Source: Chelativorans multitrophicus (GTDB taxonomy: Bacteria; Pseudomonadota; Alphaproteobacteria; Rhizobiales; Rhizobiaceae). From it: DNA of 64,000 bases. A program made the translations under genes and the position numbers. This document shows positions 1 to 64,000 of the stretch, one piece after another. The stretch is taken from positions 1,612,001 to 1,676,000 of the forward strand of contig NZ_JAAAPL010000001.1 of the NCBI RefSeq assembly GCF_011317445.1, written 5' to 3'. The notes beneath the pieces are model-generated. The model had not been told where the DNA came from and searched no databases. It saw only the letters and a list, made by a program, of their open reading frames with translations. Position 1 is the stretch's first letter. Each line of letters begins with the position of its first letter.

Positions 1-1237
1 CGGAAAGGCCGTATTCCGTGTCATTCGCCACACGCACGGCCTCCTCCACACTGCCCACGCGGAGAACGGCCACCACCGGCCCGAAACTTTCCTCCGAATA
101 GATGCGCATCGAAGGCGTTACCTTGTCGAGCACCGTTGCCTGGATGATCGTACCGTCCACCCCGCCGCCGGCCGAAAGCACTGCGCCCTTGGCCACTGCG
201 TCGCTGATGAGCTGGCTGATGCGGCTGGCAGCGCCCGCATCCACCACACAGCCGAGCGGGGTGTTCCCTTCGCGTGGGTCGGAGGCCTTCAGCGTTTTGG
301 CCTTTGCCGCGAGCGCTCCGACGAATTCGTCGGCAACCTTTTCGTCGACGACGATGCGGTCCGTCGACATGCAGATCTGGCCCTGATTCATGAAAGAGCC
401 AAAAGCGGCGGCGGCCACCGCCGCATCGAGGTCTGCATCGTCGAGGACCACGAGCGGCGCCTTGCCGCCAAGCTCCATCAGTGCGGGCTTCAGATACCGC
501 CCGGATAGCTCGGCAATGATGCGGCCCACGCGAGTCGAGCCGGTGAAGTTCACGCGGCGGACGGCGGGCTGGGCGATGAGCGTCTCGACGATTTCGGCCG
601 CGTCTTCCGGCGCGTTTGAAACGGCGTTGAGCACGCCTTTGGGCAGTCCTGCTTCGTTCAGCGCCTGAACGATGAGGCTGTGGGTGCGCGGGCAGATTTC
701 CGAAGTCTTCATCACCACCGTGTTGCCGCAGGCAAGCGGAGCTGCGAGGGAGCGCACACCGAGGATGATCGGCGCGTTCCACGGTGCAATCGAAAGCACC
801 ACGCCGGCGGGCTGACGGATCGCCATGGCAAGCGATCCCGGCCGGTTGGAGGGAATGATCTCTCCCTTAATCTGGGTCGTAAGCCCCGCAGCTTCGCGCA
901 GCATATCCGCGGCAAGCCCGACATTGAACAGCGCCCAGCCGGCTGTGGCTCCGATCTCGGCGGCCATCGCCGCCACGATATCGTCCGACATCGCCTGCAG
1001 CCGGTCCGCCGCCGCCGTGAGAATGGCCCGCCGCTCGCCCGGTGAGGTCTGTGACCAAGCCGGGAATGCGGCTGCCGCCGCGTCCACAGCCGCGATGGCG
1101 TCATCCACGTTCACCGCAGCTGCTCGAGTGGCGACGTCGCCCGTCACCGGGTTATAGCGTTCGAAAACGCGGCCGTCGGATGCAGCGCGTTCTTCTCCGT
1201 CGATCGTCAGTCCAAGCACATCCATCATTGTCTCCAT
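1..1237 (-). CDS. Aldehyde dehydrogenase (vanillin/salicylaldehyde-type), 3' end beyond window
   Basis: NAD(P)+-dependent oxidation of an aldehyde, probably aromatic, to the acid. About 412 codons are present and the reading frame runs off the left window edge without a stop, so only the C-terminal tail is missing (full family length about 480). Visible ALDH marks are the NAD-fold segment around APWNAP, FTGSTRVG, the general-base Glu in MELGGKAPL and the nucleophile Cys in NQGQICMST, then ESFGPV near the edge. The start ATG at 1237 lies 2 bp after the stop of the upstream ABC ATPase gene; ATGs at 1228 and 1225 are alternatives. As the last visible gene of the liv-type operon it probably acts on the imported compound or a product of it. 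The aromatic preference is a family-level guess. Confidence 0.85.
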   Translation of the reverse strand, partial: METMMDVLGLTIDGEERAASDGRVFERYNPVTGDVATRAAAVNVDDAIAAVDAAAAAFPAWSQTSPGERRAILTAAADRLQAMSDDIVAAMAAEIGATAGWALFNVGLAADMLREAAGLTTQIKGEIIPSNRPGSLAMAIRQPAGVVLSIAPWNAPIILGVRSLAAPLACGNTVVMKTSEICPRTHSLIVQALNEAGLPKGVLNAVSNAPEDAAEIVETLIAQPAVRRVNFTGSTRVGRIIAELSGRYLKPALMELGGKAPLVVLDDADLDAAVAAAAFGSFMNQGQICMSTDRIVVDEKVADEFVGALAAKAKTLKASDPREGNTPLGCVVDAGAASRISQLISDAVAKGAVLSAGGGVDGTIIQATVLDKVTPSMRIYSEESFGPVVAVLRVGSVEEAVRVANDTEYGLS

Positions 1238-1239
1238 CT

Positions 1240-1959
1240 TCAGGCGTCCTCAGCCATTCCGAGAAAGGCGTTTTGGACGAGGGGATTATCTTTGAGCGAG
1301 GTAGCGTCCCCCTCCCCCACTATGCGGCCGGCCTCGAGTACATAGCCGCGATCGGCCAGGCTCAGGCTCTTGCGCACATTTTGTTCCACCATCAGCAAAG
1401 ACACACCGGTCTGCCGAATCCGTCCGAGTGCCGAAAACAGCTCCCCGACCATTACGGGGGCAAGCCCCAGGCTCGGCTCGTCGAGCATAAGAAGCTGCGG
1501 CGAAGACATAAGCGCGCGGCCAATCGCCACCATCTGCTGCTCGCCGCCGGACATGGTTGCCACAATCTGGCGACGGCGTTCGGCAAGCCGGGGAAAGAGC
1601 TCGAACACGAGATCGCGATTGCGGGCTGCATTGGTCCGAGCGCGGCGCGCATAGGCGCCAAGATCGAGGTTTTCCGAAACGGTCAGGTCGACAAAAATGC
1701 CGCGCCCCTCGGGCACGAGCGCGATGCCTGCTTCCAGCACCTCATGGGCGGGAAGGCCCAAGAGAGGACGGCCGCCGAGCCTCACTTGCGCGCCTGGCGC
1801 AGGTTGCGCCAGTCCCGCAATCGCCTTCAGCAGAGAGGATTTCCCCGCGCCGTTGGCACCCAGGATAACCACAGCCTCGCCGTCGGCAACGGAGATCGCG
1901 ATGTTGGTCAGCGCCACATGCTTCCCGTAACTGACAGACAGGTTTCGCACCTCAATCAT
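1240..1959 (-). CDS. livF: Branched-chain amino acid-type ABC transporter ATP-binding protein LivF
   Basis: Cytoplasmic ATPase, one of the two nucleotide-binding subunits of a HAAT-family importer. 239 aa from ATG 1959 (MIEVRNLSVSYG), which overlaps the end of livG by 8 bp; an extended frame further upstream is not needed. Walker A GANGAGKS, LivF-type signature MSGGEQQMVAIGRAL and Walker B LLMLDEPSLGL are all intact. Gene order livK-livH-livM-livG-livF with overlapping ends indicates one transcript. HAAT systems carry branched-chain amino acids, amides, urea or aromatic acids; the aldehyde dehydrogenase behind it suggests a carbon source here rather than leucine. Confidence 0.93.
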   Translation of the reverse strand: MIEVRNLSVSYGKHVALTNIAISVADGEAVVILGANGAGKSSLLKAIAGLAQPAPGAQVRLGGRPLLGLPAHEVLEAGIALVPEGRGIFVDLTVSENLDLGAYARRARTNAARNRDLVFELFPRLAERRRQIVATMSGGEQQMVAIGRALMSSPQLLMLDEPSLGLAPVMVGELFSALGRIRQTGVSLLMVEQNVRKSLSLADRGYVLEAGRIVGEGDATSLKDNPLVQNAFLGMAEDA

Positions 1960-2683
1960 CAGCGCCTCCCAAATAGGCGCGAACAACCTCTGCGTCCGCG
2001 AGCACGTCGGCAGTTGCGCCTTCCGCGATCCTGACGCCGGCATTCATCACGACGGCACGGCCGCAAAGCGCACGCACCGCCTCCATGACATGCTCCACGA
2101 GGAGGATGGTCATGCCTTTCTCGCGCAATGCGGCGATCAAGTTTATACCGAGCCTGAGTTCAGCCGGATTGAGGCCCGCAAGCCACTCATCGAGCAGCAG
2201 CAGGCGTGGCTCGGCGCCCAAAGCGCGCGCCAGCTCCATCCGCTTCTGGTCGATATAGGTGAGATCCGCCGCGCGTTCTTCGCCGCGCCCGGCAAGGCCT
2301 ACTTCCTCAAGCAGGGCGTCGGCCCTGTCCCGCGCTTCCCGCCCCCATAATGGCTTGCTGCGAAAGGCAAGAGCGGCCAGCACATTTTCCCCCACTGTGA
2401 GCGAAGGCAGGATGCGCACCAGCTGGAAGGTGCGCGCCACGCCCAGCGCGGCGATCCGATGCGCGGCCAGGCCCGAAAGGCGCGCTCCCGCCAGATCGAT
2501 GGATCCGGCGGTCGGTCTCAGGCTGCCCGAGATCATGTTGAGCACAGTCGTCTTGCCGGACCCGTTGGGCCCAAGCAGCCCGACGATTTCACCCGCGGCG
2601 ACTTGAAAGCTCACCTCGTTCACAGCGACGAGACCGCCGAAGCGCTTGGAAAGGCTTGATAAGGTAAGCAGCGTCGCACTCAC
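1952..2683 (-). CDS. livG: Branched-chain amino acid-type ABC transporter ATP-binding protein LivG
   Basis: Second ATPase of the HAAT importer, 243 aa, starting at ATG 2683 inside the last codons of livM (4-bp overlap). Walker A is GPNGSGKT and Walker B LLLLDEW. The ABC signature is non-canonical: where LSGGQ is expected the protein reads LTYIDQKRMELARAL. As far as I recall LTYID-type signatures recur in some LivG subfamilies of catabolic gene clusters, so this need not mean loss of function. Pairs with LivF beneath the LivH/LivM channel. Confidence 0.93.
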   Translation of the reverse strand: MSATLLTLSSLSKRFGGLVAVNEVSFQVAAGEIVGLLGPNGSGKTTVLNMISGSLRPTAGSIDLAGARLSGLAAHRIAALGVARTFQLVRILPSLTVGENVLAALAFRSKPLWGREARDRADALLEEVGLAGRGEERAADLTYIDQKRMELARALGAEPRLLLLDEWLAGLNPAELRLGINLIAALREKGMTILLVEHVMEAVRALCGRAVVMNAGVRIAEGATADVLADAEVVRAYLGGADD

Positions 2684-3633
2684 GGCTTGCCCTCCGCCTC
2701 CATTGCAACAGGTCGGAACGCACGCTCATTGGTCCTGAAGCGCGTCTCAACCAGCGCGACAATCCCCTTGGGAACCGCGAAGACGATGGCGATAAAGAGA
2801 AGCCCCAGGAGGATCGAGTAGTGGTTGGGGAAATTTGCCGACAACCACTCGAACAGCAGGAAGAGCGGCACCGCGCCGAGCACCGGACCCCACAGCCGCG
2901 AAGCCCCGCCCAACAGAGCCATCACGAGCGTGAGGAAGGAAACGGTGGGATTGAAGGCGATGGCTGGCTCAATATAGGTCCATCGCGGCGCCTGGACCGC
3001 GCCCACCAATGTAATAATGACCGACGAGAGCGCAAAAAGCGCGAGCTTGGTGCGTGCGAGGTTAATCCCCAGATGCGCCGCCACCACCTCGTCATCGGCG
3101 ATGACGCGCAAAGCCAGCCCGAGCCGAGAGCGGTCTATACGCCAGGTGATGAAGAGGGTAGCCGCCGCGAGCGCCAGGAGCTGCCAATAAATGTGCTCGG
3201 GCCCCAGTGACATGAAGATGTAGCGCCCGAGCGTGCCCGTCACGTTGATTTCGTACCAGGTGACGAGCTGGCGCACGAGCTCTGCGAGGCCGAAGGTAAA
3301 GATCACGAAATAGACGCCGGCAAGCCTCAACGTGGAAAGGCCGACGACCAGCGCCAGGGCAAGTCCCGCCAGCGCCGCCACCACGAGCACGAGCGGATAT
3401 GGCAACACCTCGTTGAACGCGGCCACCATATAGGCTCCGATGCCGAAGAAGGCGACCGTTGCAAGTGAAATGTAACCCGTGCGGCCCGAGAACAGCGCCC
3501 ACGCGCTCGCAAGCGTCACATACCCCATCAAGCCGATGAGCAGCCCGAGCCCATAGGCTTGCATGAAGAAGGGAGCGGCCGCGAGCGCGGCAAGGACGAG
3601 CACAAGCGCAACCCAGACGAACGCGCTTTTCAT
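2680..3633 (-). CDS. livM: Branched-chain amino acid-type ABC transporter permease LivM
   Basis: Inner-membrane permease of the HAAT importer, 317 aa, with about nine hydrophobic segments beginning at the N-terminus (FVWVALVLVLAALAAAPF). The conserved LivM start of the family (YGLGLLIGLMGYVTLASAWALF then SGRTGYISLATVAFFGIGAY, given here as two pieces) and the EAA-loop region around RVIADDEVVAAHLGIN are visible. Overlaps livH by 4 bp (ATGA) upstream and livG by 4 bp downstream, so it is translationally coupled on both sides. Confidence 0.92.
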   Translation of the reverse strand: MKSAFVWVALVLVLAALAAAPFFMQAYGLGLLIGLMGYVTLASAWALFSGRTGYISLATVAFFGIGAYMVAAFNEVLPYPLVLVVAALAGLALALVVGLSTLRLAGVYFVIFTFGLAELVRQLVTWYEINVTGTLGRYIFMSLGPEHIYWQLLALAAATLFITWRIDRSRLGLALRVIADDEVVAAHLGINLARTKLALFALSSVIITLVGAVQAPRWTYIEPAIAFNPTVSFLTLVMALLGGASRLWGPVLGAVPLFLLFEWLSANFPNHYSILLGLLFIAIVFAVPKGIVALVETRFRTNERAFRPVAMEAEGKP

Positions 3634-4502
3634 CGCCGCGCCTTCCCGAACAAGCCGGAGGGACGCCAGAGCAGAACGCCGAGAAAGATGTGATAGACGG
3701 CGGCGAGCGTCAGCCCTGGGCTCACATAAGTGGCGACCAGGGTTTCGACCAGGCCAAGCAAGAGACCGGCCGAGAGCGCTCCGGCAAGATTGCCCACACC
3801 CCCTAGGATCACGACGATCAGCGCCTTCATGGTGAAGATCACGCCGGAGCTGGCCGTGAAGGTTTGATACATGGAAATAACGACGCCGCCGCAGGTGGCC
3901 AGTGCCCCGCCCAGGGCAAAGGCAAAACGAGCAGCACGATTGGCGTCGATCCCGACCAGCGGCGCGGACTGCGGCGCAACGGCCACCGCACGAAGGGCAG
4001 TGCCCCAGAGCGTGCGCGTCAGGAGAAGGTAGAGCCCGCCGCCCAGGACGACGGCAAGAACCAGTGCGAGCAGGCGGTTGGCCGCCACGCTCGCGCCAAG
4101 AACATCGACGCCGAAATTCATGTAGCTGTAGCTGATATAATCTCCGCCGAAGAGAACCAGCATGATGCCTTGGATAACGAACAGAAGGCCGAAGGTAGCG
4201 AGAATGGAATTCACCTCCAGCCCCGCCCCTCCCCCGGATCGCCGGACAAGAGGGCGCAGCATCAGCCCATAAATGACGTAGCTGAGCGCGAACCCCGCGG
4301 GTGCTGCTATGAGCAGGCTTGGGAGCGGGGCGATGCCAAGCGCCCCGTTCAGGACAAAGGCGAGAAAGGCGGCGGCGATGATTGTCTCGCCATAGGCGAG
4401 ATTCATAATGCGCGCGATGCCGTATTGAATGGTGAGCCCCATGGCGACGAGCGCGTAGGTGCCGCCAAGCACCAAGCCATTGATGATCGTAGTGACAAGC
4501 AT
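3630..4502 (-). CDS. livH: Branched-chain amino acid-type ABC transporter permease LivH
   Basis: Second permease of the HAAT importer, 290 aa, normal length for LivH. Starts MLVTTIINGLVLGGTYALVA, the typical first membrane span, followed by GLTIQYGIARIMNLAYGE, a family hallmark. Ends with GGVGNLAGALSAGLLLGLVE, also typical. The gene starts 22 bp after the solute-binding protein stop codon and overlaps livM. Confidence 0.92.
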   Translation of the reverse strand: MLVTTIINGLVLGGTYALVAMGLTIQYGIARIMNLAYGETIIAAAFLAFVLNGALGIAPLPSLLIAAPAGFALSYVIYGLMLRPLVRRSGGGAGLEVNSILATFGLLFVIQGIMLVLFGGDYISYSYMNFGVDVLGASVAANRLLALVLAVVLGGGLYLLLTRTLWGTALRAVAVAPQSAPLVGIDANRAARFAFALGGALATCGGVVISMYQTFTASSGVIFTMKALIVVILGGVGNLAGALSAGLLLGLVETLVATYVSPGLTLAAVYHIFLGVLLWRPSGLFGKARR

Positions 4503-4524
4503 CGGCCGCCTCCCGTCCTGGGGC

Positions 4525-5748
4525 TTACTGCCAGGACGCCTTTGGCATGATGGCTTGGGAAACGCCTTCGCGGTCTACCGGAGCCACGGCGACAAAATTC
4601 CCGTTCTGCCATTGCCCGCCGAACCACAGCTTGCGCAGCTGATTGTCCTCAAGCTTCACCTCGCCGAGCACCGTTTCGAACGTGCCGTTGGAAAGCTCGT
4701 CGGAAACGGCCTCGCGGTCCAGGCCACGGCGCTTTACGGCCTCCTGCAGCATCTGGAGGCTGGCAAAGGTCACCACACTGCCCCAGAAGTCTGGCGCACG
4801 GCCGGTTACCTCCTCATGCCGCTTGCGGTAGGCCGTATTCGCTTGATTGTTCGGGTCAATTCCGCCGAGGCTCATCACGCCCTCGGCATTCGGCCCGAGA
4901 TCGGCGCCATAGTTCGGGAAACCCGTGCCGACTCCGAGATAGAGCACCTTGGGATTGAATTTCGCCACTTGTGCCTGCTGAGTGATCGCGAAGGTTTCCG
5001 GCGGATAGGAGAAGGCCACGAACGTATCCGCTCCGCTTCCCGCCGCCTCGTTGATCATGGATGTGAAGTCGGTTGTACCCGCCGGATAGGTGACGTCGTA
5101 GACCACCTCCAGCTCCGCCTCCGAGAACGAAGGACGTGCGGCGGTGACGAGGTCGATGCCGAAGCCGTCCGCCACCGAGATCATGGCAACCTTATTGTTG
5201 ATTTTGCCCTCGTCGTTGGTCTTCTTCAAAAGGCCGGCAAGCGCATCCGTATAGTCGCTGCCCCCGCCCAGCATCCAGAAGCTGCGCTTCCAGCGCTGAA
5301 CGAATTCCGGTGCTTTGTCGGTGACCGAGGAAACAGCGAGTTGCGGATAGCCGAACCGATCGAACAACGGGGCCACGGCTAGGTTGAACCCGGTGCCCCA
5401 GGGCGGCAGGATGAAATCCACCTCGTCCTGCGTGGCCAGACGCTCGATAGCGCGCACCACCTCTTCGGCCGAGGAGCGGTCATCATATTCGACCACCTCG
5501 ATCGGCAGTCGTGAACCGTCGGGCAGCTCAAGACCCCCGGCCTCGTTCACCTCCTTGACCCAGAGCTCATAGTTCGGCAGCGTGGTGATGCCGGCGCCGC
5601 CGGCATTTGGCCCCGTCTTGGAGATCGCATAACCGATCTTGACGGACGTCCGCTCCTGGCTGACGGCAGGTGCCGCTGCAGCAACGGCAAACATGCAAAC
5701 GGAAATACCAAGTGTGCGCAGGATTGCCCTGCGTGAGGTGGCGGTCAT
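4525..5748 (-). CDS. Periplasmic substrate-binding protein of the liv-type ABC transporter (LivK family)
   Basis: Periplasmic receptor of the HAAT importer, 407 aa. The N-terminus (TSRRAILRTLGISVCMFAVA, then AAAAPAVSQE) is a signal peptide with a double Arg, so Sec or Tat export are both possible. Mature part begins RTSVKIGYAISKTGPNAGG, the usual start of peripla_BP_6 proteins. Start chosen at ATG 5748, 7 nt after GGGAGG. First gene of the operon. Ligand cannot be read from sequence; receptors of this size range (about 400 aa) often bind aromatic acids, amides or urea instead of leucine. Confidence 0.9.
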   Translation of the reverse strand: MTATSRRAILRTLGISVCMFAVAAAAPAVSQERTSVKIGYAISKTGPNAGGAGITTLPNYELWVKEVNEAGGLELPDGSRLPIEVVEYDDRSSAEEVVRAIERLATQDEVDFILPPWGTGFNLAVAPLFDRFGYPQLAVSSVTDKAPEFVQRWKRSFWMLGGGSDYTDALAGLLKKTNDEGKINNKVAMISVADGFGIDLVTAARPSFSEAELEVVYDVTYPAGTTDFTSMINEAAGSGADTFVAFSYPPETFAITQQAQVAKFNPKVLYLGVGTGFPNYGADLGPNAEGVMSLGGIDPNNQANTAYRKRHEEVTGRAPDFWGSVVTFASLQMLQEAVKRRGLDREAVSDELSNGTFETVLGEVKLEDNQLRKLWFGGQWQNGNFVAVAPVDREGVSQAIMPKASWQ

Positions 5749-6085
5749 GAAAATTCCTCCCTATGCCCTCCGGCCCGTCGAAGCGCCTCCCTCTGACCTT
5801 GCCGGCAGTTTTTTTCGGCTTTCAACACAGGAAGGCTAGCACGCTCAGGTCGCAGCGGAATGGAAGTTTTCGGCGAAGAATTGTACTTTCCAAAGGATAG
5901 GACACAGCCGCGGAGCTGAATTAGTTCTGGGTTGTCCTGCTCGAAGCGGAACGGGAATATGAACAGCGGCAATCAGTTCGCCGGTTCCAGAACGGTCTGG
6001 CGATCAAGCTGGAGAGGCCGACGCGCCGGCTCGTCTGACCTCAGCAACGCGAGCTCTCAACAAAAATTGCGACTGGCCCAGCGCT
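5749..6085. other. Intergenic region upstream of the liv-type operon
   Basis: 337 bases between the metallo-beta-lactamase-fold gene and the substrate-binding protein gene, both on the minus strand. It must hold the promoter of the transporter operon unless transcription continues from the upstream gene. The only element I can support is the GGGAGG ribosome-binding site at its left edge. No convincing gene or repeat was seen. Confidence 0.5.
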
Positions 6086-7108
6086 TTACCGCCCGGCTCG
6101 GCGCTCCACTTCAAGCCGCCGTAAAGCGCCGCCCCGCAAGAGGTCAAGCTGTGCGAGCAAGTCCTGCTGGTCGACCAGCGGATGCGTTTGATTGGGTTGG
6201 CGAGCGGCGAGCTTTTCGCGAGCTTCCATCAGGCCGGCCGAAAAGGAATGGGTTGTTAAATGAACCGCAATCGGATTGCCCGGCTGCTGGACAAGCCGCT
6301 TGATACGATCGACGCTGGCGATATAGGACTCCACCTGCTGTGAGCCATTAACGGATGTGAGGGCCAGCCCCCCGACCGTAATGGCCCGATAGGTGTTCCC
6401 GCCATCTTTGACATCATAGGTATAAGAAGCCGTGCCCCAGGTATGGCCGGGCGTTTCCAGAATGCCAAAACCATTGCCGCCCAGCTTGATCACATCGCCG
6501 TCCTTAACCACCATGTCCGGCTGAATCATCTGCCAGGCACGCGGTGTGCCCTCGGACTGTTTTGCCGATTCCAGTGCTTCATCCCAGCCGGCTCGCGTCA
6601 TTGCGAATCTCGCGTTGGGCAGCAAAGGCTTAAGCTTGAAGGCTCCGCCCACATGGTCGTAATGGCCGTGCGTCATCAGCACATATTTGATTTCGTCCAG
6701 GCCAATTCCAACTTCGTTGAGATTGGCGATGAGCTGGTCGACATTTGGCTCATGGAGCGTGTCAATCAGCACCACCCCGTCCTCGGTGCGGATCGCCCAC
6801 GCGGACACCCAGCAGACGCCGACATAATGGACATTGTCGAAGACTTTCCAAGGAACGATCTTTTGAGCATCTGGATCTCCAATCCAGCTCCCCATTGCAG
6901 GCGGCATCCGACCGGTCCGACCGACGTCCTTGAACACCGCGAAGATTGGATTGGAGGGGCAGCCCTCGAAAGGCTGGGCGGCAGCGGGAGTGGGCCCCGC
7001 TAACGTCAACACCGTGGCAACCAGCAGGCTACTCCGAGCTAGGATTGAATGGCGATGCGTTCCAATCCTCAACCCATTGCGCGATATTCCTAGCCGCTTC
7101 TTCAGCAT
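6086..7108 (-). CDS. Exported MBL-fold metallo-hydrolase (subclass B3 beta-lactamase-like)
   Basis: Zinc hydrolase of the metallo-beta-lactamase superfamily, 340 aa from ATG 7108 (an ATG at 7144 in the same frame would add 12 residues). A signal peptide ends near LAGPTPAAAQP, so the enzyme is periplasmic or secreted. The HxHxDH metal site is MTHGHYDHVGG and a second ligand His lies in ETPGHTWG; the third site is around AVHLTTHSFSAG. The WVSAWAIRTEDGVVLIDTL strand is typical of B3-like proteins. Some relatives are lactonases or hydrolyse other small esters and amides, so a beta-lactamase role is not established. The C-terminal 30 residues are Leu/Arg-rich and unremarkable. Confidence 0.8.
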   Translation of the reverse strand: MLKKRLGISRNGLRIGTHRHSILARSSLLVATVLTLAGPTPAAAQPFEGCPSNPIFAVFKDVGRTGRMPPAMGSWIGDPDAQKIVPWKVFDNVHYVGVCWVSAWAIRTEDGVVLIDTLHEPNVDQLIANLNEVGIGLDEIKYVLMTHGHYDHVGGAFKLKPLLPNARFAMTRAGWDEALESAKQSEGTPRAWQMIQPDMVVKDGDVIKLGGNGFGILETPGHTWGTASYTYDVKDGGNTYRAITVGGLALTSVNGSQQVESYIASVDRIKRLVQQPGNPIAVHLTTHSFSAGLMEAREKLAARQPNQTHPLVDQQDLLAQLDLLRGGALRRLEVERRAGR

Positions 7109-7388
7109 ACTGTCAGTTCCCCACTTTCGCTCCAGATCGTGCATTCTGCGGATGTCGCACCGCTCCCGAAATCCTTTGCCACCGGCAATGCAGCTGGGCG
7201 CCTCTCAGCCGCACGAGCAGGGGCGCTACGCAACCGCGTTCTTCACGAATGTCAAGACGGCCTATCGACCATCGTTGTGACCGGTATAAGACGCAGCGCC
7301 CCATGCGACGACTTGGCGCCTTTTCGCCCTTGCCTCACCGCCAATACGGCTCTAATTTAGAACAAAACAGGAACTTTGGAGCCGGGCC

Positions 7389-8618
7389 ATGCCGCTCAAC
7401 CTGCTACAGAAGCTGGAGATCCTGGCCGATGCCGCCAAATACGACGCGTCCTGTGTCTCCTCGGGCGGCGAAAAGCGGAAGGCAGAAAAGGGCATAGGGT
7501 CCGTGACGGGCCAAGGTATCTGTCACGCCTTCACGCCGGACGGGCGCTGCGTTTCTCTTCTCAAAATTCTGCTGACCAATTTCTGCATCTATGACTGCGT
7601 CTATTGCGTGAGCCGCAGATCGAGCAACGCGCCGCGCGCGCGCTTCAAGGTGGAGGAGGTCGTTCAGCTCACTCTCGATCTTTATCGTCGTAATTGCATC
7701 GAGGGCCTCTTTCTTTCCTCCGGCATTGCCCGCTCGGCGGACGAAACCATGGCCGATCTGGTGCGCGTTGCGAAAGCTCTGCGGGAGGAGCACGGGTTTA
7801 GGGGATACATTCATCTGAAAACCATTCCGGGCGCGAGCCCTGAGCTCTTGGACGAGGCCGGGCTTTACGCTGATCGGCTGTCGATGAATGTGGAGATGCC
7901 GGCCGAGGCGGCCCTCGAAAAGCTGGCTCCGGAAAAATCCGCGACTGAGATAAAGCGCGGCTTGGCGCGTGCCCGCTCCCGCATAGAAGAAGGCAGCGCG
8001 CCTTCGCGTGGAGGCAAAGCGCGCCTGCGGCGCTTCGCGCCGGCGGGGCAGAGCACGCAAATCGTCGTAGGAGCCGATTCCTCCACTGATCTCGATATTC
8101 TTCGCAGCAGCGCACGTCTGTACGCCTCCTATGCACTGCAGCGCGTCTACTATTCCGCCTTTAGCCCAACGGGTCACCCATCGGCCGTGCTTCCGGCAGA
8201 GCCGACGCCGCTTATCCGCGAGCACCGGCTATACCAAACAGACTGGTTGCTGCGCTTTTACGGCTTCTCTCTGCCGGAAGTGGAGGAGGCTCTGCCCGGC
8301 GGCATGCTCGATCTGTCGATCGATCCGAAGCTCGCCTGGGCGCTTTCCCATCGCGATTTCTTCCCGGTGGACGTCAACAAGGCCAGCCGGGAACTGCTGC
8401 TGCGCGTTCCGGGGCTGGGGGTAAAAGCGGTGGACCGGATCATCGCCGCACGCCGGCACGGCAGCCTGCGCCTTGCGGAGCTGGCGCGGCTCACCGGTTC
8501 GCTCAAGCGCGTTCGGCCGTTTGTACTGACACCCGATTGGCAGCCGGGCAGCCTGCTTGAGCAACCAAGGCTGAGGCAGCGTTTGGTCGCTCCGCAGCAG
8601 CTTTCCCTGGGGCTCTGA
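7389..8618 (+). CDS. Putative DNA modification/repair radical SAM protein with C-terminal helix-hairpin-helix
   Basis: 409 aa. A radical-SAM [4Fe-4S] triad, CIYDCVYC (Cys66, 70, 73), sits after a Cys-containing N-terminus (SCVSSGG, ICHAF). The C-terminal part (about residues 329-370, VNKASRELLLRVPGLGVKAV) is a helix-hairpin-helix of the type that binds DNA backbone. This architecture matches the family known to be genetically linked to uracil-DNA-glycosylase-like proteins. Its chemistry is unproven. It is followed after one base by the DUF4130-UdgX gene, so the two are co-translated. GGAG 7 nt before ATG 7389 supports the start. Confidence 0.85.
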   Translation: MPLNLLQKLEILADAAKYDASCVSSGGEKRKAEKGIGSVTGQGICHAFTPDGRCVSLLKILLTNFCIYDCVYCVSRRSSNAPRARFKVEEVVQLTLDLYRRNCIEGLFLSSGIARSADETMADLVRVAKALREEHGFRGYIHLKTIPGASPELLDEAGLYADRLSMNVEMPAEAALEKLAPEKSATEIKRGLARARSRIEEGSAPSRGGKARLRRFAPAGQSTQIVVGADSSTDLDILRSSARLYASYALQRVYYSAFSPTGHPSAVLPAEPTPLIREHRLYQTDWLLRFYGFSLPEVEEALPGGMLDLSIDPKLAWALSHRDFFPVDVNKASRELLLRVPGLGVKAVDRIIAARRHGSLRLAELARLTGSLKRVRPFVLTPDWQPGSLLEQPRLRQRLVAPQQLSLGL

Positions 8619-8619
8619 A

Positions 8620-10050
8620 ATGCTGTCCATACCTCTCGGGGAAGATTGCAGCGTGGAAGAGTTCCGTGCGGCCGCGCGGCACTGCCTTGCACGCGGTATT
8701 GCGCCCGAGGATGTTCACTTCAGCGTGGGTGGCACCTTGCCGCTGTTCGCGGAGGAGGCGCCGGAACGCGTTTCAGTTGCGAACGTAAGAGTTCCGCGTG
8801 GCTATGCAAATCTCGTCCCCAAAATTGTCTGCCACAGCGAAGCGGACCGTTTCGCGCTGCTCTATCGGCTGCTGTGGCGCATCCATCGCGGCGAGCGCCA
8901 CGTGCTCGACAACCCGGCCGATCCCGACGCCGCCAAGGCGCAGCGCTACGCAAAGGCGGTCGACAAGGATATCTACCGCATGCAGGCCTATGTGCGCTTC
9001 GCCGAGCGGGAAATTGATGGCGCGCGGATTTTCGTTGCCTGGCATGAACCGCAGCATCGCATGCTTCGGTTGGCCGCGCCATTTTTCGTGGACCGGTTCA
9101 GCAATATGGACTGGCTGATCGCAACGCCGATCGGGACCATAGCCTGGCAAGGGGGCGTTCTGGCTTTCGGCCCGCCGGCAGCGCGGCCTGCCGAGGCGGG
9201 CGATACGGTCCTTGATGAGCTGTGGACGGCATATTTTCGTGCCACTTTCAACCCGGCTCGCCTGCGCGTGAAGGCCATGGTGGCGCAGATGCCAAAGCGG
9301 CATTGGGCGACGATGCCCGAGACGGCGTTGATCCCCGATATGGTGCGGGCAGCGGGCGCTCGCGTCGCCGAAATGGAGACCACCGCGCCAGAAACCCCGC
9401 CACGTTTCGCGGAGAGACTTGCAGAGCGAATGGCATCAATCTCCGCGCAATCTGGCGAGCTCCTGCCGCTCGACGTCCTGCGAGAGGAGATCCAATCCTG
9501 CAGACTGTGCCCGCTGCACGGGCCGGCGACCCAAGCCGTGCCCGGCGAGGGCGCACCCGAGGCCGAGATCATGTTTGTGGGCGAGCAGCCAGGCGACCAA
9601 GAGGACCTTGCCGGCAGGCCTTTTGTCGGCCCCGCCGGCCAGGTGTTCGAGCGCGCGCTTCTCGAAGCGGGAATTGCGCGGCAGAAGACTTACGTCACCA
9701 ATGCCGTGAAGCATTTCAAGTTTGAGCCGCGCGGAAAAAGGCGCGTGCATATGAAGCCGAGCGGCGGTGAGGTGTCGAAGTGCCGCTTCTGGCTGGACCG
9801 CGAGATCAGCGCCGTCAAGCCGAAGCTCGTGGTCGCTCTGGGCGCTACCGCCATGCTGGGTCTCACCGGCCGCCCCGTGCCTGTCACCAAGGCCCGTGGG
9901 CAGGTGATTGCTGCCGACAGCTTCTCCATCCTCGTTACCGTGCATCCGTCCTATCTCCTGCGGCTGCCCGAAAAGGAACGCGCCGAGGCTGAATACGAAC
10001 GCTTCGTCGAGGATCTGCGGAAGGCGAGAGACTGGTGCGAGGCCGCTTGA
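8620..10050 (+). CDS. udgX: DUF4130-UdgX fusion: uracil-DNA cross-linking glycosylase-like protein
   Basis: 476 aa two-domain protein. Residues about 70-245 are the DUF4130 (radical-SAM-linked) domain; residues about 285-475 are a family-4-type uracil-DNA glycosylase fold. Visible glycosylase parts: Fe-S cysteines Cys294, Cys297 (SCRLCPL) and Cys388 (KCRFW), motif A GEQPGDQED (321-329) and motif B VHPSY (441-445). The insertion KRRVH (373-377) is the R-loop that defines UdgX; in characterised UdgX the His of this loop forms a covalent bond to the abasic deoxyribose after uracil excision. Starts 1 base after the radical SAM gene stop. Likely role: capture or repair of uracil in DNA, with the radical SAM partner of unknown chemistry. 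Confidence 0.88.
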   Translation: MLSIPLGEDCSVEEFRAAARHCLARGIAPEDVHFSVGGTLPLFAEEAPERVSVANVRVPRGYANLVPKIVCHSEADRFALLYRLLWRIHRGERHVLDNPADPDAAKAQRYAKAVDKDIYRMQAYVRFAEREIDGARIFVAWHEPQHRMLRLAAPFFVDRFSNMDWLIATPIGTIAWQGGVLAFGPPAARPAEAGDTVLDELWTAYFRATFNPARLRVKAMVAQMPKRHWATMPETALIPDMVRAAGARVAEMETTAPETPPRFAERLAERMASISAQSGELLPLDVLREEIQSCRLCPLHGPATQAVPGEGAPEAEIMFVGEQPGDQEDLAGRPFVGPAGQVFERALLEAGIARQKTYVTNAVKHFKFEPRGKRRVHMKPSGGEVSKCRFWLDREISAVKPKLVVALGATAMLGLTGRPVPVTKARGQVIAADSFSILVTVHPSYLLRLPEKERAEAEYERFVEDLRKARDWCEAA

Positions 10051-10296
10051 GCCGGAAGGGAATCGGCAGGCGGATCAACATCGCATGTGGTGCGTTCCTG
10101 CACGATGGATCGCGCGCGTAACACACTCGCCTTGGGGCGAAGGCAACTGTGGCTGCTACCGGCATAACAGTAGTGGCATGCAGCCGTCCTCACCGCATCC
10201 TGATCCCGTCGATCACAAGTCTGGCCGCAGAGGTTTAGGGTCCCAACCGGAACAACCGCTCATAGATGCTCACGGGCACCGTGAACGAATTACGGC

Positions 10297-11055
10297 TCAG
10301 AAAGCGGCACGCAGAGCTTTCAGCCCGGCAGAAAACACCCCCACGTCGGACCCGACGGCCAGGAACTCCACCCCCATTTCCGCATAACCTTTGGCGAGCG
10401 TCTGGTCTGACGTCAAAATTCCCGCAGCCTTTCCGGCTCTGCGGATGCGAGCCAGTGCGTCCGTGACCACCGCCTGCACCTCCGGCGCACCCGGTTTGCC
10501 GCGATAGCCCATATCGGCAGCGAGGTCGGCAGGACCGACAAAGACACCGTCGACCCCATCGAGCGCCAGGATTTCATCGAGCGCGGCGATGCCCGCGCGG
10601 CTTTCGACCTGAAGCAAAAGGCAGACTTCGTCATTTGCCGTTTGCAGATAATCGGAGATTGCATTGTAGCGCGACGCGCGCGCAAGTGACGCGCCGACGC
10701 CACGAACCCCCTCGGGCGGGTAGCGCATGGATTTTACGACCTCGGCGGCCTGTGCGCCGCTTTCGATCATCGGCACGAGCAGCGTCTGTGCTCCCAGATC
10801 CAGCATTTGCTTGATCTCAGCGCGGTTATGGTCTCGCACCCGCACCACCGGATGGGAGGCGTCGCCAATCGCCCGCAGCTGATCGAGTACATCCCGCAGC
10901 CCGTTGGGTCCGTGTTCGCCGTCGATCACCAGCCAGTCAAAGCCCGCTCCCGCCGCGAGCTCCGCCGTGGTTGCTTCGGCAAGTCCCAGCCAAAGACCGA
11001 TCTGGGTCTCTCCCTTCTTCAACCGCGCCTTGAAGCTGTTCCTCGGTGCTGGCAT
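10297..11055 (-). CDS. hpaI: 4-hydroxy-2-oxoheptane-1,7-dioate aldolase
   Basis: Class II aldolase of the HpcH/HpaI family, 252 aa. Last step of the homoprotocatechuate pathway: cleaves 4-hydroxy-2-oxoheptanedioate to pyruvate and succinic semialdehyde. Visible signature residues are the catalytic His in VIDGEHGPNG, the metal-binding Glu in LLLQVESRAG and Asp in GVFVGPADLAADMG. Cytoplasmic. It is the last gene of the hpa operon, 12 bp after hpaH. Related 2-keto-3-deoxy-rhamnonate or macrophomate-like aldolases share the fold, but the operon context settles the call. Confidence 0.92.
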   Translation of the reverse strand: MPAPRNSFKARLKKGETQIGLWLGLAEATTAELAAGAGFDWLVIDGEHGPNGLRDVLDQLRAIGDASHPVVRVRDHNRAEIKQMLDLGAQTLLVPMIESGAQAAEVVKSMRYPPEGVRGVGASLARASRYNAISDYLQTANDEVCLLLQVESRAGIAALDEILALDGVDGVFVGPADLAADMGYRGKPGAPEVQAVVTDALARIRRAGKAAGILTSDQTLAKGYAEMGVEFLAVGSDVGVFSAGLKALRAAF

Positions 11056-11067
11056 GATGCAATCCTT

Positions 11068-11871
11068 TCAGGCAAAGGTAATCGAAGCAGATCCGAAACT
11101 GCCGAAATCGGCATGGATCTTCGTTCCTGGCGGGCACTCGATCGGTGCGATGAACGAGCCGGCAAGGACGACCTGCCCGGCCTCGATCCGCTGATTATAC
11201 TGATTCATACGGCGCGCGAGCCAAACAATGCCCTGCACCGGATCGTTGAGAATCGCCGCTCCGAGGCCGGTTGCCTCCACCTGCTCGTTCTTGGATACGA
11301 TAGCGCCAACCCAGCGCAGATCGAAGTCCTCGGGCCCGTGCCGTTCGCATCCCAGAACGATTCCACCATTGGCGGCATTGTCCGCTACGGTGTCGAAGAT
11401 CCTGCGCGTCTGGCCTGTCTCGTGATCCTTTCGCTGGATTCGCGTATCGAGGATCTCGATGGCAGGTGCAACGTAATCCGTGGCGGCGAGCACGTCCTCC
11501 CGTGACACCTTGCCGTCGAGCGGTGACTTCATGACGAAGGCGATCTCCGTCTCGATCCGCGGCTGTATGAACCGGCCTGCGGGGACCGTCGAGCCGCTGG
11601 CAAAATCCATATCGTCATAGATCACGCCGCTGTCCGGCGTGTCGATACCGAGCGCATCCTGCATGACCTTCGAAGTCAGCCCGATTTTCCAGCCGATGAT
11701 CTTGCGGCCTCTGGCGAGCTTTTGCGCCATCTGGGCCGACTGAATCGCATAGGCATCGTCGAGCGTGATCTCGGGGTGCCGGATGGACAGAAGCCCGATC
11801 TGAGCGCACGTCTCTTCGGCACGCAACAGATCGGCCGCAGCCAGTTCGATCTCAGCCCTGCTCAGCATCAC
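11068..11871 (-). CDS. hpaH: 2-oxohept-3-ene-1,7-dioate hydratase
   Basis: 267 aa hydratase/decarboxylase-family enzyme (same fold as MhpD and XylJ). Adds water to 2-oxohept-3-enedioate to give the HpaI substrate. Family marks: IIGWKIGLTSKVMQ, PRIETEIAFVM (metal-binding Glu residues) and the C-terminal AGSFIAPIECPPGTKIHADF. The stop region overlaps nothing, but the start lies 4 bp inside the preceding FAH-family gene end (11868-11871, ATGA), indicating coupling. Confidence 0.93.
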   Translation of the reverse strand: MMLSRAEIELAAADLLRAEETCAQIGLLSIRHPEITLDDAYAIQSAQMAQKLARGRKIIGWKIGLTSKVMQDALGIDTPDSGVIYDDMDFASGSTVPAGRFIQPRIETEIAFVMKSPLDGKVSREDVLAATDYVAPAIEILDTRIQRKDHETGQTRRIFDTVADNAANGGIVLGCERHGPEDFDLRWVGAIVSKNEQVEATGLGAAILNDPVQGIVWLARRMNQYNQRIEAGQVVLAGSFIAPIECPPGTKIHADFGSFGSASITFA

Positions 11872-12737
11872 TCGTCCTCAATGCCGTTGCGCAGGATGCC
11901 TATGCCTTCGGCTTCGACCTCCACCACATCGCCGGGCTTGAGCCAAACCGGCGGATCGAACCTCGCGCCCGCGCCTGTGGGCGTCCCACAGATGATCACA
12001 TCACCCGGTGCAAGCGCGCAGAAGGTCGATACATATTCGATGATATAGCGGAAATCGAAGATCATGTTCCTGGTGCGGTCCTGTTGGCGGACTTCGCCAT
12101 TCACACGCGTGGTCAGCTCGATATCAAGCTGCGATGCATCGCGAAAAGGCACCAGCCATGGACCAAGCGAGCCCGATCTTTCCCAGTTCTTGCCTTGCGT
12201 CACGTTGAATTTCGCATGGCGCACCCAATCACGGATCGTGCCTTCATTGCAGAGGGTGAGCGCCGCGATATGATCATAGGCGTGCTCTCTGGCGATGCGG
12301 CGGCCGCCCTTGCCGATGACGATCGCCACCTCACCCTCATAGTCGAGCTGCTCGCTTTCCGGCGGACGAACGAGATTCTGGCCATGTCCGGTGAAAGTCC
12401 GCGGGAAACGAATGAATATGGAGGGCTTCGTCGGTTGGGACTGGCCATCCTTGTATTCGGCATTGCGGTCCGGATAGTTCACGCCGATGCAGATCAGCTT
12501 TTCGGGAGTTGCGATCGGAATGAGGTAAGTAACATCCTCTTCGCGGTAGGTCGGCGCACGCCCCTTGGCGGAGCCGATCACCTCCTCGAGCGCCCCCGCC
12601 TCGATCACCTCCTTCAGGCCCTTGAAGCGGCTGCCATATTCGAGCGTCATATCGATGATGCCTTCTTCGGTCACCACACCGAAGCGATCGGCGCCATTTG
12701 CCCGGAACGCCGCGATGCGAGCGGGAATTGCTGTCAT
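11868..12737 (-). CDS. hpaG: Fumarylacetoacetate hydrolase family protein; likely 5-carboxymethyl-2-oxohexenedioate decarboxylase
   Basis: 289 aa FAH-family enzyme. The metal site EGEVAIVIGKGGRRI (Glu-Glu pair) and the core LICIGVNYPDRNAEY are typical. In the hpa pathway this slot is filled by HpaG, which decarboxylates and isomerises the C8 intermediate to 2-oxohept-3-enedioate. The classic E. coli HpaG is a tandem of two FAH-like halves of about 430 aa; this one is a single unit, so isomerisation may rest on HpaF alone. Start set at ATG 12737, 9 nt after GGGAGG; ATG 12743 is too close to that site. Substrate assignment comes mainly from context. Confidence 0.8.
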   Translation of the reverse strand: MTAIPARIAAFRANGADRFGVVTEEGIIDMTLEYGSRFKGLKEVIEAGALEEVIGSAKGRAPTYREEDVTYLIPIATPEKLICIGVNYPDRNAEYKDGQSQPTKPSIFIRFPRTFTGHGQNLVRPPESEQLDYEGEVAIVIGKGGRRIAREHAYDHIAALTLCNEGTIRDWVRHAKFNVTQGKNWERSGSLGPWLVPFRDASQLDIELTTRVNGEVRQQDRTRNMIFDFRYIIEYVSTFCALAPGDVIICGTPTGAGARFDPPVWLKPGDVVEVEAEGIGILRNGIEDE

Positions 12738-12859
12738 GACCATGGTCCTCCCTTGAATTCTTACTGGCGCTAAAGCGCACTCTCGCTGGCGGGTACTTAC
12801 CGGTTCCCAATCAGGGCCGCTTGCTTCACGAGGCTGGCGTCGGTGAGCATGAGCTTTCC

Positions 12860-13840
12860 TTAAGGTGCGATGATCGGGCTTGCTTCGAGACGGGAATGAA
12901 CGGGTTCGACCCCCTCGAAGAGCGAGCCGTGCTCGAACCAGGATTTCGGTGCCGGGGCGCCCCAAAGCGTCTGACGCTGTGGGTCCTTGAGGTCCCATTT
13001 GATCGGCTCGAGGTCGGGATCAACCGTTTGATAATCGGAGCAGTAGATCTCGATCCGGTGCCGGTCGGGGTCCAGGATATAAAGGAAAAAGGCATTGGAG
13101 ATGCCGTGGCGGCCCGGTCCCCGCTCGATATTGGCGACATAGCCGGTCGTCGCCATCAAATCGCAGAGGTCTATGATGTTGAGCGGTGTGGGAACCCAAA
13201 AGGCGGTATGGTGCAGCCGTGGGCCGAATCCATTGGTAAAGGCCAGGTCATGGACACCGCCCTTGCGGTGGGTCCAGGCGGCCCATAGCTTGCCGCTCTC
13301 CTCGTCCTCCGTATATTCGGTGACGCGGAACCCTATCTCACCATAGAACTCGACGGCCTTGTCCACATCCGGCGAAAAGCAGTTGAAGTGGTCGATCCGA
13401 AGCGGCCTCACTCCACGATAGAGCGCATATTTCTGGTGGATCGGCTCCAGCCGGTCCATCTTGAAATAAAACTCTATCGGCGCGCCGAAGCAGTCCGTGG
13501 TCGCGAGCGTGCGTCCCTGGTAGGGCCGTTCGACCCAGGCGACCGGATGGCCGCGTTTTTGGAACCATGAATGCGCGATATCAAGTTGCTCCTCATCGAA
13601 GACCTTGAACGACAAGGCCCTGACGAGGCTTTCTGCGGATTTGCGTAGAACCATGCAGTGATGGCCGCGCTCTTCCAGCGCGCGCAGGTAAATCACTTCA
13701 TCGTCTTCGTCGGTTACCTGAAGGCCGAGCGTATCGACATAAAAGGCACGCGAGGCGGTGAGATCCTTAACGCCAAACTCGACATGGCTGAGCCGGATAA
13801 TGTTGAACGGCGGATAAAGGGTCGGAGCCGAGATCGGCAT
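12860..13840 (-). CDS. hpaD: Homoprotocatechuate (3,4-dihydroxyphenylacetate) 2,3-dioxygenase, extradiol type I
   Basis: Ring-cleaving non-haem Fe(II) or Mn(II) dioxygenase, 326 aa, built from two vicinal-oxygen-chelate modules. The 2-His-1-carboxylate metal ligands are visible: His151 (RIDHFNCF), His210/211 (RLHHTAFW) and Glu264 (HRIEIY). It opens homoprotocatechuate to 5-carboxymethyl-2-hydroxymuconic semialdehyde. GGGAGA lies just before ATG 13840. The gene is third in hpaF-E-D-G-H-I. The C-terminal tail (SWFEHGSLFEG region) resembles the lid of bacterial HPCD enzymes. Confidence 0.93.
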   Translation of the reverse strand: MPISAPTLYPPFNIIRLSHVEFGVKDLTASRAFYVDTLGLQVTDEDDEVIYLRALEERGHHCMVLRKSAESLVRALSFKVFDEEQLDIAHSWFQKRGHPVAWVERPYQGRTLATTDCFGAPIEFYFKMDRLEPIHQKYALYRGVRPLRIDHFNCFSPDVDKAVEFYGEIGFRVTEYTEDEESGKLWAAWTHRKGGVHDLAFTNGFGPRLHHTAFWVPTPLNIIDLCDLMATTGYVANIERGPGRHGISNAFFLYILDPDRHRIEIYCSDYQTVDPDLEPIKWDLKDPQRQTLWGAPAPKSWFEHGSLFEGVEPVHSRLEASPIIAP

Positions 13841-13890
13841 GATTCTTCTCCCTATAAAGACTTTGGCCAGCGCGCCTTCGGAAGCGGGCT

Positions 13891-15402
13891 TCAGCCGCCG
13901 AGTTTCGAGACCTTGTGTTCCCTGCGCGGGAAGCTGACATTCACCGTTTCCATGTAGAAATCGAACGACCAGTCGCCGCCATCACGCCCGATGCCAGAGG
14001 CCTTCACCCCGCCGAATGGCGTAGGCAGATGGCGCACATTCTCCGAGTTCACCCAGATCATTCCGGCCTCCAGATTGTCGGTCATGCGCATCGCCCGACC
14101 CAGATCCCGCGTCCAGAGATAAGCTGCCAGGCCATAATTCACATCGTTGGCGATGGCCAGCGCCTCGTCCTCGTCCTTGAACGGGATGGCCGTCAGCACC
14201 GGACCGAAAATCTCCTCCTGAGCGATCGCCATGTCGTTGCGGGCGTTCGTAAACAGCGTCGGGCGCACGAAGCAGCCGGCTTCGCCATATTTCTCGCCGC
14301 CCGTTGCGATGATCGCGCCTTCTTCTTTCGCCTTTTCGAAATAGGAAAGCACCTTCTTTTCATGCGAAGGGTGAATCAGCGGACCGATCACCGTTTCAGG
14401 ATCGAGGGGGTGGCCGATTTTTATGCCGCGCGCGACCTCGGCCACGCGCCGGGTGAATTCCTCGTAAATCGATTCCTGCACAAGCAGGCGTGATGAGGAC
14501 GTGCAACGCTCCCCGTTCAGTGAATAGATCATGAAAGCGGCGGCATCGACCGCACGGTCGAGATCGGCGTCGTCGAACACGATAACGGGATTCTTTCCGC
14601 CAAGCTCGAAATGGACGCGCTTTAGCGTGTCTGCGCCCTGCTTCATGATCATGGAACCGGTACGGCTTTCGCCGACAAAGGCGATTGCCTTGATCCCCTT
14701 ATGCTCCGTCAAGGCGCGGCCTGCCTCCTCTCCGTAGCCATTCACGACGTTCAGAACGCCCTTCGGCAGTCCGGCCTCCTCAGCGATCTGCACGAGCAGG
14801 TTGGCCGTGAGCGGGGAGAACTCCGCCGGCTTGTGCACTACCGTGCAGCCCGCCGCCAGCGCCGGAGCAATCTTCCAGGTCGAGAGCATGAAAGGCGTAT
14901 TCCACGGCGTAATCACACCCACCGGCCCGATAGGGCGGCGCGAGGTGACATTCATCTGGGCGGGGGTCCGAAGCGCCCTGCCGTCCTCGGAGCCTGGTGC
15001 CTGATCGGCAAAGAAACGGAAGTTCTCGGCGCCGCGAATAGCCGCCTTGGACATGAAACGAAGCGCCTGTCCGGTATCCATGCACTCGATGAACGCGATC
15101 TCCTCAGCCCGCGCCTCGATCCCTTCGGCCACCTTGATCAGGATCTTCCGTCGCTCTGCGCCCGATGTCTTCGACCATGTTTTGAACGCTTCGCTGGCCG
15201 CGGCAACCGCCTTGTCGGTGTCGGCCGCCCCACCCCTGGCCACCTTGGCAAGTGTCGACATGTCGACGGGCGAGACGGTCTCGAACGTCTCGCCGGAAGC
15301 AGCAGGTACCTGTGCGCCACCGACATGGTTCAGGACACCGCCTTCGCGAAACGGTTTCAGATATTCGACGGCGCGCGCGATGTTCTCGTTGAGAACGCTC
15401 AT
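13891..15402 (-). CDS. hpaE: 5-carboxymethyl-2-hydroxymuconate semialdehyde dehydrogenase
   Basis: NAD+-dependent aldehyde dehydrogenase, 503 aa, oxidising the ring-cleavage product of HpaD to 5-carboxymethyl-2-hydroxymuconate. Catalytic Glu in HFELGGKNPV and Cys in LNGERCTSSSRLL, plus IGPVGVITPWNTPFML and QEEIFGPVLTAI. ATG 15402 is preceded by AAGGAG at 7 nt, which decides the start against an in-frame TTG at 15408. Lies 17 bp after hpaF in the operon. Confidence 0.93.
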   Translation of the reverse strand: MSVLNENIARAVEYLKPFREGGVLNHVGGAQVPAASGETFETVSPVDMSTLAKVARGGAADTDKAVAAASEAFKTWSKTSGAERRKILIKVAEGIEARAEEIAFIECMDTGQALRFMSKAAIRGAENFRFFADQAPGSEDGRALRTPAQMNVTSRRPIGPVGVITPWNTPFMLSTWKIAPALAAGCTVVHKPAEFSPLTANLLVQIAEEAGLPKGVLNVVNGYGEEAGRALTEHKGIKAIAFVGESRTGSMIMKQGADTLKRVHFELGGKNPVIVFDDADLDRAVDAAAFMIYSLNGERCTSSSRLLVQESIYEEFTRRVAEVARGIKIGHPLDPETVIGPLIHPSHEKKVLSYFEKAKEEGAIIATGGEKYGEAGCFVRPTLFTNARNDMAIAQEEIFGPVLTAIPFKDEDEALAIANDVNYGLAAYLWTRDLGRAMRMTDNLEAGMIWVNSENVRHLPTPFGGVKASGIGRDGGDWSFDFYMETVNVSFPRREHKVSKLGG

Positions 15403-15419
15403 AAGCAATCTCCTTCAGG

Positions 15420-15803
15420 TCAACCCGACACGCGAGCGTGAATGGGCGTCTCTTTCCAATTCAGGTTCGGGTCTATTTCCCGGATTTCGAGAGACAGGGC
15501 GAAATGAGGGGTTGAGAGTGGTTCGGCGAGCGCCGCACGCGCCGCTGCAAATATCAGCTCGCCCGCTTGTTTCAGCGCCTCGACCGAGCGCCCCGAACCG
15601 ACCGACAAAGTCATGGCGACAAAATCGTTCTCGGCCAGCCCATCCGCCACGATCGTGTAATCGGCCTTGTGAGCCCGGACGCGGATGCCCGCCAGCGGGA
15701 AGATTCCCGTTTCACGCATCGCGCCGTGCAGCGCTCTGCAGAGGCCGGCAACATCTGTCCGGGTTTCAAGCCCAGCGGAATATTCGATCGACAAATGCGG
15801 CAT
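15420..15803 (-). CDS. hpaF: 5-carboxymethyl-2-hydroxymuconate delta-isomerase
   Basis: 127 aa member of the tautomerase-like CHMI family; converts 5-carboxymethyl-2-hydroxymuconate to its oxo tautomer for decarboxylation. Pro2 directly after the initiator Met (MPHLSIEYSAGLE) is the catalytic base of the superfamily and is conserved here. First gene of the hpa operon; its start codon lies 17 bp downstream of a perfect 16-bp palindrome that is probably the operator. Confidence 0.92.
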   Translation of the reverse strand: MPHLSIEYSAGLETRTDVAGLCRALHGAMRETGIFPLAGIRVRAHKADYTIVADGLAENDFVAMTLSVGSGRSVEALKQAGELIFAAARAALAEPLSTPHFALSLEIREIDPNLNWKETPIHARVSG

Positions 15804-15820
15804 CCATCACTCCATCGCTT

Positions 15821-15836
15821 ATTTAACATGTTAAAT
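15821..15836 (-). promoter_or_regulatory. Perfect 16-bp palindromic operator of the hpa operon
   Basis: ATTTAACATGTTAAAT is an uninterrupted perfect palindrome located 17 bp before the hpaF start, in an AT-rich patch of an otherwise GC-rich region. Symmetric sites of this form and size fit a MarR-type dimer; the hpa operons of enterobacteria are repressed by the MarR protein HpaR/HpcR. No marR-type gene is in this window, so the regulator would act from elsewhere. Confidence 0.7.
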
Positions 15837-15847
15837 TAATGCGCATT

Positions 15848-15853
15848 TGTCAA
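15848..15853 (-). promoter_or_regulatory. Candidate -35 element of the hpaF promoter
   Basis: On the minus strand the sequence reads TTGACA, a consensus -35 box. A -10 element at usual distance would fall inside the 15821-15836 palindrome, so a bound repressor would block polymerase. The box is itself the centre of a second small inverted repeat, CATTTGTCAAATG (15844-15856). Confidence 0.45.
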
Positions 15854-16141
15854 ATGCAGTCGTGCAATTATGCCCTGCAAACCGGAGCTTTCGTGAGGAA
15901 CGGAGTTTCGCTGCAAACACAAGCATCGGCTTACCCCCGAACGGATCAGTGCTTCCGAAACCGCGCGTTCCGGTCGGCTTCATCATCTGCGAGGCGTTAT
16001 GTTCGGTCCGGGAGCAAGCTAGCAGCGACCCCGCCGCGATTTCAATCGATTTAGCCGGTAAAGTGGTAGGCCGGTGAAGATCCCGTTGAAATAGCGATGT
16101 TTTTCAAAGGTGCGCGAGGGAGACTTCATCTTCGAGCAAAA

Positions 16142-16151
16142 TTGTCGACAG
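16142..16151. promoter_or_regulatory. FCD-GntR-type operator, upstream copy (O1)
   Basis: TTGTCGACAG matches the TNGTNNACNA form typical of FadR/FCD-subfamily GntR regulators. It sits 12 bp upstream of a consensus -35 box of the tctC promoter. Its exact reverse complement recurs at 16205-16214. The FCD-type GntR gene at the end of the same operon (21740-22444) is the obvious candidate regulator. Confidence 0.6.
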
Positions 16152-16163
16152 AAACCTTCCAGG

Positions 16164-16193
16164 TTGACAACATCAGTCGGTATCGCCTTATAT
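16164..16193 (+). promoter_or_regulatory. Sigma-70-like promoter of the tct-prp operon
   Basis: TTGACA (16164-16169), an 18-bp spacer and TTATAT (16188-16193), giving a transcription start near 16200. It points towards tctC and leaves a leader of about 85 nt. The two GntR-type half-palindromes lie just upstream of the -35 and just downstream of the predicted start. Confidence 0.6.
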
Positions 16194-16204
16194 GAGACTC
16201 GTAT

Positions 16205-16214
16205 CTGTCGACAA
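16205..16214. promoter_or_regulatory. FCD-GntR-type operator, downstream copy (O2)
   Basis: CTGTCGACAA is the exact inverted copy of the site at 16142-16151. It covers roughly +5 to +14 of the predicted transcript. Spacing between the two centres is 63 bp, about six helical turns, so a looped repressor dimer pair could clamp the promoter. Confidence 0.6.
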
Positions 16215-16284
16215 CCTTGGTTGGGATGGGTCACTTCGTCGAGTGGGCACGATTGCTTGCCCAAAACCTAAGGGAGGAATTGCG

Positions 16285-17238
16285 ATGAATTTGAAGACGG
16301 CGCTTCTGCCGCTCGCCATGTTTGCTGCGCTGGCTACGGGAACTGCGCAGGCACAGGTCAATCTCATGCTGCCGGCCAATCCGGGCGGTGGATGGGATTC
16401 CACCGGGCGCCAGGCTTTTCAGGCCATGAACGAGGCCGGCATCTATACCGGCGGTGTGAACTTTACGAACAAGGGCGGAGCCGGCGGCACGATCGGCCTT
16501 GCCGAGTTCCAGGGATCGCAGAGCGGCAAGCCCGATGCGCTTGCTGTCTTCGGCGCTATCACCGTGGGCTCGATTATCCTCAACAACTCGCCGATCGACC
16601 TTTCCCAATTTCGCCCGATTGCACGGCTGACCGCCGAATATCTGGTAATCGCGGTCTCCGCCGACTCGCCGCACCAGAGTCTGCAGGACCTGGTCGAGGC
16701 GGTGAAGGCCGATCCCGGCGCCAACGCCGTGGGCGGCGGCTCGGCGGGCGGCGTCGATCACATCGCGCTGGCGCTACTCGCACAGGCTGCGGATATTCCG
16801 GTCGCCGATCTCAATTATATTCCGCAGGCGAGCGGTGCGGAGACGGTGACAGGCATAGTCAACGGAACGCTGGCGGCGGGTATTTCCGGCATCTCCGAGT
16901 TCCAGCAGTTCGCCGAGCAGGGCCGCATCCGCATTCTCGGCATCACCTCCGCCGAGCGGAAGGCCGGCCTCGACGTGCCCACCTTCAAGGAAGCGGGTTA
17001 TGACGTGGATATTGCCAACTGGCGTGGCTTTCTCGGCGCGCCTGGCATGCCCGAAGACAACTACCAGACATGGGTGGACCGCTTCACGCAGATGAACGGC
17101 AGCGAGCCCTGGCAGAAGGTGCTGGAAACGCAGGGCTGGGACCAGTTCTTCCTTTCCGGCGAAGAGTTCGGCACCTTCATCAAGGAAGAAAACGAGCGCA
17201 TCGGCGCCATCCTGAAAGAGGCCGGCCTTGCCAAGTAA
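16285..17238 (+). CDS. tctC: Tripartite tricarboxylate transporter substrate-binding protein TctC
   Basis: Periplasmic receptor, 317 aa, of a TctABC secondary carrier for citrate-like tricarboxylates. Start at ATG 16285 after GGGAGGA; a longer frame from 16192 is an artefact. Signal peptide residues 1-23 (ending TGTAQAQ). The TTT-family N-terminal motif LMLPANPGGGWDSTGR and the GSAGGVDHIALALLAQAA segment are visible. Its stop overlaps tctB. The downstream prpD/prpB-like genes suggest methylcitrate or a related tricarboxylate as ligand. Confidence 0.92.
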   Translation: MNLKTALLPLAMFAALATGTAQAQVNLMLPANPGGGWDSTGRQAFQAMNEAGIYTGGVNFTNKGGAGGTIGLAEFQGSQSGKPDALAVFGAITVGSIILNNSPIDLSQFRPIARLTAEYLVIAVSADSPHQSLQDLVEAVKADPGANAVGGGSAGGVDHIALALLAQAADIPVADLNYIPQASGAETVTGIVNGTLAAGISGISEFQQFAEQGRIRILGITSAERKAGLDVPTFKEAGYDVDIANWRGFLGAPGMPEDNYQTWVDRFTQMNGSEPWQKVLETQGWDQFFLSGEEFGTFIKEENERIGAILKEAGLAK

Positions 17239-17746
17239 CTGGCCGCAAAGCGACACGGCGGGAGGCGGCGCTGCCGCCCCCCGCCCCTGGTGGCTGGGCG
17301 GCCTTGTCATAGCGCTTGGCTGCGTCTGCCTTTACGGTGCCTTCAGCCTGCCCCAGGCCGCCCGCTATGCCGGGGTAGGTCCGGGCCTTTTCGTCACGCT
17401 GGTTGGCAGTGGCCTCGTTCTCCTCGGCCTTCTGCTCCTGATGCAGATCGCGCGTGGCGAAAAATTCGTCCCGCAGGACACCGAGGACGCATCCGGCTCC
17501 GACAAGGCGGACATGACGGCCTTCCTCACCGCGCTTGCGGCGGCAATTGTGCCGGTCCTCACTATAGAGGCGCTTGGCGTTCCCTTTACGGCGATGCTCT
17601 CCTTCACGCTCGTCGCCCGCGCCTTCGGCTCGCGCAAAACCGTGATCGACCTTATCACCGGCGCTATTTTGGGAAGCCTCGCCTGGCTCCTCTTCACGCA
17701 GCTCGGCCTGCAGATCGGCAGCTTCCTGCCGCTTGCGGGCATCTAG
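17228..17746 (+). CDS. tctB: Tripartite tricarboxylate transporter small membrane subunit TctB
   Basis: 172 aa inner-membrane protein with four hydrophobic segments (LGGLVIALGCVCLYGAF; GPGLFVTLVGSGLVLLGLL; FLTALAAAIVPVLTIEALG; TGAILGSLAWLLFTQLGLQ). It begins with TTG at 17228, 11 bp inside tctC, and reads through without another good start, so coupling to tctC translation is likely. TctB is the poorly conserved small subunit that accompanies TctA. Confidence 0.88.
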   Translation: MPSNWPQSDTAGGGAAAPRPWWLGGLVIALGCVCLYGAFSLPQAARYAGVGPGLFVTLVGSGLVLLGLLLLMQIARGEKFVPQDTEDASGSDKADMTAFLTALAAAIVPVLTIEALGVPFTAMLSFTLVARAFGSRKTVIDLITGAILGSLAWLLFTQLGLQIGSFLPLAGI

Positions 17747-17755
17747 GAGGCAGCC

Positions 17756-19243
17756 ATGGAAACCTTTTCGCTGCTCCTGCAAGGTTTTGAGGTCGCGCTC
17801 CAGCCCATCAATCTCTTTTGGGCGCTGGTGGGTTCGGTGCTCGGCACGGCCATAGGGATCCTGCCCGGCATCGGCCCGGCGCTCACCATCGCGCTCCTGC
17901 TCCCGGTCACCATCAGCGTCGCGCCGACATCCGCCTTCATCATGTTCGCGGGCGTGCTCTACGGCGCCATGTATGGCGGCTCGACCACTTCGATCCTCAT
18001 CAACACGCCGGGCGAGGCAGGCTCCATGATGACCGCGCTCGAGGGAAACAAGATGGCGCGTGCAGGCCGCGGCGCCTCGGCGCTTGCGACTGCCGCCATC
18101 GGCTCTTTCGTGGCCGGCACAATCGCCACCCTGGCGCTGACTTTCGCCGCCCCGGCCATCGCCGAGATCGCCTTCTACTTCCGCCCGGCGGACTATTTCG
18201 CGCTGACGGTGCTGGCTTTCACCTCGATGGCGGTGGTGATGGGTACCTCGCGCGTGCGCGGCTTCATATCGTTGTTTTTGGGCCTGGCGCTCGGCCTTAT
18301 CGGCATCGACCAGATGACCGGCCAGGCGCGGCTCACATTCGGCGTACCAGGCCTCTTTGACGGCATGGAACTGGCGGTCGTGCTTGTCTCGCTCTTCGCG
18401 GTCGGCGAAATCCTTTACGTCGCGAGCCGCTATCGGAAAAACAGTTCCGAGATCATCCCCATTCGCGGCCAGATCTGGATGTCGCGCGAGGATTGGAAAC
18501 GCTCGTGGAAACCGTGGCTCAGGGGAGCCTCGCTCGGCTTCCCCATCGGGGCGCTGCCGGGCGGCGGCTCTGAGATCCCGACCATGCTTTCCTACACGCT
18601 AGAGCGGAAGCTGACGAAACACCCGGAAGAGTTTGGCAAGGGCGCGATCGAAGGCGTAGCCGGCCCCGAGGCCGCCAACAACGCGGCCGCCGCCGGTATC
18701 CTGATCCCGCTGTTGACGCTCGGCCTGCCCACCTCCGCCACGGCGGCGGTGCTGCTGGCCGCATTCCAGAATTATGGCCTGCAGCCTGGCCCCTTCCTCT
18801 TCTCCTCCAACCCTCAGCTCGTCTGGGGCCTGATCGCCTCGCTCTATGTGGGCAACGCGATGCTCTTGGTGCTCAACCTGCCGCTCGTCGGCATCTGGGT
18901 GCGGCTTCTCTCCATTCCAGCGCCGCAGCTCTATGGAGGCATCCTTGTCTTTGCCACGATCGGCATCTGGGGCGTGGCGAACTCGCTGGTGGATGTCATC
19001 GCCATGGTGATCATCGGCGTGGCAGGCTATGTGATGCGCGTCTACGATTTCCCCATCGCCCCGGTGCTGATCGGCCTGATCCTCGGGCCGATGGCCGAGC
19101 AGCAGTTGCGCACCGCGCTTGCCGCCGGCCAGGGAAATCCGATCATGCTCGTCTCCACCCCGCTTTCCGTGATTTTCCTGACGATCGCGGCTCTCTTCCT
19201 GCTTGCGCCACTCCTGCTTAGGCGCCTGCGGGCCAACGCTTAA
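17756..19243 (+). CDS. tctA: Tripartite tricarboxylate transporter large permease TctA
   Basis: 495 aa, about eleven to twelve membrane spans; the channel-forming subunit. Typical motifs: [20 protein letters not shown] near residue 25 and the repeated [20 protein letters not shown] near residue 260, plus [24 protein letters not shown] precedes ATG 17756. Followed by 82 bp to the prpD-like gene, apparently the same transcript. Confidence 0.93.
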
Positions 19244-19325
19244 CAAGAGCATGATTCCGAAGAGTTGCACACTCTCGGCAAGATCATGCGGCTGAAGAAC
19301 CAAAAACAATAGGCAACGTCAAACA

Positions 19326-20849
19326 ATGAAAAAACACACTGTGAAGGTCCACCCCTCGGCAGCAAAGCTTCCGCGCGAGGAGCAACTTGCCTGGCACATT
19401 GCGGATTTTGCCGCCCATTGCGGCCCGCTCGATGCCGACGTGCAGGACATGATCGCCTGCCGCATCGTCGACAATGCCGCCGTGGCACTCGCCGCGATCA
19501 ACCGCAAGCCGGTGGCGGCGGCCCGCGCGATGGCGCTGGCCCACCCGCGCAAGCGCGGCGCAACCCTCTTCGGCCTGCCTGCCGCGACGCGCGTCGATGC
19601 CGAATGGGCGGCCTGGGCCAACGCGACGGCCGTGCGCGAGCTCGATTTCCACGACACGTTCCTTGCCGCCGACTATTCGCACCCGGGCGACTCCATTTCG
19701 CCGCTGGTCGCAGTGGCGCAGCAGATGGGGCTGGACGGGGCCGCTCTTGCCCGCGGCATTGCGGTCGCCTACGAGATCCACGTGGCGCTGGTGAAGGCGA
19801 TCTCGCTGCACAAGTACAAGAAGGATCATGTGGCCCATTTGGCCCCCGCCACCACGGCCGGCATTGGCGCCATGCTCGGCCTGCCGACGGACGTCATCTT
19901 CCAGGCGGTAAACCAGGCCGTCCACCTCGCCTTCTCCACGCGGCAATCGCGCAAGGGCGAGATCAGCTCCTGGAAAGCCTACGTGCCGGGCTTCTCCGGC
20001 AAACTCGCCATCGAATGCATCGACCGCGCCATGCGCGGCGAGGCGGCCCCCTCCCCCATCTATGAGGGCGAGGATTCCGTCATCGCCTGGATGCTCGGCG
20101 GGCCTGAGACCGCCTACGAGGTCTTCCTGCCCGCCCCTGGCGAGAGCCCGCGCGGCATTATGGAGACCTACACCAAGGCGCATTCCGCCGAATACCAGGC
20201 GCAGGCGCTGATCGACCTCGCCATCGAGCTTTCCGGCCAGATTGGCGATCTTTCTGAGGTGCGCGACATCCTTTTGGAGACGAGCCACCACACGCATTAT
20301 GTGATCGGCACCGGCGCCAATGACCCGCAGAAGATGGACCCGGAGGCGAGCCGCGAGACGCTCGACCATTCCATCATGTACATCCTGGCCGTGGCGCTGG
20401 AAGACCGCAAATGGCACCATGTGGATTCCTACACGCGCGAGCGTTCACGCCGCGCCTCCACGGTGGAGCTCTGGCACAAGATCAGAACGGTGGAGGACCA
20501 GGTCTGGACCACGCGCTATCACGAGCCAGACCCTGCCAAACGCGCCTTCGGCGGCAGGCTCATCGTCACCATGAAAGACGGCCGTGTGATCTCCGGCGAG
20601 CGGGCGGTGGCCGATGCCCACCCCAACGGTGCTCGCCCCTGGACCTGGCCGGATTATGTCGGCAAGTTCGATGGACTCACACGCGAGATGCTGGGCGCGC
20701 CGGAGCGCGAGGCGTTCCTGTCCGCGGCCAAGGGATTTGCAAAGCTTGCCCCCGGCGCGCTCGACGCGCTGGTGCCCGCGCTCACCGCCGGAAGCGTGAA
20801 CCCGTCACGCCCAACCGGCGAAGGCATTTTCGACCGCGGTCTGGAGTAG
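19326..20849 (+). CDS. prpD: MmgE/PrpD family 2-methylcitrate dehydratase-like protein
   Basis: 507 aa member of the MmgE/PrpD fold, cofactor-independent dehydratases acting on 2-methylcitrate or similar tricarboxylates. Family segments: HIADFAAHCGPLDADVQD, the substrate-binding REIDFHDTF-like stretch (here ELDFHDTFLAADYSHPGD) and AFSTRQSRKGEISSWK. Downstream prpB-like lyase begins 4 bp after the stop. No prpC-like synthase accompanies it, so the tricarboxylate is probably taken up by TctABC and not made inside. Exact substrate is inferred. Confidence 0.82.
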   Translation: MKKHTVKVHPSAAKLPREEQLAWHIADFAAHCGPLDADVQDMIACRIVDNAAVALAAINRKPVAAARAMALAHPRKRGATLFGLPAATRVDAEWAAWANATAVRELDFHDTFLAADYSHPGDSISPLVAVAQQMGLDGAALARGIAVAYEIHVALVKAISLHKYKKDHVAHLAPATTAGIGAMLGLPTDVIFQAVNQAVHLAFSTRQSRKGEISSWKAYVPGFSGKLAIECIDRAMRGEAAPSPIYEGEDSVIAWMLGGPETAYEVFLPAPGESPRGIMETYTKAHSAEYQAQALIDLAIELSGQIGDLSEVRDILLETSHHTHYVIGTGANDPQKMDPEASRETLDHSIMYILAVALEDRKWHHVDSYTRERSRRASTVELWHKIRTVEDQVWTTRYHEPDPAKRAFGGRLIVTMKDGRVISGERAVADAHPNGARPWTWPDYVGKFDGLTREMLGAPEREAFLSAAKGFAKLAPGALDALVPALTAGSVNPSRPTGEGIFDRGLE

Positions 20850-20853
20850 GCCG

Positions 20854-21735
20854 ATGCTCAATCACGAGATCAACAGGGCGTTCCGCGCGCGGCTGGAGAA
20901 GGGCGGCGCGCTCCTGCTGCCGGGTGCGGCCAACGCGCTTGCCGCGCGCATCATCGCCGATCTGGGCTTCGAGGCGATCTATCTTTCCGGCGCGGGCCTG
21001 ACCAACACCTATCTCGGCATGCCGGACTTGGGCTTCGTCAGCCTGCCGGAGATCGCGCAACATACGGCCACCATCCGCGACGCGACGGACCTGCCCATCG
21101 TCGTCGATGCCGACACCGGCTTCGGCAATGCGCTCAACGTGCGCCACACGGTTCGCACCCTGGAGCGTGCCGGCGCCAGCGCCATCCAGATTGAGGACCA
21201 GGTGAGCCCGAAGCGCTGCGGCCATTTTTCCGGCAAGGACGTTGTGGACCTTGCCGAAGCCCGCAGCCGCATCAAGGCCGCCGCCGACGCCCGCCAGGAC
21301 GAAAACCTGCTGATCGTCGCCCGCACCGATGCGCGGGCCACACTGGGCTTTGACGCGGCCATCGAGCGGGCGCAGGCTTTCATCGAGGACGGCGCGGACA
21401 TTACCTTTGTCGAAGCGCCGGAAAGCACGGACGAGATCCGCGCCATTCCTGCCCGCCTGAAGGGCACGCCGCAGCTCGTGAACCTCGTCGTCGGCGGGCG
21501 CACGCCGATCATGGATTTCGACGAGCTGAACGCAATGGGTTTTTCGCTCGTGCTTTATGCCAACGTGGCGTTGCAGGGCGCGGTCTACGGCATGCAGGCC
21601 GCGCTCGGAAAGCTCAAGGCGGACGGAAAGCTGGATGAATCCGGGCCGGTCGCGGGTTTCAAGGAGCGCCAACGGCTTGTGGCAAAGCCTTTCTTCGACG
21701 AGTTGGAACGGCGCTATTCCACCGAGAAGGCGTGA
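20854..21735 (+). CDS. prpB: 2-methylisocitrate lyase-like enzyme (isocitrate lyase/PEP mutase superfamily)
   Basis: 293 aa Mg2+-dependent C-C lyase. Catalytic motif KRCGH at residues 120-124 and metal-binding Asp residues in VVDADTGFGN (about 85-87). In the methylcitrate cycle PrpB splits 2-methylisocitrate into pyruvate and succinate. Relatives that cleave dimethylmalate or oxaloacetate share these motifs, so the name rests on the neighbouring prpD-like gene. Coupled to prpD (4-bp gap) and to gntR (4-bp gap). Confidence 0.82.
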   Translation: MLNHEINRAFRARLEKGGALLLPGAANALAARIIADLGFEAIYLSGAGLTNTYLGMPDLGFVSLPEIAQHTATIRDATDLPIVVDADTGFGNALNVRHTVRTLERAGASAIQIEDQVSPKRCGHFSGKDVVDLAEARSRIKAAADARQDENLLIVARTDARATLGFDAAIERAQAFIEDGADITFVEAPESTDEIRAIPARLKGTPQLVNLVVGGRTPIMDFDELNAMGFSLVLYANVALQGAVYGMQAALGKLKADGKLDESGPVAGFKERQRLVAKPFFDELERRYSTEKA

Positions 21736-21739
21736 ACTC

Positions 21740-22444
21740 GTGGTGGAGACGGAAGAGATCGGAGCGGAGGCTGAACAGGACTTTCAGTCGCTGTCGGATT
21801 CGCTATTCGAGAAGCTGAGCGAGGCCATCGTTCGAGGCGAACTTCCCCCAGGCACAAAGCTTAGCGAACCCAAGCTCGCCGCGCGCCACGGCGTGAGCCG
21901 TGGGCCCCTGCGCGAGGCGATCAGGCGGCTGGAGGAGCGCAAGCTCGTCACGCGTACCCCACGCCAGGGGGTGCGGGTGATCGTGCCCTCGCACAAGCAC
22001 GTCGTCGAGCTTTTCCATATCCGCGAGGTGCTGGAGGGGCTGGCCGCGCGCGAGGCCGCGCGCCACGCCACGCCTGCCGACATCGAAGAGCTGCGATCGA
22101 TGCTCGAACGGCATGCGCAGGTGCTCGCCAGCCCGGATGCCATGGTCTACTGGCAGGCGCGGGCCAATTCCGATTTCCACTTTCTCATCGCGCGGATCGC
22201 GCGCAACGAGCAGCTCTTCAACCTGCTCTCCGGCGAGTACTACACGCTGTTCCGCCTTTACCGGATGCAGCATCGCCTGGTGCCGGGCCGCGCCAAACGC
22301 GCGCTTCTGGAGCATGAGCGCATCGCCGATGCGATTGCAGACCATGACTGCGAGCTCGCCGAAATGCTGATGCGCCGCCACGTCGCGGCTGCTCGCAAAT
22401 CGCTCGAGACGAGCATCGGTGGAAGCGACGAAGGTCTCGAATAG
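21740..22444 (+). CDS. FCD-domain GntR family regulator of the tct-prp operon
   Basis: 234 aa. N-terminal winged helix (about residues 15-85; LSEPKLAARHGVSRGPLREA is the recognition region) and C-terminal FCD ligand domain with candidate metal/ligand residues (DFHFLIARIA, HERIADAI). It starts with GTG at 21740 or 21743, 4 to 7 bp after the prpB-like stop, with GAGAAGG at suitable distance. As last gene of the operon it probably controls it, through the paired TTGTCGACA sites around the tctC promoter. Confidence 0.85.
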   Translation: MVETEEIGAEAEQDFQSLSDSLFEKLSEAIVRGELPPGTKLSEPKLAARHGVSRGPLREAIRRLEERKLVTRTPRQGVRVIVPSHKHVVELFHIREVLEGLAAREAARHATPADIEELRSMLERHAQVLASPDAMVYWQARANSDFHFLIARIARNEQLFNLLSGEYYTLFRLYRMQHRLVPGRAKRALLEHERIADAIADHDCELAEMLMRRHVAAARKSLETSIGGSDEGLE

Positions 22445-22549
22445 ACCCTCGTCTTCCAAGTCAGCCGCGATGAATGGCTTGAACACAGTCCTGATCAGTC
22501 GTCCGCCCGCCCTTGGAGCAGCCTGATCGATGCAACTGAACTGAGCGGT

Positions 22550-22996
22550 TCAGCGCCGCCCGTCCATCTCGTTGAGTTTTTCCACACGGCGGCGGAACTC
22601 CTCGCTAGTCGAGAATTCAGCGCTAAGATAAGCGCTGACGAGGTCACGGGCGAGCCATGCCCCAACAATCTGCGCGCCGATGCAAAGGACGTTAACATCA
22701 TCGTGCTCAACGCACTGGTGCGCCGAATAAACGTCGTGGCCGACCGCGGCGCGGATACCCGCCCGCTTGTTTGCGGCAATGGCGGCGCCGACACCGGTGC
22801 CGCAAACCATGAGCCCGCGATCGCCCTCCCCCTTCAGTAGCTTGTCGGTGAGGTCCTGCGCGATATCAGGAAAATCGACCGGATCAGTGCTGTGGCAGCC
22901 AACGTCGATCACCTCATGCCCGAGGCTTTCGATATGCGAGATGATATCGGCCTTGAGAGGATAACCTGCGTGATCTGAGCCAATAATGATTTTCAT
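22550..22996 (-). CDS. rpiB: RpiB/LacA/LacB family sugar-phosphate isomerase
   Basis: 148 aa. Starts MKIIIGSDHAGYPLKADI, the family N-terminus, with catalytic Cys in MVCGTGVGAAIAANK and the DVNVLCIGAQIVG core. Members isomerise ribose-5-P, allose-6-P, galactose-6-P or erythrulose-4-P. It is the last gene of a TRAP-transporter operon with a beta-hydroxyacid dehydrogenase, so a catabolic sugar or polyol role is more likely than housekeeping ribose-5-P isomerisation. The gap to the preceding gene is 42 bp. Confidence 0.85.
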   Translation of the reverse strand: MKIIIGSDHAGYPLKADIISHIESLGHEVIDVGCHSTDPVDFPDIAQDLTDKLLKGEGDRGLMVCGTGVGAAIAANKRAGIRAAVGHDVYSAHQCVEHDDVNVLCIGAQIVGAWLARDLVSAYLSAEFSTSEEFRRRVEKLNEMDGRR

Positions 22997-23038
22997 GCGA
23001 AATTCCTGTCGAAATTGTTGGGGGCCGCGGTCCGGCGA

Positions 23039-23941
23039 TCATGCCTGGTTGGTAAGACGGTCATAGGTACGGAACATGGCCTGGTTGCCGTTCGATCCTT
23101 CGCCATGTGCACGTGCTTCGAGATAAAGTGACGTTGCCATTGCAAGGCCCGGAAGGGGCAGGCCCTTCTCGAATGCCGCCTCTCCCGCCAGACGAAGATC
23201 CTTGAGCTGCAGGTCAATGCGGAACCCTGCGGAATCATCTTTGGCAATTACCTGAGGCCCGAGATTTTCGAGCATCCACGACCCGGCTGCACCGCCCATT
23301 AGTGTTTCCCGCAGAAGGTTCAGATCACCTCCCTGCGCGCGGCAGAGCGCAAAGGCTTCGCACATGGCTTGAATATGCACCCCCACCATAAGCTGGTTGC
23401 ACATCTTGAACACCTGGCCCATCCCCAGGTCGCCCGCATGAATGATGGTGGTTCCCATCCCCTCGAGCACTGGCCGTGCCTTGGCGAACGCCTCAGGGGA
23501 GCCGCCGCACATGATTGACAGCTCTCCCGCGATCGCGCCTCTTACGCCGCCGCTGACCGGGGCATCCACTAGATCCACACCCCGACTGGCCAGATCCTGC
23601 CCGATGGCGCGGATCCCGGAGGCCGAGATCGTACTCATGTCGATAACGAGGGTTCCGGTGGGCAGCAACGTTCCGATCCCATCCTCGCCGAGCAGAACGC
23701 TTTGTACGTGCGGCGTATCCGGAAGCATCGTCACCACCACGTCCGCACCGGCAACCGCCGCCGCCAGGCTATCCGCGACAGTGACGCCGTCGCTGCGCAG
23801 GTTTTCCAGCGCCGCAGGGCTCCGGTCGTATGCCTTGAGGGCGAAGCCGGCTTTGCGAAGATTCGCAATCATGGGCCGCCCCATAACCCCGGCTCCGATG
23901 AAGGCGAGCGCGGGCAATGAACTGACCTCGGGTTCTGTCAT
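23039..23941 (-). CDS. NAD(P)-dependent beta-hydroxyacid dehydrogenase (3-hydroxyisobutyrate dehydrogenase family)
   Basis: 300 aa from ATG 23941, which overlaps the dctQ stop by 4 bp. Rossmann motif LAFIGAGVMGRPMIANL, substrate loop DAPVSGGVRGA, and catalytic Lys region GMGQVFKMCNQLMVG (Lys in FKMCNQ) are all present. Family members oxidise 3-hydroxyisobutyrate, tartronate semialdehyde (reverse), 6-phosphogluconate-like or threonate-type acids. With TRAP uptake and an RpiB-like isomerase nearby, a sugar-acid or polyol-acid substrate is the best inference. Confidence 0.85.
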   Translation of the reverse strand: MTEPEVSSLPALAFIGAGVMGRPMIANLRKAGFALKAYDRSPAALENLRSDGVTVADSLAAAVAGADVVVTMLPDTPHVQSVLLGEDGIGTLLPTGTLVIDMSTISASGIRAIGQDLASRGVDLVDAPVSGGVRGAIAGELSIMCGGSPEAFAKARPVLEGMGTTIIHAGDLGMGQVFKMCNQLMVGVHIQAMCEAFALCRAQGGDLNLLRETLMGGAAGSWMLENLGPQVIAKDDSAGFRIDLQLKDLRLAGEAAFEKGLPLPGLAMATSLYLEARAHGEGSNGNQAMFRTYDRLTNQA

Positions 23942-24426
23942 GTTGGTGCTTTCGTACTTGTTAGTTGGTTTTCGAGGATAAAGAGGATCGACAGTGCGGC
24001 CGACACGGGAATGATGATGTAGACCCAGCCAAGCGGCAGCCGCAGGACCGGGGTGAACTGGCCGAATCCGCTTTGCGTGAACTCGATGCCGAACCAACCG
24101 ATTCCGGCCATGGCAAATATGCAGCCGATATCGATCAGCCTATTGAGAAGGCGCGATGCACCGACTGGCAGGCTGTCGGCAATGGTCGATATGGCTAGGT
24201 GAGCCCGGGCACGAAAGGCCAGCGCGATACCGCAAAAGATCGACACTGTGAAACAGGACATGAGCAAATCGTCGAGCCAGAGCACAGACGTGCTGAACAG
24301 GGTTCGGGCGACGACCTGAACGACGATACCGACAAACATCGCGGCCAGGGAAAGGACCGTCAGCGCCGACAGGACATACGCAAGCACCTGGCATGTCCGG
24401 TGGAAGAAAGTATCAAAGCCGCTCAT
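23938..24426 (-). CDS. dctQ: TRAP transporter small permease DctQ
   Basis: 162 aa with four membrane segments (LAYVLSALTVLSLAAMFVGI; LLMSCFTVSIFCGIALAF; IGCIFAMAGIGWFGIEF; LGWVYIIIPVSAALSILF). True start is ATG 24426, overlapping dctM by 4 bp; a longer upstream frame is an artefact. DctQ bridges the periplasmic receptor and DctM in Na+-driven TRAP importers. Confidence 0.9.
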   Translation of the reverse strand: MSGFDTFFHRTCQVLAYVLSALTVLSLAAMFVGIVVQVVARTLFSTSVLWLDDLLMSCFTVSIFCGIALAFRARAHLAISTIADSLPVGASRLLNRLIDIGCIFAMAGIGWFGIEFTQSGFGQFTPVLRLPLGWVYIIIPVSAALSILFILENQLTSTKAPT

Positions 24427-25697
24427 GGCACGACCCACGTAACCAGAGGAGGAAAGATCCAGATCAAGGCAGCGACGGCGGTCATTGCGAGAATGAACGG
24501 CACGCATTCCCGCGCCACGTCCCAAACTTTGACCGGGGTGATCGACGAGACGACGAAAAGGCACAACCCCACAGGCGGCGTGATGAGACCGATGGCCAGG
24601 ATCACCATGATGACCATGGTAGCGACCAACGGATCAACTCCGACTTGGCTGAACAGGGGAATGATGATCGGCCCGGCCATCAGAATGGTCGTGGTGGTAT
24701 CCAGAAACATTCCCAACACGAACATCAGCAGCCCCGCAGCAATGATGAAGCCAAGCGGCGTTTCGGATACGCTGAGGATCAAGCTGCCGATTTGCGCCGG
24801 CATTCCGGAAACCGTCAGAAAAAAGGAGAATACGGTGGCGCCGCAGATGATGAACATGATCGAGGCGCTGGTCTTGCCGGCCTGGACGAACACCGCTGCA
24901 AGCTTTCGGGGTGACAGCTCGCGATAAACTCCGAAACTAAGGATAAGCGCATAGGCGAGCGCGACGACGGAGGCTTCGGTCGGTGTGAAGGCACCGATCA
25001 GAATGCCTCCGATGATGATGACCGGGGCACCGAGGGCCAGCAGGCCATCCTTCAAGGACGACAGGAAAAAGCCCGCACGGAACGGACGAAATCCTCGTTG
25101 GAACCCGCGGCGTTGGCAAATCCAGGTGCTGACCAATGCAAGCGCCAGAGTGATCAAGATGCCGGGCACGATACCCGCCATGAAAAGCTCATTGAGGGAC
25201 TGGCCTGAAATATAGCTCCAGACGATCATCGGGATCGATGGCGGGATGATCATGCCGACCGGGGAAGCGGCCGCCGTCACCGCCGCGCTGTAGCGGCGTG
25301 AGTATCCCTCTCGTTCCATCGCCGGGATCATGACCGACCCGACCGCCGAGGTATCCGCAACCGCAGACCCTGATATGCCGCCAAAGACCATGGAGGCACC
25401 GATATTCGCGTTCGCAAGCCCGCCGGGAAGATACCCCAGACAAGCATCGCAAAAACCTATGAGGCGCCTCGATATACCGCCGGCTTCCATGACCGCGCCT
25501 GCCAGGATGAAAAAGGGAATGGCGAGCAGAACGAAGCTTTCAGATCCCGCCGCGAAACGCTGGATCACCACAAGCATAGGGAAGTCGAGAAGCCACAGGC
25601 CGAAGGCACCTGCCAGCGTCAGCGCAAGAGCAATCGGGATTCCGGTGAGGAGCAACACGATGAGCGCGCTCACCGCGTAGAACGCTTCTAGTGACAT
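24423..25697 (-). CDS. dctM: TRAP transporter large permease DctM
   Basis: 424 aa, about twelve membrane spans, the transport channel. Conserved DctM pieces: PFFILAGAVMEAGGISRRLI, SAVADTSAVGSVMIPAMERE and ASPVGMIIPPSIPMI, and near the C-terminus ITPPVGLCLFVVSSI. Overlaps dctQ (ATGA). It starts 56 bp downstream of dctP. Confidence 0.93.
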   Translation of the reverse strand: MSLEAFYAVSALIVLLLTGIPIALALTLAGAFGLWLLDFPMLVVIQRFAAGSESFVLLAIPFFILAGAVMEAGGISRRLIGFCDACLGYLPGGLANANIGASMVFGGISGSAVADTSAVGSVMIPAMEREGYSRRYSAAVTAAASPVGMIIPPSIPMIVWSYISGQSLNELFMAGIVPGILITLALALVSTWICQRRGFQRGFRPFRAGFFLSSLKDGLLALGAPVIIIGGILIGAFTPTEASVVALAYALILSFGVYRELSPRKLAAVFVQAGKTSASIMFIICGATVFSFFLTVSGMPAQIGSLILSVSETPLGFIIAAGLLMFVLGMFLDTTTTILMAGPIIIPLFSQVGVDPLVATMVIMVILAIGLITPPVGLCLFVVSSITPVKVWDVARECVPFILAMTAVAALIWIFPPLVTWVVP

Positions 25698-25753
25698 GGA
25701 GTTTTACCTTGGGCTAGGCGGAGAGCGGTTAGCACTCTCCGCCTGTGCGTAAC

Positions 25754-26746
25754 TCAGCGGGCTGCGTCGATGGCATCGAGCCACTTGCCCGCGGCATCGC
25801 CATATTCATTTTTAAGTGCTGGCAGACCAGTGTCGCGGAAAGTGGCGAGAAAAGCCTCGAGGTCGATCTCATCCGGGCGGATGATTGTGATCTGCTCCTC
25901 GATCCCGGAAAGCAGCTCCTCCTCTTCAGCGACGGCGATAGCGGGGTATTCCTTGGCGGTCTCCGCGGAAGCGCGGACGACAGCTTCTTTTTGGGCATCG
26001 TCCAAGCGTTCCCAGGCGCGGGTGCTCATTGATACCAGGTGAGGCGAGATACCCCAGGGAACCATCGACAGGGAGTCCTGCACTTCATAGAGTTTGGCGC
26101 CGACGATATTTCCCACCGGGTTATGCTGGCCCTGCACCACGTCGCGTTGAAGCGCGACATAGAGTTCAGAAAAATCGATCGGTGTCGGAATCGCCCCAAC
26201 CGCCTCGGCCATCACATTGAATGACGGCACGTTCGGGTTACGGATCTTGACGCCTTTAAGGTCGGCCGGGCTTTTGACCTCGATATCGCGCATAGTGATA
26301 TAGCGGAATCCGCCGTGGGGAACGACGAACAGAGCTTTCACATCGGCATCGGCCTGAAATGCCTCCATAAGCTTCGCACCATCCTCACTCGAGAAGAAGT
26401 TGGTGAAATGCTCGAGGCTCGAATAAAGCATCGGCGCCTCAAGTGCACCGGCCCAAGGGACGAAATAGGAAAACGTCCCGGCGATCGTCATGTCGAGCGT
26501 GCTGCTGCGCACGCCTTCCTGAAGTTGGCGTTCGTTGCCCAGCGTCCCGGAATTGAAAATCTGCACGGTGACGCTGCCATCGCTGTATTCTTCGACCTTG
26601 GAGGCAAAAAGCTCAGCGATCGTCTGCTGGGGGCTTACCGGCGCACCAACATGCCCAAGGCGGATAGACACCTCATCTGCAAGGGCCGATCCCGTCATGG
26701 TGAGCGCGGCCAGAATACCGCAAGCAGTTATGGTAAAAAGTCTCAT
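25754..26746 (-). CDS. dctP: TRAP transporter substrate-binding protein DctP
   Basis: 330 aa periplasmic receptor with signal peptide (residues 1-23, cut after GSALADE). The ligand-carboxylate-binding Arg of the family lies in LKGVKIRNPNVPSF, and DVVQGQHNPVGNI follows. The overall pattern places it in the group that binds monocarboxylate sugar acids, but the ligand cannot be named. GNT-type regulator gene precedes it by 35 bp. Confidence 0.9.
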   Translation of the reverse strand: MRLFTITACGILAALTMTGSALADEVSIRLGHVGAPVSPQQTIAELFASKVEEYSDGSVTVQIFNSGTLGNERQLQEGVRSSTLDMTIAGTFSYFVPWAGALEAPMLYSSLEHFTNFFSSEDGAKLMEAFQADADVKALFVVPHGGFRYITMRDIEVKSPADLKGVKIRNPNVPSFNVMAEAVGAIPTPIDFSELYVALQRDVVQGQHNPVGNIVGAKLYEVQDSLSMVPWGISPHLVSMSTRAWERLDDAQKEAVVRASAETAKEYPAIAVAEEEELLSGIEEQITIIRPDEIDLEAFLATFRDTGLPALKNEYGDAAGKWLDAIDAAR

Positions 26747-26781
26747 ACTTTCCTCCCGGCTGGGTTGTAAATTTGCCTGTC

Positions 26782-27498
26782 TCAGGCTCGGTGGACGGAC
26801 ATCCTCATCCTGATCGCCCGCCCGATCTCGAAGTGGTTTCTGACCGCGCGCTCGGCTTCGTCCGGATTGCCTTCTGTCAGGGTGGTGAGGATGCGGTAGT
26901 GGTCGTCGATGATCTGCTGGCGTGTGCTCGCATCGGCTGCGACCAACACCCGGCGCTCCACATGCGAACGCTGAAGAAGATCGGCGATGGCGATATACAT
27001 GCTGCGCAGCGCGGTAGCGGCGCTGGCATCGACGAGGGCCATGTGAAATTCGTAATCGGCTCGGGCCCCGACAACGGGATCATCGATCGTTTTGGCGATC
27101 GCATCAGCGAACCCGCGCATTCTCTCGAAATCACCGATACCCGCACGCGAAACCGCGAGACGTGCCGCTTGGCACTCGACGGCTATCCGGGCCTCCATCA
27201 CTTCGTCCACTGCATTGCCCTTATTCGCAAGGGCGAAGCTGAAGAAGTCGCCTAGGATGTCGATATTCGGCCTCGACACGACCGAGCCGACGCCGTGTCG
27301 AATCTCGATGACACCGAAGATAGAGAGCGCGCGCAACGCTTCGCGCAGCACTGGTCGGCTTACTTCCAGAGCCTGACACAGCTCCCGTTCTGGCAGAAGC
27401 AGGTCGCCTTCCTTGAGCGCGCCACTGAGCAATTGCTCCCGCAGGAATCCGAACACGCGTTCGTAACCATTCGCAGATTTTCGGGTGGCGCCTTGCAT
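26782..27498 (-). CDS. FCD-domain GntR family regulator of the TRAP operon
   Basis: 238 aa. Winged-helix N-terminus (LLPERELCQALEVSRPVLRE, then GSVVSRP) and an FCD C-terminal domain with metal-binding candidates (DYEFHMALVDAS; RQQIIDDHYRI). It is the first gene of the operon gntR-dctP-dctM-dctQ-dehydrogenase-rpiB, so it probably represses its own promoter and the whole unit until the imported acid binds. Confidence 0.88.
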   Translation of the reverse strand: MQGATRKSANGYERVFGFLREQLLSGALKEGDLLLPERELCQALEVSRPVLREALRALSIFGVIEIRHGVGSVVSRPNIDILGDFFSFALANKGNAVDEVMEARIAVECQAARLAVSRAGIGDFERMRGFADAIAKTIDDPVVGARADYEFHMALVDASAATALRSMYIAIADLLQRSHVERRVLVAADASTRQQIIDDHYRILTTLTEGNPDEAERAVRNHFEIGRAIRMRMSVHRA

Positions 27499-28136
27499 AA
27501 AACTTCAGTGAGATCGTTAGTGGTATTACCTCTCTAGCATGACCCGGCCGCGAACATCAAGCGCAGGTAAGGCGGGAGCGTAGCCCCCGCTTTCGAGCGG
27601 TCGTTGCCCAACAGATACGGCGACTTTCACATGAGCAATGAGAGGAAGAAGGTTCGCGTGCCGGTGGATTCCCGAGCGCGCCACGGCAGTACTCATTGAT
27701 GGCTTTCTCGCCCATAGCAGCGCAAAACTGCGCCCCGAGCGAGGGGATTGGCAAGCGGCACGCGCAAGCCGCTTCGAGCCGTCCGAAAGGCGGGCTCTGT
27801 GATCAGGAAGAACGGCCAGCCTGGCGTTCGCCTGCGTCGAGATTTTACCAAGACTGCTTCAGATCACCGTATCGACGGGAATGGACCAGCGGTGTGCGCT
27901 GTCATCGCGAGCCTCCAACAAAGAGGCTCCAAGGTCCGCTACCGCGGAATACGCGCCGCGATGATACGACCGCCTCGTCGCTGGCGGGGCAAAAGAGCGG
28001 GACAAGAATCGCGGAATGTCGGCCTGCGGCGCGGCCCGATACGTTCGGGCAGCACGGCTGATGCGAGCACCGACTTCGATGTCGCGCCGATCCGGTCGGG
28101 CCGCCATTCAGTCGGACCCGACACTGGTCGATTAGG
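27499..28136. other. 638-bp intergenic stretch without a supported gene
   Basis: Lies between the gntR start (minus strand) and the 3' end of the DUF1185 gene (minus strand). Several open frames of 60-130 codons cross it on both strands, but all are Arg/Pro-rich, have no ribosome-binding site and resemble no family I know. It could be remnant sequence from an old insertion or deletion; I see no transposase motif. Confidence 0.4.
27522..27530. promoter_or_regulatory. Candidate operator upstream of the TRAP-operon gntR
   Basis: GGTATTACC, a 9-bp palindrome with a central T, lies 24 bp before the gntR start. FCD-type regulators usually bind such short symmetric sites near their own promoter. 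Short palindromes occur by chance, so this is a weak call. Confidence 0.35.
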
Positions 28137-28727
28137 TTAGGCGGATTGCTGCTCGGCTTTCATCTCCGCCATGTCGCTGAAGCGGTCTCCGATGCGCGGA
28201 TGCGCGCGGCCGCCATCCGACGCGCCGATAGCGACCAGAATTTCATCGGGCCCAGGCGCGTCGGCGATTTGGAAATTCGCCGTCAGGAAGTGCGAGCGCT
28301 TTCCGGTCTCGCTCTTGTGGATCATCGGTAGGGAAAGAAGCGCGCCGGGCGCGTTTCGGGTGTTGCTGAAGCTCAGAAAGGCGGTGCCGTGCACGGCATC
28401 GCGGAAATGGTTCCCAAAACGCAGAGTATGGATCAGCGCTGAGGCGTGCTCGATCTCTCCGTTCACGCCAACGCAGGCGGCCTTGCCAAAAGCTTCGACG
28501 CGATCGGGATCCATCAAGGAGATCAGACGGCGGGTCATCTCGGCGCCCAGTTCTGGGGCGATGCGGCGGATTTCGGGCCCCAGATCCTCGACAAAGCCTT
28601 GGCCCGCCCAGGGGTTGGGCAGGACCGCCGCGATGACAACGGAGGTGATGGGGCGAGCGGCGGGTTTGCCGGCCTCGATGACAGTTTCTTCGACGAACGC
28701 CGCGAATTTCCGGATGCCAAGCGACAT
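28137..28727 (-). CDS. Amino acid synthesis family protein (DUF1185/AA_synth)
   Basis: 196 aa from ATG 28727 (GAGG 6 nt upstream). The layout IRKFAAFVEETVIEAGKPA, then VIAAVLPNPWAGQGFVEDL and the C-terminal GPDEILVAIGASDGGRAHPR is characteristic of the PF06684 family. Biochemical function of the family is not established to my knowledge; members occur in catabolic clusters with PucR regulators and flavin monooxygenases. Transcribed divergently from the PucR-type regulator, with TGCGAAAC boxes in the shared 124-bp promoter region. Confidence 0.75.
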   Translation of the reverse strand: MSLGIRKFAAFVEETVIEAGKPAARPITSVVIAAVLPNPWAGQGFVEDLGPEIRRIAPELGAEMTRRLISLMDPDRVEAFGKAACVGVNGEIEHASALIHTLRFGNHFRDAVHGTAFLSFSNTRNAPGALLSLPMIHKSETGKRSHFLTANFQIADAPGPDEILVAIGASDGGRAHPRIGDRFSDMAEMKAEQQSA

Positions 28728-28741
28728 GAGGATCCTCTGGT

Positions 28742-28756
28742 TAGTGTTTCGCACAC
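28742..28756 (-). promoter_or_regulatory. TGCGAAAC box upstream of the DUF1185 gene
   Basis: On the minus strand this reads GTGTGCGAAACACTA. The core TGCGAAAC recurs at 28819, 30740 (as TACGAAAC) and 36041, always in intergenic regions of the same gene set. It sits 15 bp before the DUF1185 start codon. Proposed binding site of the adjacent PucR-type regulator. Confidence 0.5.
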
Positions 28757-28818
28757 ACTATAGGGGGCGGATGACAGCAGACTCTTCCTGCGGTATGAGG
28801 GAAATGATCTGATTAGTC

Positions 28819-28833
28819 TCCTGCGAAACGAAG
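28819..28833 (+). promoter_or_regulatory. TGCGAAAC box upstream of the PucR-type regulator gene
   Basis: TCCTGCGAAACGAAG, 18 bp before the regulator start codon. Together with the inverted copy at 28742-28756 it could serve autoregulation and divergent control. Confidence 0.5.
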
Positions 28834-28851
28834 TATGAATTCCCGGTCCGG

Positions 28852-30702
28852 ATGGACCATAGTTGCGCGTCAAACGGCCCAACCGTACCCGGACAGAAGG
28901 ATTCTAGCGCCATCGATTGGAAGGCCAAACTTTCGTCCCTTACCCAGGCCGTGGTGCAGATCAACGGCACCGGCAGCCTCGAATCGGTTCTCGTCAACCT
29001 GGTGACGACCGCGTGCAAGCAGGTCGGCTGGGCGATGGGCTCGATCATGTCGATCAGCGCCGAACACGGCTTTGCATATGTCATGGCGCGCCACGATCCG
29101 AACCTGCTGCAGCGCGAGCTGCGCGACCGATGGGAGCTGGCAACCAGCCCTTCTTTGATGGCTCTCCAGCGCAACCAGCAGATCTATATCCGCGATGCGC
29201 GCGAATCCGCCGAGTTCCCCGCTTACCGGATTGAAGCTTTCGAGCGTGATTACCGTTCGGTACTGGTCGTGCCGATGAACTGCGCTGATTTCGAAGGCCG
29301 CCCGATGGTGCTGAGCCTGTTGTCGCGCCAGATCTCGGAGATTTCGGAGGACGATCAGGCGATCCTGGACATGGTGGTCCAGCTCGGGGTAGCTGCGGTC
29401 GAGCAGGAGCGACGCGTCCAAGCCGCCAGGCAGGAGGCCGCCCGGCAGGAAAAGGCGCTGAGCGCACACAAGTCGCTGCTGGACCACGCGCTGGCGGACA
29501 ATTCGGTCCCTTTGCTCTGCAAGTTGCTTGAGAATCTGCTCCAGACGCCGGTGGTGGTGGTGGATTTCACGGTGTCGCAGGTGGTGGGCGGGCGAACGCC
29601 CGACCCCGCGCGCTTCGACGATGAGACCTGGCAGGCTGAGGTTCGGCGGGTCTATGGCGCACAGATCGCCAAGATAGCGCGCGAGGCCGCCGAGCGCGCG
29701 ACGCAGGCCCAGACCATGATCGCGCTCCACAACGGGGCGGATACGCTCCAGCTTGCAGCACGGATCCAACCGCTGGTGGTCGATGCAGACAAGGTCGGGG
29801 CAATGGTCATCTTCACGCAGGTAAGCGAGCCCGACATCCTGGAATTGATGATCCTCGACAGCGCACGCTTTGCGCTCAGCGTCGTGATGATGCGGAATTT
29901 CATTCGCTTCCGGTTCGAGAAGCGAAGCCAGGCGGAGCTGTTCTTCGAGGTGATCGAGCGGCGCTGGCGCGACAAGGCGGATCTGCTGATGCGCGCGCAG
30001 CGCCAGGGGCTGGATTTCTCGCGCCGGCAGCAGATGCTGATCGTCGATTTCGAGAGCAGCGGGCACGAGTTCAGCAGCATGGCCATCAATCTTCACCGCG
30101 CCCTGTCGCAAGCCGTCCAGGCGCCGGCGAAGGGGATCTCGGTGCTGGCGGTCGACGGCGCAATGATCTGCCTCTGCCCGGTTGGGCCAGAAAATTCCCA
30201 GGCTGAGATGCATAAGCTCGCGCAGCGCGCTGCTCGCGAACTGAGCGCCTATCTCGACAAGCCTCCCGTCGTGGTGCTGAGCGCCGTCTGCGCCGACTTG
30301 CCCGATTATGCCGAAGCCTGGGAGCGCAGCCGCAGGGTCGTGGCAATCGCGCGGTCCATGGGGAAATTCGGGGCACTCTCGATGCAGGATTTCGGCCCTA
30401 TGCCGATGCTGGCTGCAGCGGCGGGCGTGGACGAGGTGCGGCTCTTTCTCGACGACGTGCTTGGGCAGATTATCGGATACGACCGAGAGAAGGGAACGCC
30501 TTACCTCGAAACGCTCGAGATCTTTTTGCGCGAGCAGGGACGCAGCCAGGCCACTGCCGACGCCATGGGGCTGCATGTGACGACGCTGCGCTACCGCCTC
30601 AAGCGCATAGAAGAGCTCTTTGGGATCAATGTCGAAGCGCCCGAGCGGCGCTTCGCGGTCGATCTGGCCATCCGCCTGTACAAGATGATCGCGCCTGAAT
30701 AA
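28852..30702 (+). CDS. GAF and PucR-type helix-turn-helix transcriptional regulator
   Basis: 616 aa cytoplasmic regulator. Residues about 20-190 form a GAF-like sensor (NGTGSLESVLVNLVTTACKQ start), followed by a short Gln/Ala-rich helical linker (ERRVQAARQEAARQEKALSA), a middle domain, and a C-terminal PucR HTH (YLETLEIFLREQGRSQATAD then LRYRLKRIEELFGI). PucR proteins commonly activate purine or other nitrogen-compound catabolism. It is flanked by the DUF1185 gene and the flavin-monooxygenase operon and most likely activates both; the common TGCGAAAC box supports this. Confidence 0.85.
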   Translation: MDHSCASNGPTVPGQKDSSAIDWKAKLSSLTQAVVQINGTGSLESVLVNLVTTACKQVGWAMGSIMSISAEHGFAYVMARHDPNLLQRELRDRWELATSPSLMALQRNQQIYIRDARESAEFPAYRIEAFERDYRSVLVVPMNCADFEGRPMVLSLLSRQISEISEDDQAILDMVVQLGVAAVEQERRVQAARQEAARQEKALSAHKSLLDHALADNSVPLLCKLLENLLQTPVVVVDFTVSQVVGGRTPDPARFDDETWQAEVRRVYGAQIAKIAREAAERATQAQTMIALHNGADTLQLAARIQPLVVDADKVGAMVIFTQVSEPDILELMILDSARFALSVVMMRNFIRFRFEKRSQAELFFEVIERRWRDKADLLMRAQRQGLDFSRRQQMLIVDFESSGHEFSSMAINLHRALSQAVQAPAKGISVLAVDGAMICLCPVGPENSQAEMHKLAQRAARELSAYLDKPPVVVLSAVCADLPDYAEAWERSRRVVAIARSMGKFGALSMQDFGPMPMLAAAAGVDEVRLFLDDVLGQIIGYDREKGTPYLETLEIFLREQGRSQATADAMGLHVTTLRYRLKRIEELFGINVEAPERRFAVDLAIRLYKMIAPE

Positions 30703-30739
30703 GCCCTCCAGCGCTGGCCGGCCGACAGCGCATACGACT

Positions 30740-30754
30740 TCCTACGAAACACAG
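30740..30754 (+). promoter_or_regulatory. TACGAAAC box upstream of the flavin-monooxygenase operon
   Basis: TCCTACGAAACACAG, 12 of 15 positions shared with the 28819-28833 box, including TCCT, CGAAAC and AG at matching spacing. It lies 91 bp before the flavin reductase start, a suitable place for an activator. Confidence 0.5.
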
Positions 30755-30845
30755 CAAAGAATTCCATTCCCTTCCTGAGAATGTCAGGAAGAACGTGTGT
30801 TGCAGCACCCGCTACCTTTCTCTCACCAGTCAAAGGCAAGGCGGA

Positions 30846-31835
30846 ATGCTGAAGATGCAGACAGTCGAGGAAATCGCGATCGACCCGAAAGCCTTGCGGC
30901 AGGCATTCGGAACCTTTGTGACTGGCGTGACCGTGGTCACGACGATTGACAAACAGGGCCGGCCGCGCGGCATGACTGTCAACTCATTTACCTCTGTCTC
31001 GCTCGATCCGCCGCTGCTGCTGGTTTGCATCGGCAAATCGGCGCAGAGCTATCCGGCCTTTGCCTCCGCCGACAGCTTCGCTGTGAATATCCTGCACGAG
31101 GGGCAGGCTGAGATCTCGCGCGTTTTCGCGTCCAAATCACAGCAAAAGTTCAGCAGCGTGTCCTGCGATAAGGTCCATACCGGCGCGCCCGTGCTGAGCG
31201 ACAGCCTGGCCTGGTTCGATTGCAGCCTGCATAGCCGCGTCGAGGCCGGCGACCATATTATCCTGATCGGACACGTCCAAGCCTTTGGCACCAGCACAGC
31301 GGCGCCTCTGGGCTTCTGCCGGGGCTCCTATGTGCGGGTTGATGATCCGTTGCCCTCGGGTTGGCCCAAGGCGCACGGAATGATCGTAAGCTACCTCATC
31401 GAGACGGAGCAGGGCCTGCTGCTGCGAGAGGACGGCAAGGGCGGGCTCGTCCTGCCCTCGGCGCGCCGGCGGCGACCCGAGGCACAGCTCCACATAGAGG
31501 GCAGTACCAATCTACAGCTCTATCCCGAAACGACCTTTCTCTATTCCATCTTCGACATGGCCGACAACGATCCGGGCCAGGTCGTTTATCGGGCGCGGCT
31601 TGCCGAAGAGCTGCCGCCGGAGGCGCATTCAGACGGACTTCGCGTCTTCGGCTTCGACGACATTCCCTATGATGCCATTCCCACCAGCGAGCTGCGCTCG
31701 GTTTTGCGCCGCTATGTGCGCGAGCGGCGTGACGGACGGTTCAGCATCTATGTCGACTCCGACGATGGCGGACGGGTCGCGCTAATCGACGGTGATCTGC
31801 GCGAATGGGCGCAGCACCAAAACACTCCCCTTTGA
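30846..31835 (+). CDS. Flavin reductase with C-terminal Nudix-like extension (monooxygenase reductase component)
   Basis: 329 aa. Residues about 10-165 are an HpaC/ActVB-type flavin reductase (GTFVTGVTVVTTIDKQGRPR, MTVNSFTSVSLDPPLLL) that would supply free FMNH2. Residues about 175-325 add a second domain (GMIVSYLIETEQGLLLRED onwards) with a Nudix-like strand pattern but no recognisable complete Nudix box. The start could be ATG 30846 or 30855. It heads the operon with the aldehyde dehydrogenase and the luciferase-like monooxygenase, which needs reduced flavin. Confidence 0.82.
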   Translation: MLKMQTVEEIAIDPKALRQAFGTFVTGVTVVTTIDKQGRPRGMTVNSFTSVSLDPPLLLVCIGKSAQSYPAFASADSFAVNILHEGQAEISRVFASKSQQKFSSVSCDKVHTGAPVLSDSLAWFDCSLHSRVEAGDHIILIGHVQAFGTSTAAPLGFCRGSYVRVDDPLPSGWPKAHGMIVSYLIETEQGLLLREDGKGGLVLPSARRRRPEAQLHIEGSTNLQLYPETTFLYSIFDMADNDPGQVVYRARLAEELPPEAHSDGLRVFGFDDIPYDAIPTSELRSVLRRYVRERRDGRFSIYVDSDDGGRVALIDGDLREWAQHQNTPL

Positions 31836-31849
31836 TCAAGGAGGCCCTC

Positions 31850-33361
31850 TTGCAAACTACCATGAAGTCATTGGAAGGCTCGCGTCAGGAGCTGTTCATC
31901 GGCGGTCGCTTCCGTGCACCGAGCAGCGGCCGGTTTATTCCTAGCTTCGATCCGACCACCGGCGAGGTCTGGTACGAGTTTGCCGAGGCCGACGCCGCCG
32001 ATGTCGACGCCGCCGTCACCTCGGCGACCAAGGCGTTCCACAATCCAGCCTGGCGGCGGATGACCCAGACCGATCGCGGCAAGCTCATTCGCCGCCTGGC
32101 CGAGCTGGTACTGGAGCATGCCGACGAGCTGGCTCTGATGGAGACCCGCGACAATGGCAAGCTGATCAAGGAAATGATGGCGCAGATGCGCGCCATGCCC
32201 GACAGCTATATCTATTTCGCCGGGATGGCCGACAAGCTTCAGGGCGACACGATTCCGGTCAACAAGCTGGACTCCCTCAACTATTCGCAGCGCGAGCCGC
32301 TTGGCGTCGTCGGCATGATTACGCCGTGGAATTCGCCGCTGATGCTTCTCACCGGCACGCTCGCGCCGTGCCTTGCCATCGGCAACACGGTTGTGGTGAA
32401 GCCCTCGGAACATGCCACTGCATCGACGCTGGCGCTGGCCGAACTGGTGGTCGAGGCCGGCATACCCGAAGGCGTCGTCAATGTGGTGACCGGGACGGGC
32501 GCCGTCACGGGCGAGGCGCTGACGCGCCATCCCGGCCTGGCGAAAATCGTCTTTACCGGCAGCACCGCGACGGGCCGCCGCATCGCCGCGAACGCCGCAG
32601 AAAATCTTATTCCTTGCCAGATGGAGCTAGGAGGCAAATCCCCCCATGTGGTGTTCTCGGATGTGGACATCGAGCGCGCAGTTAACGGCGTCGTCTCGGG
32701 GATTTTCGCGGCGGCGGGTCAGACCTGCGTCGCAGGTTCGCGCTGCTTCGTTGAGGCCAATATCTATGATCGCTTCCTCGAAGCGCTCGTCGAGCGCACA
32801 CGGCATATCCGCGTTGGGCACCCGATGGAGGAAAGCACCGATGTTGGACCGCTCGCGATGAAATCCCAGCTTGAAAAGATCGAGGGCTATGTCGCCTCGG
32901 GTGCGCGCGATGGTGCGAAAATCGCGGTCGGCGGGCGCCGCCCGAAGGACGGCGATCTGGCCCGCGGCTGGTATTTCGAGCCGACCGTCATGGCCGATGC
33001 GCGCAACGACATGAAATTCATGCGTGACGAGCTGTTCGCGCCGGTGGTGGGCGTGATGCCGTTCCGGGACGAGGCCGAGATGATCACGCTGGCCAACGAT
33101 ACCGAATACGGGCTCGCCTCGGGTATCTGGACCCGCGACATCGACCGCGCCATGCGCTTCGCCAGCCAGATCGACGCTGGCACGGTGTGGATCAACACCT
33201 ACCGCTCCGCCGCCTACATGTCGGCCAATGGCGGCTTCAAGAACAGCGGATACGGCCGGCGCGGCGGCTTTGACGTGATGCGGGAATTCTCGCGCTCCAA
33301 GAACGTGCTGATCGACTATTCGGGCGCCATGCAAGATCCCTTTGTCATCCGCCTGAAGTGA
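31850..33361 (+). CDS. Aldehyde dehydrogenase of the flavin-monooxygenase operon
   Basis: 503 aa from TTG 31850, which has AAGGAGG 5 nt upstream; ATG 31862 would lie 17 nt away and is the alternative. Catalytic Glu in QMELGGKSPHVV and Cys in AAGQTCVAGSR, and LFAPVVGVMPF near the C-terminus. It resembles carnitine/betaine-aldehyde and hydroxymuconic-semialdehyde dehydrogenases. In this operon it would oxidise an aldehyde released by ring opening or hydrolysis, for example a succinic-semialdehyde-like product. Confidence 0.88.
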   Translation: MQTTMKSLEGSRQELFIGGRFRAPSSGRFIPSFDPTTGEVWYEFAEADAADVDAAVTSATKAFHNPAWRRMTQTDRGKLIRRLAELVLEHADELALMETRDNGKLIKEMMAQMRAMPDSYIYFAGMADKLQGDTIPVNKLDSLNYSQREPLGVVGMITPWNSPLMLLTGTLAPCLAIGNTVVVKPSEHATASTLALAELVVEAGIPEGVVNVVTGTGAVTGEALTRHPGLAKIVFTGSTATGRRIAANAAENLIPCQMELGGKSPHVVFSDVDIERAVNGVVSGIFAAAGQTCVAGSRCFVEANIYDRFLEALVERTRHIRVGHPMEESTDVGPLAMKSQLEKIEGYVASGARDGAKIAVGGRRPKDGDLARGWYFEPTVMADARNDMKFMRDELFAPVVGVMPFRDEAEMITLANDTEYGLASGIWTRDIDRAMRFASQIDAGTVWINTYRSAAYMSANGGFKNSGYGRRGGFDVMREFSRSKNVLIDYSGAMQDPFVIRLK

Positions 33362-33385
33362 TCAAAGAAAAACAGGAGTATCGAG

Positions 33386-34477
33386 ATGAGGTTCGCCGTA
33401 TCTCTGACCATGGAGCGATTCACTCCGGACAGGCCGATGAGCGAGGTGAAGGAGAACCTGCTTCATCTGGCCAAGATGGCCGACGAGGGCGGTTTCGAGA
33501 CGATCTGGACCGCCGAACATCACACGATCGAATGCACCATCTCGCCGAACCCGTTCCAGACGCTGACCTGGCTCGGCCAGCACACCGATCGCATCCGGCT
33601 GGGCACCTCGACGCTCGTCGCGCCCTACTGGAGCCCTATCCGGCTGGCCGGGGAATCCGCGCTCTGCGACCATCTGACCGGCGGCCGGCTCGAATTCGGC
33701 ATTGCCCGCGGCTCATACCAGTACGAGTTCGACCGCATGGCTGGCGGCATACCCCAGCAGGAGGGCGTGGCCTATCTCAAGGAGCTGCTTCCGGCGGTCA
33801 AAGCCTTGTGGAAAGGCGACTATGCCCATGACGGGCATTACTGGAAATTCCCGATTGCGGCGGCAGTGCCCAAGCCGCTGCAGCAGCCGCACCCACCGGT
33901 TTGGGTGGCGGCGCGCGATCCGGGCACCTTCGACTGGGCGGTTGCCAATGGCGCCAACCTGATGACGACGCCACTCTCGGCCCCGGCCGCCGAGATCGCT
34001 GTGCTGGGCGAGAAGTTCCGCAAGGCGGTCGCCGATCACCCCGAGGTGCCCAAGCCGCGCCTGATGATGCAGCGCCGGACCTGCGTTTACGATCGCTCAC
34101 AGGACTGGGAAGTGGCGGTCCAGCATTCCATCGATTATGGGCGCCATTTCGAGAACCTCATGCAGAATATCGGCGGTGTCACCAACGGTTTTCCAGAGCC
34201 GGTGCCCCTCGATAAAGTGAAGGGCAAGGAAAACTACAGTCCCGAGAACATCCGCAAAAACCTGATGTTCGGCACCCCAGACGAGGCCATCGAGAAATTG
34301 CTCGATTACGAGGCTGCGGGCGTCGACCAGTACTGTTTGGGCCTGACCTTCAATCTGCCCTTCGAGATGCAGAAAAGGACACTGCAGCTCTTCATTGACG
34401 AGATCATGCCGGTTTTTGCTGACCGCGAGCGTGAGGCCGCGCGTCAGTCACCCGCTGTTGCGGGGAGCATGGCATGA
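33386..34477 (+). CDS. LLM-class (luciferase-like) flavin-dependent monooxygenase
   Basis: 363 aa. Bacterial luciferase-like barrel: N-terminal strand RFAVSLTMERF, IWTAEHHTIECTISPNPFQ (His-His pair of the flavin site), LGTSTLVAPYWSPIRLAGE, and LTGGRLEFGIARGS. Such enzymes use FMNH2 from a partner reductase, here encoded two genes upstream. Overlaps the next gene by 4 bp. Resembles the class that opens N-heterocycles (trigonelline monooxygenase, RutA-like); substrate is inferred. Confidence 0.87.
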   Translation: MRFAVSLTMERFTPDRPMSEVKENLLHLAKMADEGGFETIWTAEHHTIECTISPNPFQTLTWLGQHTDRIRLGTSTLVAPYWSPIRLAGESALCDHLTGGRLEFGIARGSYQYEFDRMAGGIPQQEGVAYLKELLPAVKALWKGDYAHDGHYWKFPIAAAVPKPLQQPHPPVWVAARDPGTFDWAVANGANLMTTPLSAPAAEIAVLGEKFRKAVADHPEVPKPRLMMQRRTCVYDRSQDWEVAVQHSIDYGRHFENLMQNIGGVTNGFPEPVPLDKVKGKENYSPENIRKNLMFGTPDEAIEKLLDYEAAGVDQYCLGLTFNLPFEMQKRTLQLFIDEIMPVFADREREAARQSPAVAGSMA

Positions 34478-35301
34478 CCACGCGCAGCGGACGGCACAGG
34501 GTCGGCCCCGTCGAGCTGAACTATCGCATCGACGGCGTAGGCTCCGAGCCGCTGGTCTGCATCCACGGGGTGGGCTCCTACCTCGAGGCGTGGTCTGGTG
34601 TGGTCGAGCAGCTGGCGGACCGGTTCACCGTTGCGACCTTCGATCTGCGGGGCCACGGACGCTCGACCCGGATCAAAGGCCGCTACGAAATCGACGATTT
34701 CGTGCGCGAGACACTGGCAATCGCCGAACTGGCGGGATTCGATCGCTTTCACCTGGCAGGGTTCTCTCTGGGCGGGTTGATCGCCCAGAGACTTGCGCTG
34801 ACCCATCCAGAAAGACTGCGCCGGCTGGTCCTGCTTTCGACAGTGGCGGGGCGTTCCGCCGAAGAGCAGCAGCGCGTCCGCGCCCGTTTGGCCGCGCTTC
34901 AGACTGGCGACCGGGGGTCGCATTACGACAGCTCGCTCTCGCGTTGGCTGACCGAGGAGTTCCAGGCCGCCAATCCCGAATTGATCCGCCGGATGCGCGA
35001 ACGCAATGCCGAGAATGATCCCGATTGCTACGCCGCTGCTTACCGGGTGCTGGCAGAAACGGACTTCGGCGGGTTTCTCGATCAAATCCGGGTGCCGACG
35101 CTGATTGCCACCGGCGAAGACGATATGGGCTCGAACCCGCGCATGGCGCGCTTCATGCACGACCGCATCCCGGGATCGGAGCTTCGCATCCTGCCGGGCC
35201 TGCGGCACTCCATCCTGATCGAGGCGCCCGAGATGGTATCCGGACTTATGCGCGAATTCTTGGAAAAGGAGGGCATTACAGATGGACAGGGAATTGCGTG
35301 A
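34474..35301 (+). CDS. Alpha/beta hydrolase (PcaD/MhpC-like)
   Basis: 275 aa. Oxyanion region VCIHGVGSYLEAW, nucleophile elbow GFSLGG (Ser), acid Asp probably in ATGEDDMGS and His in LPGLRHSILIEAP form a complete triad. Related hydrolases split enol-lactones or (amidomethylene)succinates after ring cleavage. ATGA overlap with the monooxygenase gene and a 20-bp overlap with the following gene show tight coupling. Confidence 0.85.
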   Translation: MTTRSGRHRVGPVELNYRIDGVGSEPLVCIHGVGSYLEAWSGVVEQLADRFTVATFDLRGHGRSTRIKGRYEIDDFVRETLAIAELAGFDRFHLAGFSLGGLIAQRLALTHPERLRRLVLLSTVAGRSAEEQQRVRARLAALQTGDRGSHYDSSLSRWLTEEFQAANPELIRRMRERNAENDPDCYAAAYRVLAETDFGGFLDQIRVPTLIATGEDDMGSNPRMARFMHDRIPGSELRILPGLRHSILIEAPEMVSGLMREFLEKEGITDGQGIA

Positions 35302-35680
35302 GGCCGGCGAGGCGATCCGCCGCAAGGTCCTGGGCGACGAATATGTCGACCGCGCCATGGGGCAGGCCGATGCCTTTTCTGCTCCGTTCCAGGATGTCGT
35401 AAACGAATACTGTTGGGGACTCGCCTGGACCGATACCGCGCTGGCGCCCGCTCAGCGCAGTCTGCTGAACCTCGGCATGCTGGCGGCGCTCGGCCGGATG
35501 CACGAGTTCCGGACGCATTTTCGCGGTGCCCTGCGCAACGGGCTCAGCCATGACGAGCTGCGCGCGGCGCTGATCCAGATCACGGTCTATTGCGGCATAC
35601 CTGCCGGGGTCGAGGTGTTCCGGATCGCGCGCGAGGTGCTCTCCGAAACCAGCGAGGCGGGCGGTGAGGGCGTGGAATGA
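35282..35680 (+). CDS. Carboxymuconolactone decarboxylase family protein
   Basis: 132 aa small helical CMD-domain protein. ALAPAQRSLLNLGMLAALGR, then HFRGALRNGLSHDELRAAL and YCGIPAGVEVFRIA give the family core (PcaC-like, with Cys in VYCG instead of the AhpD CxxC pair). Whether it decarboxylates a ring-cleavage product or serves another role is unknown. It overlaps the hydrolase gene by 20 bp and the NIPSNAP gene by 4 bp. Confidence 0.85.
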   Translation: MDRELREAGEAIRRKVLGDEYVDRAMGQADAFSAPFQDVVNEYCWGLAWTDTALAPAQRSLLNLGMLAALGRMHEFRTHFRGALRNGLSHDELRAALIQITVYCGIPAGVEVFRIAREVLSETSEAGGEGVE

Positions 35681-35991
35681 TCGTCGAGGAACGTATCTAC
35701 CGCATCTGCTCAGGCAAGATGAAAGATTATCTTGCGCTGGTTCGCGATGAAGGTTTGGCCATCCAGAAGCCGATCCTCGGCAATCTGATCGGTTATTTCG
35801 TAACTGAGATTGGCCCCCTGAATCACGTCGTACACATGTGGGGCTATGATAGCTTGGACGATCGGGCGCGGCGCCGGGCGGCGCTGGCGTCCGATCCGCG
35901 TTGGCAAGCCTTTTCGCCCCGACTGGCGGAGACCATTGAATCGCTGGAGAACCGTATCTTGGTTCCAGTCGATTTCTCGCCGCTAAAATAG
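35677..35991 (+). CDS. NIPSNAP-family small protein
   Basis: 104 aa ferredoxin-like alpha/beta barrel. VEERIYRICSGKMKDYLAL and VVHMWGYDSLDDRARRRAAL are typical NIPSNAP segments. Proteins of this family often accompany catabolic oxygenases; their function is unclear and a role as an intermediate-handling isomerase or chaperone is only speculation. Last gene of the flavin-monooxygenase operon, followed by 163 bp to proV. Confidence 0.82.
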   Translation: MIVEERIYRICSGKMKDYLALVRDEGLAIQKPILGNLIGYFVTEIGPLNHVVHMWGYDSLDDRARRRAALASDPRWQAFSPRLAETIESLENRILVPVDFSPLK

Positions 35992-36040
35992 CCGGGTGCG
36001 CCTCGAATGCTGCAGATCGAAGAAGTCAGGCCAATGGTAG

Positions 36041-36055
36041 TTCTGCGAAACCTAG
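36041..36055 (+). promoter_or_regulatory. TGCGAAAC box upstream of the proVWX genes
   Basis: TTCTGCGAAACCTAG, matching the boxes in front of the PucR-type gene and the flavin reductase in TNCTNCGAAAC and the AG three bases on. It lies 99 bp before the proV start, tying transporter and enzymes into one regulon. Confidence 0.5.
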
Positions 36056-36154
36056 GAAGACTGCGGCCGTATGGTCCGTCCTAATTCCATTAACAATACG
36101 GTTCAAGTCGGGTTCATACCCCCCCGGCAAGGCCAGACAAATGGGAGAAACAAA

Positions 36155-37354
36155 GTGACCGAGAGACTACGCGTAGAGAACGTGTATAAGGTCTTCTCCA
36201 ACACCCCGCAGAAGGCGATGGAAAGGCTCGCTGCCGGCGCCGACAAGGACGCGGTGCAAGCTGAACTCGGCGTGGTTGTCGGCCTCAATGACGTATCGCT
36301 CTCCGTGCCGACCGGCGCCATTTATATGATCATGGGGCTTTCGGGCTCCGGCAAGTCCACGTTGGCGCGCTGCGTCAACCGCCTTTACGAGCCGACTGCC
36401 GGGCGAATCCTGCTCGATGGCGAGGACATCGTCCAACTCAACCAGAACGAACTGCGTCAGGTCCGCCGGACCCGCATCTCAATGGTCTTCCAGCATTTTG
36501 CACTGCTGCCCAACCGCACGGCGATCGAGAACGTCGAGTTCGGCCTGAAGCTGCGAGGGCTCGTCCCAAAAAAGCGGCGGGCGCGCGCCGAGGAGGTTCT
36601 GGCAATCGTCGGGCTGGACCGCTGGGCCTATCATTTCCCGCACGAGTTGTCGGGCGGTATGCGCCAGCGGGTTGGGCTAGCACGCGCACTTGCGACCGAC
36701 GCGGATGTGCTGGTAATGGACGAGGCGTTCAGCGCACTCGATCCGCTGATCCGCAACGAAATGCAGGACGAGCTGCTGCGCCTCCAGCATTCGCTCAAGA
36801 AAACCATCCTGTTCATCACTCATGATTTCCAGGAGGCACTGAAGCTCGGCAACATGATCGCCATCATGGCCGATGGCCGTGTGATGCGCGAGGGCACACC
36901 GCAATCGATCGTGCTGGACCCCGGCACCGACTATGTCGCAGCCTTTACCAACGATGTCGACCGATCCCGCCTGTTCGATGCAGCCTCGGTGATGCGGCCA
37001 GGTAGTGCTGTCGCCGAGCGCGATGGAATCCGGGTGATTGCGGCGTCTTCGACCGGCGGGTTCGCGGTGGACACAAAAGCACGCATCCTCGGTCGTCTCG
37101 ACGAGGCGGGGCTCGCCAAGGCGAAGGATGGGGCCGACATCCGTGCGGTGCTCGCTCCGGATTTCGTATCGGTCGCGCCGGACAGCAAGCTGCTGGATGT
37201 CGCTCGGAAATGCCGCGGCATTGAAGATCTGGCAGTGACCGACAGCGAGGGAACCTTTCTGGGGGTGCTTTCGCCCGCCAGCATCCTTACCGCCATTGCC
37301 GCGTCATCTAATGCCGGCCAAGAACGCCACCTTGAGGAAAAGCGCCATGCTTAA
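36155..37354 (+). CDS. proV: Glycine betaine/proline-type ABC transporter ATP-binding protein ProV
   Basis: 399 aa, the ATPase of a quaternary-amine importer. Starts with GTG 36155 behind GGGAGAAA. Walker A GLSGSGKST, signature LSGGMRQRVGLARAL, Walker B VLVMDEAFSALDPL. The N-terminal PQKAMERLAAGADKDAVQAE helix is the usual ProV insert and the C-terminal 120 residues are a regulatory CBS-like part. Given its neighbours the ligand is probably the betaine degraded by the upstream enzymes, not an osmolyte. Overlaps proW by 8 bp. Confidence 0.92.
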   Translation: MTERLRVENVYKVFSNTPQKAMERLAAGADKDAVQAELGVVVGLNDVSLSVPTGAIYMIMGLSGSGKSTLARCVNRLYEPTAGRILLDGEDIVQLNQNELRQVRRTRISMVFQHFALLPNRTAIENVEFGLKLRGLVPKKRRARAEEVLAIVGLDRWAYHFPHELSGGMRQRVGLARALATDADVLVMDEAFSALDPLIRNEMQDELLRLQHSLKKTILFITHDFQEALKLGNMIAIMADGRVMREGTPQSIVLDPGTDYVAAFTNDVDRSRLFDAASVMRPGSAVAERDGIRVIAASSTGGFAVDTKARILGRLDEAGLAKAKDGADIRAVLAPDFVSVAPDSKLLDVARKCRGIEDLAVTDSEGTFLGVLSPASILTAIAASSNAGQERHLEEKRHA

Positions 37355-38291
37355 TGCCGACGATCTTGCTGTCTTTCCGGTGGATGTCTGGATCAGCGAT
37401 GCGGTCCAGTGGGTCGCGCTCAACCTGCGTCCGCTTTTCCTGGCCATCAAGTGGCCGATCGAAAGCCTTCTGACGTTAATCGACGGCGCCATGCACGATG
37501 CCCCCTTCCCGCTCGTGGTGATCCTATTCACGGCACTGGCCTATATGCTCGCCAGCCGCAAGATTGCGATCTTCACCGCCATAGTACTGGTCCTTGTTGC
37601 GGCGATGGGAGTGTGGGATCCGGCGATGACCACGTTGTCGCTGATCACGACGGCGATCTTCTTCTGCGCGTTGATCGGCCTGCCGGTCGGTATCTGGTGT
37701 GCGCGCAGCGACAGGGCCTGGAGCATAGTCCGGCCGATACTCGACATTATGCAGACGACACCAACCTTCGTCTATCTCGTGCCGGTGGTGATGCTGTTCG
37801 GCGTGGGCACTGTGCCGGGCCAGGTGGCCGTGGTCGTGGCTGCGGTGCCGCCGCTTATACGCTTTACCAATCTCGGCATCCGCATGGTCGATCGTGAGAT
37901 CGTCGAAGCGGGTATTGCCTTTGGCGCGAGCAGCCGGCAATTGCTGTGGGAAATCCAAATCCCCATGGCGATCCCGACGATCCTGGGCGGTCTTAACCAG
38001 ACGGTGCTGACCGCCATGGTCATGTCCGTGGTCGTCGCCATGATTGGCGCCGAAGGGCTGGGGCTGGTCGTGCTGCAGGGCATAGGACGGCTCGATGTCG
38101 GCCGTGCCGTTATCGGCGGGATTGCCATTGTTCTGCTGGCCATGATGCTCGACAGGATCACCCAGAAGATGGCTGAACCCAAGCGCGCGACGGCGCGGTC
38201 GCGCTGGCTTGCCGCCCTCAACCTCGACCGGCTTCTGTCGCGCAACGGCAGCAGCGAGACGGTCGCATCCCAATCCGGCACCAACGCCTGA
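37347..38291 (+). CDS. proW: Glycine betaine/proline-type ABC transporter permease ProW
   Basis: 314 aa from ATG 37347 (MLNADDLAVFPVDVW), inside the proV stop. About seven membrane spans, with the EAA loop EAGIAFGASSRQLLWEIQIP and the preceding ILDIMQTTPTFVYLVPVVML typical of ProW/OpuAB. The C-terminal 30 residues are hydrophilic. 113 bp separate it from proX. Confidence 0.92.
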   Translation: MLNADDLAVFPVDVWISDAVQWVALNLRPLFLAIKWPIESLLTLIDGAMHDAPFPLVVILFTALAYMLASRKIAIFTAIVLVLVAAMGVWDPAMTTLSLITTAIFFCALIGLPVGIWCARSDRAWSIVRPILDIMQTTPTFVYLVPVVMLFGVGTVPGQVAVVVAAVPPLIRFTNLGIRMVDREIVEAGIAFGASSRQLLWEIQIPMAIPTILGGLNQTVLTAMVMSVVVAMIGAEGLGLVVLQGIGRLDVGRAVIGGIAIVLLAMMLDRITQKMAEPKRATARSRWLAALNLDRLLSRNGSSETVASQSGTNA

Positions 38292-38404
38292 TGAAGCGGG
38301 CTGGGCAGGGCCGGATGCCCGGAACGCTCCGTACGAGATGCGGCCGTCCGTAACGGCTGCATCGCTTCCCGAGCCATGAAGATAATCGTCCAGAGGAGAA
38401 AGAA

Positions 38405-39433
38405 ATGAGGCTAAATTTCAAAGCTCTTTCTGTCGGCGCGCTGATCGCGCTCGCTCAGGCAATACCGGCGGCGGCAAACGATCTGCCGGGCGACGGCAAG
38501 ACTGTCCATTATGCTCAGTCCGATTCGGTCGGTGCCAACTACATCGTGGCCGAAATCGTGACCGAAGCGCTTGAGCAGCTTGGTTACAGCGTTACGATGA
38601 CCACAATCAACACGACGCTGTTCTTCCCGGCCGCCGCGAGGAAAGATCTCGACTTGGCCACCGATGTGAATTTTCCGCAGCGCGAGCCCATTTTCCGTCA
38701 GGTGGAGGACAAGGTCCAGCTTATCGGCAAAGGTCTTATTCAGGGCGGCGGCATCAACGGCTATCTGATCGACAAGAAGACCGCCGACGAATACGGGATC
38801 ACCTCTCTCGAACAGATGAAGGATCCGAAAATCGCTGCGCTGTTCGGCACTAACGGGAAGGCCGATCTGATTAACTGCGATCCGGGCTGGAGCTGCGGTG
38901 ATGTGGTCGAATATCAGCTCAAGGAATTCGGCCTGCAAGACACCGTCAACTCGGTGCGCGGAAAATACGACACGCTGATGGTGGAAACCATCGCGCGGGT
39001 CAACCGCGGTGAGCCGGTATTCTTCTACACCTGGAGCCCGTCCTGGATTAACAAGGCCTTGGAGCCGGGCGAAAAGGTAGTCTGGCTGCCCACCCCCTTC
39101 GATGCGCTACCACCCGATGTTCCGAACGCGGGCTCGGCTCTGGTCCCCGGCGTGAAGGGCTGCGCCGGCGGTGCCGATCCGTGCCGCATGGCCATGGCGG
39201 CCTGGAACTGGAATTCCGTTGCCAACAAGGATTTCATCAAGGAGAACCCTTCCGTCGAGGCCCTCATCTCTGAAATGTCCTTCCCGCTGGAGACCTGGTC
39301 CGCCTGGGAAGTGGGGATTAGCGAGCAGGGCGGCAGCACCCCCCGCGCGATCCGCGAGGCGGCCGAGAAGTGGATCTCTGAGAACAAGGAAACCTTCGAG
39401 GGCTGGCTCGCGCGCGCCCGCGCAGCCTCCTGA
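38405..39433 (+). CDS. proX: Betaine-type ABC transporter substrate-binding protein ProX
   Basis: 342 aa, signal peptide cleaved near AIPAAAND. OpuAC-family fold: DSVGANYIVAEIVTEALEQL, and the Trp-rich segments (CDPGWSCGDVVEYQL; PVFFYTWSPSWINKALEPGE) that supply the aromatic cage for a quaternary ammonium. Good ribosome-binding site (GAGGAGAAAGAA) before ATG 38405. Ligand inferred as the betaine substrate of the upstream monooxygenase pathway. Confidence 0.9.
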   Translation: MRLNFKALSVGALIALAQAIPAAANDLPGDGKTVHYAQSDSVGANYIVAEIVTEALEQLGYSVTMTTINTTLFFPAAARKDLDLATDVNFPQREPIFRQVEDKVQLIGKGLIQGGGINGYLIDKKTADEYGITSLEQMKDPKIAALFGTNGKADLINCDPGWSCGDVVEYQLKEFGLQDTVNSVRGKYDTLMVETIARVNRGEPVFFYTWSPSWINKALEPGEKVVWLPTPFDALPPDVPNAGSALVPGVKGCAGGADPCRMAMAAWNWNSVANKDFIKENPSVEALISEMSFPLETWSAWEVGISEQGGSTPRAIREAAEKWISENKETFEGWLARARAAS

Positions 39434-39450
39434 CGCGACACATCATCCGG

Positions 39451-39473
39451 CCGGGCCTCCTTGCGGGGCCCGG
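39451..39473 (+). terminator. Hairpin downstream of proX
   Basis: CCGGGCC and GGCCCGG form a perfect 7-bp stem around a 9-nt loop, 17 bp after the proX stop. There is no clear T tract, so termination efficiency is uncertain. Confidence 0.5.
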
Positions 39474-40023
39474 TAGTCCTTCGTAATATTGCCACAGCCA
39501 ATTCGCTTTGGCAGAACTCCCCCGCGACTCAGGAAGATCTCGCCGCCGAGTTGCGGCACCAGGCAGGAAGCTCTTAAATACGCCGCCGCTCGGCTCCGGC
39601 GAGCTTTTGCCATTGTGGCGCGACCGGCGATGCCCAAATGCGCCGGCTCTTCAGCTCAGCCAGCTAGTCCGTCATCCCCCTTCCCTATTGAATTACGCGG
39701 CCCGTGAAGCAGCAAACACACTCCCGACGTTTTGCGGGATCAGCGCGTCTCTTTACCTAAAGAAAGCCGATTTTACGCAGAAATGCCGCCGGCGCTCGAG
39801 AGCTTGCCGGACATCTCGATACGGTGCGCCTGAACTGGAGGCACTGATCGCCCCCCGGAAAGCCGGGGATAATCGGGCAAGCTGATGCAAAACGACTTCG
39901 AGGAGAGGTTCAGTGGTCGGCATGCGGGATGAGGCTGCTCAACAGGAGCCTGTTCGCGACCTCGCCCATTCGCGTGTCGTGATCGCAGCTTGGGCGGCTG
40001 ACCACGCGTGAGCCCTGAACGGC

Positions 40024-40062
40024 AATCACCCGCCCCGCTGCAACGCCGGGGGGCGGGTGATT
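40024..40062. repeat. Perfect 13-bp inverted repeat
   Basis: Left arm AATCACCCGCCCC (40024-40036) and right arm GGGGCGGGTGATT (40050-40062) are exact complements around a 13-nt loop. GC-rich and very stable; could act as a bidirectional terminator or be a dispersed chromosomal repeat. Confidence 0.7.
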
Positions 40063-40159
40063 GGCCAAGTTGCGCCAATCGGTGTGAACACCGATCGGGC
40101 TTCGGCCGCGGCTGGATGAAGAGTCAGTGACGAGTAACTAGCAACCTTCTCATCATCCA

Positions 40160-40194
40160 TTCTGAGGTCATCAAGACATCTGATGACCTCAGAA
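40160..40194 (-). terminator. Perfect 14-bp hairpin downstream of the M20 amidohydrolase gene
   Basis: Arms TTCTGAGGTCATCA (40160-40173) and TGATGACCTCAGAA (40181-40194) match completely around a 7-nt loop, 26 bp beyond the stop codon of the gene ending at 40221. No T run follows, so it may be an mRNA-stabilising hairpin instead of a terminator. Confidence 0.55.
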
Positions 40195-40220
40195 ACCGGC
40201 CGCAAGCCCCAATCAAGGGA

Positions 40221-41564
40221 CTATTCGTTCACACCTGCATTCTCGATCACTGAAATTGCAAACAGCTTTGCCCCAGTTTTGATTGTAACCTCTGGGTCCG
40301 GGGCGAAGAACGGCGAGTGGCTCGCCGGTACGGGCCTATTTTCGAGCTTGGCTTTTTCAATCTGTTCGGGTGTACTGCCGCCGACCCTATAGTAGATGGA
40401 AGGCACACCAGCCTCGATAAACTCTGGATAGGTCTCCACGCCCAGTGTCGGCTTAACAGCCTCCGGAACGTACTCTATGTTTTGGAAAGCGCTGTCCAAT
40501 GCCGGCTTAAGTTTGCTGATCAACTCCGTCGAGTTGACGCCTGCAACAGCGCCGCCTCCTATACGCTGCAATTCTGGCTCCGGTGCGCCTGAGGATTGCG
40601 CTGTAGCCTTCGCTACGCGCTGCATGGAGTCAAGCAGGAGTTTGCGTGTCTCGGGCGAGGTTGAACGTAGAGTCAGCTTCAACTTAGCCTCGGCAGGGAT
40701 GATGTTGGCTGCGGTTCCCGCATTGAAGCTACCGACCGAAATGACCCCCGGTTCGCGTGGATCTTTCTCGCGGCTCACAATAGTCTGAATATCAGTGACG
40801 AAGCGCGAACCCAACACGATCGGATCAATCGACAGGTGCGGAGCGCTACCATGTGCCCCACGGCCTTTGAAGGTCAGATCGAAGGTATCGGAGTTTCCGC
40901 TAAAGGGGCCGTCCTTTACGACGATCTTGCCAGCAGGGTCAGGAGACACATGTATGGCAAAGCCGAAATCCGGCTTCGGAAACTTTTCGAACAGGCCTGC
41001 CTTGAGCATTGCTGTTGCACCGCCGCCAATTTCTTCGGCGGGCTCGCCGATCAGCAACAGCGTGCCACGCCAATCGTCTTTCATATCCACCAACAGTTGC
41101 GCGGCTCCTAGCCATGCCGCCATGTGAATATCATGGCCGCAACTATGGGCGACAAAGACCTTTGCCGATTCATCGGTATTGCCTGGCCACTGCGTTGCCG
41201 GTACCTGCACGCGGCTTGCAAAGGGAAGTCCCGTCTTTTCCTCCATGGGAAGAGCGTCGAGTTCCGTACGCAACATGATGGTTGGGCCGTCACCATTCTT
41301 GAAAACGCCGACAAGGCCGGAATCGACGCCAAAGCCGACGGTTACATCAAAGCCGAGCTTTTCAAGCTCTTCCGCCAGCAGATTTGCCGTCCGCGTTTCA
41401 TGAAAGCCCAATTCCGGGTTGGCGTGAATATCCTGGTAAATCGCTTCAAGCGCAGGATATTTCTGGTCGATGAGAGCGTCCAATGTTGCAGTTTCCGCTA
41501 GGGCGTGGCCCGCGGCAAATTGCAAAATAAGAAATAAGCTTGTGGCGGTTGATTTGATATTCAT
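40221..41564 (-). CDS. Exported M20-family amidohydrolase (aminoacylase/hippurate hydrolase-like)
   Basis: 447 aa from ATG 41564 (AAGGGA upstream); a longer frame is an artefact. N-terminal signal peptide (LFLILQFAAGHALAE) makes it periplasmic. Metal-site motifs of M20D: HSCGHDIHMAAWLG, GEPAEEIGGGA, and the dimer-domain GRGAHGSAPH. Family members deacylate N-acyl amino acids or hippurate. Its base composition looks less GC-rich than its neighbours, consistent with a separate origin. It stands alone, converging with proX. Confidence 0.87.
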   Translation of the reverse strand: MNIKSTATSLFLILQFAAGHALAETATLDALIDQKYPALEAIYQDIHANPELGFHETRTANLLAEELEKLGFDVTVGFGVDSGLVGVFKNGDGPTIMLRTELDALPMEEKTGLPFASRVQVPATQWPGNTDESAKVFVAHSCGHDIHMAAWLGAAQLLVDMKDDWRGTLLLIGEPAEEIGGGATAMLKAGLFEKFPKPDFGFAIHVSPDPAGKIVVKDGPFSGNSDTFDLTFKGRGAHGSAPHLSIDPIVLGSRFVTDIQTIVSREKDPREPGVISVGSFNAGTAANIIPAEAKLKLTLRSTSPETRKLLLDSMQRVAKATAQSSGAPEPELQRIGGGAVAGVNSTELISKLKPALDSAFQNIEYVPEAVKPTLGVETYPEFIEAGVPSIYYRVGGSTPEQIEKAKLENRPVPASHSPFFAPDPEVTIKTGAKLFAISVIENAGVNE

Positions 41565-41925
41565 TTGGTTCCCTTCAGTCGTTGGAGGCCGAAAGACTCT
41601 TAACCGGCACATATTGGGACGTTGCCGCGATAGGGGCTTCCCCCCAGGCATAGGAACCGCAAGGCAGATTTTTCTATTCATCCGTCTAATGCATCCGGTT
41701 CATTCCGGGCCTTGGCGCGATTGGCCGCGTATCCGTGGTCGGACCGGGAGCGCCAATTTTCGTCTTTGGCCAAAGAGTGCTCGCTCTGCCTGCTGGCGCC
41801 CATGCGGGCACTCATGCAGAAAGAAGAATGATGAGTGAGCGCTTCAGGCTTTGACCGTACCGCCAACGAACTGACCGCACTGGCCAAGCGCGGCGGCACG
41901 GCTTTTGCCGCCGCCGGGTGGCAAG
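41565..41925. other. 361-bp intergenic region upstream of the M20 amidohydrolase gene
   Basis: Holds the AAGGGA ribosome-binding site just before the M20 start and presumably its promoter. Beyond that I see no gene or clear repeat. Confidence 0.45.
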
Positions 41926-42711
41926 CTAAAGAGGCCCTACCAAGGCTCTATAGAACATATATCCGGCAACCATGACGAGCAGGATTGCAAAGAACGTGTT
42001 GAGCGTTCCCTTGTGAACCGCGAGCCGTCTGGCAACTAAACTACCTGCCAGGCCGCCGATCACGCCCCCACCGATAAAAACCCCCGCGAGTGCCCAGTCG
42101 ACGAGGCCAGCAATGGCGTAGTTGAGTGCCGTCGTTAGGCCGAAGGCGGCAACAGCGACAAGGGAAGAGCCAATCGCAAACAGGATCGGCATACCGGTGG
42201 CGGCGATGAGGCCGGGCACGATGAGAAAGCCCCCGCCGATACCGAAAAAGCCGGAGAAGATGCCGGTGAGGCCGCCGAAGGTGACCACGGCCGGCGCATT
42301 TTCGCGAGAACACTGCGCCCCCGGATTGCCATCGTTGCCTCCCCGCCTGAACATCAGCGCGCCGACGATAAGCATGAGGAGCGCAAAGAGAATAAGGAGA
42401 TGCTGCCCGCTCACCATCTTGCCAATGGTCGAGCCGATGAAGGCGCCGATAACGCCTGCGCTGCTGTAAATCGCAGCACAGCGCCATTTCACTTTGCCGA
42501 ACCGCGCATAGCCGACGAGATTGCCAAGGGCACTGGCCGCGACCGCGACGGCGCTGGTGCCGATGGCGAGATGCGGATTTGGAACTCCCACCACATAGAC
42601 CATCAAGGGCACGGCAAGAATGGAGCCGCCGCCGCCGAACAGGCCGAGGGTGAAGCCCACAAGGCCGCCGGAAAGTGCGCCAAGTTCGTATTGAAAGAGT
42701 TCCAAATACAT
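41926..42711 (-). CDS. TSUP (TauE/SafE) family sulfite/sulfonate exporter-like membrane protein
   Basis: 261 aa with about eight hydrophobic spans and the internal repeat typical of TSUP: GLFGGGGSILAVPLMVY in the first half and GFFGIGGGFLIVPGLIAATG in the second. TSUP members near persulfide dioxygenases usually export sulfite. Last gene of the rhodanese operon, so it probably removes the sulfite made by the dioxygenase. Confidence 0.88.
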   Translation of the reverse strand: MYLELFQYELGALSGGLVGFTLGLFGGGGSILAVPLMVYVVGVPNPHLAIGTSAVAVAASALGNLVGYARFGKVKWRCAAIYSSAGVIGAFIGSTIGKMVSGQHLLILFALLMLIVGALMFRRGGNDGNPGAQCSRENAPAVVTFGGLTGIFSGFFGIGGGFLIVPGLIAATGMPILFAIGSSLVAVAAFGLTTALNYAIAGLVDWALAGVFIGGGVIGGLAGSLVARRLAVHKGTLNTFFAILLVMVAGYMFYRALVGPL

Positions 42712-42728
42712 GTCGAAGCCCGTGCCGT

Positions 42729-42980
42729 TCAGGTGGCCTGCGTGATATGATTCGACGAGGCCAGCACTCGCGGCTCCTGATTATCCCCTGCCAATCGGGG
42801 AGCAGCGCTTCCGAAGGCGGAAACCTGGTGCGCGCGGAGAGTCCAATGCCGTCGAAGATCGGTTGAGGAAGTCGGGAGCAGTTCTCCGCCGCCAAGCGGG
42901 GCCGGTCCAAAGGTCGAGCCATAGATAAGTGCGCCCACGGCAATGGCTCGCCACGAAGCGGCGAGCCTCGTTGCCGTCAC
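42729..42980 (-). CDS. Small hypothetical protein coupled to the persulfide dioxygenase gene
   Basis: 83 codons starting with GTG inside the dioxygenase stop (GTGA overlap) and ending 17 bp before the TSUP gene. N-terminus has one hydrophobic stretch (AIAVGALIYGSTFGPAPLGG). No family recognised. The overlap and its position between two co-oriented genes are the only support; it could equally be chance open frame or decayed gene. Confidence 0.3.
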   Translation of the reverse strand: MTATRLAASWRAIAVGALIYGSTFGPAPLGGGELLPTSSTDLRRHWTLRAHQVSAFGSAAPRLAGDNQEPRVLASSNHITQAT

Positions 42981-43915
42981 AGCGCATTGAGAGGGATTTT
43001 TAGATACTGCACGCCGTTGTCCTCGGCAGGCGGCAATCGGCCAGCCCGCATGTTCACCTGCACGGAGGGCAGGATCAGTTTCGGCATGGCAAGGGTGGCA
43101 TCGCGTTCTGTGCGCATCTTGTAGAACTCGTCCTCGCTCACCCCCTCGCGCACATGGATATTGCCGGTGCGCTCGGCACCCACGGTCGTCTCCCAGGCGA
43201 AATAGTCCCGGCCGGGAGCCTTGTAGTCGTGGCAGAGGAAAAGACGGGCCTCGTCGGGCAGTTGGAACAGGCGTTTGATCGAGCGATAGAGTTGGCGGGC
43301 GTCGCCGCCGGGAAAGTCGCAGCGTGCCGTGCCGTAATCGGGCATGAACAAGGTGTCACCAGGGAAAACGGCATCCCCCACAACATAGGCGAGGCAAGCC
43401 GGCGTGTGGCCCGGCACATGCAGCACCGTCACATCTAGATTGCCGATCGTGAATCGGTCGCCATCATTGAAGAGGTGATCGAACTGGCTGCCATCACGCT
43501 GAAACTCGGTGCCGGCATTGAAGATCTTGCCGAAGACCTGCTGGACGCGCACGATCTCACGCCCAATAGCAAGCTGTCCGCCTAGCTCGGCCTGAAGCAA
43601 AGGCGCGGCCGACAGGTGGTCGGCATGGGCATGCGTCTCCAGCAGCCATTGCACCTCGAGATTCTCGGATTTTACGTAGTCAATCAGATCCTGTGCCGAT
43701 TTGTTCATTGTGCGGCCGGAGGCCGCATCGTAATCGAGCACGCTGTCGATAATGGCGCAGGCATTTGACTGCGGGTCGCGCGCCACATGGCTAACAGTGC
43801 ATGTCTGATCGTCAAAGAAGGATTTGACCATCGGACGCCTGGTGGGTTTTGCCACTGCATCGGCGACGACCGTGCGGGCGTGCTGAAGAGGCAGGTCTCC
43901 GGCGGTTTCACTCAT
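42977..43915 (-). CDS. Persulfide (sulfur) dioxygenase-like MBL-fold protein, Blh/ETHE1 type
   Basis: 312 aa from ATG 43915 (GAGAAGG upstream). Mononuclear iron MBL fold: HxHxDH in ETHAHADHLSAA, His in HVPGHTPACLAY, Asp in GDTLFMPDYGTARCDF and His in LFLCHDYKAPGRDY. The YGTARCDFPGG segment is characteristic of bacterial sulfur dioxygenases that oxidise glutathione persulfide to sulfite. Neighbours rhodanese and TauE/SafE exporter complete a sulfide/persulfide disposal unit. Confidence 0.88.
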   Translation of the reverse strand: MSETAGDLPLQHARTVVADAVAKPTRRPMVKSFFDDQTCTVSHVARDPQSNACAIIDSVLDYDAASGRTMNKSAQDLIDYVKSENLEVQWLLETHAHADHLSAAPLLQAELGGQLAIGREIVRVQQVFGKIFNAGTEFQRDGSQFDHLFNDGDRFTIGNLDVTVLHVPGHTPACLAYVVGDAVFPGDTLFMPDYGTARCDFPGGDARQLYRSIKRLFQLPDEARLFLCHDYKAPGRDYFAWETTVGAERTGNIHVREGVSEDEFYKMRTERDATLAMPKLILPSVQVNMRAGRLPPAEDNGVQYLKIPLNAL

Positions 43916-43981
43916 GTGAATACCTTCTCGATAAGGAATTGATTTTGTCAGCTTCCCGAATGCATGCACTGACCTCCCATA

Positions 43982-45658
43982 TCACGCCTCGCCTTGCCTT
44001 TGGAAGGCGAGATCCGCTGCCAGTTGCTTGGCTCGGGCGCGCAGCGCGAACTTCTGTATCTTGCCGGTAGAAGTCTTGGGCAAGGTCTCGAAGATGATCC
44101 TCGAGGGGCACTTGAAGCGAGCGAGCGTCGCTTTGCAATAGGAAAGGATTTCTGCTTCATCTGCATGAACATTCGGGCGAAGTTCGACGAATGCCACCGG
44201 CCGCTCCCCCCATTTCTCATCGGGCATGGCGACTACGGCGCACTGCATAACCTTGGGATGACGATACAGGGCATCCTCCACTTCTATGGAAGAGATGTTC
44301 TCGCCACCCGAAATGATGATGTCTTTTGAGCGGTCCTTGAGCTGAACATAGCCGTCGGGGTGCATCACGCCGAGATCGCCGGTATGGAACCAGCCGCCTG
44401 AGAATGCCTCTTCGGTCGCCTTCTGATTTTTCAGATAGCCCTTCATCACCACGTTGCCGCGCATCATGACCTCGCCCATGGTCTCGCCATCGGCGGGAAC
44501 CGGCTGCATCGTCTCCGAATCCAGAACGGCAACTTCCGATAGGGAAAGATAGCGTACGCCTTGGCGCGCCTTGTGGGCTGCCTGCTCGGCTGGCGGAAGG
44601 GCATCCCACTCCGCTTTCCATTCATTGACCATGGCGGGGCCATAGGTCTCGGTCAGCCCATAGAGGTGCAGGACGCGAAATCCGGCGTCGCGCATCGCAG
44701 CCAGCACAGCCTCCGGCGGAGGCGCGGCAGCCGTGATGAAGATCGCCTCGTGGGAGAAGCGGCGCTTATCCTCGTCGGGGGCATTCAGCAAAGTGGACAT
44801 GACGATCGGAGCGCCGCAAAGATGCGTCACGCCATGGTCCGCGATCAAATCATAGACGACGCGTGCCCGAACCCAACGCAGGCAGACATGGGTTCCCGCC
44901 TGAACCGCGACGGTCCAGGAAAAACTCCAGCCGTTGCAGTGGAACAGGGGCAAAGTCCACAAATAGACCGGATGCTTTCCCATCTCGCCATGGATCGTCT
45001 TGTTCAACGCCATGAGCGCTGCGCCGCGATGGTGGCATACGACTCCCTTTGGATTGCCGGTCGTGCCCGAGGTGTAGTTGAGTGAGATGGCGTCCCATTC
45101 GTCCCTGGGAGGAGGAGGCAGGAAATCCGGATTGCCGCTACGCAGGAACGCGGCATATTCCAGAGAGCCGATAAATGGCCCTTTCGGATACGGAGCATCG
45201 TCCGGATATTCGGGATCGTCATAGTCGATCACGATCGGTGAATTCTTCAGCAAGGCAAGCGCGTCCGACGCAAGGCTGGAGAACTCGCGATCGACGATCA
45301 GCACCTTGCTTTCCGAATGCTCGAGCTGGAAGGCGATCGCCTGCGCATCTAGACGGTAGTTCAGCGAATGCAGCACGGCGCCGTTCGCCATCGGGACGCC
45401 GTAATGCGCTTCGATCATCGGCGGCGTATTGGAAAGCAGCACCGACACGGTGTCGCCCCGCCTGATACCGAGCCTGACCAAGGCCGATGCCAACCGGCGG
45501 CAGTTTTCCCAGAACTCGCGATAGGTGATCCTGGTGCTGCCATGGATGACGGCCGGATGGTCAGGATAGGTCAGTGCCGCCCGCTCCAGAAAGCTGATGG
45601 GCGTCATGGGTTGATAATTGGCCGCGCAACGCGGCAATCCATCGTCGTACTTATCCAT
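43982..45658 (-). CDS. AMP-forming acyl-CoA synthetase (medium-chain / DmdB-like)
   Basis: 558 aa ANL-superfamily ligase. P-loop-like LNYTSGTTGNPKGV, LYGLTETYGPA, GWFHTGDLGVMHPDGYV and catalytic Lys in LPKTSTGKIQKF are complete. It activates a carboxylic acid to its CoA thioester. Placement inside a sulfur-oxidation operon suggests a thio-acid such as 3-mercaptopropionate or methylmercaptopropionate, but nothing in the sequence proves it. Lies 35 bp after the rhodanese gene and 66 bp before the dioxygenase gene. Confidence 0.88.
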   Translation of the reverse strand: MDKYDDGLPRCAANYQPMTPISFLERAALTYPDHPAVIHGSTRITYREFWENCRRLASALVRLGIRRGDTVSVLLSNTPPMIEAHYGVPMANGAVLHSLNYRLDAQAIAFQLEHSESKVLIVDREFSSLASDALALLKNSPIVIDYDDPEYPDDAPYPKGPFIGSLEYAAFLRSGNPDFLPPPPRDEWDAISLNYTSGTTGNPKGVVCHHRGAALMALNKTIHGEMGKHPVYLWTLPLFHCNGWSFSWTVAVQAGTHVCLRWVRARVVYDLIADHGVTHLCGAPIVMSTLLNAPDEDKRRFSHEAIFITAAAPPPEAVLAAMRDAGFRVLHLYGLTETYGPAMVNEWKAEWDALPPAEQAAHKARQGVRYLSLSEVAVLDSETMQPVPADGETMGEVMMRGNVVMKGYLKNQKATEEAFSGGWFHTGDLGVMHPDGYVQLKDRSKDIIISGGENISSIEVEDALYRHPKVMQCAVVAMPDEKWGERPVAFVELRPNVHADEAEILSYCKATLARFKCPSRIIFETLPKTSTGKIQKFALRARAKQLAADLAFQRQGEA

Positions 45659-45693
45659 CCGTCATCCTCGCTGGACTGGAGATATCTGCGCGC

Positions 45694-46086
45694 TCAACCC
45701 TGCTTGGTCTTCTGGGCAACCGGATACCCGGCGCGCTTCCAGTCTCCAAAGCCGCCACGAAGGCTGCGTGCATCGATTCCCATCTCCATCGCCAGCCGGG
45801 CGGCAAGGAGCGACCGCCAGCCGGACGCGCAATAGAAGACATATGTCTTGCCTTCGGCGAATTTCGGCTTGTGGTAGGGGCTCTCGGGATCGATCCAGAA
45901 TTCCAGCATGCCTCGCGGCGCATGGAAGGCGGACGGAATCATCCCATCGCGCTCTAGCTCCCGCGGATCGCGGATGTCGACCAGCACGAATTCATCGGAA
46001 CCGTGCTGCGCAGCCATCTCCTCGACGCTCACGGATTTGACGACCGCGTCGGCCTCCGCAAGCATCTCCTTGTAACCTTTCGGCAT
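45694..46086 (-). CDS. Single-domain rhodanese (sulfurtransferase)
   Basis: 130 aa from ATG 46086 (MPKGYKEML). Rhodanese fold with VLVDIRDPRELERDGMIPSA and the catalytic loop FYCASGWRSLLAA, Cys first in the six-residue loop. GGFGDWKRAGYPV is the usual C-terminal end. First gene of the sulfur operon, divergent from araC with 118 bp between the start codons; moves sulfane sulfur to or from glutathione for the dioxygenase. Confidence 0.88.
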   Translation of the reverse strand: MPKGYKEMLAEADAVVKSVSVEEMAAQHGSDEFVLVDIRDPRELERDGMIPSAFHAPRGMLEFWIDPESPYHKPKFAEGKTYVFYCASGWRSLLAARLAMEMGIDARSLRGGFGDWKRAGYPVAQKTKQG

Positions 46087-46204
46087 CTTTTGTCCTCTCC
46101 CCACTCGGCTGAGGCAGGCAATGCCTGCCTCAAAATTCATCGATGCCGCGAACAATAGGGTTTGTCGAGCGGCTTCGCTTTCGATAGCGTGCCAAGTTAT
46201 ATCG

Positions 46205-47017
46205 ATGAGCGGACAATCTTTCGAGTGCGGGAATAATTGGATGTCAGCGTGGCGAACGGTTGATGTTCCGGAGATAGAAGCTCTCTCTCGATCCGTCTTC
46301 CTACGGTCGCAAAAGCTTCCCGCCCGGCATGGTTTTCCCATGCATACGCATCCATGGAATCAGTTCGTCTATGCGACGACGGGCACGCTGATGGTGACGA
46401 TCGAGCAAGCTCGGTACGTCATCACACCAGAGCAGGCAATCTGGATTCCGACCGGAGTCCGCCATACCACAACGGCATTGAGCGATGTGGAATTTCGCAA
46501 CCTCTATGTCGAAGACCTGCCGAATCTGAATATGCCGGCTGACTGCAGCGTGCTTGCCGTTTCCACATTGTTGCGGTCTTTGATCCTTGAGCTTGCGGAG
46601 GTGGAGCAGAAGTCCGATCATTCCGAGTACCGGGACCATCTGGATGCCGTTATCCTTGTTCAGATGAGCCGGCTTCGAAAGCTGGATTTCTTCCTGCCGT
46701 GGCCGCACAGCAGCCATCTCCGGGAAATCTGCGAGGTCCTTTACGCGCATCCTGACGAACCGCGCGACATCACGGAATGGGCGTCACGCGCCGGAATGTC
46801 GGCGCGAACGCTTTCCCGCCATTTCAATGCGGAGACCGGAATGAGTCTGCGGGTGTGGCGCCATCGCCTGCGCGTGTTTCGAGCCGTGGAACTTCTGAGC
46901 GCCCATTGGCGCGTGACCGACATCGCGCTCGAGCTGGGATTCAGCTCGGCCTCGGCTTTCACCTATGCCTTTCGCACGGAGATGGGCTGCTCGCCAACGG
47001 AATGGATCGCACGATAA
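46205..47017 (+). CDS. AraC-family regulator with N-terminal cupin
   Basis: 270 aa from ATG 46205 (MSGQSFECG); ATG 46241 is an alternative. The cupin sensor has HTHPWNQFVYATTGTLMV and the C-terminal double HTH is visible in DITEWASRAGMSARTLSRHF and DIALELGFSSASAFTYAFR. Divergent from the rhodanese operon and convergent with the molybdoenzyme gene 28 bp away, so it most likely controls the sulfur operon. Confidence 0.85.
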   Translation: MSGQSFECGNNWMSAWRTVDVPEIEALSRSVFLRSQKLPARHGFPMHTHPWNQFVYATTGTLMVTIEQARYVITPEQAIWIPTGVRHTTTALSDVEFRNLYVEDLPNLNMPADCSVLAVSTLLRSLILELAEVEQKSDHSEYRDHLDAVILVQMSRLRKLDFFLPWPHSSHLREICEVLYAHPDEPRDITEWASRAGMSARTLSRHFNAETGMSLRVWRHRLRVFRAVELLSAHWRVTDIALELGFSSASAFTYAFRTEMGCSPTEWIAR

Positions 47018-47045
47018 TGCACGTTGAATGCCGCCGGCCCATTCA

Positions 47046-49379
47046 CTACCGAACCTCGCCGTCACGCGGCAGGATAACTGGCGGCTCGAAAATGCCAACC
47101 GGCGGAGGCGCCCCTTCAAAAAGCGCCACCTGCACAAGCGTGGAGTTGCATGACGGGCCCTGACCGAGCGGCGAGGTCGCCCTGTCGGGCGTAAGCACAT
47201 TGGGGTTGCCGTGCCTCTCCAACGAACCAGAAACCTGCGGGTCCTCAGGATCGTACCATGCCCCAGTGGGCAACTGCACAACGCCGGGAAGGATATTATC
47301 GGTGAGCACCGCGCCTGCGAGGCAGGCTCCGCGCCGGTTGAAAACCTTGACCACGTCGCCGTCGCGGATGCCTCGGGCCTCGGCATCTCGTCTGTGGATG
47401 GTGAGCGGCGTACGGCCCGAGATTTTCGCAGCGCGGCTCACGCTACCTTGATCGTACTGGCTGTGGAGCTTGTCCGCCGGCTGCGGAGAAAGGAGATGCA
47501 GCGGAAATTCACTGGCGAGCGGACTTCCCAGCCACTCGCGCGGTTCGCGCCAGACCGGATGGCCTGGATAGCCTTCATAGCCGAATCCGGCAATCCTCTC
47601 CGAGAAAAGCTCGATCCGGCCGGACGGCGTCGGCAACGCATTTTTATCAGGATCGTTACGGAAGTTCGAAAGCAGTGTTGACGACTGCACCGTTCGCTCG
47701 ATCTCGAAATGCGCATGCTCCCAGAACTCCGGAAACGCTGGCATATCGCTGCCATGCGCGGCCGCACGCTCGCGCGCTTCCTCATAAAGCGTCTCGATCC
47801 ACTCCCAGGCCGTCTTTCCACCCGTGAAGACGTCCCTTTTTCCCAGGCGATCGGCCAGATCCGCCAGGATGTCGAAATCGTTGCGGGCTTTGCCAACGGA
47901 CTCGATGACTTTCCGCATGCCAACGACGAGATTGTCGCGGTTGGAAAAGGCTATGTCGTCCCGCTCCAGCGTCGTCGTCACAGGCAGCACGATGTCGGCA
48001 TGACGCGCCGCGGCGGTCCAGTATGGCTCGTGAACGATGATCGTCTCTGGCCGCTGCCACGCCTCAACCATGCGATTAAGGTCCTGATGATGGTGAAACG
48101 GATTGCCGCCGGCCCAATACACCATGCGGATGTCCGGATAGGTCAAACGGCGGCCATCGAAATTGAAGGACTGCCCTGGATTGAGCAGCATGTCGGTAAT
48201 ACGCGCCACGGGAATGAAGTCGGCGACCGGATTTTGCCCTTGTGGGAGGGAGGGCCATTTGAACGGCATTTCCGCGCGCCCCGCGCCGTTGGTCGATGAA
48301 TAGCCGAATCCGACGCCGCCGCCGGTAAGGCCAATCTGGCCCAGCATCGCCGCTAGAGTAACCGCCATCCAATAGGGCTGTTCACCGTCATCCGCTCGCT
48401 GGATTGCCCAGTTGACCATCAGCATCGTGCGGTTAGCAGCCATGGCGAGGGCGAGGTCGCGAATCCAGTCCGGCGCGATGCCTGAAATCTCCGCCGCCCA
48501 CTCCGCCGTTTTGGCCGTGCCGTCCTTCTCGCCAAGAATATAGGACTTGATCCTTTCGAAGCCGACGCAATAGCGCTCCAGGAAGGCACGGTCTTCAAGG
48601 CCCTCTGTCAGCAGCACATGCGCCATGGCGAGCATCACTGCCGTATCGGTGCCGGGCCGCAGCGGCTGCCATTCAAAGTCGACGTCAACGGGCCCGTCGT
48701 CGCGTGCAGGGGAAATGCAGACGAAGCGAACATTCCGCTTGCGCGCCTCTTGCAAGGCACTGCGAAGCGCGTGTTTTCCAATGCCGCCGGATTGCACTTG
48801 CGCGTTCCGGTGCGGCAGCCCGCCGAAGCAAACCACGAGGCGGCCTTCGGCCGCTATCCCGTCCCACGTCGAGTGATGCCCGGTCAATCCGTCCATGCTG
48901 CCGATAATGTGCGGAAGGATGACTTGCCCGGCCGCATAGGAATAGGAATGAACCGATGCGGTATATCCGCCGATCGAGTTCAGGAACCGATGAAGCTGGC
49001 TTTGCGCGTGGTGGAAACGGCCCGCGCTCGCCCAGCCATAGGAACCGCCGAAGATCGCCGAGTTCCCGTGTGCGAGGGAAATCCGCCTCAGTTCGGCGGC
49101 GACGAGGTCGAGAGCCTCGTCCCACTCCAGTTCCACGAACGGATCGGCGCCGCGCCTGCCGCAGGCGCGCGTGCCCGTGCGTTCAAGCCACTCGCGGCGC
49201 ACACTCGGTCGAGCGACGCGCAACCGGCCGTCGACCGATCCCACCAGGGATTGTCCTATTGGTGAAGGATCCGGGTCCCCCTGCCACGGCTCGACGCCGG
49301 CGATGCGCCCGCCCTCAAGCTGGATGCCGTAAGTTCCCCAATGCGTGGATGTCAGGACAGTCCGGTGGGACTTGTTCAT
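47046..49379 (-). CDS. Cytoplasmic molybdopterin oxidoreductase of the BisC/TMAO-DMSO reductase family
   Basis: 777 aa from ATG 49379. No Tat signal and no N-terminal Fe-S cysteine cluster, like BisC. Molybdenum-serine ligand region is SVHSYSYAAGQVILPHIIGS; cofactor contacts include FGGSYGWASAGRFHHAQSQ and PTGAWYDPED. Relatives reduce biotin or methionine S-oxide, DMSO or TMAO. As the last gene of the putative ergothioneine operon it may reduce an S-oxide of the substrate, use trimethylamine N-oxide, or take part in removing sulfur; I cannot choose between these. 77 bp separate it from the lyase gene. Confidence 0.85.
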   Translation of the reverse strand: MNKSHRTVLTSTHWGTYGIQLEGGRIAGVEPWQGDPDPSPIGQSLVGSVDGRLRVARPSVRREWLERTGTRACGRRGADPFVELEWDEALDLVAAELRRISLAHGNSAIFGGSYGWASAGRFHHAQSQLHRFLNSIGGYTASVHSYSYAAGQVILPHIIGSMDGLTGHHSTWDGIAAEGRLVVCFGGLPHRNAQVQSGGIGKHALRSALQEARKRNVRFVCISPARDDGPVDVDFEWQPLRPGTDTAVMLAMAHVLLTEGLEDRAFLERYCVGFERIKSYILGEKDGTAKTAEWAAEISGIAPDWIRDLALAMAANRTMLMVNWAIQRADDGEQPYWMAVTLAAMLGQIGLTGGGVGFGYSSTNGAGRAEMPFKWPSLPQGQNPVADFIPVARITDMLLNPGQSFNFDGRRLTYPDIRMVYWAGGNPFHHHQDLNRMVEAWQRPETIIVHEPYWTAAARHADIVLPVTTTLERDDIAFSNRDNLVVGMRKVIESVGKARNDFDILADLADRLGKRDVFTGGKTAWEWIETLYEEARERAAAHGSDMPAFPEFWEHAHFEIERTVQSSTLLSNFRNDPDKNALPTPSGRIELFSERIAGFGYEGYPGHPVWREPREWLGSPLASEFPLHLLSPQPADKLHSQYDQGSVSRAAKISGRTPLTIHRRDAEARGIRDGDVVKVFNRRGACLAGAVLTDNILPGVVQLPTGAWYDPEDPQVSGSLERHGNPNVLTPDRATSPLGQGPSCNSTLVQVALFEGAPPPVGIFEPPVILPRDGEVR

Positions 49380-49456
49380 ATTGTCAACCTCCAGCCGGCG
49401 CTTCCCGGCACGTGGTGCAAGGCTGTTCGGCGACCGGCTCGCTGTTGAACAATCGC

Positions 49457-51001
49457 TTAGGCACAGTGCTCGATTAGCATGTTTCGCAGCAGATCGATAA
49501 TGCCAGCCGTAGTCGGCCGGCCCGTCTCCTGAGACCGGCGCATCGCTTGCCCAGCCAGACGATAGGCGGCACGCGTCCCCTCGCCCAATCCATCGGAAAC
49601 GCCTGCGCAATCGGCAAGCGCGGCGGACAGGTGGATCTCCACCGCCAGCAACATCTCCAGAAGGTCCAGGCTTTGCGCGGTGAAAGCGATTGTTCCCGGA
49701 CCGAGCGAGCCATGATCCTCAACATCATGCGCCAGCGATGGAACATGGATCGAGGCCGGCGCGGCCAAAGTGCGCAGGCGAGCCGAAAGCTCGGCCGCGG
49801 AATAGGCAACCAGAGAGGTGACGGGCATTTCCGCATTCTGGATCGCATCGTCTATGCTGCTCATCGCCTGCAGCTTGCGGAAAACATGCGAGCAGCGCCG
49901 CTCGGACATCGAGGCTATATGGCAAATCCCGGTTCGCAATCCGTCGAATGCCAGCGCAATCGGGAGCGCCTGGAAATTTCCGTTGGAAAGGATCGCGCCG
50001 CTGCCCACATCGACCAAGGGGTTGTCCGAACGGCTGTTGAGTTCCACCTCGACCACGGTTGCGGCTTCGCAGACCTGACGGCGAACGGCACCGTGGACCT
50101 GCGGGATAGTGCGGAACGAAACCGGGTCCTGCAGCGACCGAGCGGTTGGGCTCGGTGTCCAGATGGCGCTGCCGGCCAAAAGCTCGCGCAGCCTCTGTCC
50201 CGTTTCGGCTTGCTCGGGATAGGATTTAGCAGCCTGCACCCGAGAATCGAGGGGCACCGGATTGCCGCCATATGCGTCCAAGCTCAGCGCTCCGGCCAGG
50301 TCGGCGAGCCGCAGCACCCGGCGTGCGCGCTCGACCGTCAATGCGCCGGCGCCGATTGCCAATCCGTTGCCGCTGATGAGAGCCAACCCCTCCTTGGGCT
50401 TGAGCCTGACCGGCGCTAGGCCGGCCGCTGCCAGCGCTTGCAGCGCCGGCATCAGTTCACCTTGATACATGGCGACGCCGCGGCCGATCATGACTTCGGC
50501 AATTGCCGACATCGAGCACAGGTCCGAAGCGCCGACCGAGCCGAATTCCGGGACTTGCGGATGAACGCGCCTATTCAGCATGGCCACCAGCAGGTCCAAG
50601 GTCTCCAGTCCCACTCCCGCGCCACCACGAGCGATACCGACGATCCGCGCAACCATGGTGGCTCTAACGTCGGACTCGCTTAACGGAGCACCGATGGCCC
50701 CCGCATGCGTGCGAATGATATAGGGCTGGTAGTCCTGCAGGAGCGCGGCCGATACTCTCTCGTTTCGCCGATGGCCCAATCCAGTGTTCAGACCATAAAC
50801 CGGCTCCGTGCGTTGTACGGCCTCATCGACGATTTCCCGGCTGGCCTCCACCAAGGCCCTGACCTCTGGCGAGAGAACAAGCTCTTCGCCGCTTGCGATA
50901 GCGGCAACCTCGGCGCAGGAGAGCGCAGCCTCCGTGAGTTGTCGTACGTTGCCCTGTCGGAGCTCGGCGGTCGTCTGGCCAGCCATGAAGTCAGCCGTCA
51001 T
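49457..51001 (-). CDS. Ergothionase-like aromatic amino acid lyase lacking the MIO glycine
   Basis: 514 aa, HAL/PAL superfamily. Conserved frame: Tyr69 in PVYGLNTGLGHRRN, ISGNGLAIGAGAL, and the C-terminal RPTTAGI region. The prosthetic-group tripeptide Ala-Ser-Gly is broken: the protein reads GSVGASDLCSMS (residues 154-165) where the family has GSVGASGDL, an in-frame loss of exactly the Gly codon. A functional MIO cannot form normally. Ergothionase (ergothioneine trimethylamine-lyase) is the known superfamily member that works without MIO, because trimethylamine is already a good leaving group. With the urocanase, desulfurase and hydantoinase homologues in the same operon, conversion of ergothioneine to thiourocanate and trimethylamine is the best assignment. 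ATGA overlap with the upstream ABC ATPase gene. Confidence 0.8.
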   Translation of the reverse strand: MTADFMAGQTTAELRQGNVRQLTEAALSCAEVAAIASGEELVLSPEVRALVEASREIVDEAVQRTEPVYGLNTGLGHRRNERVSAALLQDYQPYIIRTHAGAIGAPLSESDVRATMVARIVGIARGGAGVGLETLDLLVAMLNRRVHPQVPEFGSVGASDLCSMSAIAEVMIGRGVAMYQGELMPALQALAAAGLAPVRLKPKEGLALISGNGLAIGAGALTVERARRVLRLADLAGALSLDAYGGNPVPLDSRVQAAKSYPEQAETGQRLRELLAGSAIWTPSPTARSLQDPVSFRTIPQVHGAVRRQVCEAATVVEVELNSRSDNPLVDVGSGAILSNGNFQALPIALAFDGLRTGICHIASMSERRCSHVFRKLQAMSSIDDAIQNAEMPVTSLVAYSAAELSARLRTLAAPASIHVPSLAHDVEDHGSLGPGTIAFTAQSLDLLEMLLAVEIHLSAALADCAGVSDGLGEGTRAAYRLAGQAMRRSQETGRPTTAGIIDLLRNMLIEHCA

Positions 51002-51834
51002 TTCGACACGCCGGCTTGGGCCGGAATATGGACCCTGCGCTCGACAAAACGGGCTACGTAGTCATTCGCCGGATTTCTGAGTATGTCGTCGGGCAGCCCC
51101 GTCTGCACCACCTGACCGTCCTTGAGAATAGAGATTTTCGAGCCAATCCGCAGGGCCTCGTCGAGATCGTGGGTGATGAAGACGATCGTTTTCGCAAGGT
51201 TACGCTGCAGGTCGATAAGCTGGTCCTGCATCTCGGCCCGGATCAGCGGGTCGAGCGCGCTGAATGCCTCGTCCATCAGGATGATGTCCGTGTCGGCAGC
51301 AAGCGCACGCGCCAGGCCAACGCGCTGCTTCATGCCGCCCGATAGCTCCGAGGGATATTTGTTCTCGTAACCTTTGAGTCCGACGGCATCGATCCATTTC
51401 TTGCCTATCGCTTCCGCCTCGGCCTTCTTCGTGCCGCGCACGATATGGCCATAAGACGCATTCTGAAGGACGGTGCGATGCGGAAAGAGACCGAAACTCT
51501 GGAACACCATGCTGCTGTGATGCATCCGGAACTTGCGCAGGCCGGACGGCGTAAGCTGCATGATATCCTCTCCATTGTAGAGGATCTTCCCACTCGTGGG
51601 TTCGATCAAGCGATTGATGTGGCGCACGAGGGTAGACTTGCCTGAACCGGATAGGCCCATGATGACTGAGATCTGGCTGGCGCCGATCGACAGATTAACA
51701 TCGTCGAGCGCCACGACGCAGCCTGTCTTGGCAAGCACGTCGGCCTTGCTCACGCCGGCCTGCACCATTTTCAGCGCCTCTTTGTTGCGCCGGCCGAAAA
51801 TCTTGTAAACGTTCTGAAGTTCGATGGCAGCCAT
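50998..51834 (-). CDS. Betaine-type ABC transporter ATP-binding protein (ProV/HutV-like), putative ergothioneine importer
   Basis: 278 aa ATPase. Walker A GLSGSGKST, signature LSGGMKQRVGLARAL, Walker B IILMDEAFSALDPL, and the ProV-type insert (KEALKMVQAGVSKADVLAKT). Unlike the other ProV of the window (36155-37354) it has no C-terminal CBS-like extension, similar to rhizobial HutV. Overlaps the lyase gene by 4 bp downstream; 4 bp from the permease gene upstream. Ergothioneine is a betaine, which suits this transporter family. Confidence 0.9.
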   Translation of the reverse strand: MAAIELQNVYKIFGRRNKEALKMVQAGVSKADVLAKTGCVVALDDVNLSIGASQISVIMGLSGSGKSTLVRHINRLIEPTSGKILYNGEDIMQLTPSGLRKFRMHHSSMVFQSFGLFPHRTVLQNASYGHIVRGTKKAEAEAIGKKWIDAVGLKGYENKYPSELSGGMKQRVGLARALAADTDIILMDEAFSALDPLIRAEMQDQLIDLQRNLAKTIVFITHDLDEALRIGSKISILKDGQVVQTGLPDDILRNPANDYVARFVERRVHIPAQAGVSK

Positions 51835-51838
51835 GGTC

Positions 51839-52684
51839 CTAGTCCCTGCGTTGCGATTGGCCGAGGCCTTGCGTTATCCGGTCAAGAACCACTGCGAGGA
51901 TTACGATGCCGACGCCTGCCTCGAGGCCCTTGCCGACGTCCAGCGTCTGAATTCCTTCAAGAACCTGCTGACCTAGGCCGCGGGCGCCGATCATCGAAGA
52001 CACGACCACCATCGAAAGCGACATCATGATGGTCTGATTCAGGCCCGCGAGGATCGTGGGCACTGCAAGGGGGAGCTCCACGCCGAAGAGAATCTGGCGC
52101 GAGCTGCTGCCGAACGCCAACGCGGCCTCAACCACCTCCTGGTCGACCTGCCGGATGCCAAGGGAGGTCAGGCGGATTAGCGGCGGCACGCCGTAAATGA
52201 TGGTGGCCAGGACCGCCGGCACCTTTCCCAGACCGAAGAGCATGATCGCCGGGATCAGGTAAACGAAGGACGGCATCGTCTGCATGATGTCGAGCATCGG
52301 GATCAGGATGTTGCGCATGACGCGAACCTTCGCGACCAGAACGCCGGTAGGTATGCCGACGAGACACGAGATCAGCGTCGCCATCAGCATGAGCGCCAGC
52401 GTCTGCATGGTGAGATCCCACAGCCCCAGCATGCCGGCGAGCATCAACAGGCCCCCGACCAGAAGCGGCAGCTTGTAGTTGCGCACGCACAGGTAAGCCA
52501 CCGCCATGAATATGAGGATTGTACCCCACCAGGGCAGTGCCCTGAGAACCCACTCGATCTGCAACAGCCCGCTCAGGATGAAGTTCGAAATGGCGCGAAA
52601 GGTCTCGCCATAGCTCTCGATCAGGAAGGCGACGAAATCGTTTATCGGTTGGCTTATCGAGAATTCGAGACTCTTGGGAAACAC
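51839..52684 (-). CDS. Betaine-type ABC transporter permease (ProW/HutW-like)
   Basis: 281 aa starting with GTG 52684, which has AAGGAG 6 nt upstream; the longer ATG frame from 52741 lacks a ribosome-binding site. About six to seven membrane spans; LDIMQTMPSFVYLIPAIMLF and EAALAFGSSSRQILFGVELP are the family EAA-loop regions. Part of the importer encoded with the flanking genes. Confidence 0.9.
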   Translation of the reverse strand: MFPKSLEFSISQPINDFVAFLIESYGETFRAISNFILSGLLQIEWVLRALPWWGTILIFMAVAYLCVRNYKLPLLVGGLLMLAGMLGLWDLTMQTLALMLMATLISCLVGIPTGVLVAKVRVMRNILIPMLDIMQTMPSFVYLIPAIMLFGLGKVPAVLATIIYGVPPLIRLTSLGIRQVDQEVVEAALAFGSSSRQILFGVELPLAVPTILAGLNQTIMMSLSMVVVSSMIGARGLGQQVLEGIQTLDVGKGLEAGVGIVILAVVLDRITQGLGQSQRRD

Positions 52685-52747
52685 CGCACGCTCCTTCAGG
52701 GCTTTGGGAAAGCGCACCGCACGGAAGTGCGGTGCGCCCAACCGGAT

Positions 52748-53776
52748 TTAGTTCAGTCCCTGGTTGATTTTTTCTGCCGCTTCGGTGCTGACCCAATTGG
52801 TCCAGAGATGCGCGTAGTTCTTCAGGAACCACGTAGCTGCATCAGCGGGTTCGGCCTTTTCCTTCGCCATATAGGCAAGCGCCTCGTTGATGGTCTCCAG
52901 CGGAATGGTCGCTTTCGAGAGGATCTCAATGATGTCCGGCGCCTGATCGGCGAATTTCACGTTCACGTCGTAAACCACTTCGCCGAGCGGGAACGCACAA
53001 GCTTGGGTCTTGGGGTCGCTGCTCGTCAGTCCGTCCCAGCATTCGTCGGAATATGCCGGTTCTTCGAGCTGGAGCAGCTTGTAGGTGCCCATCAGCGCGG
53101 TCGGGTTCCAGTAATAGAAAAGAACAGGCTGCTTGCGCAGGTAGGACGATGCGACTTCGGCATCCAGCGCCGCACCCGAACCCGGAAGGAAGTTGGTGTA
53201 GTATTCGTCAAGGCCGTATCCCTCAAGCTTGGCGGTGTTCAGCCGCTCGCAGCTCCAGCCGGTCGGGCAGTTCAGGAAACGGCCCTTGCTGGGCTCCTCG
53301 GGATCGCTGAACAGTGCCCGGATTTTCGGGTCAGCGAGTTGCTCAACGCTCTTCAGCTCCGGCGCAAGCGGCTCGATTCCGCGTTCCGGATCTCCGTTGA
53401 CGACATAGTCGGGAACATACCAACCCTCGCGCGCGTCCAGATAGGGATGCCCGGCCGCACGCACCGTGCCTTCGGCACGCGCCTTGTTCATGACTTCGGT
53501 ACGGCCGACCCATTGCTCGGGGTAGATGTCGATGTCGCCGGTGATGAGCGCATGCGACATGATCAGGGAATTGCCCGATACCTTCTCGATCTTGCAGCCA
53601 TATCCATCGCCGAAGATCTTTGTCAGAAGCTCGGTCAGGAAGGCGCCGCTTTCCCACGACACATCGGCGAGACGCAGGGGCTTGCCCTGCTCGCAATAGC
53701 TTTCGGCAGAGGCGTTGGAGGTGGCCGCCAGCAGGAACAAAGCCGCAGCCGCTAGAGATTTTCTTTTCAAAGACAT
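52748..53776 (-). CDS. Betaine-type ABC transporter substrate-binding protein (ProX/HutX-like)
   Basis: 342 aa with signal peptide (LAAAALFLLAATSNASAE). OpuAC-family segments: ADVSWESGAFLTELLTKIFG, IDIYPEQWVGR, CPTGWSCERLNTAKL and VLFYYWNPTALMGTYKL, which carry the Trp/Tyr residues of a quaternary-ammonium cage. Encoded ahead of its permease and ATPase and after the hydantoinase gene (32 bp), so uptake and breakdown are co-expressed. Predicted ligand ergothioneine or a close relative. Confidence 0.88.
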   Translation of the reverse strand: MSLKRKSLAAAALFLLAATSNASAESYCEQGKPLRLADVSWESGAFLTELLTKIFGDGYGCKIEKVSGNSLIMSHALITGDIDIYPEQWVGRTEVMNKARAEGTVRAAGHPYLDAREGWYVPDYVVNGDPERGIEPLAPELKSVEQLADPKIRALFSDPEEPSKGRFLNCPTGWSCERLNTAKLEGYGLDEYYTNFLPGSGAALDAEVASSYLRKQPVLFYYWNPTALMGTYKLLQLEEPAYSDECWDGLTSSDPKTQACAFPLGEVVYDVNVKFADQAPDIIEILSKATIPLETINEALAYMAKEKAEPADAATWFLKNYAHLWTNWVSTEAAEKINQGLN

Positions 53777-53808
53777 TTCAGGTTACTCCCATTGAAAGAT
53801 CATTGTGA

Positions 53809-55188
53809 TCAGGCGCCGATTTGAATGGCATTGGCCCCGCGGGGGCGTATGAAGGTTCCGGTTCCGCTTGGGGCGACGACTGCGCTGCCGTCGAAGACGA
53901 CACGGCCGCGCAGGAAGGTGGCGACGGGACGGAACGGCAGTTCCATCCCCTCATAGGGGCTCCAGTCGACGAAATTGTTTCCGCTTGCCGCCGGATCGTA
54001 TCGCCTGGGATCGTGCCGCATCACCACGATGTCGGCGTCACGGCCTGGTTCCAGCGCCCCCTTGCGATGTCCGATGCGGAACAGCCGCGCCGGGTTGGCG
54101 GCCAAAAGCCGCGCCGCCCAGGTCATTGGCAAGCCGCGCTCGGCCAGCCCCTTCATGAGCAGAGCGTAAAGTACTTCCAGCCCTGGCACGCCGGACTTGT
54201 TCTTCAACATCTCAGGGTTTCGCTTGTGGTCGATCGACCAGGAAACGTGATCGGTCGAGACAACGGTAACGTTCCCCGCCGCCAGGTGCCGCCAAAGGGC
54301 TTCCACTTCGCGTCTAGGCCGAATAGGCGGGTTGATCTTTGCCATGCCGCCGAAGCGCCGCACATGATCTTCCTCATCGAGGGTGAGATAATGGATGCAG
54401 GCCTCGACCGTGGTATCGAAGCCCTGCGCGCGGTACCCGGCGCAAAGCTCGTAACCGCGCCCGACGGAACAATGAACGACATGGGTGGAGCAGCCGGCCT
54501 GCGCGCCTAGCTCGTAGGCTTCCGCCATCGCAAGCGTCTCGGCCGCAGCCGGGCGCGACATGGCATGGGCGCGATAATCCGTGATGCCCGACGCGGCGAC
54601 CTGGGCGAGCGCATGCCGCACCATCTCGTCATTCTCGTTGTGGATGCCTGCGATGAGGCCGTAGCGCCCAATCTCGGAAAAACATTCGTGCAGAATGGCA
54701 GGCCCGATGCGCGGAAAGCGCTCAGGATCGGTTTCGAACGTCGAAAACTTGAAACCGATTGCGCCGGCCTCCACCATGCCGGCGATTTCGCGGGCGCCGT
54801 CCTGGGCCCGCACCGTGCCGTAGAGCGCGAAATCGACACGCGACTGCTGCGCCGCCTCCTCGGCCTTGCGCTGCAGCCGTTCGCCCGTGCACACCAGGAA
54901 ACCCTCGTCATAGGGCATGTCGACGATCGTCGTCACACCGCCGGCCGCCGCCGAGCGGGTGGACCAGAGGAAATCTTCCTGGTCGAGTTGGGAACGGGAG
55001 TGGACCTGAGCGTCGATGGCCCCGGGCAGAATGTAGTCGCCGTCGAAATCGTATTTCTCGCGCGCTGCCGGGGGCGTGCCGGAGCCGACCCGTTCGACCA
55101 GGCCGCCCCGTATCGCAACATAACCATCCTCGTAGACGCGGTCCGTCGTAACCACACGTCCAGTCACGACGACGTCGAAATCGCTCAT
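53809..55188 (-). CDS. Hydantoinase/dihydroorotase-family amidohydrolase; likely hydantoin-5-propionate hydrolase
   Basis: 459 aa from ATG 55188 (MSDFDVVV); a much longer open frame upstream is read-through. Amidohydrolase barrel: metal region PGAIDAQVHSRSQ, where the first His of the usual HxH is Gln, a variant also known in some dihydroorotases; bridging Lys in GAIGFKFSTF; His in LIAGIHNEN and THVVHCSV; Asp in VVSTDHVSW. Would open hydantoin-5-propionate to N-carbamoylglutamate, the fourth step of ergothioneine catabolism. Ring substrate inferred from the operon. Confidence 0.8.
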   Translation of the reverse strand: MSDFDVVVTGRVVTTDRVYEDGYVAIRGGLVERVGSGTPPAAREKYDFDGDYILPGAIDAQVHSRSQLDQEDFLWSTRSAAAGGVTTIVDMPYDEGFLVCTGERLQRKAEEAAQQSRVDFALYGTVRAQDGAREIAGMVEAGAIGFKFSTFETDPERFPRIGPAILHECFSEIGRYGLIAGIHNENDEMVRHALAQVAASGITDYRAHAMSRPAAAETLAMAEAYELGAQAGCSTHVVHCSVGRGYELCAGYRAQGFDTTVEACIHYLTLDEEDHVRRFGGMAKINPPIRPRREVEALWRHLAAGNVTVVSTDHVSWSIDHKRNPEMLKNKSGVPGLEVLYALLMKGLAERGLPMTWAARLLAANPARLFRIGHRKGALEPGRDADIVVMRHDPRRYDPAASGNNFVDWSPYEGMELPFRPVATFLRGRVVFDGSAVVAPSGTGTFIRPRGANAIQIGA

Positions 55189-55238
55189 GCTGTTTGAAGT
55201 CCTTTCGTTGGAAACCCCCCGGCAGACGCGGCCGGCGA

Positions 55239-56882
55239 TCAGGTCTGAAGCTGCTCCGCTATGCCGATCCCGGTCTCGCGCGCCAGCTGCTTCGCTGTTT
55301 CGTAGCCGGCCGAGGCATGGCGCAACACACCAATGGCGGTGTCGTTGTCCATCACCCTGGCCAGCCGGGCTGCATCCTCGGCCGTGCCAGTGGCGACGGT
55401 AGTCACCCCCGCCGATTGCATCGCACTGCCGCCCGAGTGCAGCGCAATCAGGTCGGCTCCCGAAGCGCAGTTCAGCAAGGCGTTGAGCAACGGCCAGTCG
55501 GAAATCGCGTCGGAGCCGTCCAGCATGTTTTCCGTCTCGCGGTAAGGCAACGTCGCTGAACCGGAATCGAGGTGGTCTCGCGTGAAGGCGATTGGCCCCG
55601 CCAGCGCACCCTTGGCCACCAGGTCGTTCACGGCCAGGGCCAGCCTCTTGCGCTCGCCCAGGCCCAGCCAACCAATTCGCGCCGGCAGGCCTGTGAACTT
55701 GACATGCTCGCGCGCCATCCTGATCCAGCTGACGATGCGGTGGTCGGACGGGAACATCTCCAGGATCAGATCGTCGATGCGATGGATGTCCGAAGGATCG
55801 CCGGAGACCGCGATCCAGCGGAACGGGCCGATGCCCTCGCAAAAGAGCGGCCGGATATAAAGGTCGATAAACGAGCCGAAGCCGAAGGAACCATCAAGGC
55901 CGGCGTCCCTGGCGTACCGGCGCAGCGCATTGCCATACTCGAATACCACCGCGCCGCGCTTCTGCATTTCGAGCATCGCGCCGACATGAATAAGCAGCGT
56001 TTCGTTGGAGCGCTGCTTGAGGATTTCGGGGGCGCTCTTGCGCAGCGCGGCAACCTCTTCGACGGTCATGCCGAGCGGGACATAGCCGTTCACCGGATCG
56101 GCCATCGTCTGGTCGGTCACCACATCGGGTATGATGCCGCGTTCGAGGAGTGTAGGCAGCACGGCCGCGATATTGCCGACGAGCCCCACCGAACAGCCGA
56201 TCCGTGCGTCACGGGCTTCATTCAGCCAGGCGAGCGCCTCGTCGAGATCGGCGGTCATGCGCTCGCAGTAGCCTGTATCGATGCGGCGGCGTATCCGGCC
56301 CTCATCGGCCTCGACCACGAGGATCGCGGCTCCGGCGAGTTTGCCGGCCAGCGGCTGCGCACCGCTCATGCCGCCACAGCCCGCGGATACGATCAGTCGA
56401 CCGGCCAGTGAACCGCCAAAATGCTTTCTACCGACGCTGGAGAAGGTTTCATAGGTGCCCTGCAGAATGCCCTGGCTGCCGATATACTGCCATGCCGCCG
56501 CCGTCATGCCGGGCTTGATCGTCAGGCCCTTATCAGCCAGCGCGCGGAAGGAATCGTCATCAGACCACGCGCCGACGACGTTGCCGTTCGCCATCAGCAC
56601 CAGGGGCGTCGTGTTCTGCGATGGAAAGCGGCCTACCGGCCGGCCCGATTGCATCACGAGCGTCTGGTCGATCTCGAGTTCCTTGAGGGCGGCCACGGCC
56701 TGGTCAAAGCTCTTCCAGTCGCGGGCGGCCTTTGCCCAACTCATATAGATGACGAGCTCAGCGGGGTTCTCCGCATTTTCGAGATTGTTCTCGAGCAATC
56801 TCAGGATTGCTTCCTGCCGCCAGCCCTTACAGCGAAGCTGAGGGCCGCGCTGGGCCTGGATCGGTAGAGGGGGTCTGGTCAC
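55239..56882 (-). CDS. Urocanase homologue; likely thiourocanate hydratase
   Basis: 547 aa from GTG 56882, fixed by AAGGAGG 5 nt upstream. NAD+-dependent urocanase fold: QSGRPVGRFPSQN, GSQGILQGTYETF, SAGCGGMSGAQP, TDQTMADPVNGY, EYGNALRR and Cys in PLFCEGIGPFRWIAVSGDP. The N-terminal signature differs from true urocanases: YMSWAKAARDW replaces YGGTARNW. That divergence and the desulfurase in the same operon favour thiourocanate, hydrated to the 2-thiohydantoin 5-propionate, over urocanate. Also no hutI or formiminoglutamate genes are nearby. Confidence 0.82.
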   Translation of the reverse strand: MTRPPLPIQAQRGPQLRCKGWRQEAILRLLENNLENAENPAELVIYMSWAKAARDWKSFDQAVAALKELEIDQTLVMQSGRPVGRFPSQNTTPLVLMANGNVVGAWSDDDSFRALADKGLTIKPGMTAAAWQYIGSQGILQGTYETFSSVGRKHFGGSLAGRLIVSAGCGGMSGAQPLAGKLAGAAILVVEADEGRIRRRIDTGYCERMTADLDEALAWLNEARDARIGCSVGLVGNIAAVLPTLLERGIIPDVVTDQTMADPVNGYVPLGMTVEEVAALRKSAPEILKQRSNETLLIHVGAMLEMQKRGAVVFEYGNALRRYARDAGLDGSFGFGSFIDLYIRPLFCEGIGPFRWIAVSGDPSDIHRIDDLILEMFPSDHRIVSWIRMAREHVKFTGLPARIGWLGLGERKRLALAVNDLVAKGALAGPIAFTRDHLDSGSATLPYRETENMLDGSDAISDWPLLNALLNCASGADLIALHSGGSAMQSAGVTTVATGTAEDAARLARVMDNDTAIGVLRHASAGYETAKQLARETGIGIAEQLQT

Positions 56883-56912
56883 GCGAACCTCCTTGCAGCC
56901 ATACAAGCCAAC

Positions 56913-58181
56913 TCAATGTTCCAGTGCTGCGTCGATGCGGATCAACGCTTCCAGCAGCACTCCGGCGCCTGCGGCGCATTGCTCCGGCGCCGTCCATTCC
57001 TCAGGGCAATGGCTGCGGCCGTCCTTGCTGGGAACGAAAATCATCGCCATCGGCGCGATCTTGCCCATGAAGGCGGCATCATGGCCTGCGCCGCTCGGCA
57101 TCTCGCGGGTCGAAAGGCCGAGGCTTTCGGCGGCAGCCGCCAAATGGCCTCGCAGCGCCTCGTTGCAAGGCGACGGCAGCGAACGCGAGAGTTCGGTGAA
57201 CGCCGTCCGCTTTACCCGCGAACGCACTGCCGCGCCACTGGTGAAAGCGTCCAGCTCCGCGAGGAAGGTTTCCAAATCCGCCACGTGCTCGGACCGTGCC
57301 TCGACGATCAGCCTCACTCTTCCGGGCACGACATTTGCGGCATTCGGCTCGGAGGCAATCACACCGGTAGTGGCCACGAAGAAGCGCTTCCGGGCAAGCT
57401 TCTCGGCACTCTCACGCACCTGCATGACGGTTTCCGCGGCGGCGACCAGTGCATCCGCCCGCAAATCCATGGGAGTCGTCCCGGCATGGTCGGCAGCACC
57501 CTGGAAGACGATCTCGACTCGGACGATGCCGACAATCCCGGTCACAATCCCGATATCTGTCCCCGATTGCTCCAGAACCCGCCCCTGCTCGATGTGCAGT
57601 TCGAGAAAGGCGCCGATATCGGTCCGCTTTGCGCCAGCCCGGTCATGGGGTTTGCCGCCTATTCGTTCCATCGCGTCGATCAACTGCTCGCCATCTGGCG
57701 CAGTCAGGGCCAGATGCCGATCCTCGAGGCTCCCACTCATCACGCGGCTGCCCACGCAGGAGAGACCGTATTCGCTTGGCTCTTCGGCAAGAAAATCTAT
57801 CACCTCGACGGTGTGCCGGAGGCGGATGCCTCGGTCCGCGAGCGAACGCACAGCTTCCAGCCCTGCAAGGACGCCGAGGATGCCGTCGAACCGTCCGCCT
57901 GAGGGGACCGTATCGGAATGCGAACCGATCGCGATCACCGGCAGTGCCGGGTCCTGCCCTTCCAGGCGTCCGATCAGGTTCGGCGCTGCATCCTCACGCA
58001 CGGTCATGCCAGCATCAAGAAAACGGCGGCGCAGCCACGTGCGCCCTTCCACGAAAAGGCCGCTGAACGACCGGCGGGTGTAGGGCCGAGCATTATCGGT
58101 GATCGCCGCCAGGTCCATCAAATTCGACCACAGGCGCTGCGCATCGATTGCGAGCCGGTTAGGCCTTTCCACCAAGTTCAT
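56913..58181 (-). CDS. M20 Zn-dependent N-carbamoyl amino acid amidohydrolase; likely N-carbamoyl-L-glutamate hydrolase
   Basis: 422 aa, hydantoinase/carbamoylase subgroup of M20. Metal ligands in IGSHSDTVPSGGRFDG, general base pair in FLAEEPSEYG, ELHIEQGRVLE, and AGHDAAFMG. Would release CO2 and ammonia from N-carbamoylglutamate to give glutamate, the final step of the proposed pathway; allantoate amidohydrolase is the main alternative. Overlaps the GST gene by 4 bp. Confidence 0.85.
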   Translation of the reverse strand: MNLVERPNRLAIDAQRLWSNLMDLAAITDNARPYTRRSFSGLFVEGRTWLRRRFLDAGMTVREDAAPNLIGRLEGQDPALPVIAIGSHSDTVPSGGRFDGILGVLAGLEAVRSLADRGIRLRHTVEVIDFLAEEPSEYGLSCVGSRVMSGSLEDRHLALTAPDGEQLIDAMERIGGKPHDRAGAKRTDIGAFLELHIEQGRVLEQSGTDIGIVTGIVGIVRVEIVFQGAADHAGTTPMDLRADALVAAAETVMQVRESAEKLARKRFFVATTGVIASEPNAANVVPGRVRLIVEARSEHVADLETFLAELDAFTSGAAVRSRVKRTAFTELSRSLPSPCNEALRGHLAAAAESLGLSTREMPSGAGHDAAFMGKIAPMAMIFVPSKDGRSHCPEEWTAPEQCAAGAGVLLEALIRIDAALEH

Positions 58182-58801
58182 GACGTGGCCTCAACGACCA
58201 GCGGCTCCCAGCCGGGCTGGGCTTCGACGCGTCGAAGCCATGCGCCGATGTTCTGATAGATGCCCATGTCATAGCCACCGAAATGGGCTTGGGAGACGTA
58301 GCCGTAAAGCGCGATATCGGCGATGGTGAAGCCGGCATCAGTGATCCATTCGCGGCCCGCGAGACACCCGTCAAGCCGAGAGAGGCCCGCCTTGCCGGCC
58401 TCATGATAGAATCGCATACGCTCGGCATTCTCGGCTTGCGTTCCGCGCAGATTGTAGAAGCGCGGCAGCGCCAGGGGCTTCAGCAGGTCGGCTTGCTCAA
58501 AGAACAGCCATGAAGTGACCTGAGCCCGAGCAAGCGGCTCGGTCGGCAGAAGCGGTGTTCCTTCCGCAAGATAGAGCAGGATCGCACCCGATTCCGCGAT
58601 CGCGCGGCCGTCCTCCAGCTCCAGTACCGGCACGCGCTGAAGCGGATTCATGGCGGTGAAGGCATCGGTCTTGGCCGCACCTTTCGCAAGGTCGTGAGTG
58701 ACTCTTTCGAAGGGTATCCCGAGTTGGCGCAGCAGGATGCGCACCTTCCAGGCGTTGCAGGACATCAGACTGTCGTGAAGACGGTACATGGCGATACTCA
58801 C
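58178..58801 (-). CDS. Glutathione S-transferase family protein
   Basis: 207 aa; thioredoxin-like N-terminal domain with the active-site stretch DSLMSCNAWKVRILLRQLG, cis-Pro in RVPVLEL and the GSH-binding AESGAILLYLAEG; helical C-terminal domain with GFTIADIALYGYV. Overlaps both neighbours by 4 bp, so it is an integral operon member. It might conjugate the electrophilic thiourocanate, or take up sulfur as glutathione persulfide for the dioxygenase encoded 15 kb away. Both are guesses. Confidence 0.87.
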   Translation of the reverse strand: MSIAMYRLHDSLMSCNAWKVRILLRQLGIPFERVTHDLAKGAAKTDAFTAMNPLQRVPVLELEDGRAIAESGAILLYLAEGTPLLPTEPLARAQVTSWLFFEQADLLKPLALPRFYNLRGTQAENAERMRFYHEAGKAGLSRLDGCLAGREWITDAGFTIADIALYGYVSQAHFGGYDMGIYQNIGAWLRRVEAQPGWEPLVVEATS

Positions 58802-59871
58802 AGATAGGAACGCAAATCGACGCCCATTGCCTCTTCGGCTTCCGGGTAGACCGCCGGATCGAGCGCGCCTTTGCCGATTGGAAACTTGGACCGGGGGGCC
58901 GTGATGACCGCCACCTCGTCGCCAATCCGCAGGCGCGACACGGCCAACGGGTTTCCGCTCGCGGGGTCGAGCGTGCCGATCATGTCCGGGAAGGTGGCGA
59001 CGCGCTCGCCATCAACTGTTGCCGTCATCAATTCGTTGAACACGCCCAGTTCAGACCGCCCCTCACGGCCCTCGACGACGACGACCCCGACATCGAATCC
59101 GTTGCCGTAGGTAACGCTGTTGGTCACTACCCGGCCTTGCACCAGGCAACACCCCCCGAGAAAATCCACCGTCGCCGCGACACGTTCGGATGCCCTGGCC
59201 GCCAGCATCGCGGCGCCGAGGTCCAGTTGGAAGGAGATCGCACCGGACGCTCCGTTCTCCACGGCGAAACCGGCCGTAATCGGCCCGCGCGCGGCCATTA
59301 CCAACCCGCCGTTCTGGGCGGCCGCCCAGCGAAGGATCTTCTCGGTGAGGAGGATGTTGCCGGTCGCCGTTACCGAGAGTCGGTCTCCATCGGCGGTCTC
59401 GCCGCCGACGCCAGTCTGAGTGATCACGATATCCGGGCGAGAGGCAAGGCCCATCCCGCCCATGGCGACCGTGGGGTGGCCGCGCCCGTTCGAGGCGAGA
59501 TCGATATAGTCGATGCCCAGCGACGCTGCTACGATCCAGGCATTGAACCCCGGAACATGGCCGCAAATGACGCCGGCAGGCGTACGGCCGAGCATGCTGA
59601 TTAGCAGGCGCGCCGCCTCGACCGAGTCGGCCGGCTTCACTTTCGGCTTTCCACCGCCCGGCGCCCCGATGCCGGTCGCAACGATCAGCGACGCGTCGGG
59701 GGCCATCTCATCCGCCGATACCAGACGCACGGGGCCGGCGGCGAGCGCTTGTTCCGCGATCGCTCGCTGTCCTGCCATCGATTCCATGCCACGCCCGCCG
59801 GCGGAAAGGAACAGCCCGCCATAAAGCGCGGGCTCGATGTCACCATGCGAAAGTATACGGATCACATTCAA
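58798..59871 (-). CDS. DUF917 protein, S-methyl thiohydantoin desulfurase family
   Basis: 357 aa. The N-terminal GLFLSAGGRGMESMAGQRAI, GIGAPGGGKPKVKPADSVEA and the TQTGVGGETADGDRL-type centre belong to the family named S-methyl thiohydantoin desulfurase. In the pathway it would replace the sulfur of the thiohydantoin-5-propionate intermediate with oxygen, releasing sulfide (or methanethiol from an S-methyl substrate). First gene of the ten-gene operon, 102 bp from the divergent LysR-type gene. Confidence 0.82.
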   Translation of the reverse strand: MNVIRILSHGDIEPALYGGLFLSAGGRGMESMAGQRAIAEQALAAGPVRLVSADEMAPDASLIVATGIGAPGGGKPKVKPADSVEAARLLISMLGRTPAGVICGHVPGFNAWIVAASLGIDYIDLASNGRGHPTVAMGGMGLASRPDIVITQTGVGGETADGDRLSVTATGNILLTEKILRWAAAQNGGLVMAARGPITAGFAVENGASGAISFQLDLGAAMLAARASERVAATVDFLGGCCLVQGRVVTNSVTYGNGFDVGVVVVEGREGRSELGVFNELMTATVDGERVATFPDMIGTLDPASGNPLAVSRLRIGDEVAVITAPRSKFPIGKGALDPAVYPEAEEAMGVDLRSYL

Positions 59872-59973
59872 TCCCCGCCGATCTTTCTGGTCTAGCTACC
59901 TCCTATGCTGGGAGCCTTGTTGCACTCCAATGATAGTTTTCTATAAAGGGTATCAATTTTTGCGAAGGCCAAA
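59872..59973. promoter_or_regulatory. Divergent promoter region of the ergothioneine-type operon and the tandem LysR gene
   Basis: 102 bp. Contains the dyad ATAGTTTTCTAT (59933-59944) within a wider TGATA...TATCA arrangement, a T-N11-A-type layout usual for LysR targets. The interval is AT-rich near the LysR gene. AAGG before ATG 59974 and GGGGA before ATG 59871 serve the two start codons. Confidence 0.45.
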
Positions 59974-61833
59974 ATGAATCTTAGGGCCCTCTGGTACTTC
60001 CTGTCCGCTTTTTCGGGAGCAGGCATCAACAACGGGGCGAAACGGCTGGGAATTTCGCAAGCCACGCTAAGCGCTGCGATCACCGGCCTTGAGGAACTGC
60101 TGGGCGCAGCCCTGTTCGACCGCACGCCGGCCGGGCTGCAGCCTACCCCGATGGCAATGCGGTTCAGCGCTTTCGCGAGCGCGATCACGACCGATGTTGA
60201 AATGGCCTTCCTGGACATCGCAGCGAATTCCAGCGGCGAGATCGAGCCTGCCCCCGTAATTTCCTATGACGTCCCACTCTGCTCTGTTGCCGACTGGGCC
60301 CTTCTGCGCGGCATGCTGGCATCCATTCCGCTCGGGGGCGCGAGGGGAATAAGGATTGCTTCGGATTTGACTGAAAGAGACGTTCCGAGGCCTGGCTCGG
60401 TGTCTGTCTCCTATGGGCTCGCCAGGCCCGGATCGGAGGAAATGGACGGACCGGGAGAGATTATCCCCGACAGCTGGTGCCTGGTCACGACCGGGTCCCG
60501 CTTTTCGGAGGAGCAGCCAATTGCATGGGACGATATCATCAAGGCACCCCTGCTGATGGCCCGAGTGTCTGGCAATCCCGAGCAGCGGCTGTTTCGGCAG
60601 GCCCGGCCGCCCGAACTTATCAGGTTGGACCGCTTGAGGTCATATACCAATCTTCTTTCGCAGGGTGACACCTCCCTGCTGCTGCCGCGATCCTGCCTGC
60701 TGGACGGCTTCGTCTCCAGCGAGCTCCGCATGCTGAAAATAGAAGGTGCCCCGCTGCAGCCGGCAATCCAGGTGCAATGCCATGATGGTTCGCCCTTGCC
60801 CGTGAAGCGCCTCGCCGCAGAAATAGCAAGGGAGCTTTCAGCCACTTTGCCGGCGACCAATTATCGCCAGACACGGCTGCAAGTGCTTGAACGCGGTTTG
60901 GAAATCCAAGCCTTCCGGAGCTTTACAGAAACCATCAGGACCGGAAGCACGACCAAAGCCGCCAACCAGCTCCGCATTGTCCAGCCTGCACTGTCGCGCC
61001 AGATCCGGAAGCTGGAAAACGCAACGGGACAGCAGCTTTTCATCCGCTCCGAGCATGGCATGACGCCTACCGCCGCGAGCCGCCGACTGCATCTGCTGAC
61101 CAAGACGGTTATGGCCGATTACGCGACCGGACTTGAGCAGATGAAGGGCAGGAAAAGCATCGGCGAATCCGCCGCCGCCCGGGTCCGCTTCGGCATTATC
61201 CCGGCTGCGGATTCGAGCAGCCTCATAGCTCAAGGCGTCGCGAAAACCATTGCGCAATGGAAGATCGCATTTCCAGAGGCTGAAGTGATGATGGCGGAGG
61301 GCTATTCCAGCGAGCTTCTTCGCTGGCTGCGTACCCATCTGATCGACTTTGCCATTATCGATACCCATGAAAGAGAACCGGGGCTGGTCGTCAATCCGAT
61401 CTTCACGGAGCCAATCAGCTTGGTCTTCGCGAAAGGCTCGATCTGGGACACCGGCGAGCCGGAGATTGCGATGTCGAAATTGGACCCAAGGCGCCTATGC
61501 CTTCCTTCTAAAGAATTTGGTCTTCGGGCCCATTTCGACCTGGCAATGTCCGAGATTGACAAGGGTGTTTCGCCTGGTCTCCAAATAGACAGCCTGGCGG
61601 TTTGCCTGGGCCTCGTGACGACGGCAGAATGGGCAACGCTTCTGCCTTTCAGCGCCGTGCATCATCTTTTGGCAGCGCGGCAATTGAGCTACCGCGTTCT
61701 GGTCCAGCCGCAAGTGGATCGGCGCATCTGTTCTGTGCGCAGCCTGCGCGCACCGCAGACGACCGCTTCGGCGGCCCTGATGCGTGCGCTGGAGGTCTCC
61801 CTCGCGCAGCTTCTGCACCAGGATGGCCGGTGA
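59974..61833 (+). CDS. Tandem-duplicated LysR-type transcriptional regulator
   Basis: 619 aa, twice the normal LysR length. Residues 3-60 form one winged HTH (LGISQATLSAAITGLEELLG) followed by about 230 residues of effector domain; residues 311-370 form a second HTH (LRIVQPALSRQIRKLENATG) followed by a second effector domain. The two halves are only distantly alike, so this is a fusion or old duplication, with one uninterrupted frame. Divergent from the ergothioneine-type operon and almost certainly its regulator. The N-terminal half is the more diverged one. Confidence 0.85.
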   Translation: MNLRALWYFLSAFSGAGINNGAKRLGISQATLSAAITGLEELLGAALFDRTPAGLQPTPMAMRFSAFASAITTDVEMAFLDIAANSSGEIEPAPVISYDVPLCSVADWALLRGMLASIPLGGARGIRIASDLTERDVPRPGSVSVSYGLARPGSEEMDGPGEIIPDSWCLVTTGSRFSEEQPIAWDDIIKAPLLMARVSGNPEQRLFRQARPPELIRLDRLRSYTNLLSQGDTSLLLPRSCLLDGFVSSELRMLKIEGAPLQPAIQVQCHDGSPLPVKRLAAEIARELSATLPATNYRQTRLQVLERGLEIQAFRSFTETIRTGSTTKAANQLRIVQPALSRQIRKLENATGQQLFIRSEHGMTPTAASRRLHLLTKTVMADYATGLEQMKGRKSIGESAAARVRFGIIPAADSSSLIAQGVAKTIAQWKIAFPEAEVMMAEGYSSELLRWLRTHLIDFAIIDTHEREPGLVVNPIFTEPISLVFAKGSIWDTGEPEIAMSKLDPRRLCLPSKEFGLRAHFDLAMSEIDKGVSPGLQIDSLAVCLGLVTTAEWATLLPFSAVHHLLAARQLSYRVLVQPQVDRRICSVRSLRAPQTTASAALMRALEVSLAQLLHQDGR

Positions 61834-61942
61834 GCTGTTGGATTGGCGCCGTTTGCGAGAAGCCGTTGAGCAAGGGGCCACTGCAGTTGCTTTCGCTCAA
61901 TCGCGAGCGAGTCTCAATGTTAAGGCCTGCAAGCTAGCACTG

Positions 61943-62236
61943 CAGAAAAACGGGAACTGGCGAAGACCGTCGCCATCCTGGCCGGCGCCGCTCCCCTGAC
62001 GTTTGAAGCGAGAATAGATGATCTGGAAGCGCGCAAAATGAAGTTGCCCGCCCTGCCCCGCCAACCGGCCGGACCTGCTGCCGAGTTCGTTGACGGCTAC
62101 ACGCAGAAGACTAACCAGCCACGGATGAAAGCCCGCGCTAACATCCATGCCGCCTCCCAGCATTTACGCCACGCTGCATGGCGAACTCGGCACGATCCTG
62201 AACTGGGTCGAGCGGCGGGTGGCGTGGAGGCGGACA
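61943..62236 (+). pseudogene. Remnant of a serine site-specific recombinase C-terminus
   Basis: One frame gives LTFEARIDDLEARKMKLPAL, the coiled segment with the LEARK pattern of large serine recombinases; a second frame near 62158-62230 gives ATLHGELGTILNW, the LHGDLAxIL-type end of the same family. The frames differ, so at least one frameshift has occurred. No catalytic domain is present. Alternative: chance resemblance, since the pieces are short. Confidence 0.45.
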
Positions 62237-62268
62237 ACAAAAAAGCCCCTGGCTTGGGCCAAGGGCTT
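62236..62268 (-). terminator. Rho-independent terminator (minus strand)
   Basis: Stem arms 62243-62252 and 62259-62268 pair over 10 bp with one G-T pair, loop of 6, followed on the minus strand by TTTTTTGTT. Well-formed intrinsic terminator. Confidence 0.75.
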
Positions 62269-62283
62269 GGTTTGACATTTTCT

Positions 62284-62319
62284 GTATCGTTGGTTGCGGG
62301 AGCACGCAACTACCGATAC
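62284..62319. repeat. Two-tier inverted repeat
   Basis: Outer arms GTATCG (62284-62289) and CGATAC (62314-62319), inner arms GTTGCG (62293-62298) and CGCAAC (62305-62310), separated by 3-nt bulges on each side. It lies just upstream (minus sense) of the terminator at 62236-62268 and looks like part of a structured RNA. Confidence 0.5.
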
Positions 62320-62397
62320 CGACACTCGCTCCAAATTGCTGTGTAGTCAGGTCAGCGCGGCTCTGACAGAAGCGCATCGCACAAGCGTGCGGTCGCC

Positions 62398-62418
62398 AAA
62401 AGAGCCTCAAGGAGGCCC
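62398..62418 (-). terminator. Terminator-like hairpin (minus strand)
   Basis: Arms 62402-62408 and 62412-62418 form a 7-bp stem with a 3-nt loop, followed in minus sense by TTTT. Second of three such hairpins within 250 bp. Confidence 0.5.
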
Positions 62419-62439
62419 GGAACTCATCGACAAAGATGG

Positions 62440-62481
62440 ACCAAAAAGGAAAAGCCGCCACACTTCGCAGCGTGACGGCTT
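62440..62481 (-). terminator. Rho-independent terminator (minus strand), likely end of the phosphoribosyltransferase transcript
   Basis: Arms 62452-62462 and 62471-62481 pair over 11 bp with two G-T pairs, loop of 8, followed on the minus strand by TTTTCCTTTTT. It lies about 170 bp beyond the phosphoribosyltransferase stop, leaving an unusual long 3' region. Confidence 0.7.
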
Positions 62482-62654
62482 CCTGAACTTGATCAGCCGA
62501 TGCCTGATCGTGAGGCTTTTTCCCCTTACAGGATGGCCACCTCGGGCGCCGCTCGGACCTGCACGTTGCCGTGCTTGATGTTTTGAGACCGTGAGGCATA
62601 GGCACGGTCTGTCTTGATGCGTGGAGAAATAGCGTAACAGGCCTCGAATGTCAA

Positions 62655-63398
62655 TCATGATGACGGTCGCACCGCGTTCAAGTCGCTCAGCAGGCAGACC
62701 CCACGCTCTACGATCGCACCCTGCTCTCGCAGACATTCCGCCACAGAGATAATCGATGTTCCCGATGACACAAGATCATCGATCAGGGCAATCCTCTGCC
62801 CTGCCAGCGCCGGGACTTCTCCGCTTACGGTAAACGGCTGAAAGAAGCGCCGCATCGGTTTGGCAACTTCCTTCATCTGGAAATCCGTGTCCCGCTTCGC
62901 CCTCCTCAGTTGGCCGAGTTCGGCCTTGAAAGCTCTTTCATCACGATCTTTCGTGAACTGCGGAAAGCTGGCGTCAATGGCGTCCAGAACCTCACCGACC
63001 GTCCGCTTGCGCAGAAAGTTCGATTCTACGAGTGGCAATCCCGACACCTGCGCCACGCGCGTTGCAAACAATCGGCATAGGGGTTTGCTCGACGGAACAT
63101 CAACAAGAACATCCGCCTCCAGCTCGCCGACGAACGCTGCCAGAATCTCATCAGCGCGCTTGTAGAGCATCTGGTGGTACATTGGCTGCATACGGTAGCC
63201 ATTCATTTGCTTCAGCGCGTAAACCAGCGGATTGCCGTCACGGTCATGCCCCTTCGTAGTCTTGCGGCGGAAGACATATTGAATCCGCAGCCCGTCTATC
63301 GCGCCCTCTGTCGGATTTCCTTCGATGGAGGTATCCACGAGTTCCTGATGGGAGTGGTCGATAATCACCGTCTTGTTGGCGTAAACATTTATCCCCAA
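62655..63398 (-). CDS. Phosphoribosyltransferase-domain protein of the mobile element
   Basis: 247 aa starting at TTG 63398 (an in-frame stop precedes it closely and no ATG is near). The type I PRTase PRPP loop RIALIDDLVSSGTSI is clear, with VDVPSSKPLCRLFATRVAQ before it, like ComF-type or orphan PRTases. N-terminal 80 residues are an extra domain of unknown role. Such PRTases occur on conjugative elements and as effectors in some defence systems; no partner gene such as a reverse transcriptase is visible here. Confidence 0.8.
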   Translation of the reverse strand: MGINVYANKTVIIDHSHQELVDTSIEGNPTEGAIDGLRIQYVFRRKTTKGHDRDGNPLVYALKQMNGYRMQPMYHQMLYKRADEILAAFVGELEADVLVDVPSSKPLCRLFATRVAQVSGLPLVESNFLRKRTVGEVLDAIDASFPQFTKDRDERAFKAELGQLRRAKRDTDFQMKEVAKPMRRFFQPFTVSGEVPALAGQRIALIDDLVSSGTSIISVAECLREQGAIVERGVCLLSDLNAVRPSS

Positions 63399-63524
63399 GA
63401 ACCCTCAACCTCCCCCCTGCTCATGTAAACAGAACAGCACATCTGCCGTATCCGAAGTCTTCGTGTATATGACCTCGCTCCGAGAAGCACACGCAAATGG
63501 TGCCTTGCACGACATCGAAGCGAA

Positions 63525-63746
63525 TTAGTTCCCCAGACGCCGCGCCTTTGCGAACCCGCGATCGGTGGCGATGAACCGCTCCAGCATCGGCACGATCAGC
63601 CGGACGGGATCAGCAGCGGGCTGGCCACTTTCGCGGGCCAGCACCTCTGCATAGACGATCAGATCACGGTGGAGCGTGCCCGGCAGTTCAACCGTCACTT
63701 TGACGGGTTTGTCTTCAACGAGTGGGCCGAGTTTCAGCTTTGTCAT
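63525..63746 (-). CDS. DUF2274 family protein of the conjugative transfer region
   Basis: 73 aa, MTKLKLGPLVEDKPVKVTVE start and PVRLIVPMLERFIATDRGF end, a small protein that typically follows trbI in alphaproteobacterial integrative conjugative elements. It starts 2 bp after the trbI stop, matching that arrangement. Function unknown. Confidence 0.88.
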   Translation of the reverse strand: MTKLKLGPLVEDKPVKVTVELPGTLHRDLIVYAEVLARESGQPAADPVRLIVPMLERFIATDRGFAKARRLGN

Positions 63747-63748
63747 GG

Positions 63749-64000
63749 TCAGTTCCTATAGGGTTCGAGTACCAGGTCGCGGGTGACGATGACCCTGACG
63801 GGATAGCCCGGTCGGACGGTCAAGGTCGGCGCGACCTGCAACTGACGCTGGACGATTTGCTGCCCGGCCTGATTGATGGTGTCCTGTGCGCCGTCGCGGA
63901 TGGCGCGGATCAGACGGTCTTCGTCGTCGGTCGCCAGTTCCGTGCCAATGCCGAGCAGCGTGGACAGCCCGGCTGCTTTCATCAGATCCCACCAGTGGTA
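63749..64000 (-). CDS. trbI: Conjugal transfer protein TrbI (VirB10-like), C-terminal end only
   Basis: 84 codons plus stop; the frame continues past the right window edge. STLLGIGTELATDDEDRLIR and INQAGQQIVQRQLQVAPTLT, then PGYPVRVIVTRDL, are the conserved C-terminus of TrbI, the envelope-spanning component of the mating-pair apparatus. Marks the window end as part of a Tn4371-like or related integrative conjugative element. Confidence 0.9.
   Translation of the reverse strand, partial: YHWWDLMKAAGLSTLLGIGTELATDDEDRLIRAIRDGAQDTINQAGQQIVQRQLQVAPTLTVRPGYPVRVIVTRDLVLEPYRN

Follow-up and report, generated by a model that had tools for sequence, protein, structure and literature searches.

What does the ten-gene operon at 59871-47046 of the window consume, and what do its molybdoenzyme and glutathione S-transferase (GST) contribute? 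The window is the whole 64,000-nucleotide stretch of Chelativorans multitrophicus DNA that was analyzed. Ergothioneine is a diet-derived antioxidant of mushrooms, and its five-step breakdown proceeds through ergothionase, thiourocanate hydratase, thiohydantoin desulfurase, hydantoin hydrolase and carbamoyl hydrolase. Enzymes for the catabolism of S-methylergothioneine have reportedly come from the work of the Seebeck group. The reading favored here, to which we give a probability of about 0.68, is that the operon serves the uptake and complete breakdown of S-methylergothioneine, with the molybdoenzyme reducing S-oxides and the GST acting in the S-methyl branch only.

All ten genes of the preliminary description were recovered as a co-directional minus-strand series with a divergent regulator (Table 1); three junctions are 4-base overlaps and the other six are gaps of 4 to 77 bases. 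The mechanically called reading frames of the hydantoinase, urocanase and molybdoenzyme extend too far upstream, and their starts were re-chosen by us (55188, ATG; 56882, GTG after AAGGAGG; and 49379, ATG, respectively). Models and Pfam domains agree with the earlier view of an ergothioneine-type operon equipped with a dedicated regulator and an importer of the betaine type. The LysR protein, present as described, was found to be a twin-domain form of 619 amino acids, with two LysR helix-turn-helix domains and one substrate domain. Among the loci tested, one plain locus and three further S-methyl loci encode twin-domain homologs, and the protein failed as a marker of the S-methyl branch, LysR homologs of any kind being present at 12 of 29 S-methyl versus 10 of 21 plain loci. 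One candidate LysR-like box (T-N11-A, partly symmetrical) lies at 59901 in the promoter region.

Table 1. Features of the S-methyl operon and its divergent regulator (positions in the window).
Feature	Position	Strand	Basis
S-methyl thiohydantoin desulfurase (DUF917 / S-Me-THD)	58798..59871	-	NF058532; Pfam S-Me-THD_N, S-Me-THD_C
Glutathione S-transferase (GST) accompanying S-methyl branch	58178..58801	-	Pfam GST_N/GST_C
ErtE, N-carbamoyl-L-glutamate amidohydrolase (M20)	56913..58181	-	NF058540
S-methyl thiourocanate hydratase, urocanase family, GTG start	55239..56882	-	NF058531; tree
ErtD, hydantoin-5-propionate amidohydrolase (hydantoinase)	53809..55188	-	NF058538
ProX-type periplasmic binding protein, probably for betaine substrate	52748..53776	-	Pfam OpuAC
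ProW-type permease	51839..52741	-	Pfam BPD_transp_1
ProV-type ATPase	50998..51834	-	TIGR01186
MIO-less aromatic amino acid lyase-family protein, probably S-methylergothioneine trimethylamine-lyase	49457..51001	-	Pfam Lyase_aromatic
BisC-family molybdoenzyme, probable S-oxide reductase	47046..49379	-	TIGR00509 (sub-cut-off), residues, linkage
Twin-LysR regulator, divergent from operon	59974..61833	+	two HTH_1, one LysR_substrate
Divergent promoter region, 102 bases	59872..59973	.	between operon and regulator

Scored against the curated cut-offs of NCBIfam 20.0, four of the ten operon proteins pass models specific to the ergothioneine pathway. The urocanase homolog reaches 980.2 bits with the S-methyl thiourocanate hydratase model NF058531 (cut-off 880), the top scorer among three urocanase models; it fails the plain thiourocanate hydratase model NF058530 (723.6, cut-off 930) and passes the broad hutU model with a lower score (683.3, cut-off 375). 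The DUF917 protein passes the S-methyl thiohydantoin desulfurase model NF058532 (538.8 bits, cut-off 450) and fails its plain counterpart NF058529 (247, cut-off 440), while the hydantoinase and the M20 protein pass the ErtD model NF058538 (775.7, cut-off 600) and the ErtE model NF058540 (607.1, cut-off 520). These matches show, at the level of sequence, to which families the four central and late enzymes belong. In a tree of 66 urocanases, the window protein was placed in an S-methyl clade (33 rows, 99/96), apart from plain thiourocanate hydratases (21 rows, 100/100) and from HutU (12 rows, 100/99), in line with the expectation set beforehand that it would not group with HutU. The five other S-methyl-side urocanases that were model-tested (L165, L022, L133, L004 and L021) all pass. 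Because the urocanase and DUF917 models and the tree point to the S-methyl branch, methanethiol should be released, and not the sulfide named in the preliminary description. That the operon belongs to the S-methyl branch of ergothioneine catabolism, and is not a generic pathway, is judged very probable.

Ordinary ergothioneine catabolism, in which the unmethylated compound would be degraded with release of sulfide, shares the five-step layout and the sequence of reactions, its enzymes are homologous, and homologs of the hydantoinase and of the M20 protein are each found in 18 of 21 plain loci. However, the window urocanase and DUF917 protein are of the S-methyl subfamilies, and the same genome contains, in addition to hut genes, a separate plain operon with the reverse pattern, passing the plain models (NF058530, 1047 over 930; NF058529, 584 over 440) and failing the S-methyl ones. 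The lyase of that plain operon has ergothionase as its nearest characterized relative (188 bits to 6s7j versus 118 to 7tqr and 100 to 1gkj). The absence of GST from 20 of the 21 plain loci also argues against this reading, which we consider very improbable; plain ergothioneine as main substrate was rejected on the models, the same-genome plain operon serving as control. S-methylergothioneine had been one of the two options named in the preliminary description. Canonical histidine utilization, hardly credible here, was rejected on the urocanase tree, the absent MIO motif of the lyase and its failure with the hutH model (346.9, cut-off 539.15); at other places the genome encodes a HutU-clade urocanase and a HutH that has the MIO motif. 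The earlier prediction that annotation would call the operon histidine utilization is borne out in part: the urocanase does pass hutU, but four proteins pass ergothioneine-pathway models and the lyase passes no NCBIfam cut-off.

The window lyase reads GAS-DL where HutH has GASGDL, a one-residue deletion that removes the MIO triad, as had been noted from the sequence; ergothionase is likewise described as MIO-less in PMC13405746. In the tree it falls outside the MIO clade on a long branch, its exact position not being settled. By score it is closer to HutH 1gkj (221.1 bits) than to Treponema ergothionase 6s7j (173.5 bits), so that ergothionase is not its closest characterized relative. It probably eliminates trimethylamine from S-methylergothioneine. 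The importer also would take up a betaine, S-methylergothioneine. ProV passes TIGR01186 (334.5 bits, cut-off 326.6), ProX remains below the ProX model NF008334 (87.7, cut-off 215), and ProX and ProW are 54% and 71% identical to Agrobacterium pAtA6 proteins, the former in equivalent position. Broadly taken, the EgtUV-type ergothioneine importer also belongs to the betaine-class ABC importers; by description, the window importer is set apart from EgtUV (PMC9732360) by having separate ProX, ProW and ProV proteins. Similar operons differ in their front ends, with the first-step lyase swapped or missing and with variable neighboring ABC genes. In Agrobacterium and Pantoea three residues are deleted at the MIO site, Lichenihabitans has a HutH-type lyase with MIO intact, and in the Bradyrhizobium assembly G683 the single PF00221 lyase is a HutH with an intact MIO motif, no MIO-less lyase being found. 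Such variability would suit another S- or Se-methylated imidazole as substrate, namely S-methyl-2-thiohistidine, Se-methylselenoneine or directly imported S-methyl thiourocanate, but the ProX-type importer and MIO-less lyase of the window fit a trimethylammonium substrate, and we regard this alternative as improbable.

The S-methyl core is already known, and the window operon shares four of its enzyme families (those passing NF058531, NF058532 and the ErtD and ErtE models); beyond these it has the BisC-family molybdoenzyme and the twin-LysR. The earlier statement that a fitting family is present for each step is correct for the five known steps, but it assigns no role to the molybdoenzyme or the GST; their co-inheritance points to extra steps. 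GST homologs were found at 23 of 29 S-methyl loci versus 1 of 21 plain loci, that one being distant, with plain loci classed by the urocanase tree and only the window genome's own plain locus model-tested. The S-methyl tally excludes four SUP05/gammaproteobacterial loci, since the L018 urocanase is HutU by model (930 bits, cut-off 375) and those of L019, L020 and L024 group with it in the tree; the duplicates L126 (of L006), L127 (of L010) and L129 (of L007) were dropped. Several loci are clipped by contig ends or the 10 kb flank, so gene absences there are weak. The GST would go with the S-methyl branch and act only there.

The molybdoenzyme is 40% identical to E. coli BisC and TorZ and scores 955.4 bits with TIGR00509, below the cut-off of 1017.55, as do three close paralogs in the genome (930, 896 and 884). 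It retains the molybdenum ligand Ser147 and the active-site residues Tyr114 and Trp116 (DMSO reductase numbering; ungapped stretch against 1eu1), and no Tat signal was seen by eye at its N-terminus, in which it resembles BisC. According to PMC5122715, Tyr114 and Trp116 are an S-oxide signature, and enzymes combining them reduce N-oxides too. A TorA-type N-oxide reductase is disfavored because Tyr114 is kept, E. coli TorA lacking this tyrosine in the alignment. The metallopterin-dependent ergothioneine synthase MES is likewise a metallopterin enzyme of ergothioneine chemistry, described in PMC9516567 as similar to acetylene hydratase, having Cys as ligand, expected to hold an Fe4S4 cluster and fused to a cysteine desulfurase; the window enzyme, DMSO-reductase-like with Ser147, differs in ligand and domain make-up, which rules out a MES-type synthase.

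In a tree of 158 rows, the window enzyme falls in a clade of 45 rows apart from BisC, MtsZ and DMSO reductase; unlike them, it is linked to thioimidazole catabolism. It was found in seven S-methyl operons (the window, one Agrobacterium plasmid, one Bradyrhizobium and four Pantoea), all within one nine-row urocanase subclade (100/99). Outside the window, 29 S-methyl loci were examined and it was not found at 23 (some truncated by contig ends or flank), two of these 23 being in its own subclade; it is therefore not needed for the core pathway. Among 238 plasmid records that carry a homolog, identity of at least 60% is reached only in five Agrobacterium plasmids, near copies with the S-methyl DUF917 gene about 3.6 kb away (one of five regions read). 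Of 218 Bradyrhizobium genomes, a single one, the operon-linked genome, has a homolog at 60% (best four candidates per genome scored). The database search listed 120 of 7998 scored candidates. A Mesorhizobium-type subclade within the same clade (66% identity) does not adjoin an S-methyl operon in either of two regions checked, and the proposal that every close homolog is operon-linked failed in these two genomes. A distant BisC paralog (47%) about 4 kb beyond the plain operon of the window genome weakens the view that such enzymes are confined to S-methyl substrates.

Could the molybdoenzyme then be a general S- or N-oxide reductase, acting on TMAO, methionine sulfoxide or biotin sulfoxide, that accompanies the operon to balance redox or to recycle trimethylamine N-oxide without being a pathway enzyme? 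The breadth of the family (of 394 genomes from the same family as the window, 93 have a homolog at E 1e-200 or better, best two candidates per genome scored), the absence from most S-methyl loci and the N-oxide activity of related enzymes speak for it. Against it, Agrobacterium, Bradyrhizobium and Pantoea keep the gene in operons of several different arrangements, residues beside the active-site Trp are altered in the linked group (N323 and A325 in 15 of 15 rows), and its presence in G683, whose sole lyase is MIO-intact, makes it seem independent of trimethylamine release. We consider a general reductase rather unlikely. A role as the S-oxide reductase of the S-methylergothioneine pathway is possible, at slightly under even odds, and the narrower proposal, a reductase dedicated to the S-oxides of S-methylated thioimidazoles that would add a molybdoenzyme step to ergothioneine catabolism, is put forward more tentatively. 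In the open-licence literature, no paper was found on this molybdoenzyme in ergothioneine breakdown, key subscription papers being outside that scope.

In the proposed S-methylergothioneine pathway, ProXWV would import the betaine, the MIO-less lyase would expel trimethylamine to give S-methyl thiourocanate, and the urocanase homolog would hydrate this to an S-methyl thiohydantoin, from which the DUF917 enzyme would free methanethiol. ErtD would open hydantoin-5-propionate, and ErtE would yield glutamate, CO2 and NH3. The BisC-family enzyme would most likely reduce S-oxides of an S-methylated thioimidazole, either the imported compound or S-methyl thiourocanate, allowing oxidized substrate to enter the pathway, and the GST may act on the 2-methylthio carbon or on methanethiol.

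S-methylergothioneine has been measured in animals and people, according to published work, and bacteria that remove it or ergothioneine influence how much is available in soil and perhaps in guts. The existence of S-methyl operons that have no ergothionase-like lyase suggests that bacteria may exchange S-methyl thiourocanate, which would agree with the cross-feeding of thiourocanate cited in PMC13405746. If the molybdoenzyme works as proposed, an overlooked oxidized pool of these compounds would be named; were it a dedicated reductase, S-methylergothioneine S-oxide or its S-methyl thiourocanate counterpart would be a real environmental nutrient. Bacteria would then pair a single conserved S-methyl core with interchangeable front ends, be they different lyases, different importers or no front end at all, and such mixing would let them eat the whole betaine, its deaminated forms or its oxidized forms.

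The ten-gene operon with a divergent LysR regulator, as recognized in the preliminary description, stands because Pfam places every gene in a family; its junctions are tight, with 4-base overlaps at three and gaps of 4 to 77 bases at six. Twin-LysR proteins, which carry two HTH_1 domains and one recognizable substrate domain, adjoin operons for S-methylergothioneine breakdown (S-methyl branch) and at least one operon for unmethylated ergothioneine (plain branch). Genes for a rhodanese and an acyl-CoA synthetase follow the operon and may have a part in sulfur release; locus L008 has, by eye, a comparable rhodanese close to its S-methyl operon.

Coordinates of the operon and of related features (window positions unless a locus or genome is named)
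Feature	Location	Position	Remark
Operon	window	59871 to 47046	minus strand, ten genes
Twin-LysR regulator	window	59974-61833	divergent from operon; 619 aa, two LysR helix-turn-helix domains
Twin-LysR homologue	L008	7998-9905	two HTH_1 domains
Twin-LysR homologue	L005	328-2178	two HTH_1 domains
Twin-LysR homologue	L011	8069-9799	two HTH_1 domains
Twin-LysR homologue	L073	12493-14310	two HTH_1 domains
Rhodanese	window	45694-46092	downstream of operon
AMP-binding acyl-CoA synthetase	window	43982-45658	downstream of operon
Rhodanese	L008	6674-7078	
BisC paralogue	G000 (window genome), L070	C1:1871427-1873652	about 4 kb beyond plain ergothioneine operon

NCBIfam 20.0 contains distinct models for the two branches. 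The urocanase homologue of the window scored 980 bits with S-methyl thiourocanate hydratase (cut-off 880) versus 724 with thiourocanate hydratase (cut-off 930), and the DUF917 protein 539 bits with S-methyl thiohydantoin desulfurase (cut-off 450) versus 247 with the plain model (cut-off 440). The hydantoinase passed the ErtD model (hydantoin-5-propionate amidohydrolase) and the M20 protein the ErtE model (N-carbamoyl-L-glutamate amidohydrolase). Within the same genome, another operon at a distance of 0.19 Mb serves as internal control and passes the plain models (1047 over 930; 584 over 440), and a third urocanase, of the HutU clade, lies elsewhere together with a MIO-bearing HutH. In a tree of 66 urocanases (33 S-methyl, 12 HutU and 21 plain rows), the window protein was found within the S-methyl group and outside HutU, so that the grouping with HutU that would have refuted the earlier proposal did not occur. 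Together, models, control operon and tree point to S-methylergothioneine as the most likely substrate and methanethiol as the most likely sulfur product, with substrate and product taken from curated model names and background pathway chemistry. Thus, the ergothioneine-type assignment and its S-methyl option are upheld, and methanethiol takes the place of sulfide as the predicted product. At locus L023, on a metagenome-assembled contig that may be chimeric, a urocanase 77% identical to that of the window lacks neighbouring homologues of DUF917, the GST and the molybdoenzyme to a distance of 10 kb.

The S-methyl desulfurase model was passed in 1 of 385 genomes sampled from the class and 1 of 297 sampled from the family, both being the window's own genome; in 1 of 349 from the family of Pandoraea G685; and in 8 of 265 Bradyrhizobium and 4 of 61 Pantoea genomes. 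The GST is a marker of this branch: of 29 S-methyl loci (20 of 24 from one locus search, seven from genome searches and two plasmid regions), 23 have a homologue, versus 1 of 21 plain loci, the sole plain one being 29% identical and on the other strand. Displacement at the 2-methylthio carbon and handling of methanethiol are guesses at its role.

The lyase is indeed MIO-less, reading GAS-DL in place of the triad, and did not reach the cut-off of the NCBIfam hutH model. It has Ser at the active-site Asn position of HutH rows and QDPVSFR versus QDPYSLR in Pandoraea HutH; the plain-operon lyase of the same genome has Ser and QDPLSFR at the matching places. The score of the window lyase with HutH 1gkj (221 bits) exceeds that with Treponema ergothionase 6s7j (173 bits). 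In a 30-row tree, a branch (100/99) separates the 19 lyases with a one-residue deletion from the MIO rows; the window lyase is among the 19, on a long branch of poorly settled position outside the main plain-operon group. From MIO loss, operon and importer, we infer that it is an S-methylergothioneine trimethylamine-lyase. A 2.7 Mb genome of the same class (G086) was observed to have 52 PF00221 matches, many genes being split over two matches, giving an estimated 25-30 or so lyase genes, several in tandem (L089, C7:598-10871, C6:273111-280327), and one array directly follows an S-methyl thiohydantoin desulfurase-like gene (409 bits, below the cut-off of 450); this is a striking expansion of HAL/ergothionase-type lyases.

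The first-step enzyme varies within the nine-row urocanase subclade that includes the window, whose own lyase has a one-residue MIO deletion. The Agrobacterium and Pantoea lyases have a three-residue deletion (GSVGY-L) and are 33-37% identical to that of the window, with Agrobacterium ProW and ProV at about 70%; the Lichenihabitans lyase has an intact MIO and passed hutH (680 over 539); and the single PF00221 match in the Bradyrhizobium CSA207 (G683) assembly is a MIO HutH. Among 19 different genomes searched with PF00221, G686, G1200 and G1077 gave no match, and G683, G687, G1109, G1187, G1102 and G1266 gave one each, at 594 to 622 bits, the HutH range; each of these nine has an S-methyl desulfurase or urocanase. 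Putative import of S-methyl thiourocanate itself would explain such lyase-poor genomes. Branched-chain-type ABC genes precede the S-methyl genes at locus L022 and on Agrobacterium plasmid pAtA6, which also has ProXWV; by eye, L008 has a different ABC type.

The molybdoenzyme also occurs at six of the 29 S-methyl loci outside the window: one on Agrobacterium pAtA6, one in Bradyrhizobium CSA207 and four in Pantoea. With URO, HYD and Mo denoting urocanase homologue, hydantoinase and molybdoenzyme, the order is DUF917-GST-M20-URO-Mo-HYD-ProXWV-lyase in Agrobacterium, DUF917-GST-M20-URO-Mo-HYD in Bradyrhizobium and DUF917-GST-URO-Mo-HYD-M20-transporter-lyase in Pantoea; in the window, the molybdoenzyme comes last. 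All seven linked enzymes belong to operons of the single nine-row urocanase subclade (100/99) and fall inside one 45-row molybdoenzyme clade (SH-aLRT 99, quick method), where they form no group of their own, gene context having been read for a minority of the other 38 rows, some of which are named Rhizobium rhizogenes, Ensifer and Bradyrhizobium genosp. P. A plasmid search at E 1e-100 gave 238 records with a homologue, and only five have at least 60% identity; these are nearly identical Agrobacterium plasmids, each with an S-methyl DUF917 gene about 3.6 kb from the molybdoenzyme, the region of one having been read. At the same identity, 1 of 218 Bradyrhizobium genomes (best four candidates per genome) has the enzyme, the operon-linked one, as do 3 of 394 genomes of the window's family (best two candidates per genome), namely the window's and two unlinked ones, called Mesorhizobium-type after so-named database rows in the shared subclade. 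In two genomes (L200, L201), a molybdoenzyme 66% identical to that of the window adjoins peptide-type ABC genes, at L200 also near enolase-superfamily genes (by eye); these enzymes maybe act on a different S-oxide.

The window molybdoenzyme belongs to the BisC family, shares 40% identity with BisC and TorZ of E. coli, scores below the family model cut-off (955 versus 1017.55) and by eye has no Tat signal. Tyr114, Trp116 and Ser147 are all kept, in gapless alignment there with Rhodobacter DMSO reductase, unlike E. coli TorA, which is without the Tyr114 equivalent. S-methyl thioethers oxidise to sulfoxides, and the Tyr/Trp signature fits a predicted S-oxide reductase role. According to PMC5122715, S-oxide reductases retain Tyr and Trp, true N-oxide reductases are without the Tyr, and methionine and biotin sulfoxides are substrates of MtsZ-type enzymes; the paper also describes molybdoenzymes with Tyr and Trp that act on N-oxides too, which counts against the S-oxide reading. 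TMAO as substrate is disfavoured, because no MIO-less, trimethylamine-releasing lyase was found in the Bradyrhizobium case. Also counting against S-oxide reduction, the molybdoenzyme was not found at 23 of the 29 S-methyl loci, and a 47% identical BisC paralogue lies past the plain operon of the window genome. Near that paralogue lies a gene whose product has a PatB-type C-S lyase domain and an N-terminus that looks, by eye, like thioredoxin; inspection by eye alone also suggested an FAD oxidoreductase and HyuA/HyuB-like genes there.

Residues around the Trp aligned with DMSO reductase Trp322 hint at an altered specificity of the linked enzymes. Asn323 and Ala325 occur in 15 of 15 sequences of the linked group (the seven linked enzymes and eight database rows chosen by subclade, not gene context), versus Ser at both positions in 18 Mesorhizobium-type rows; in 106 other rows, position 323 is Ser in 63 and Ala in 36, and position 325 is Ser in 93, a count that omits 22 further rows of the wider clade, at least one of which (P0034) has Asn and Ala.

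Overall, the core pathway is already known, and the S-methyl branch is now named as the correct one. What sets this operon apart is the molybdoenzyme, and the GST and interchangeable front ends stand out as well.
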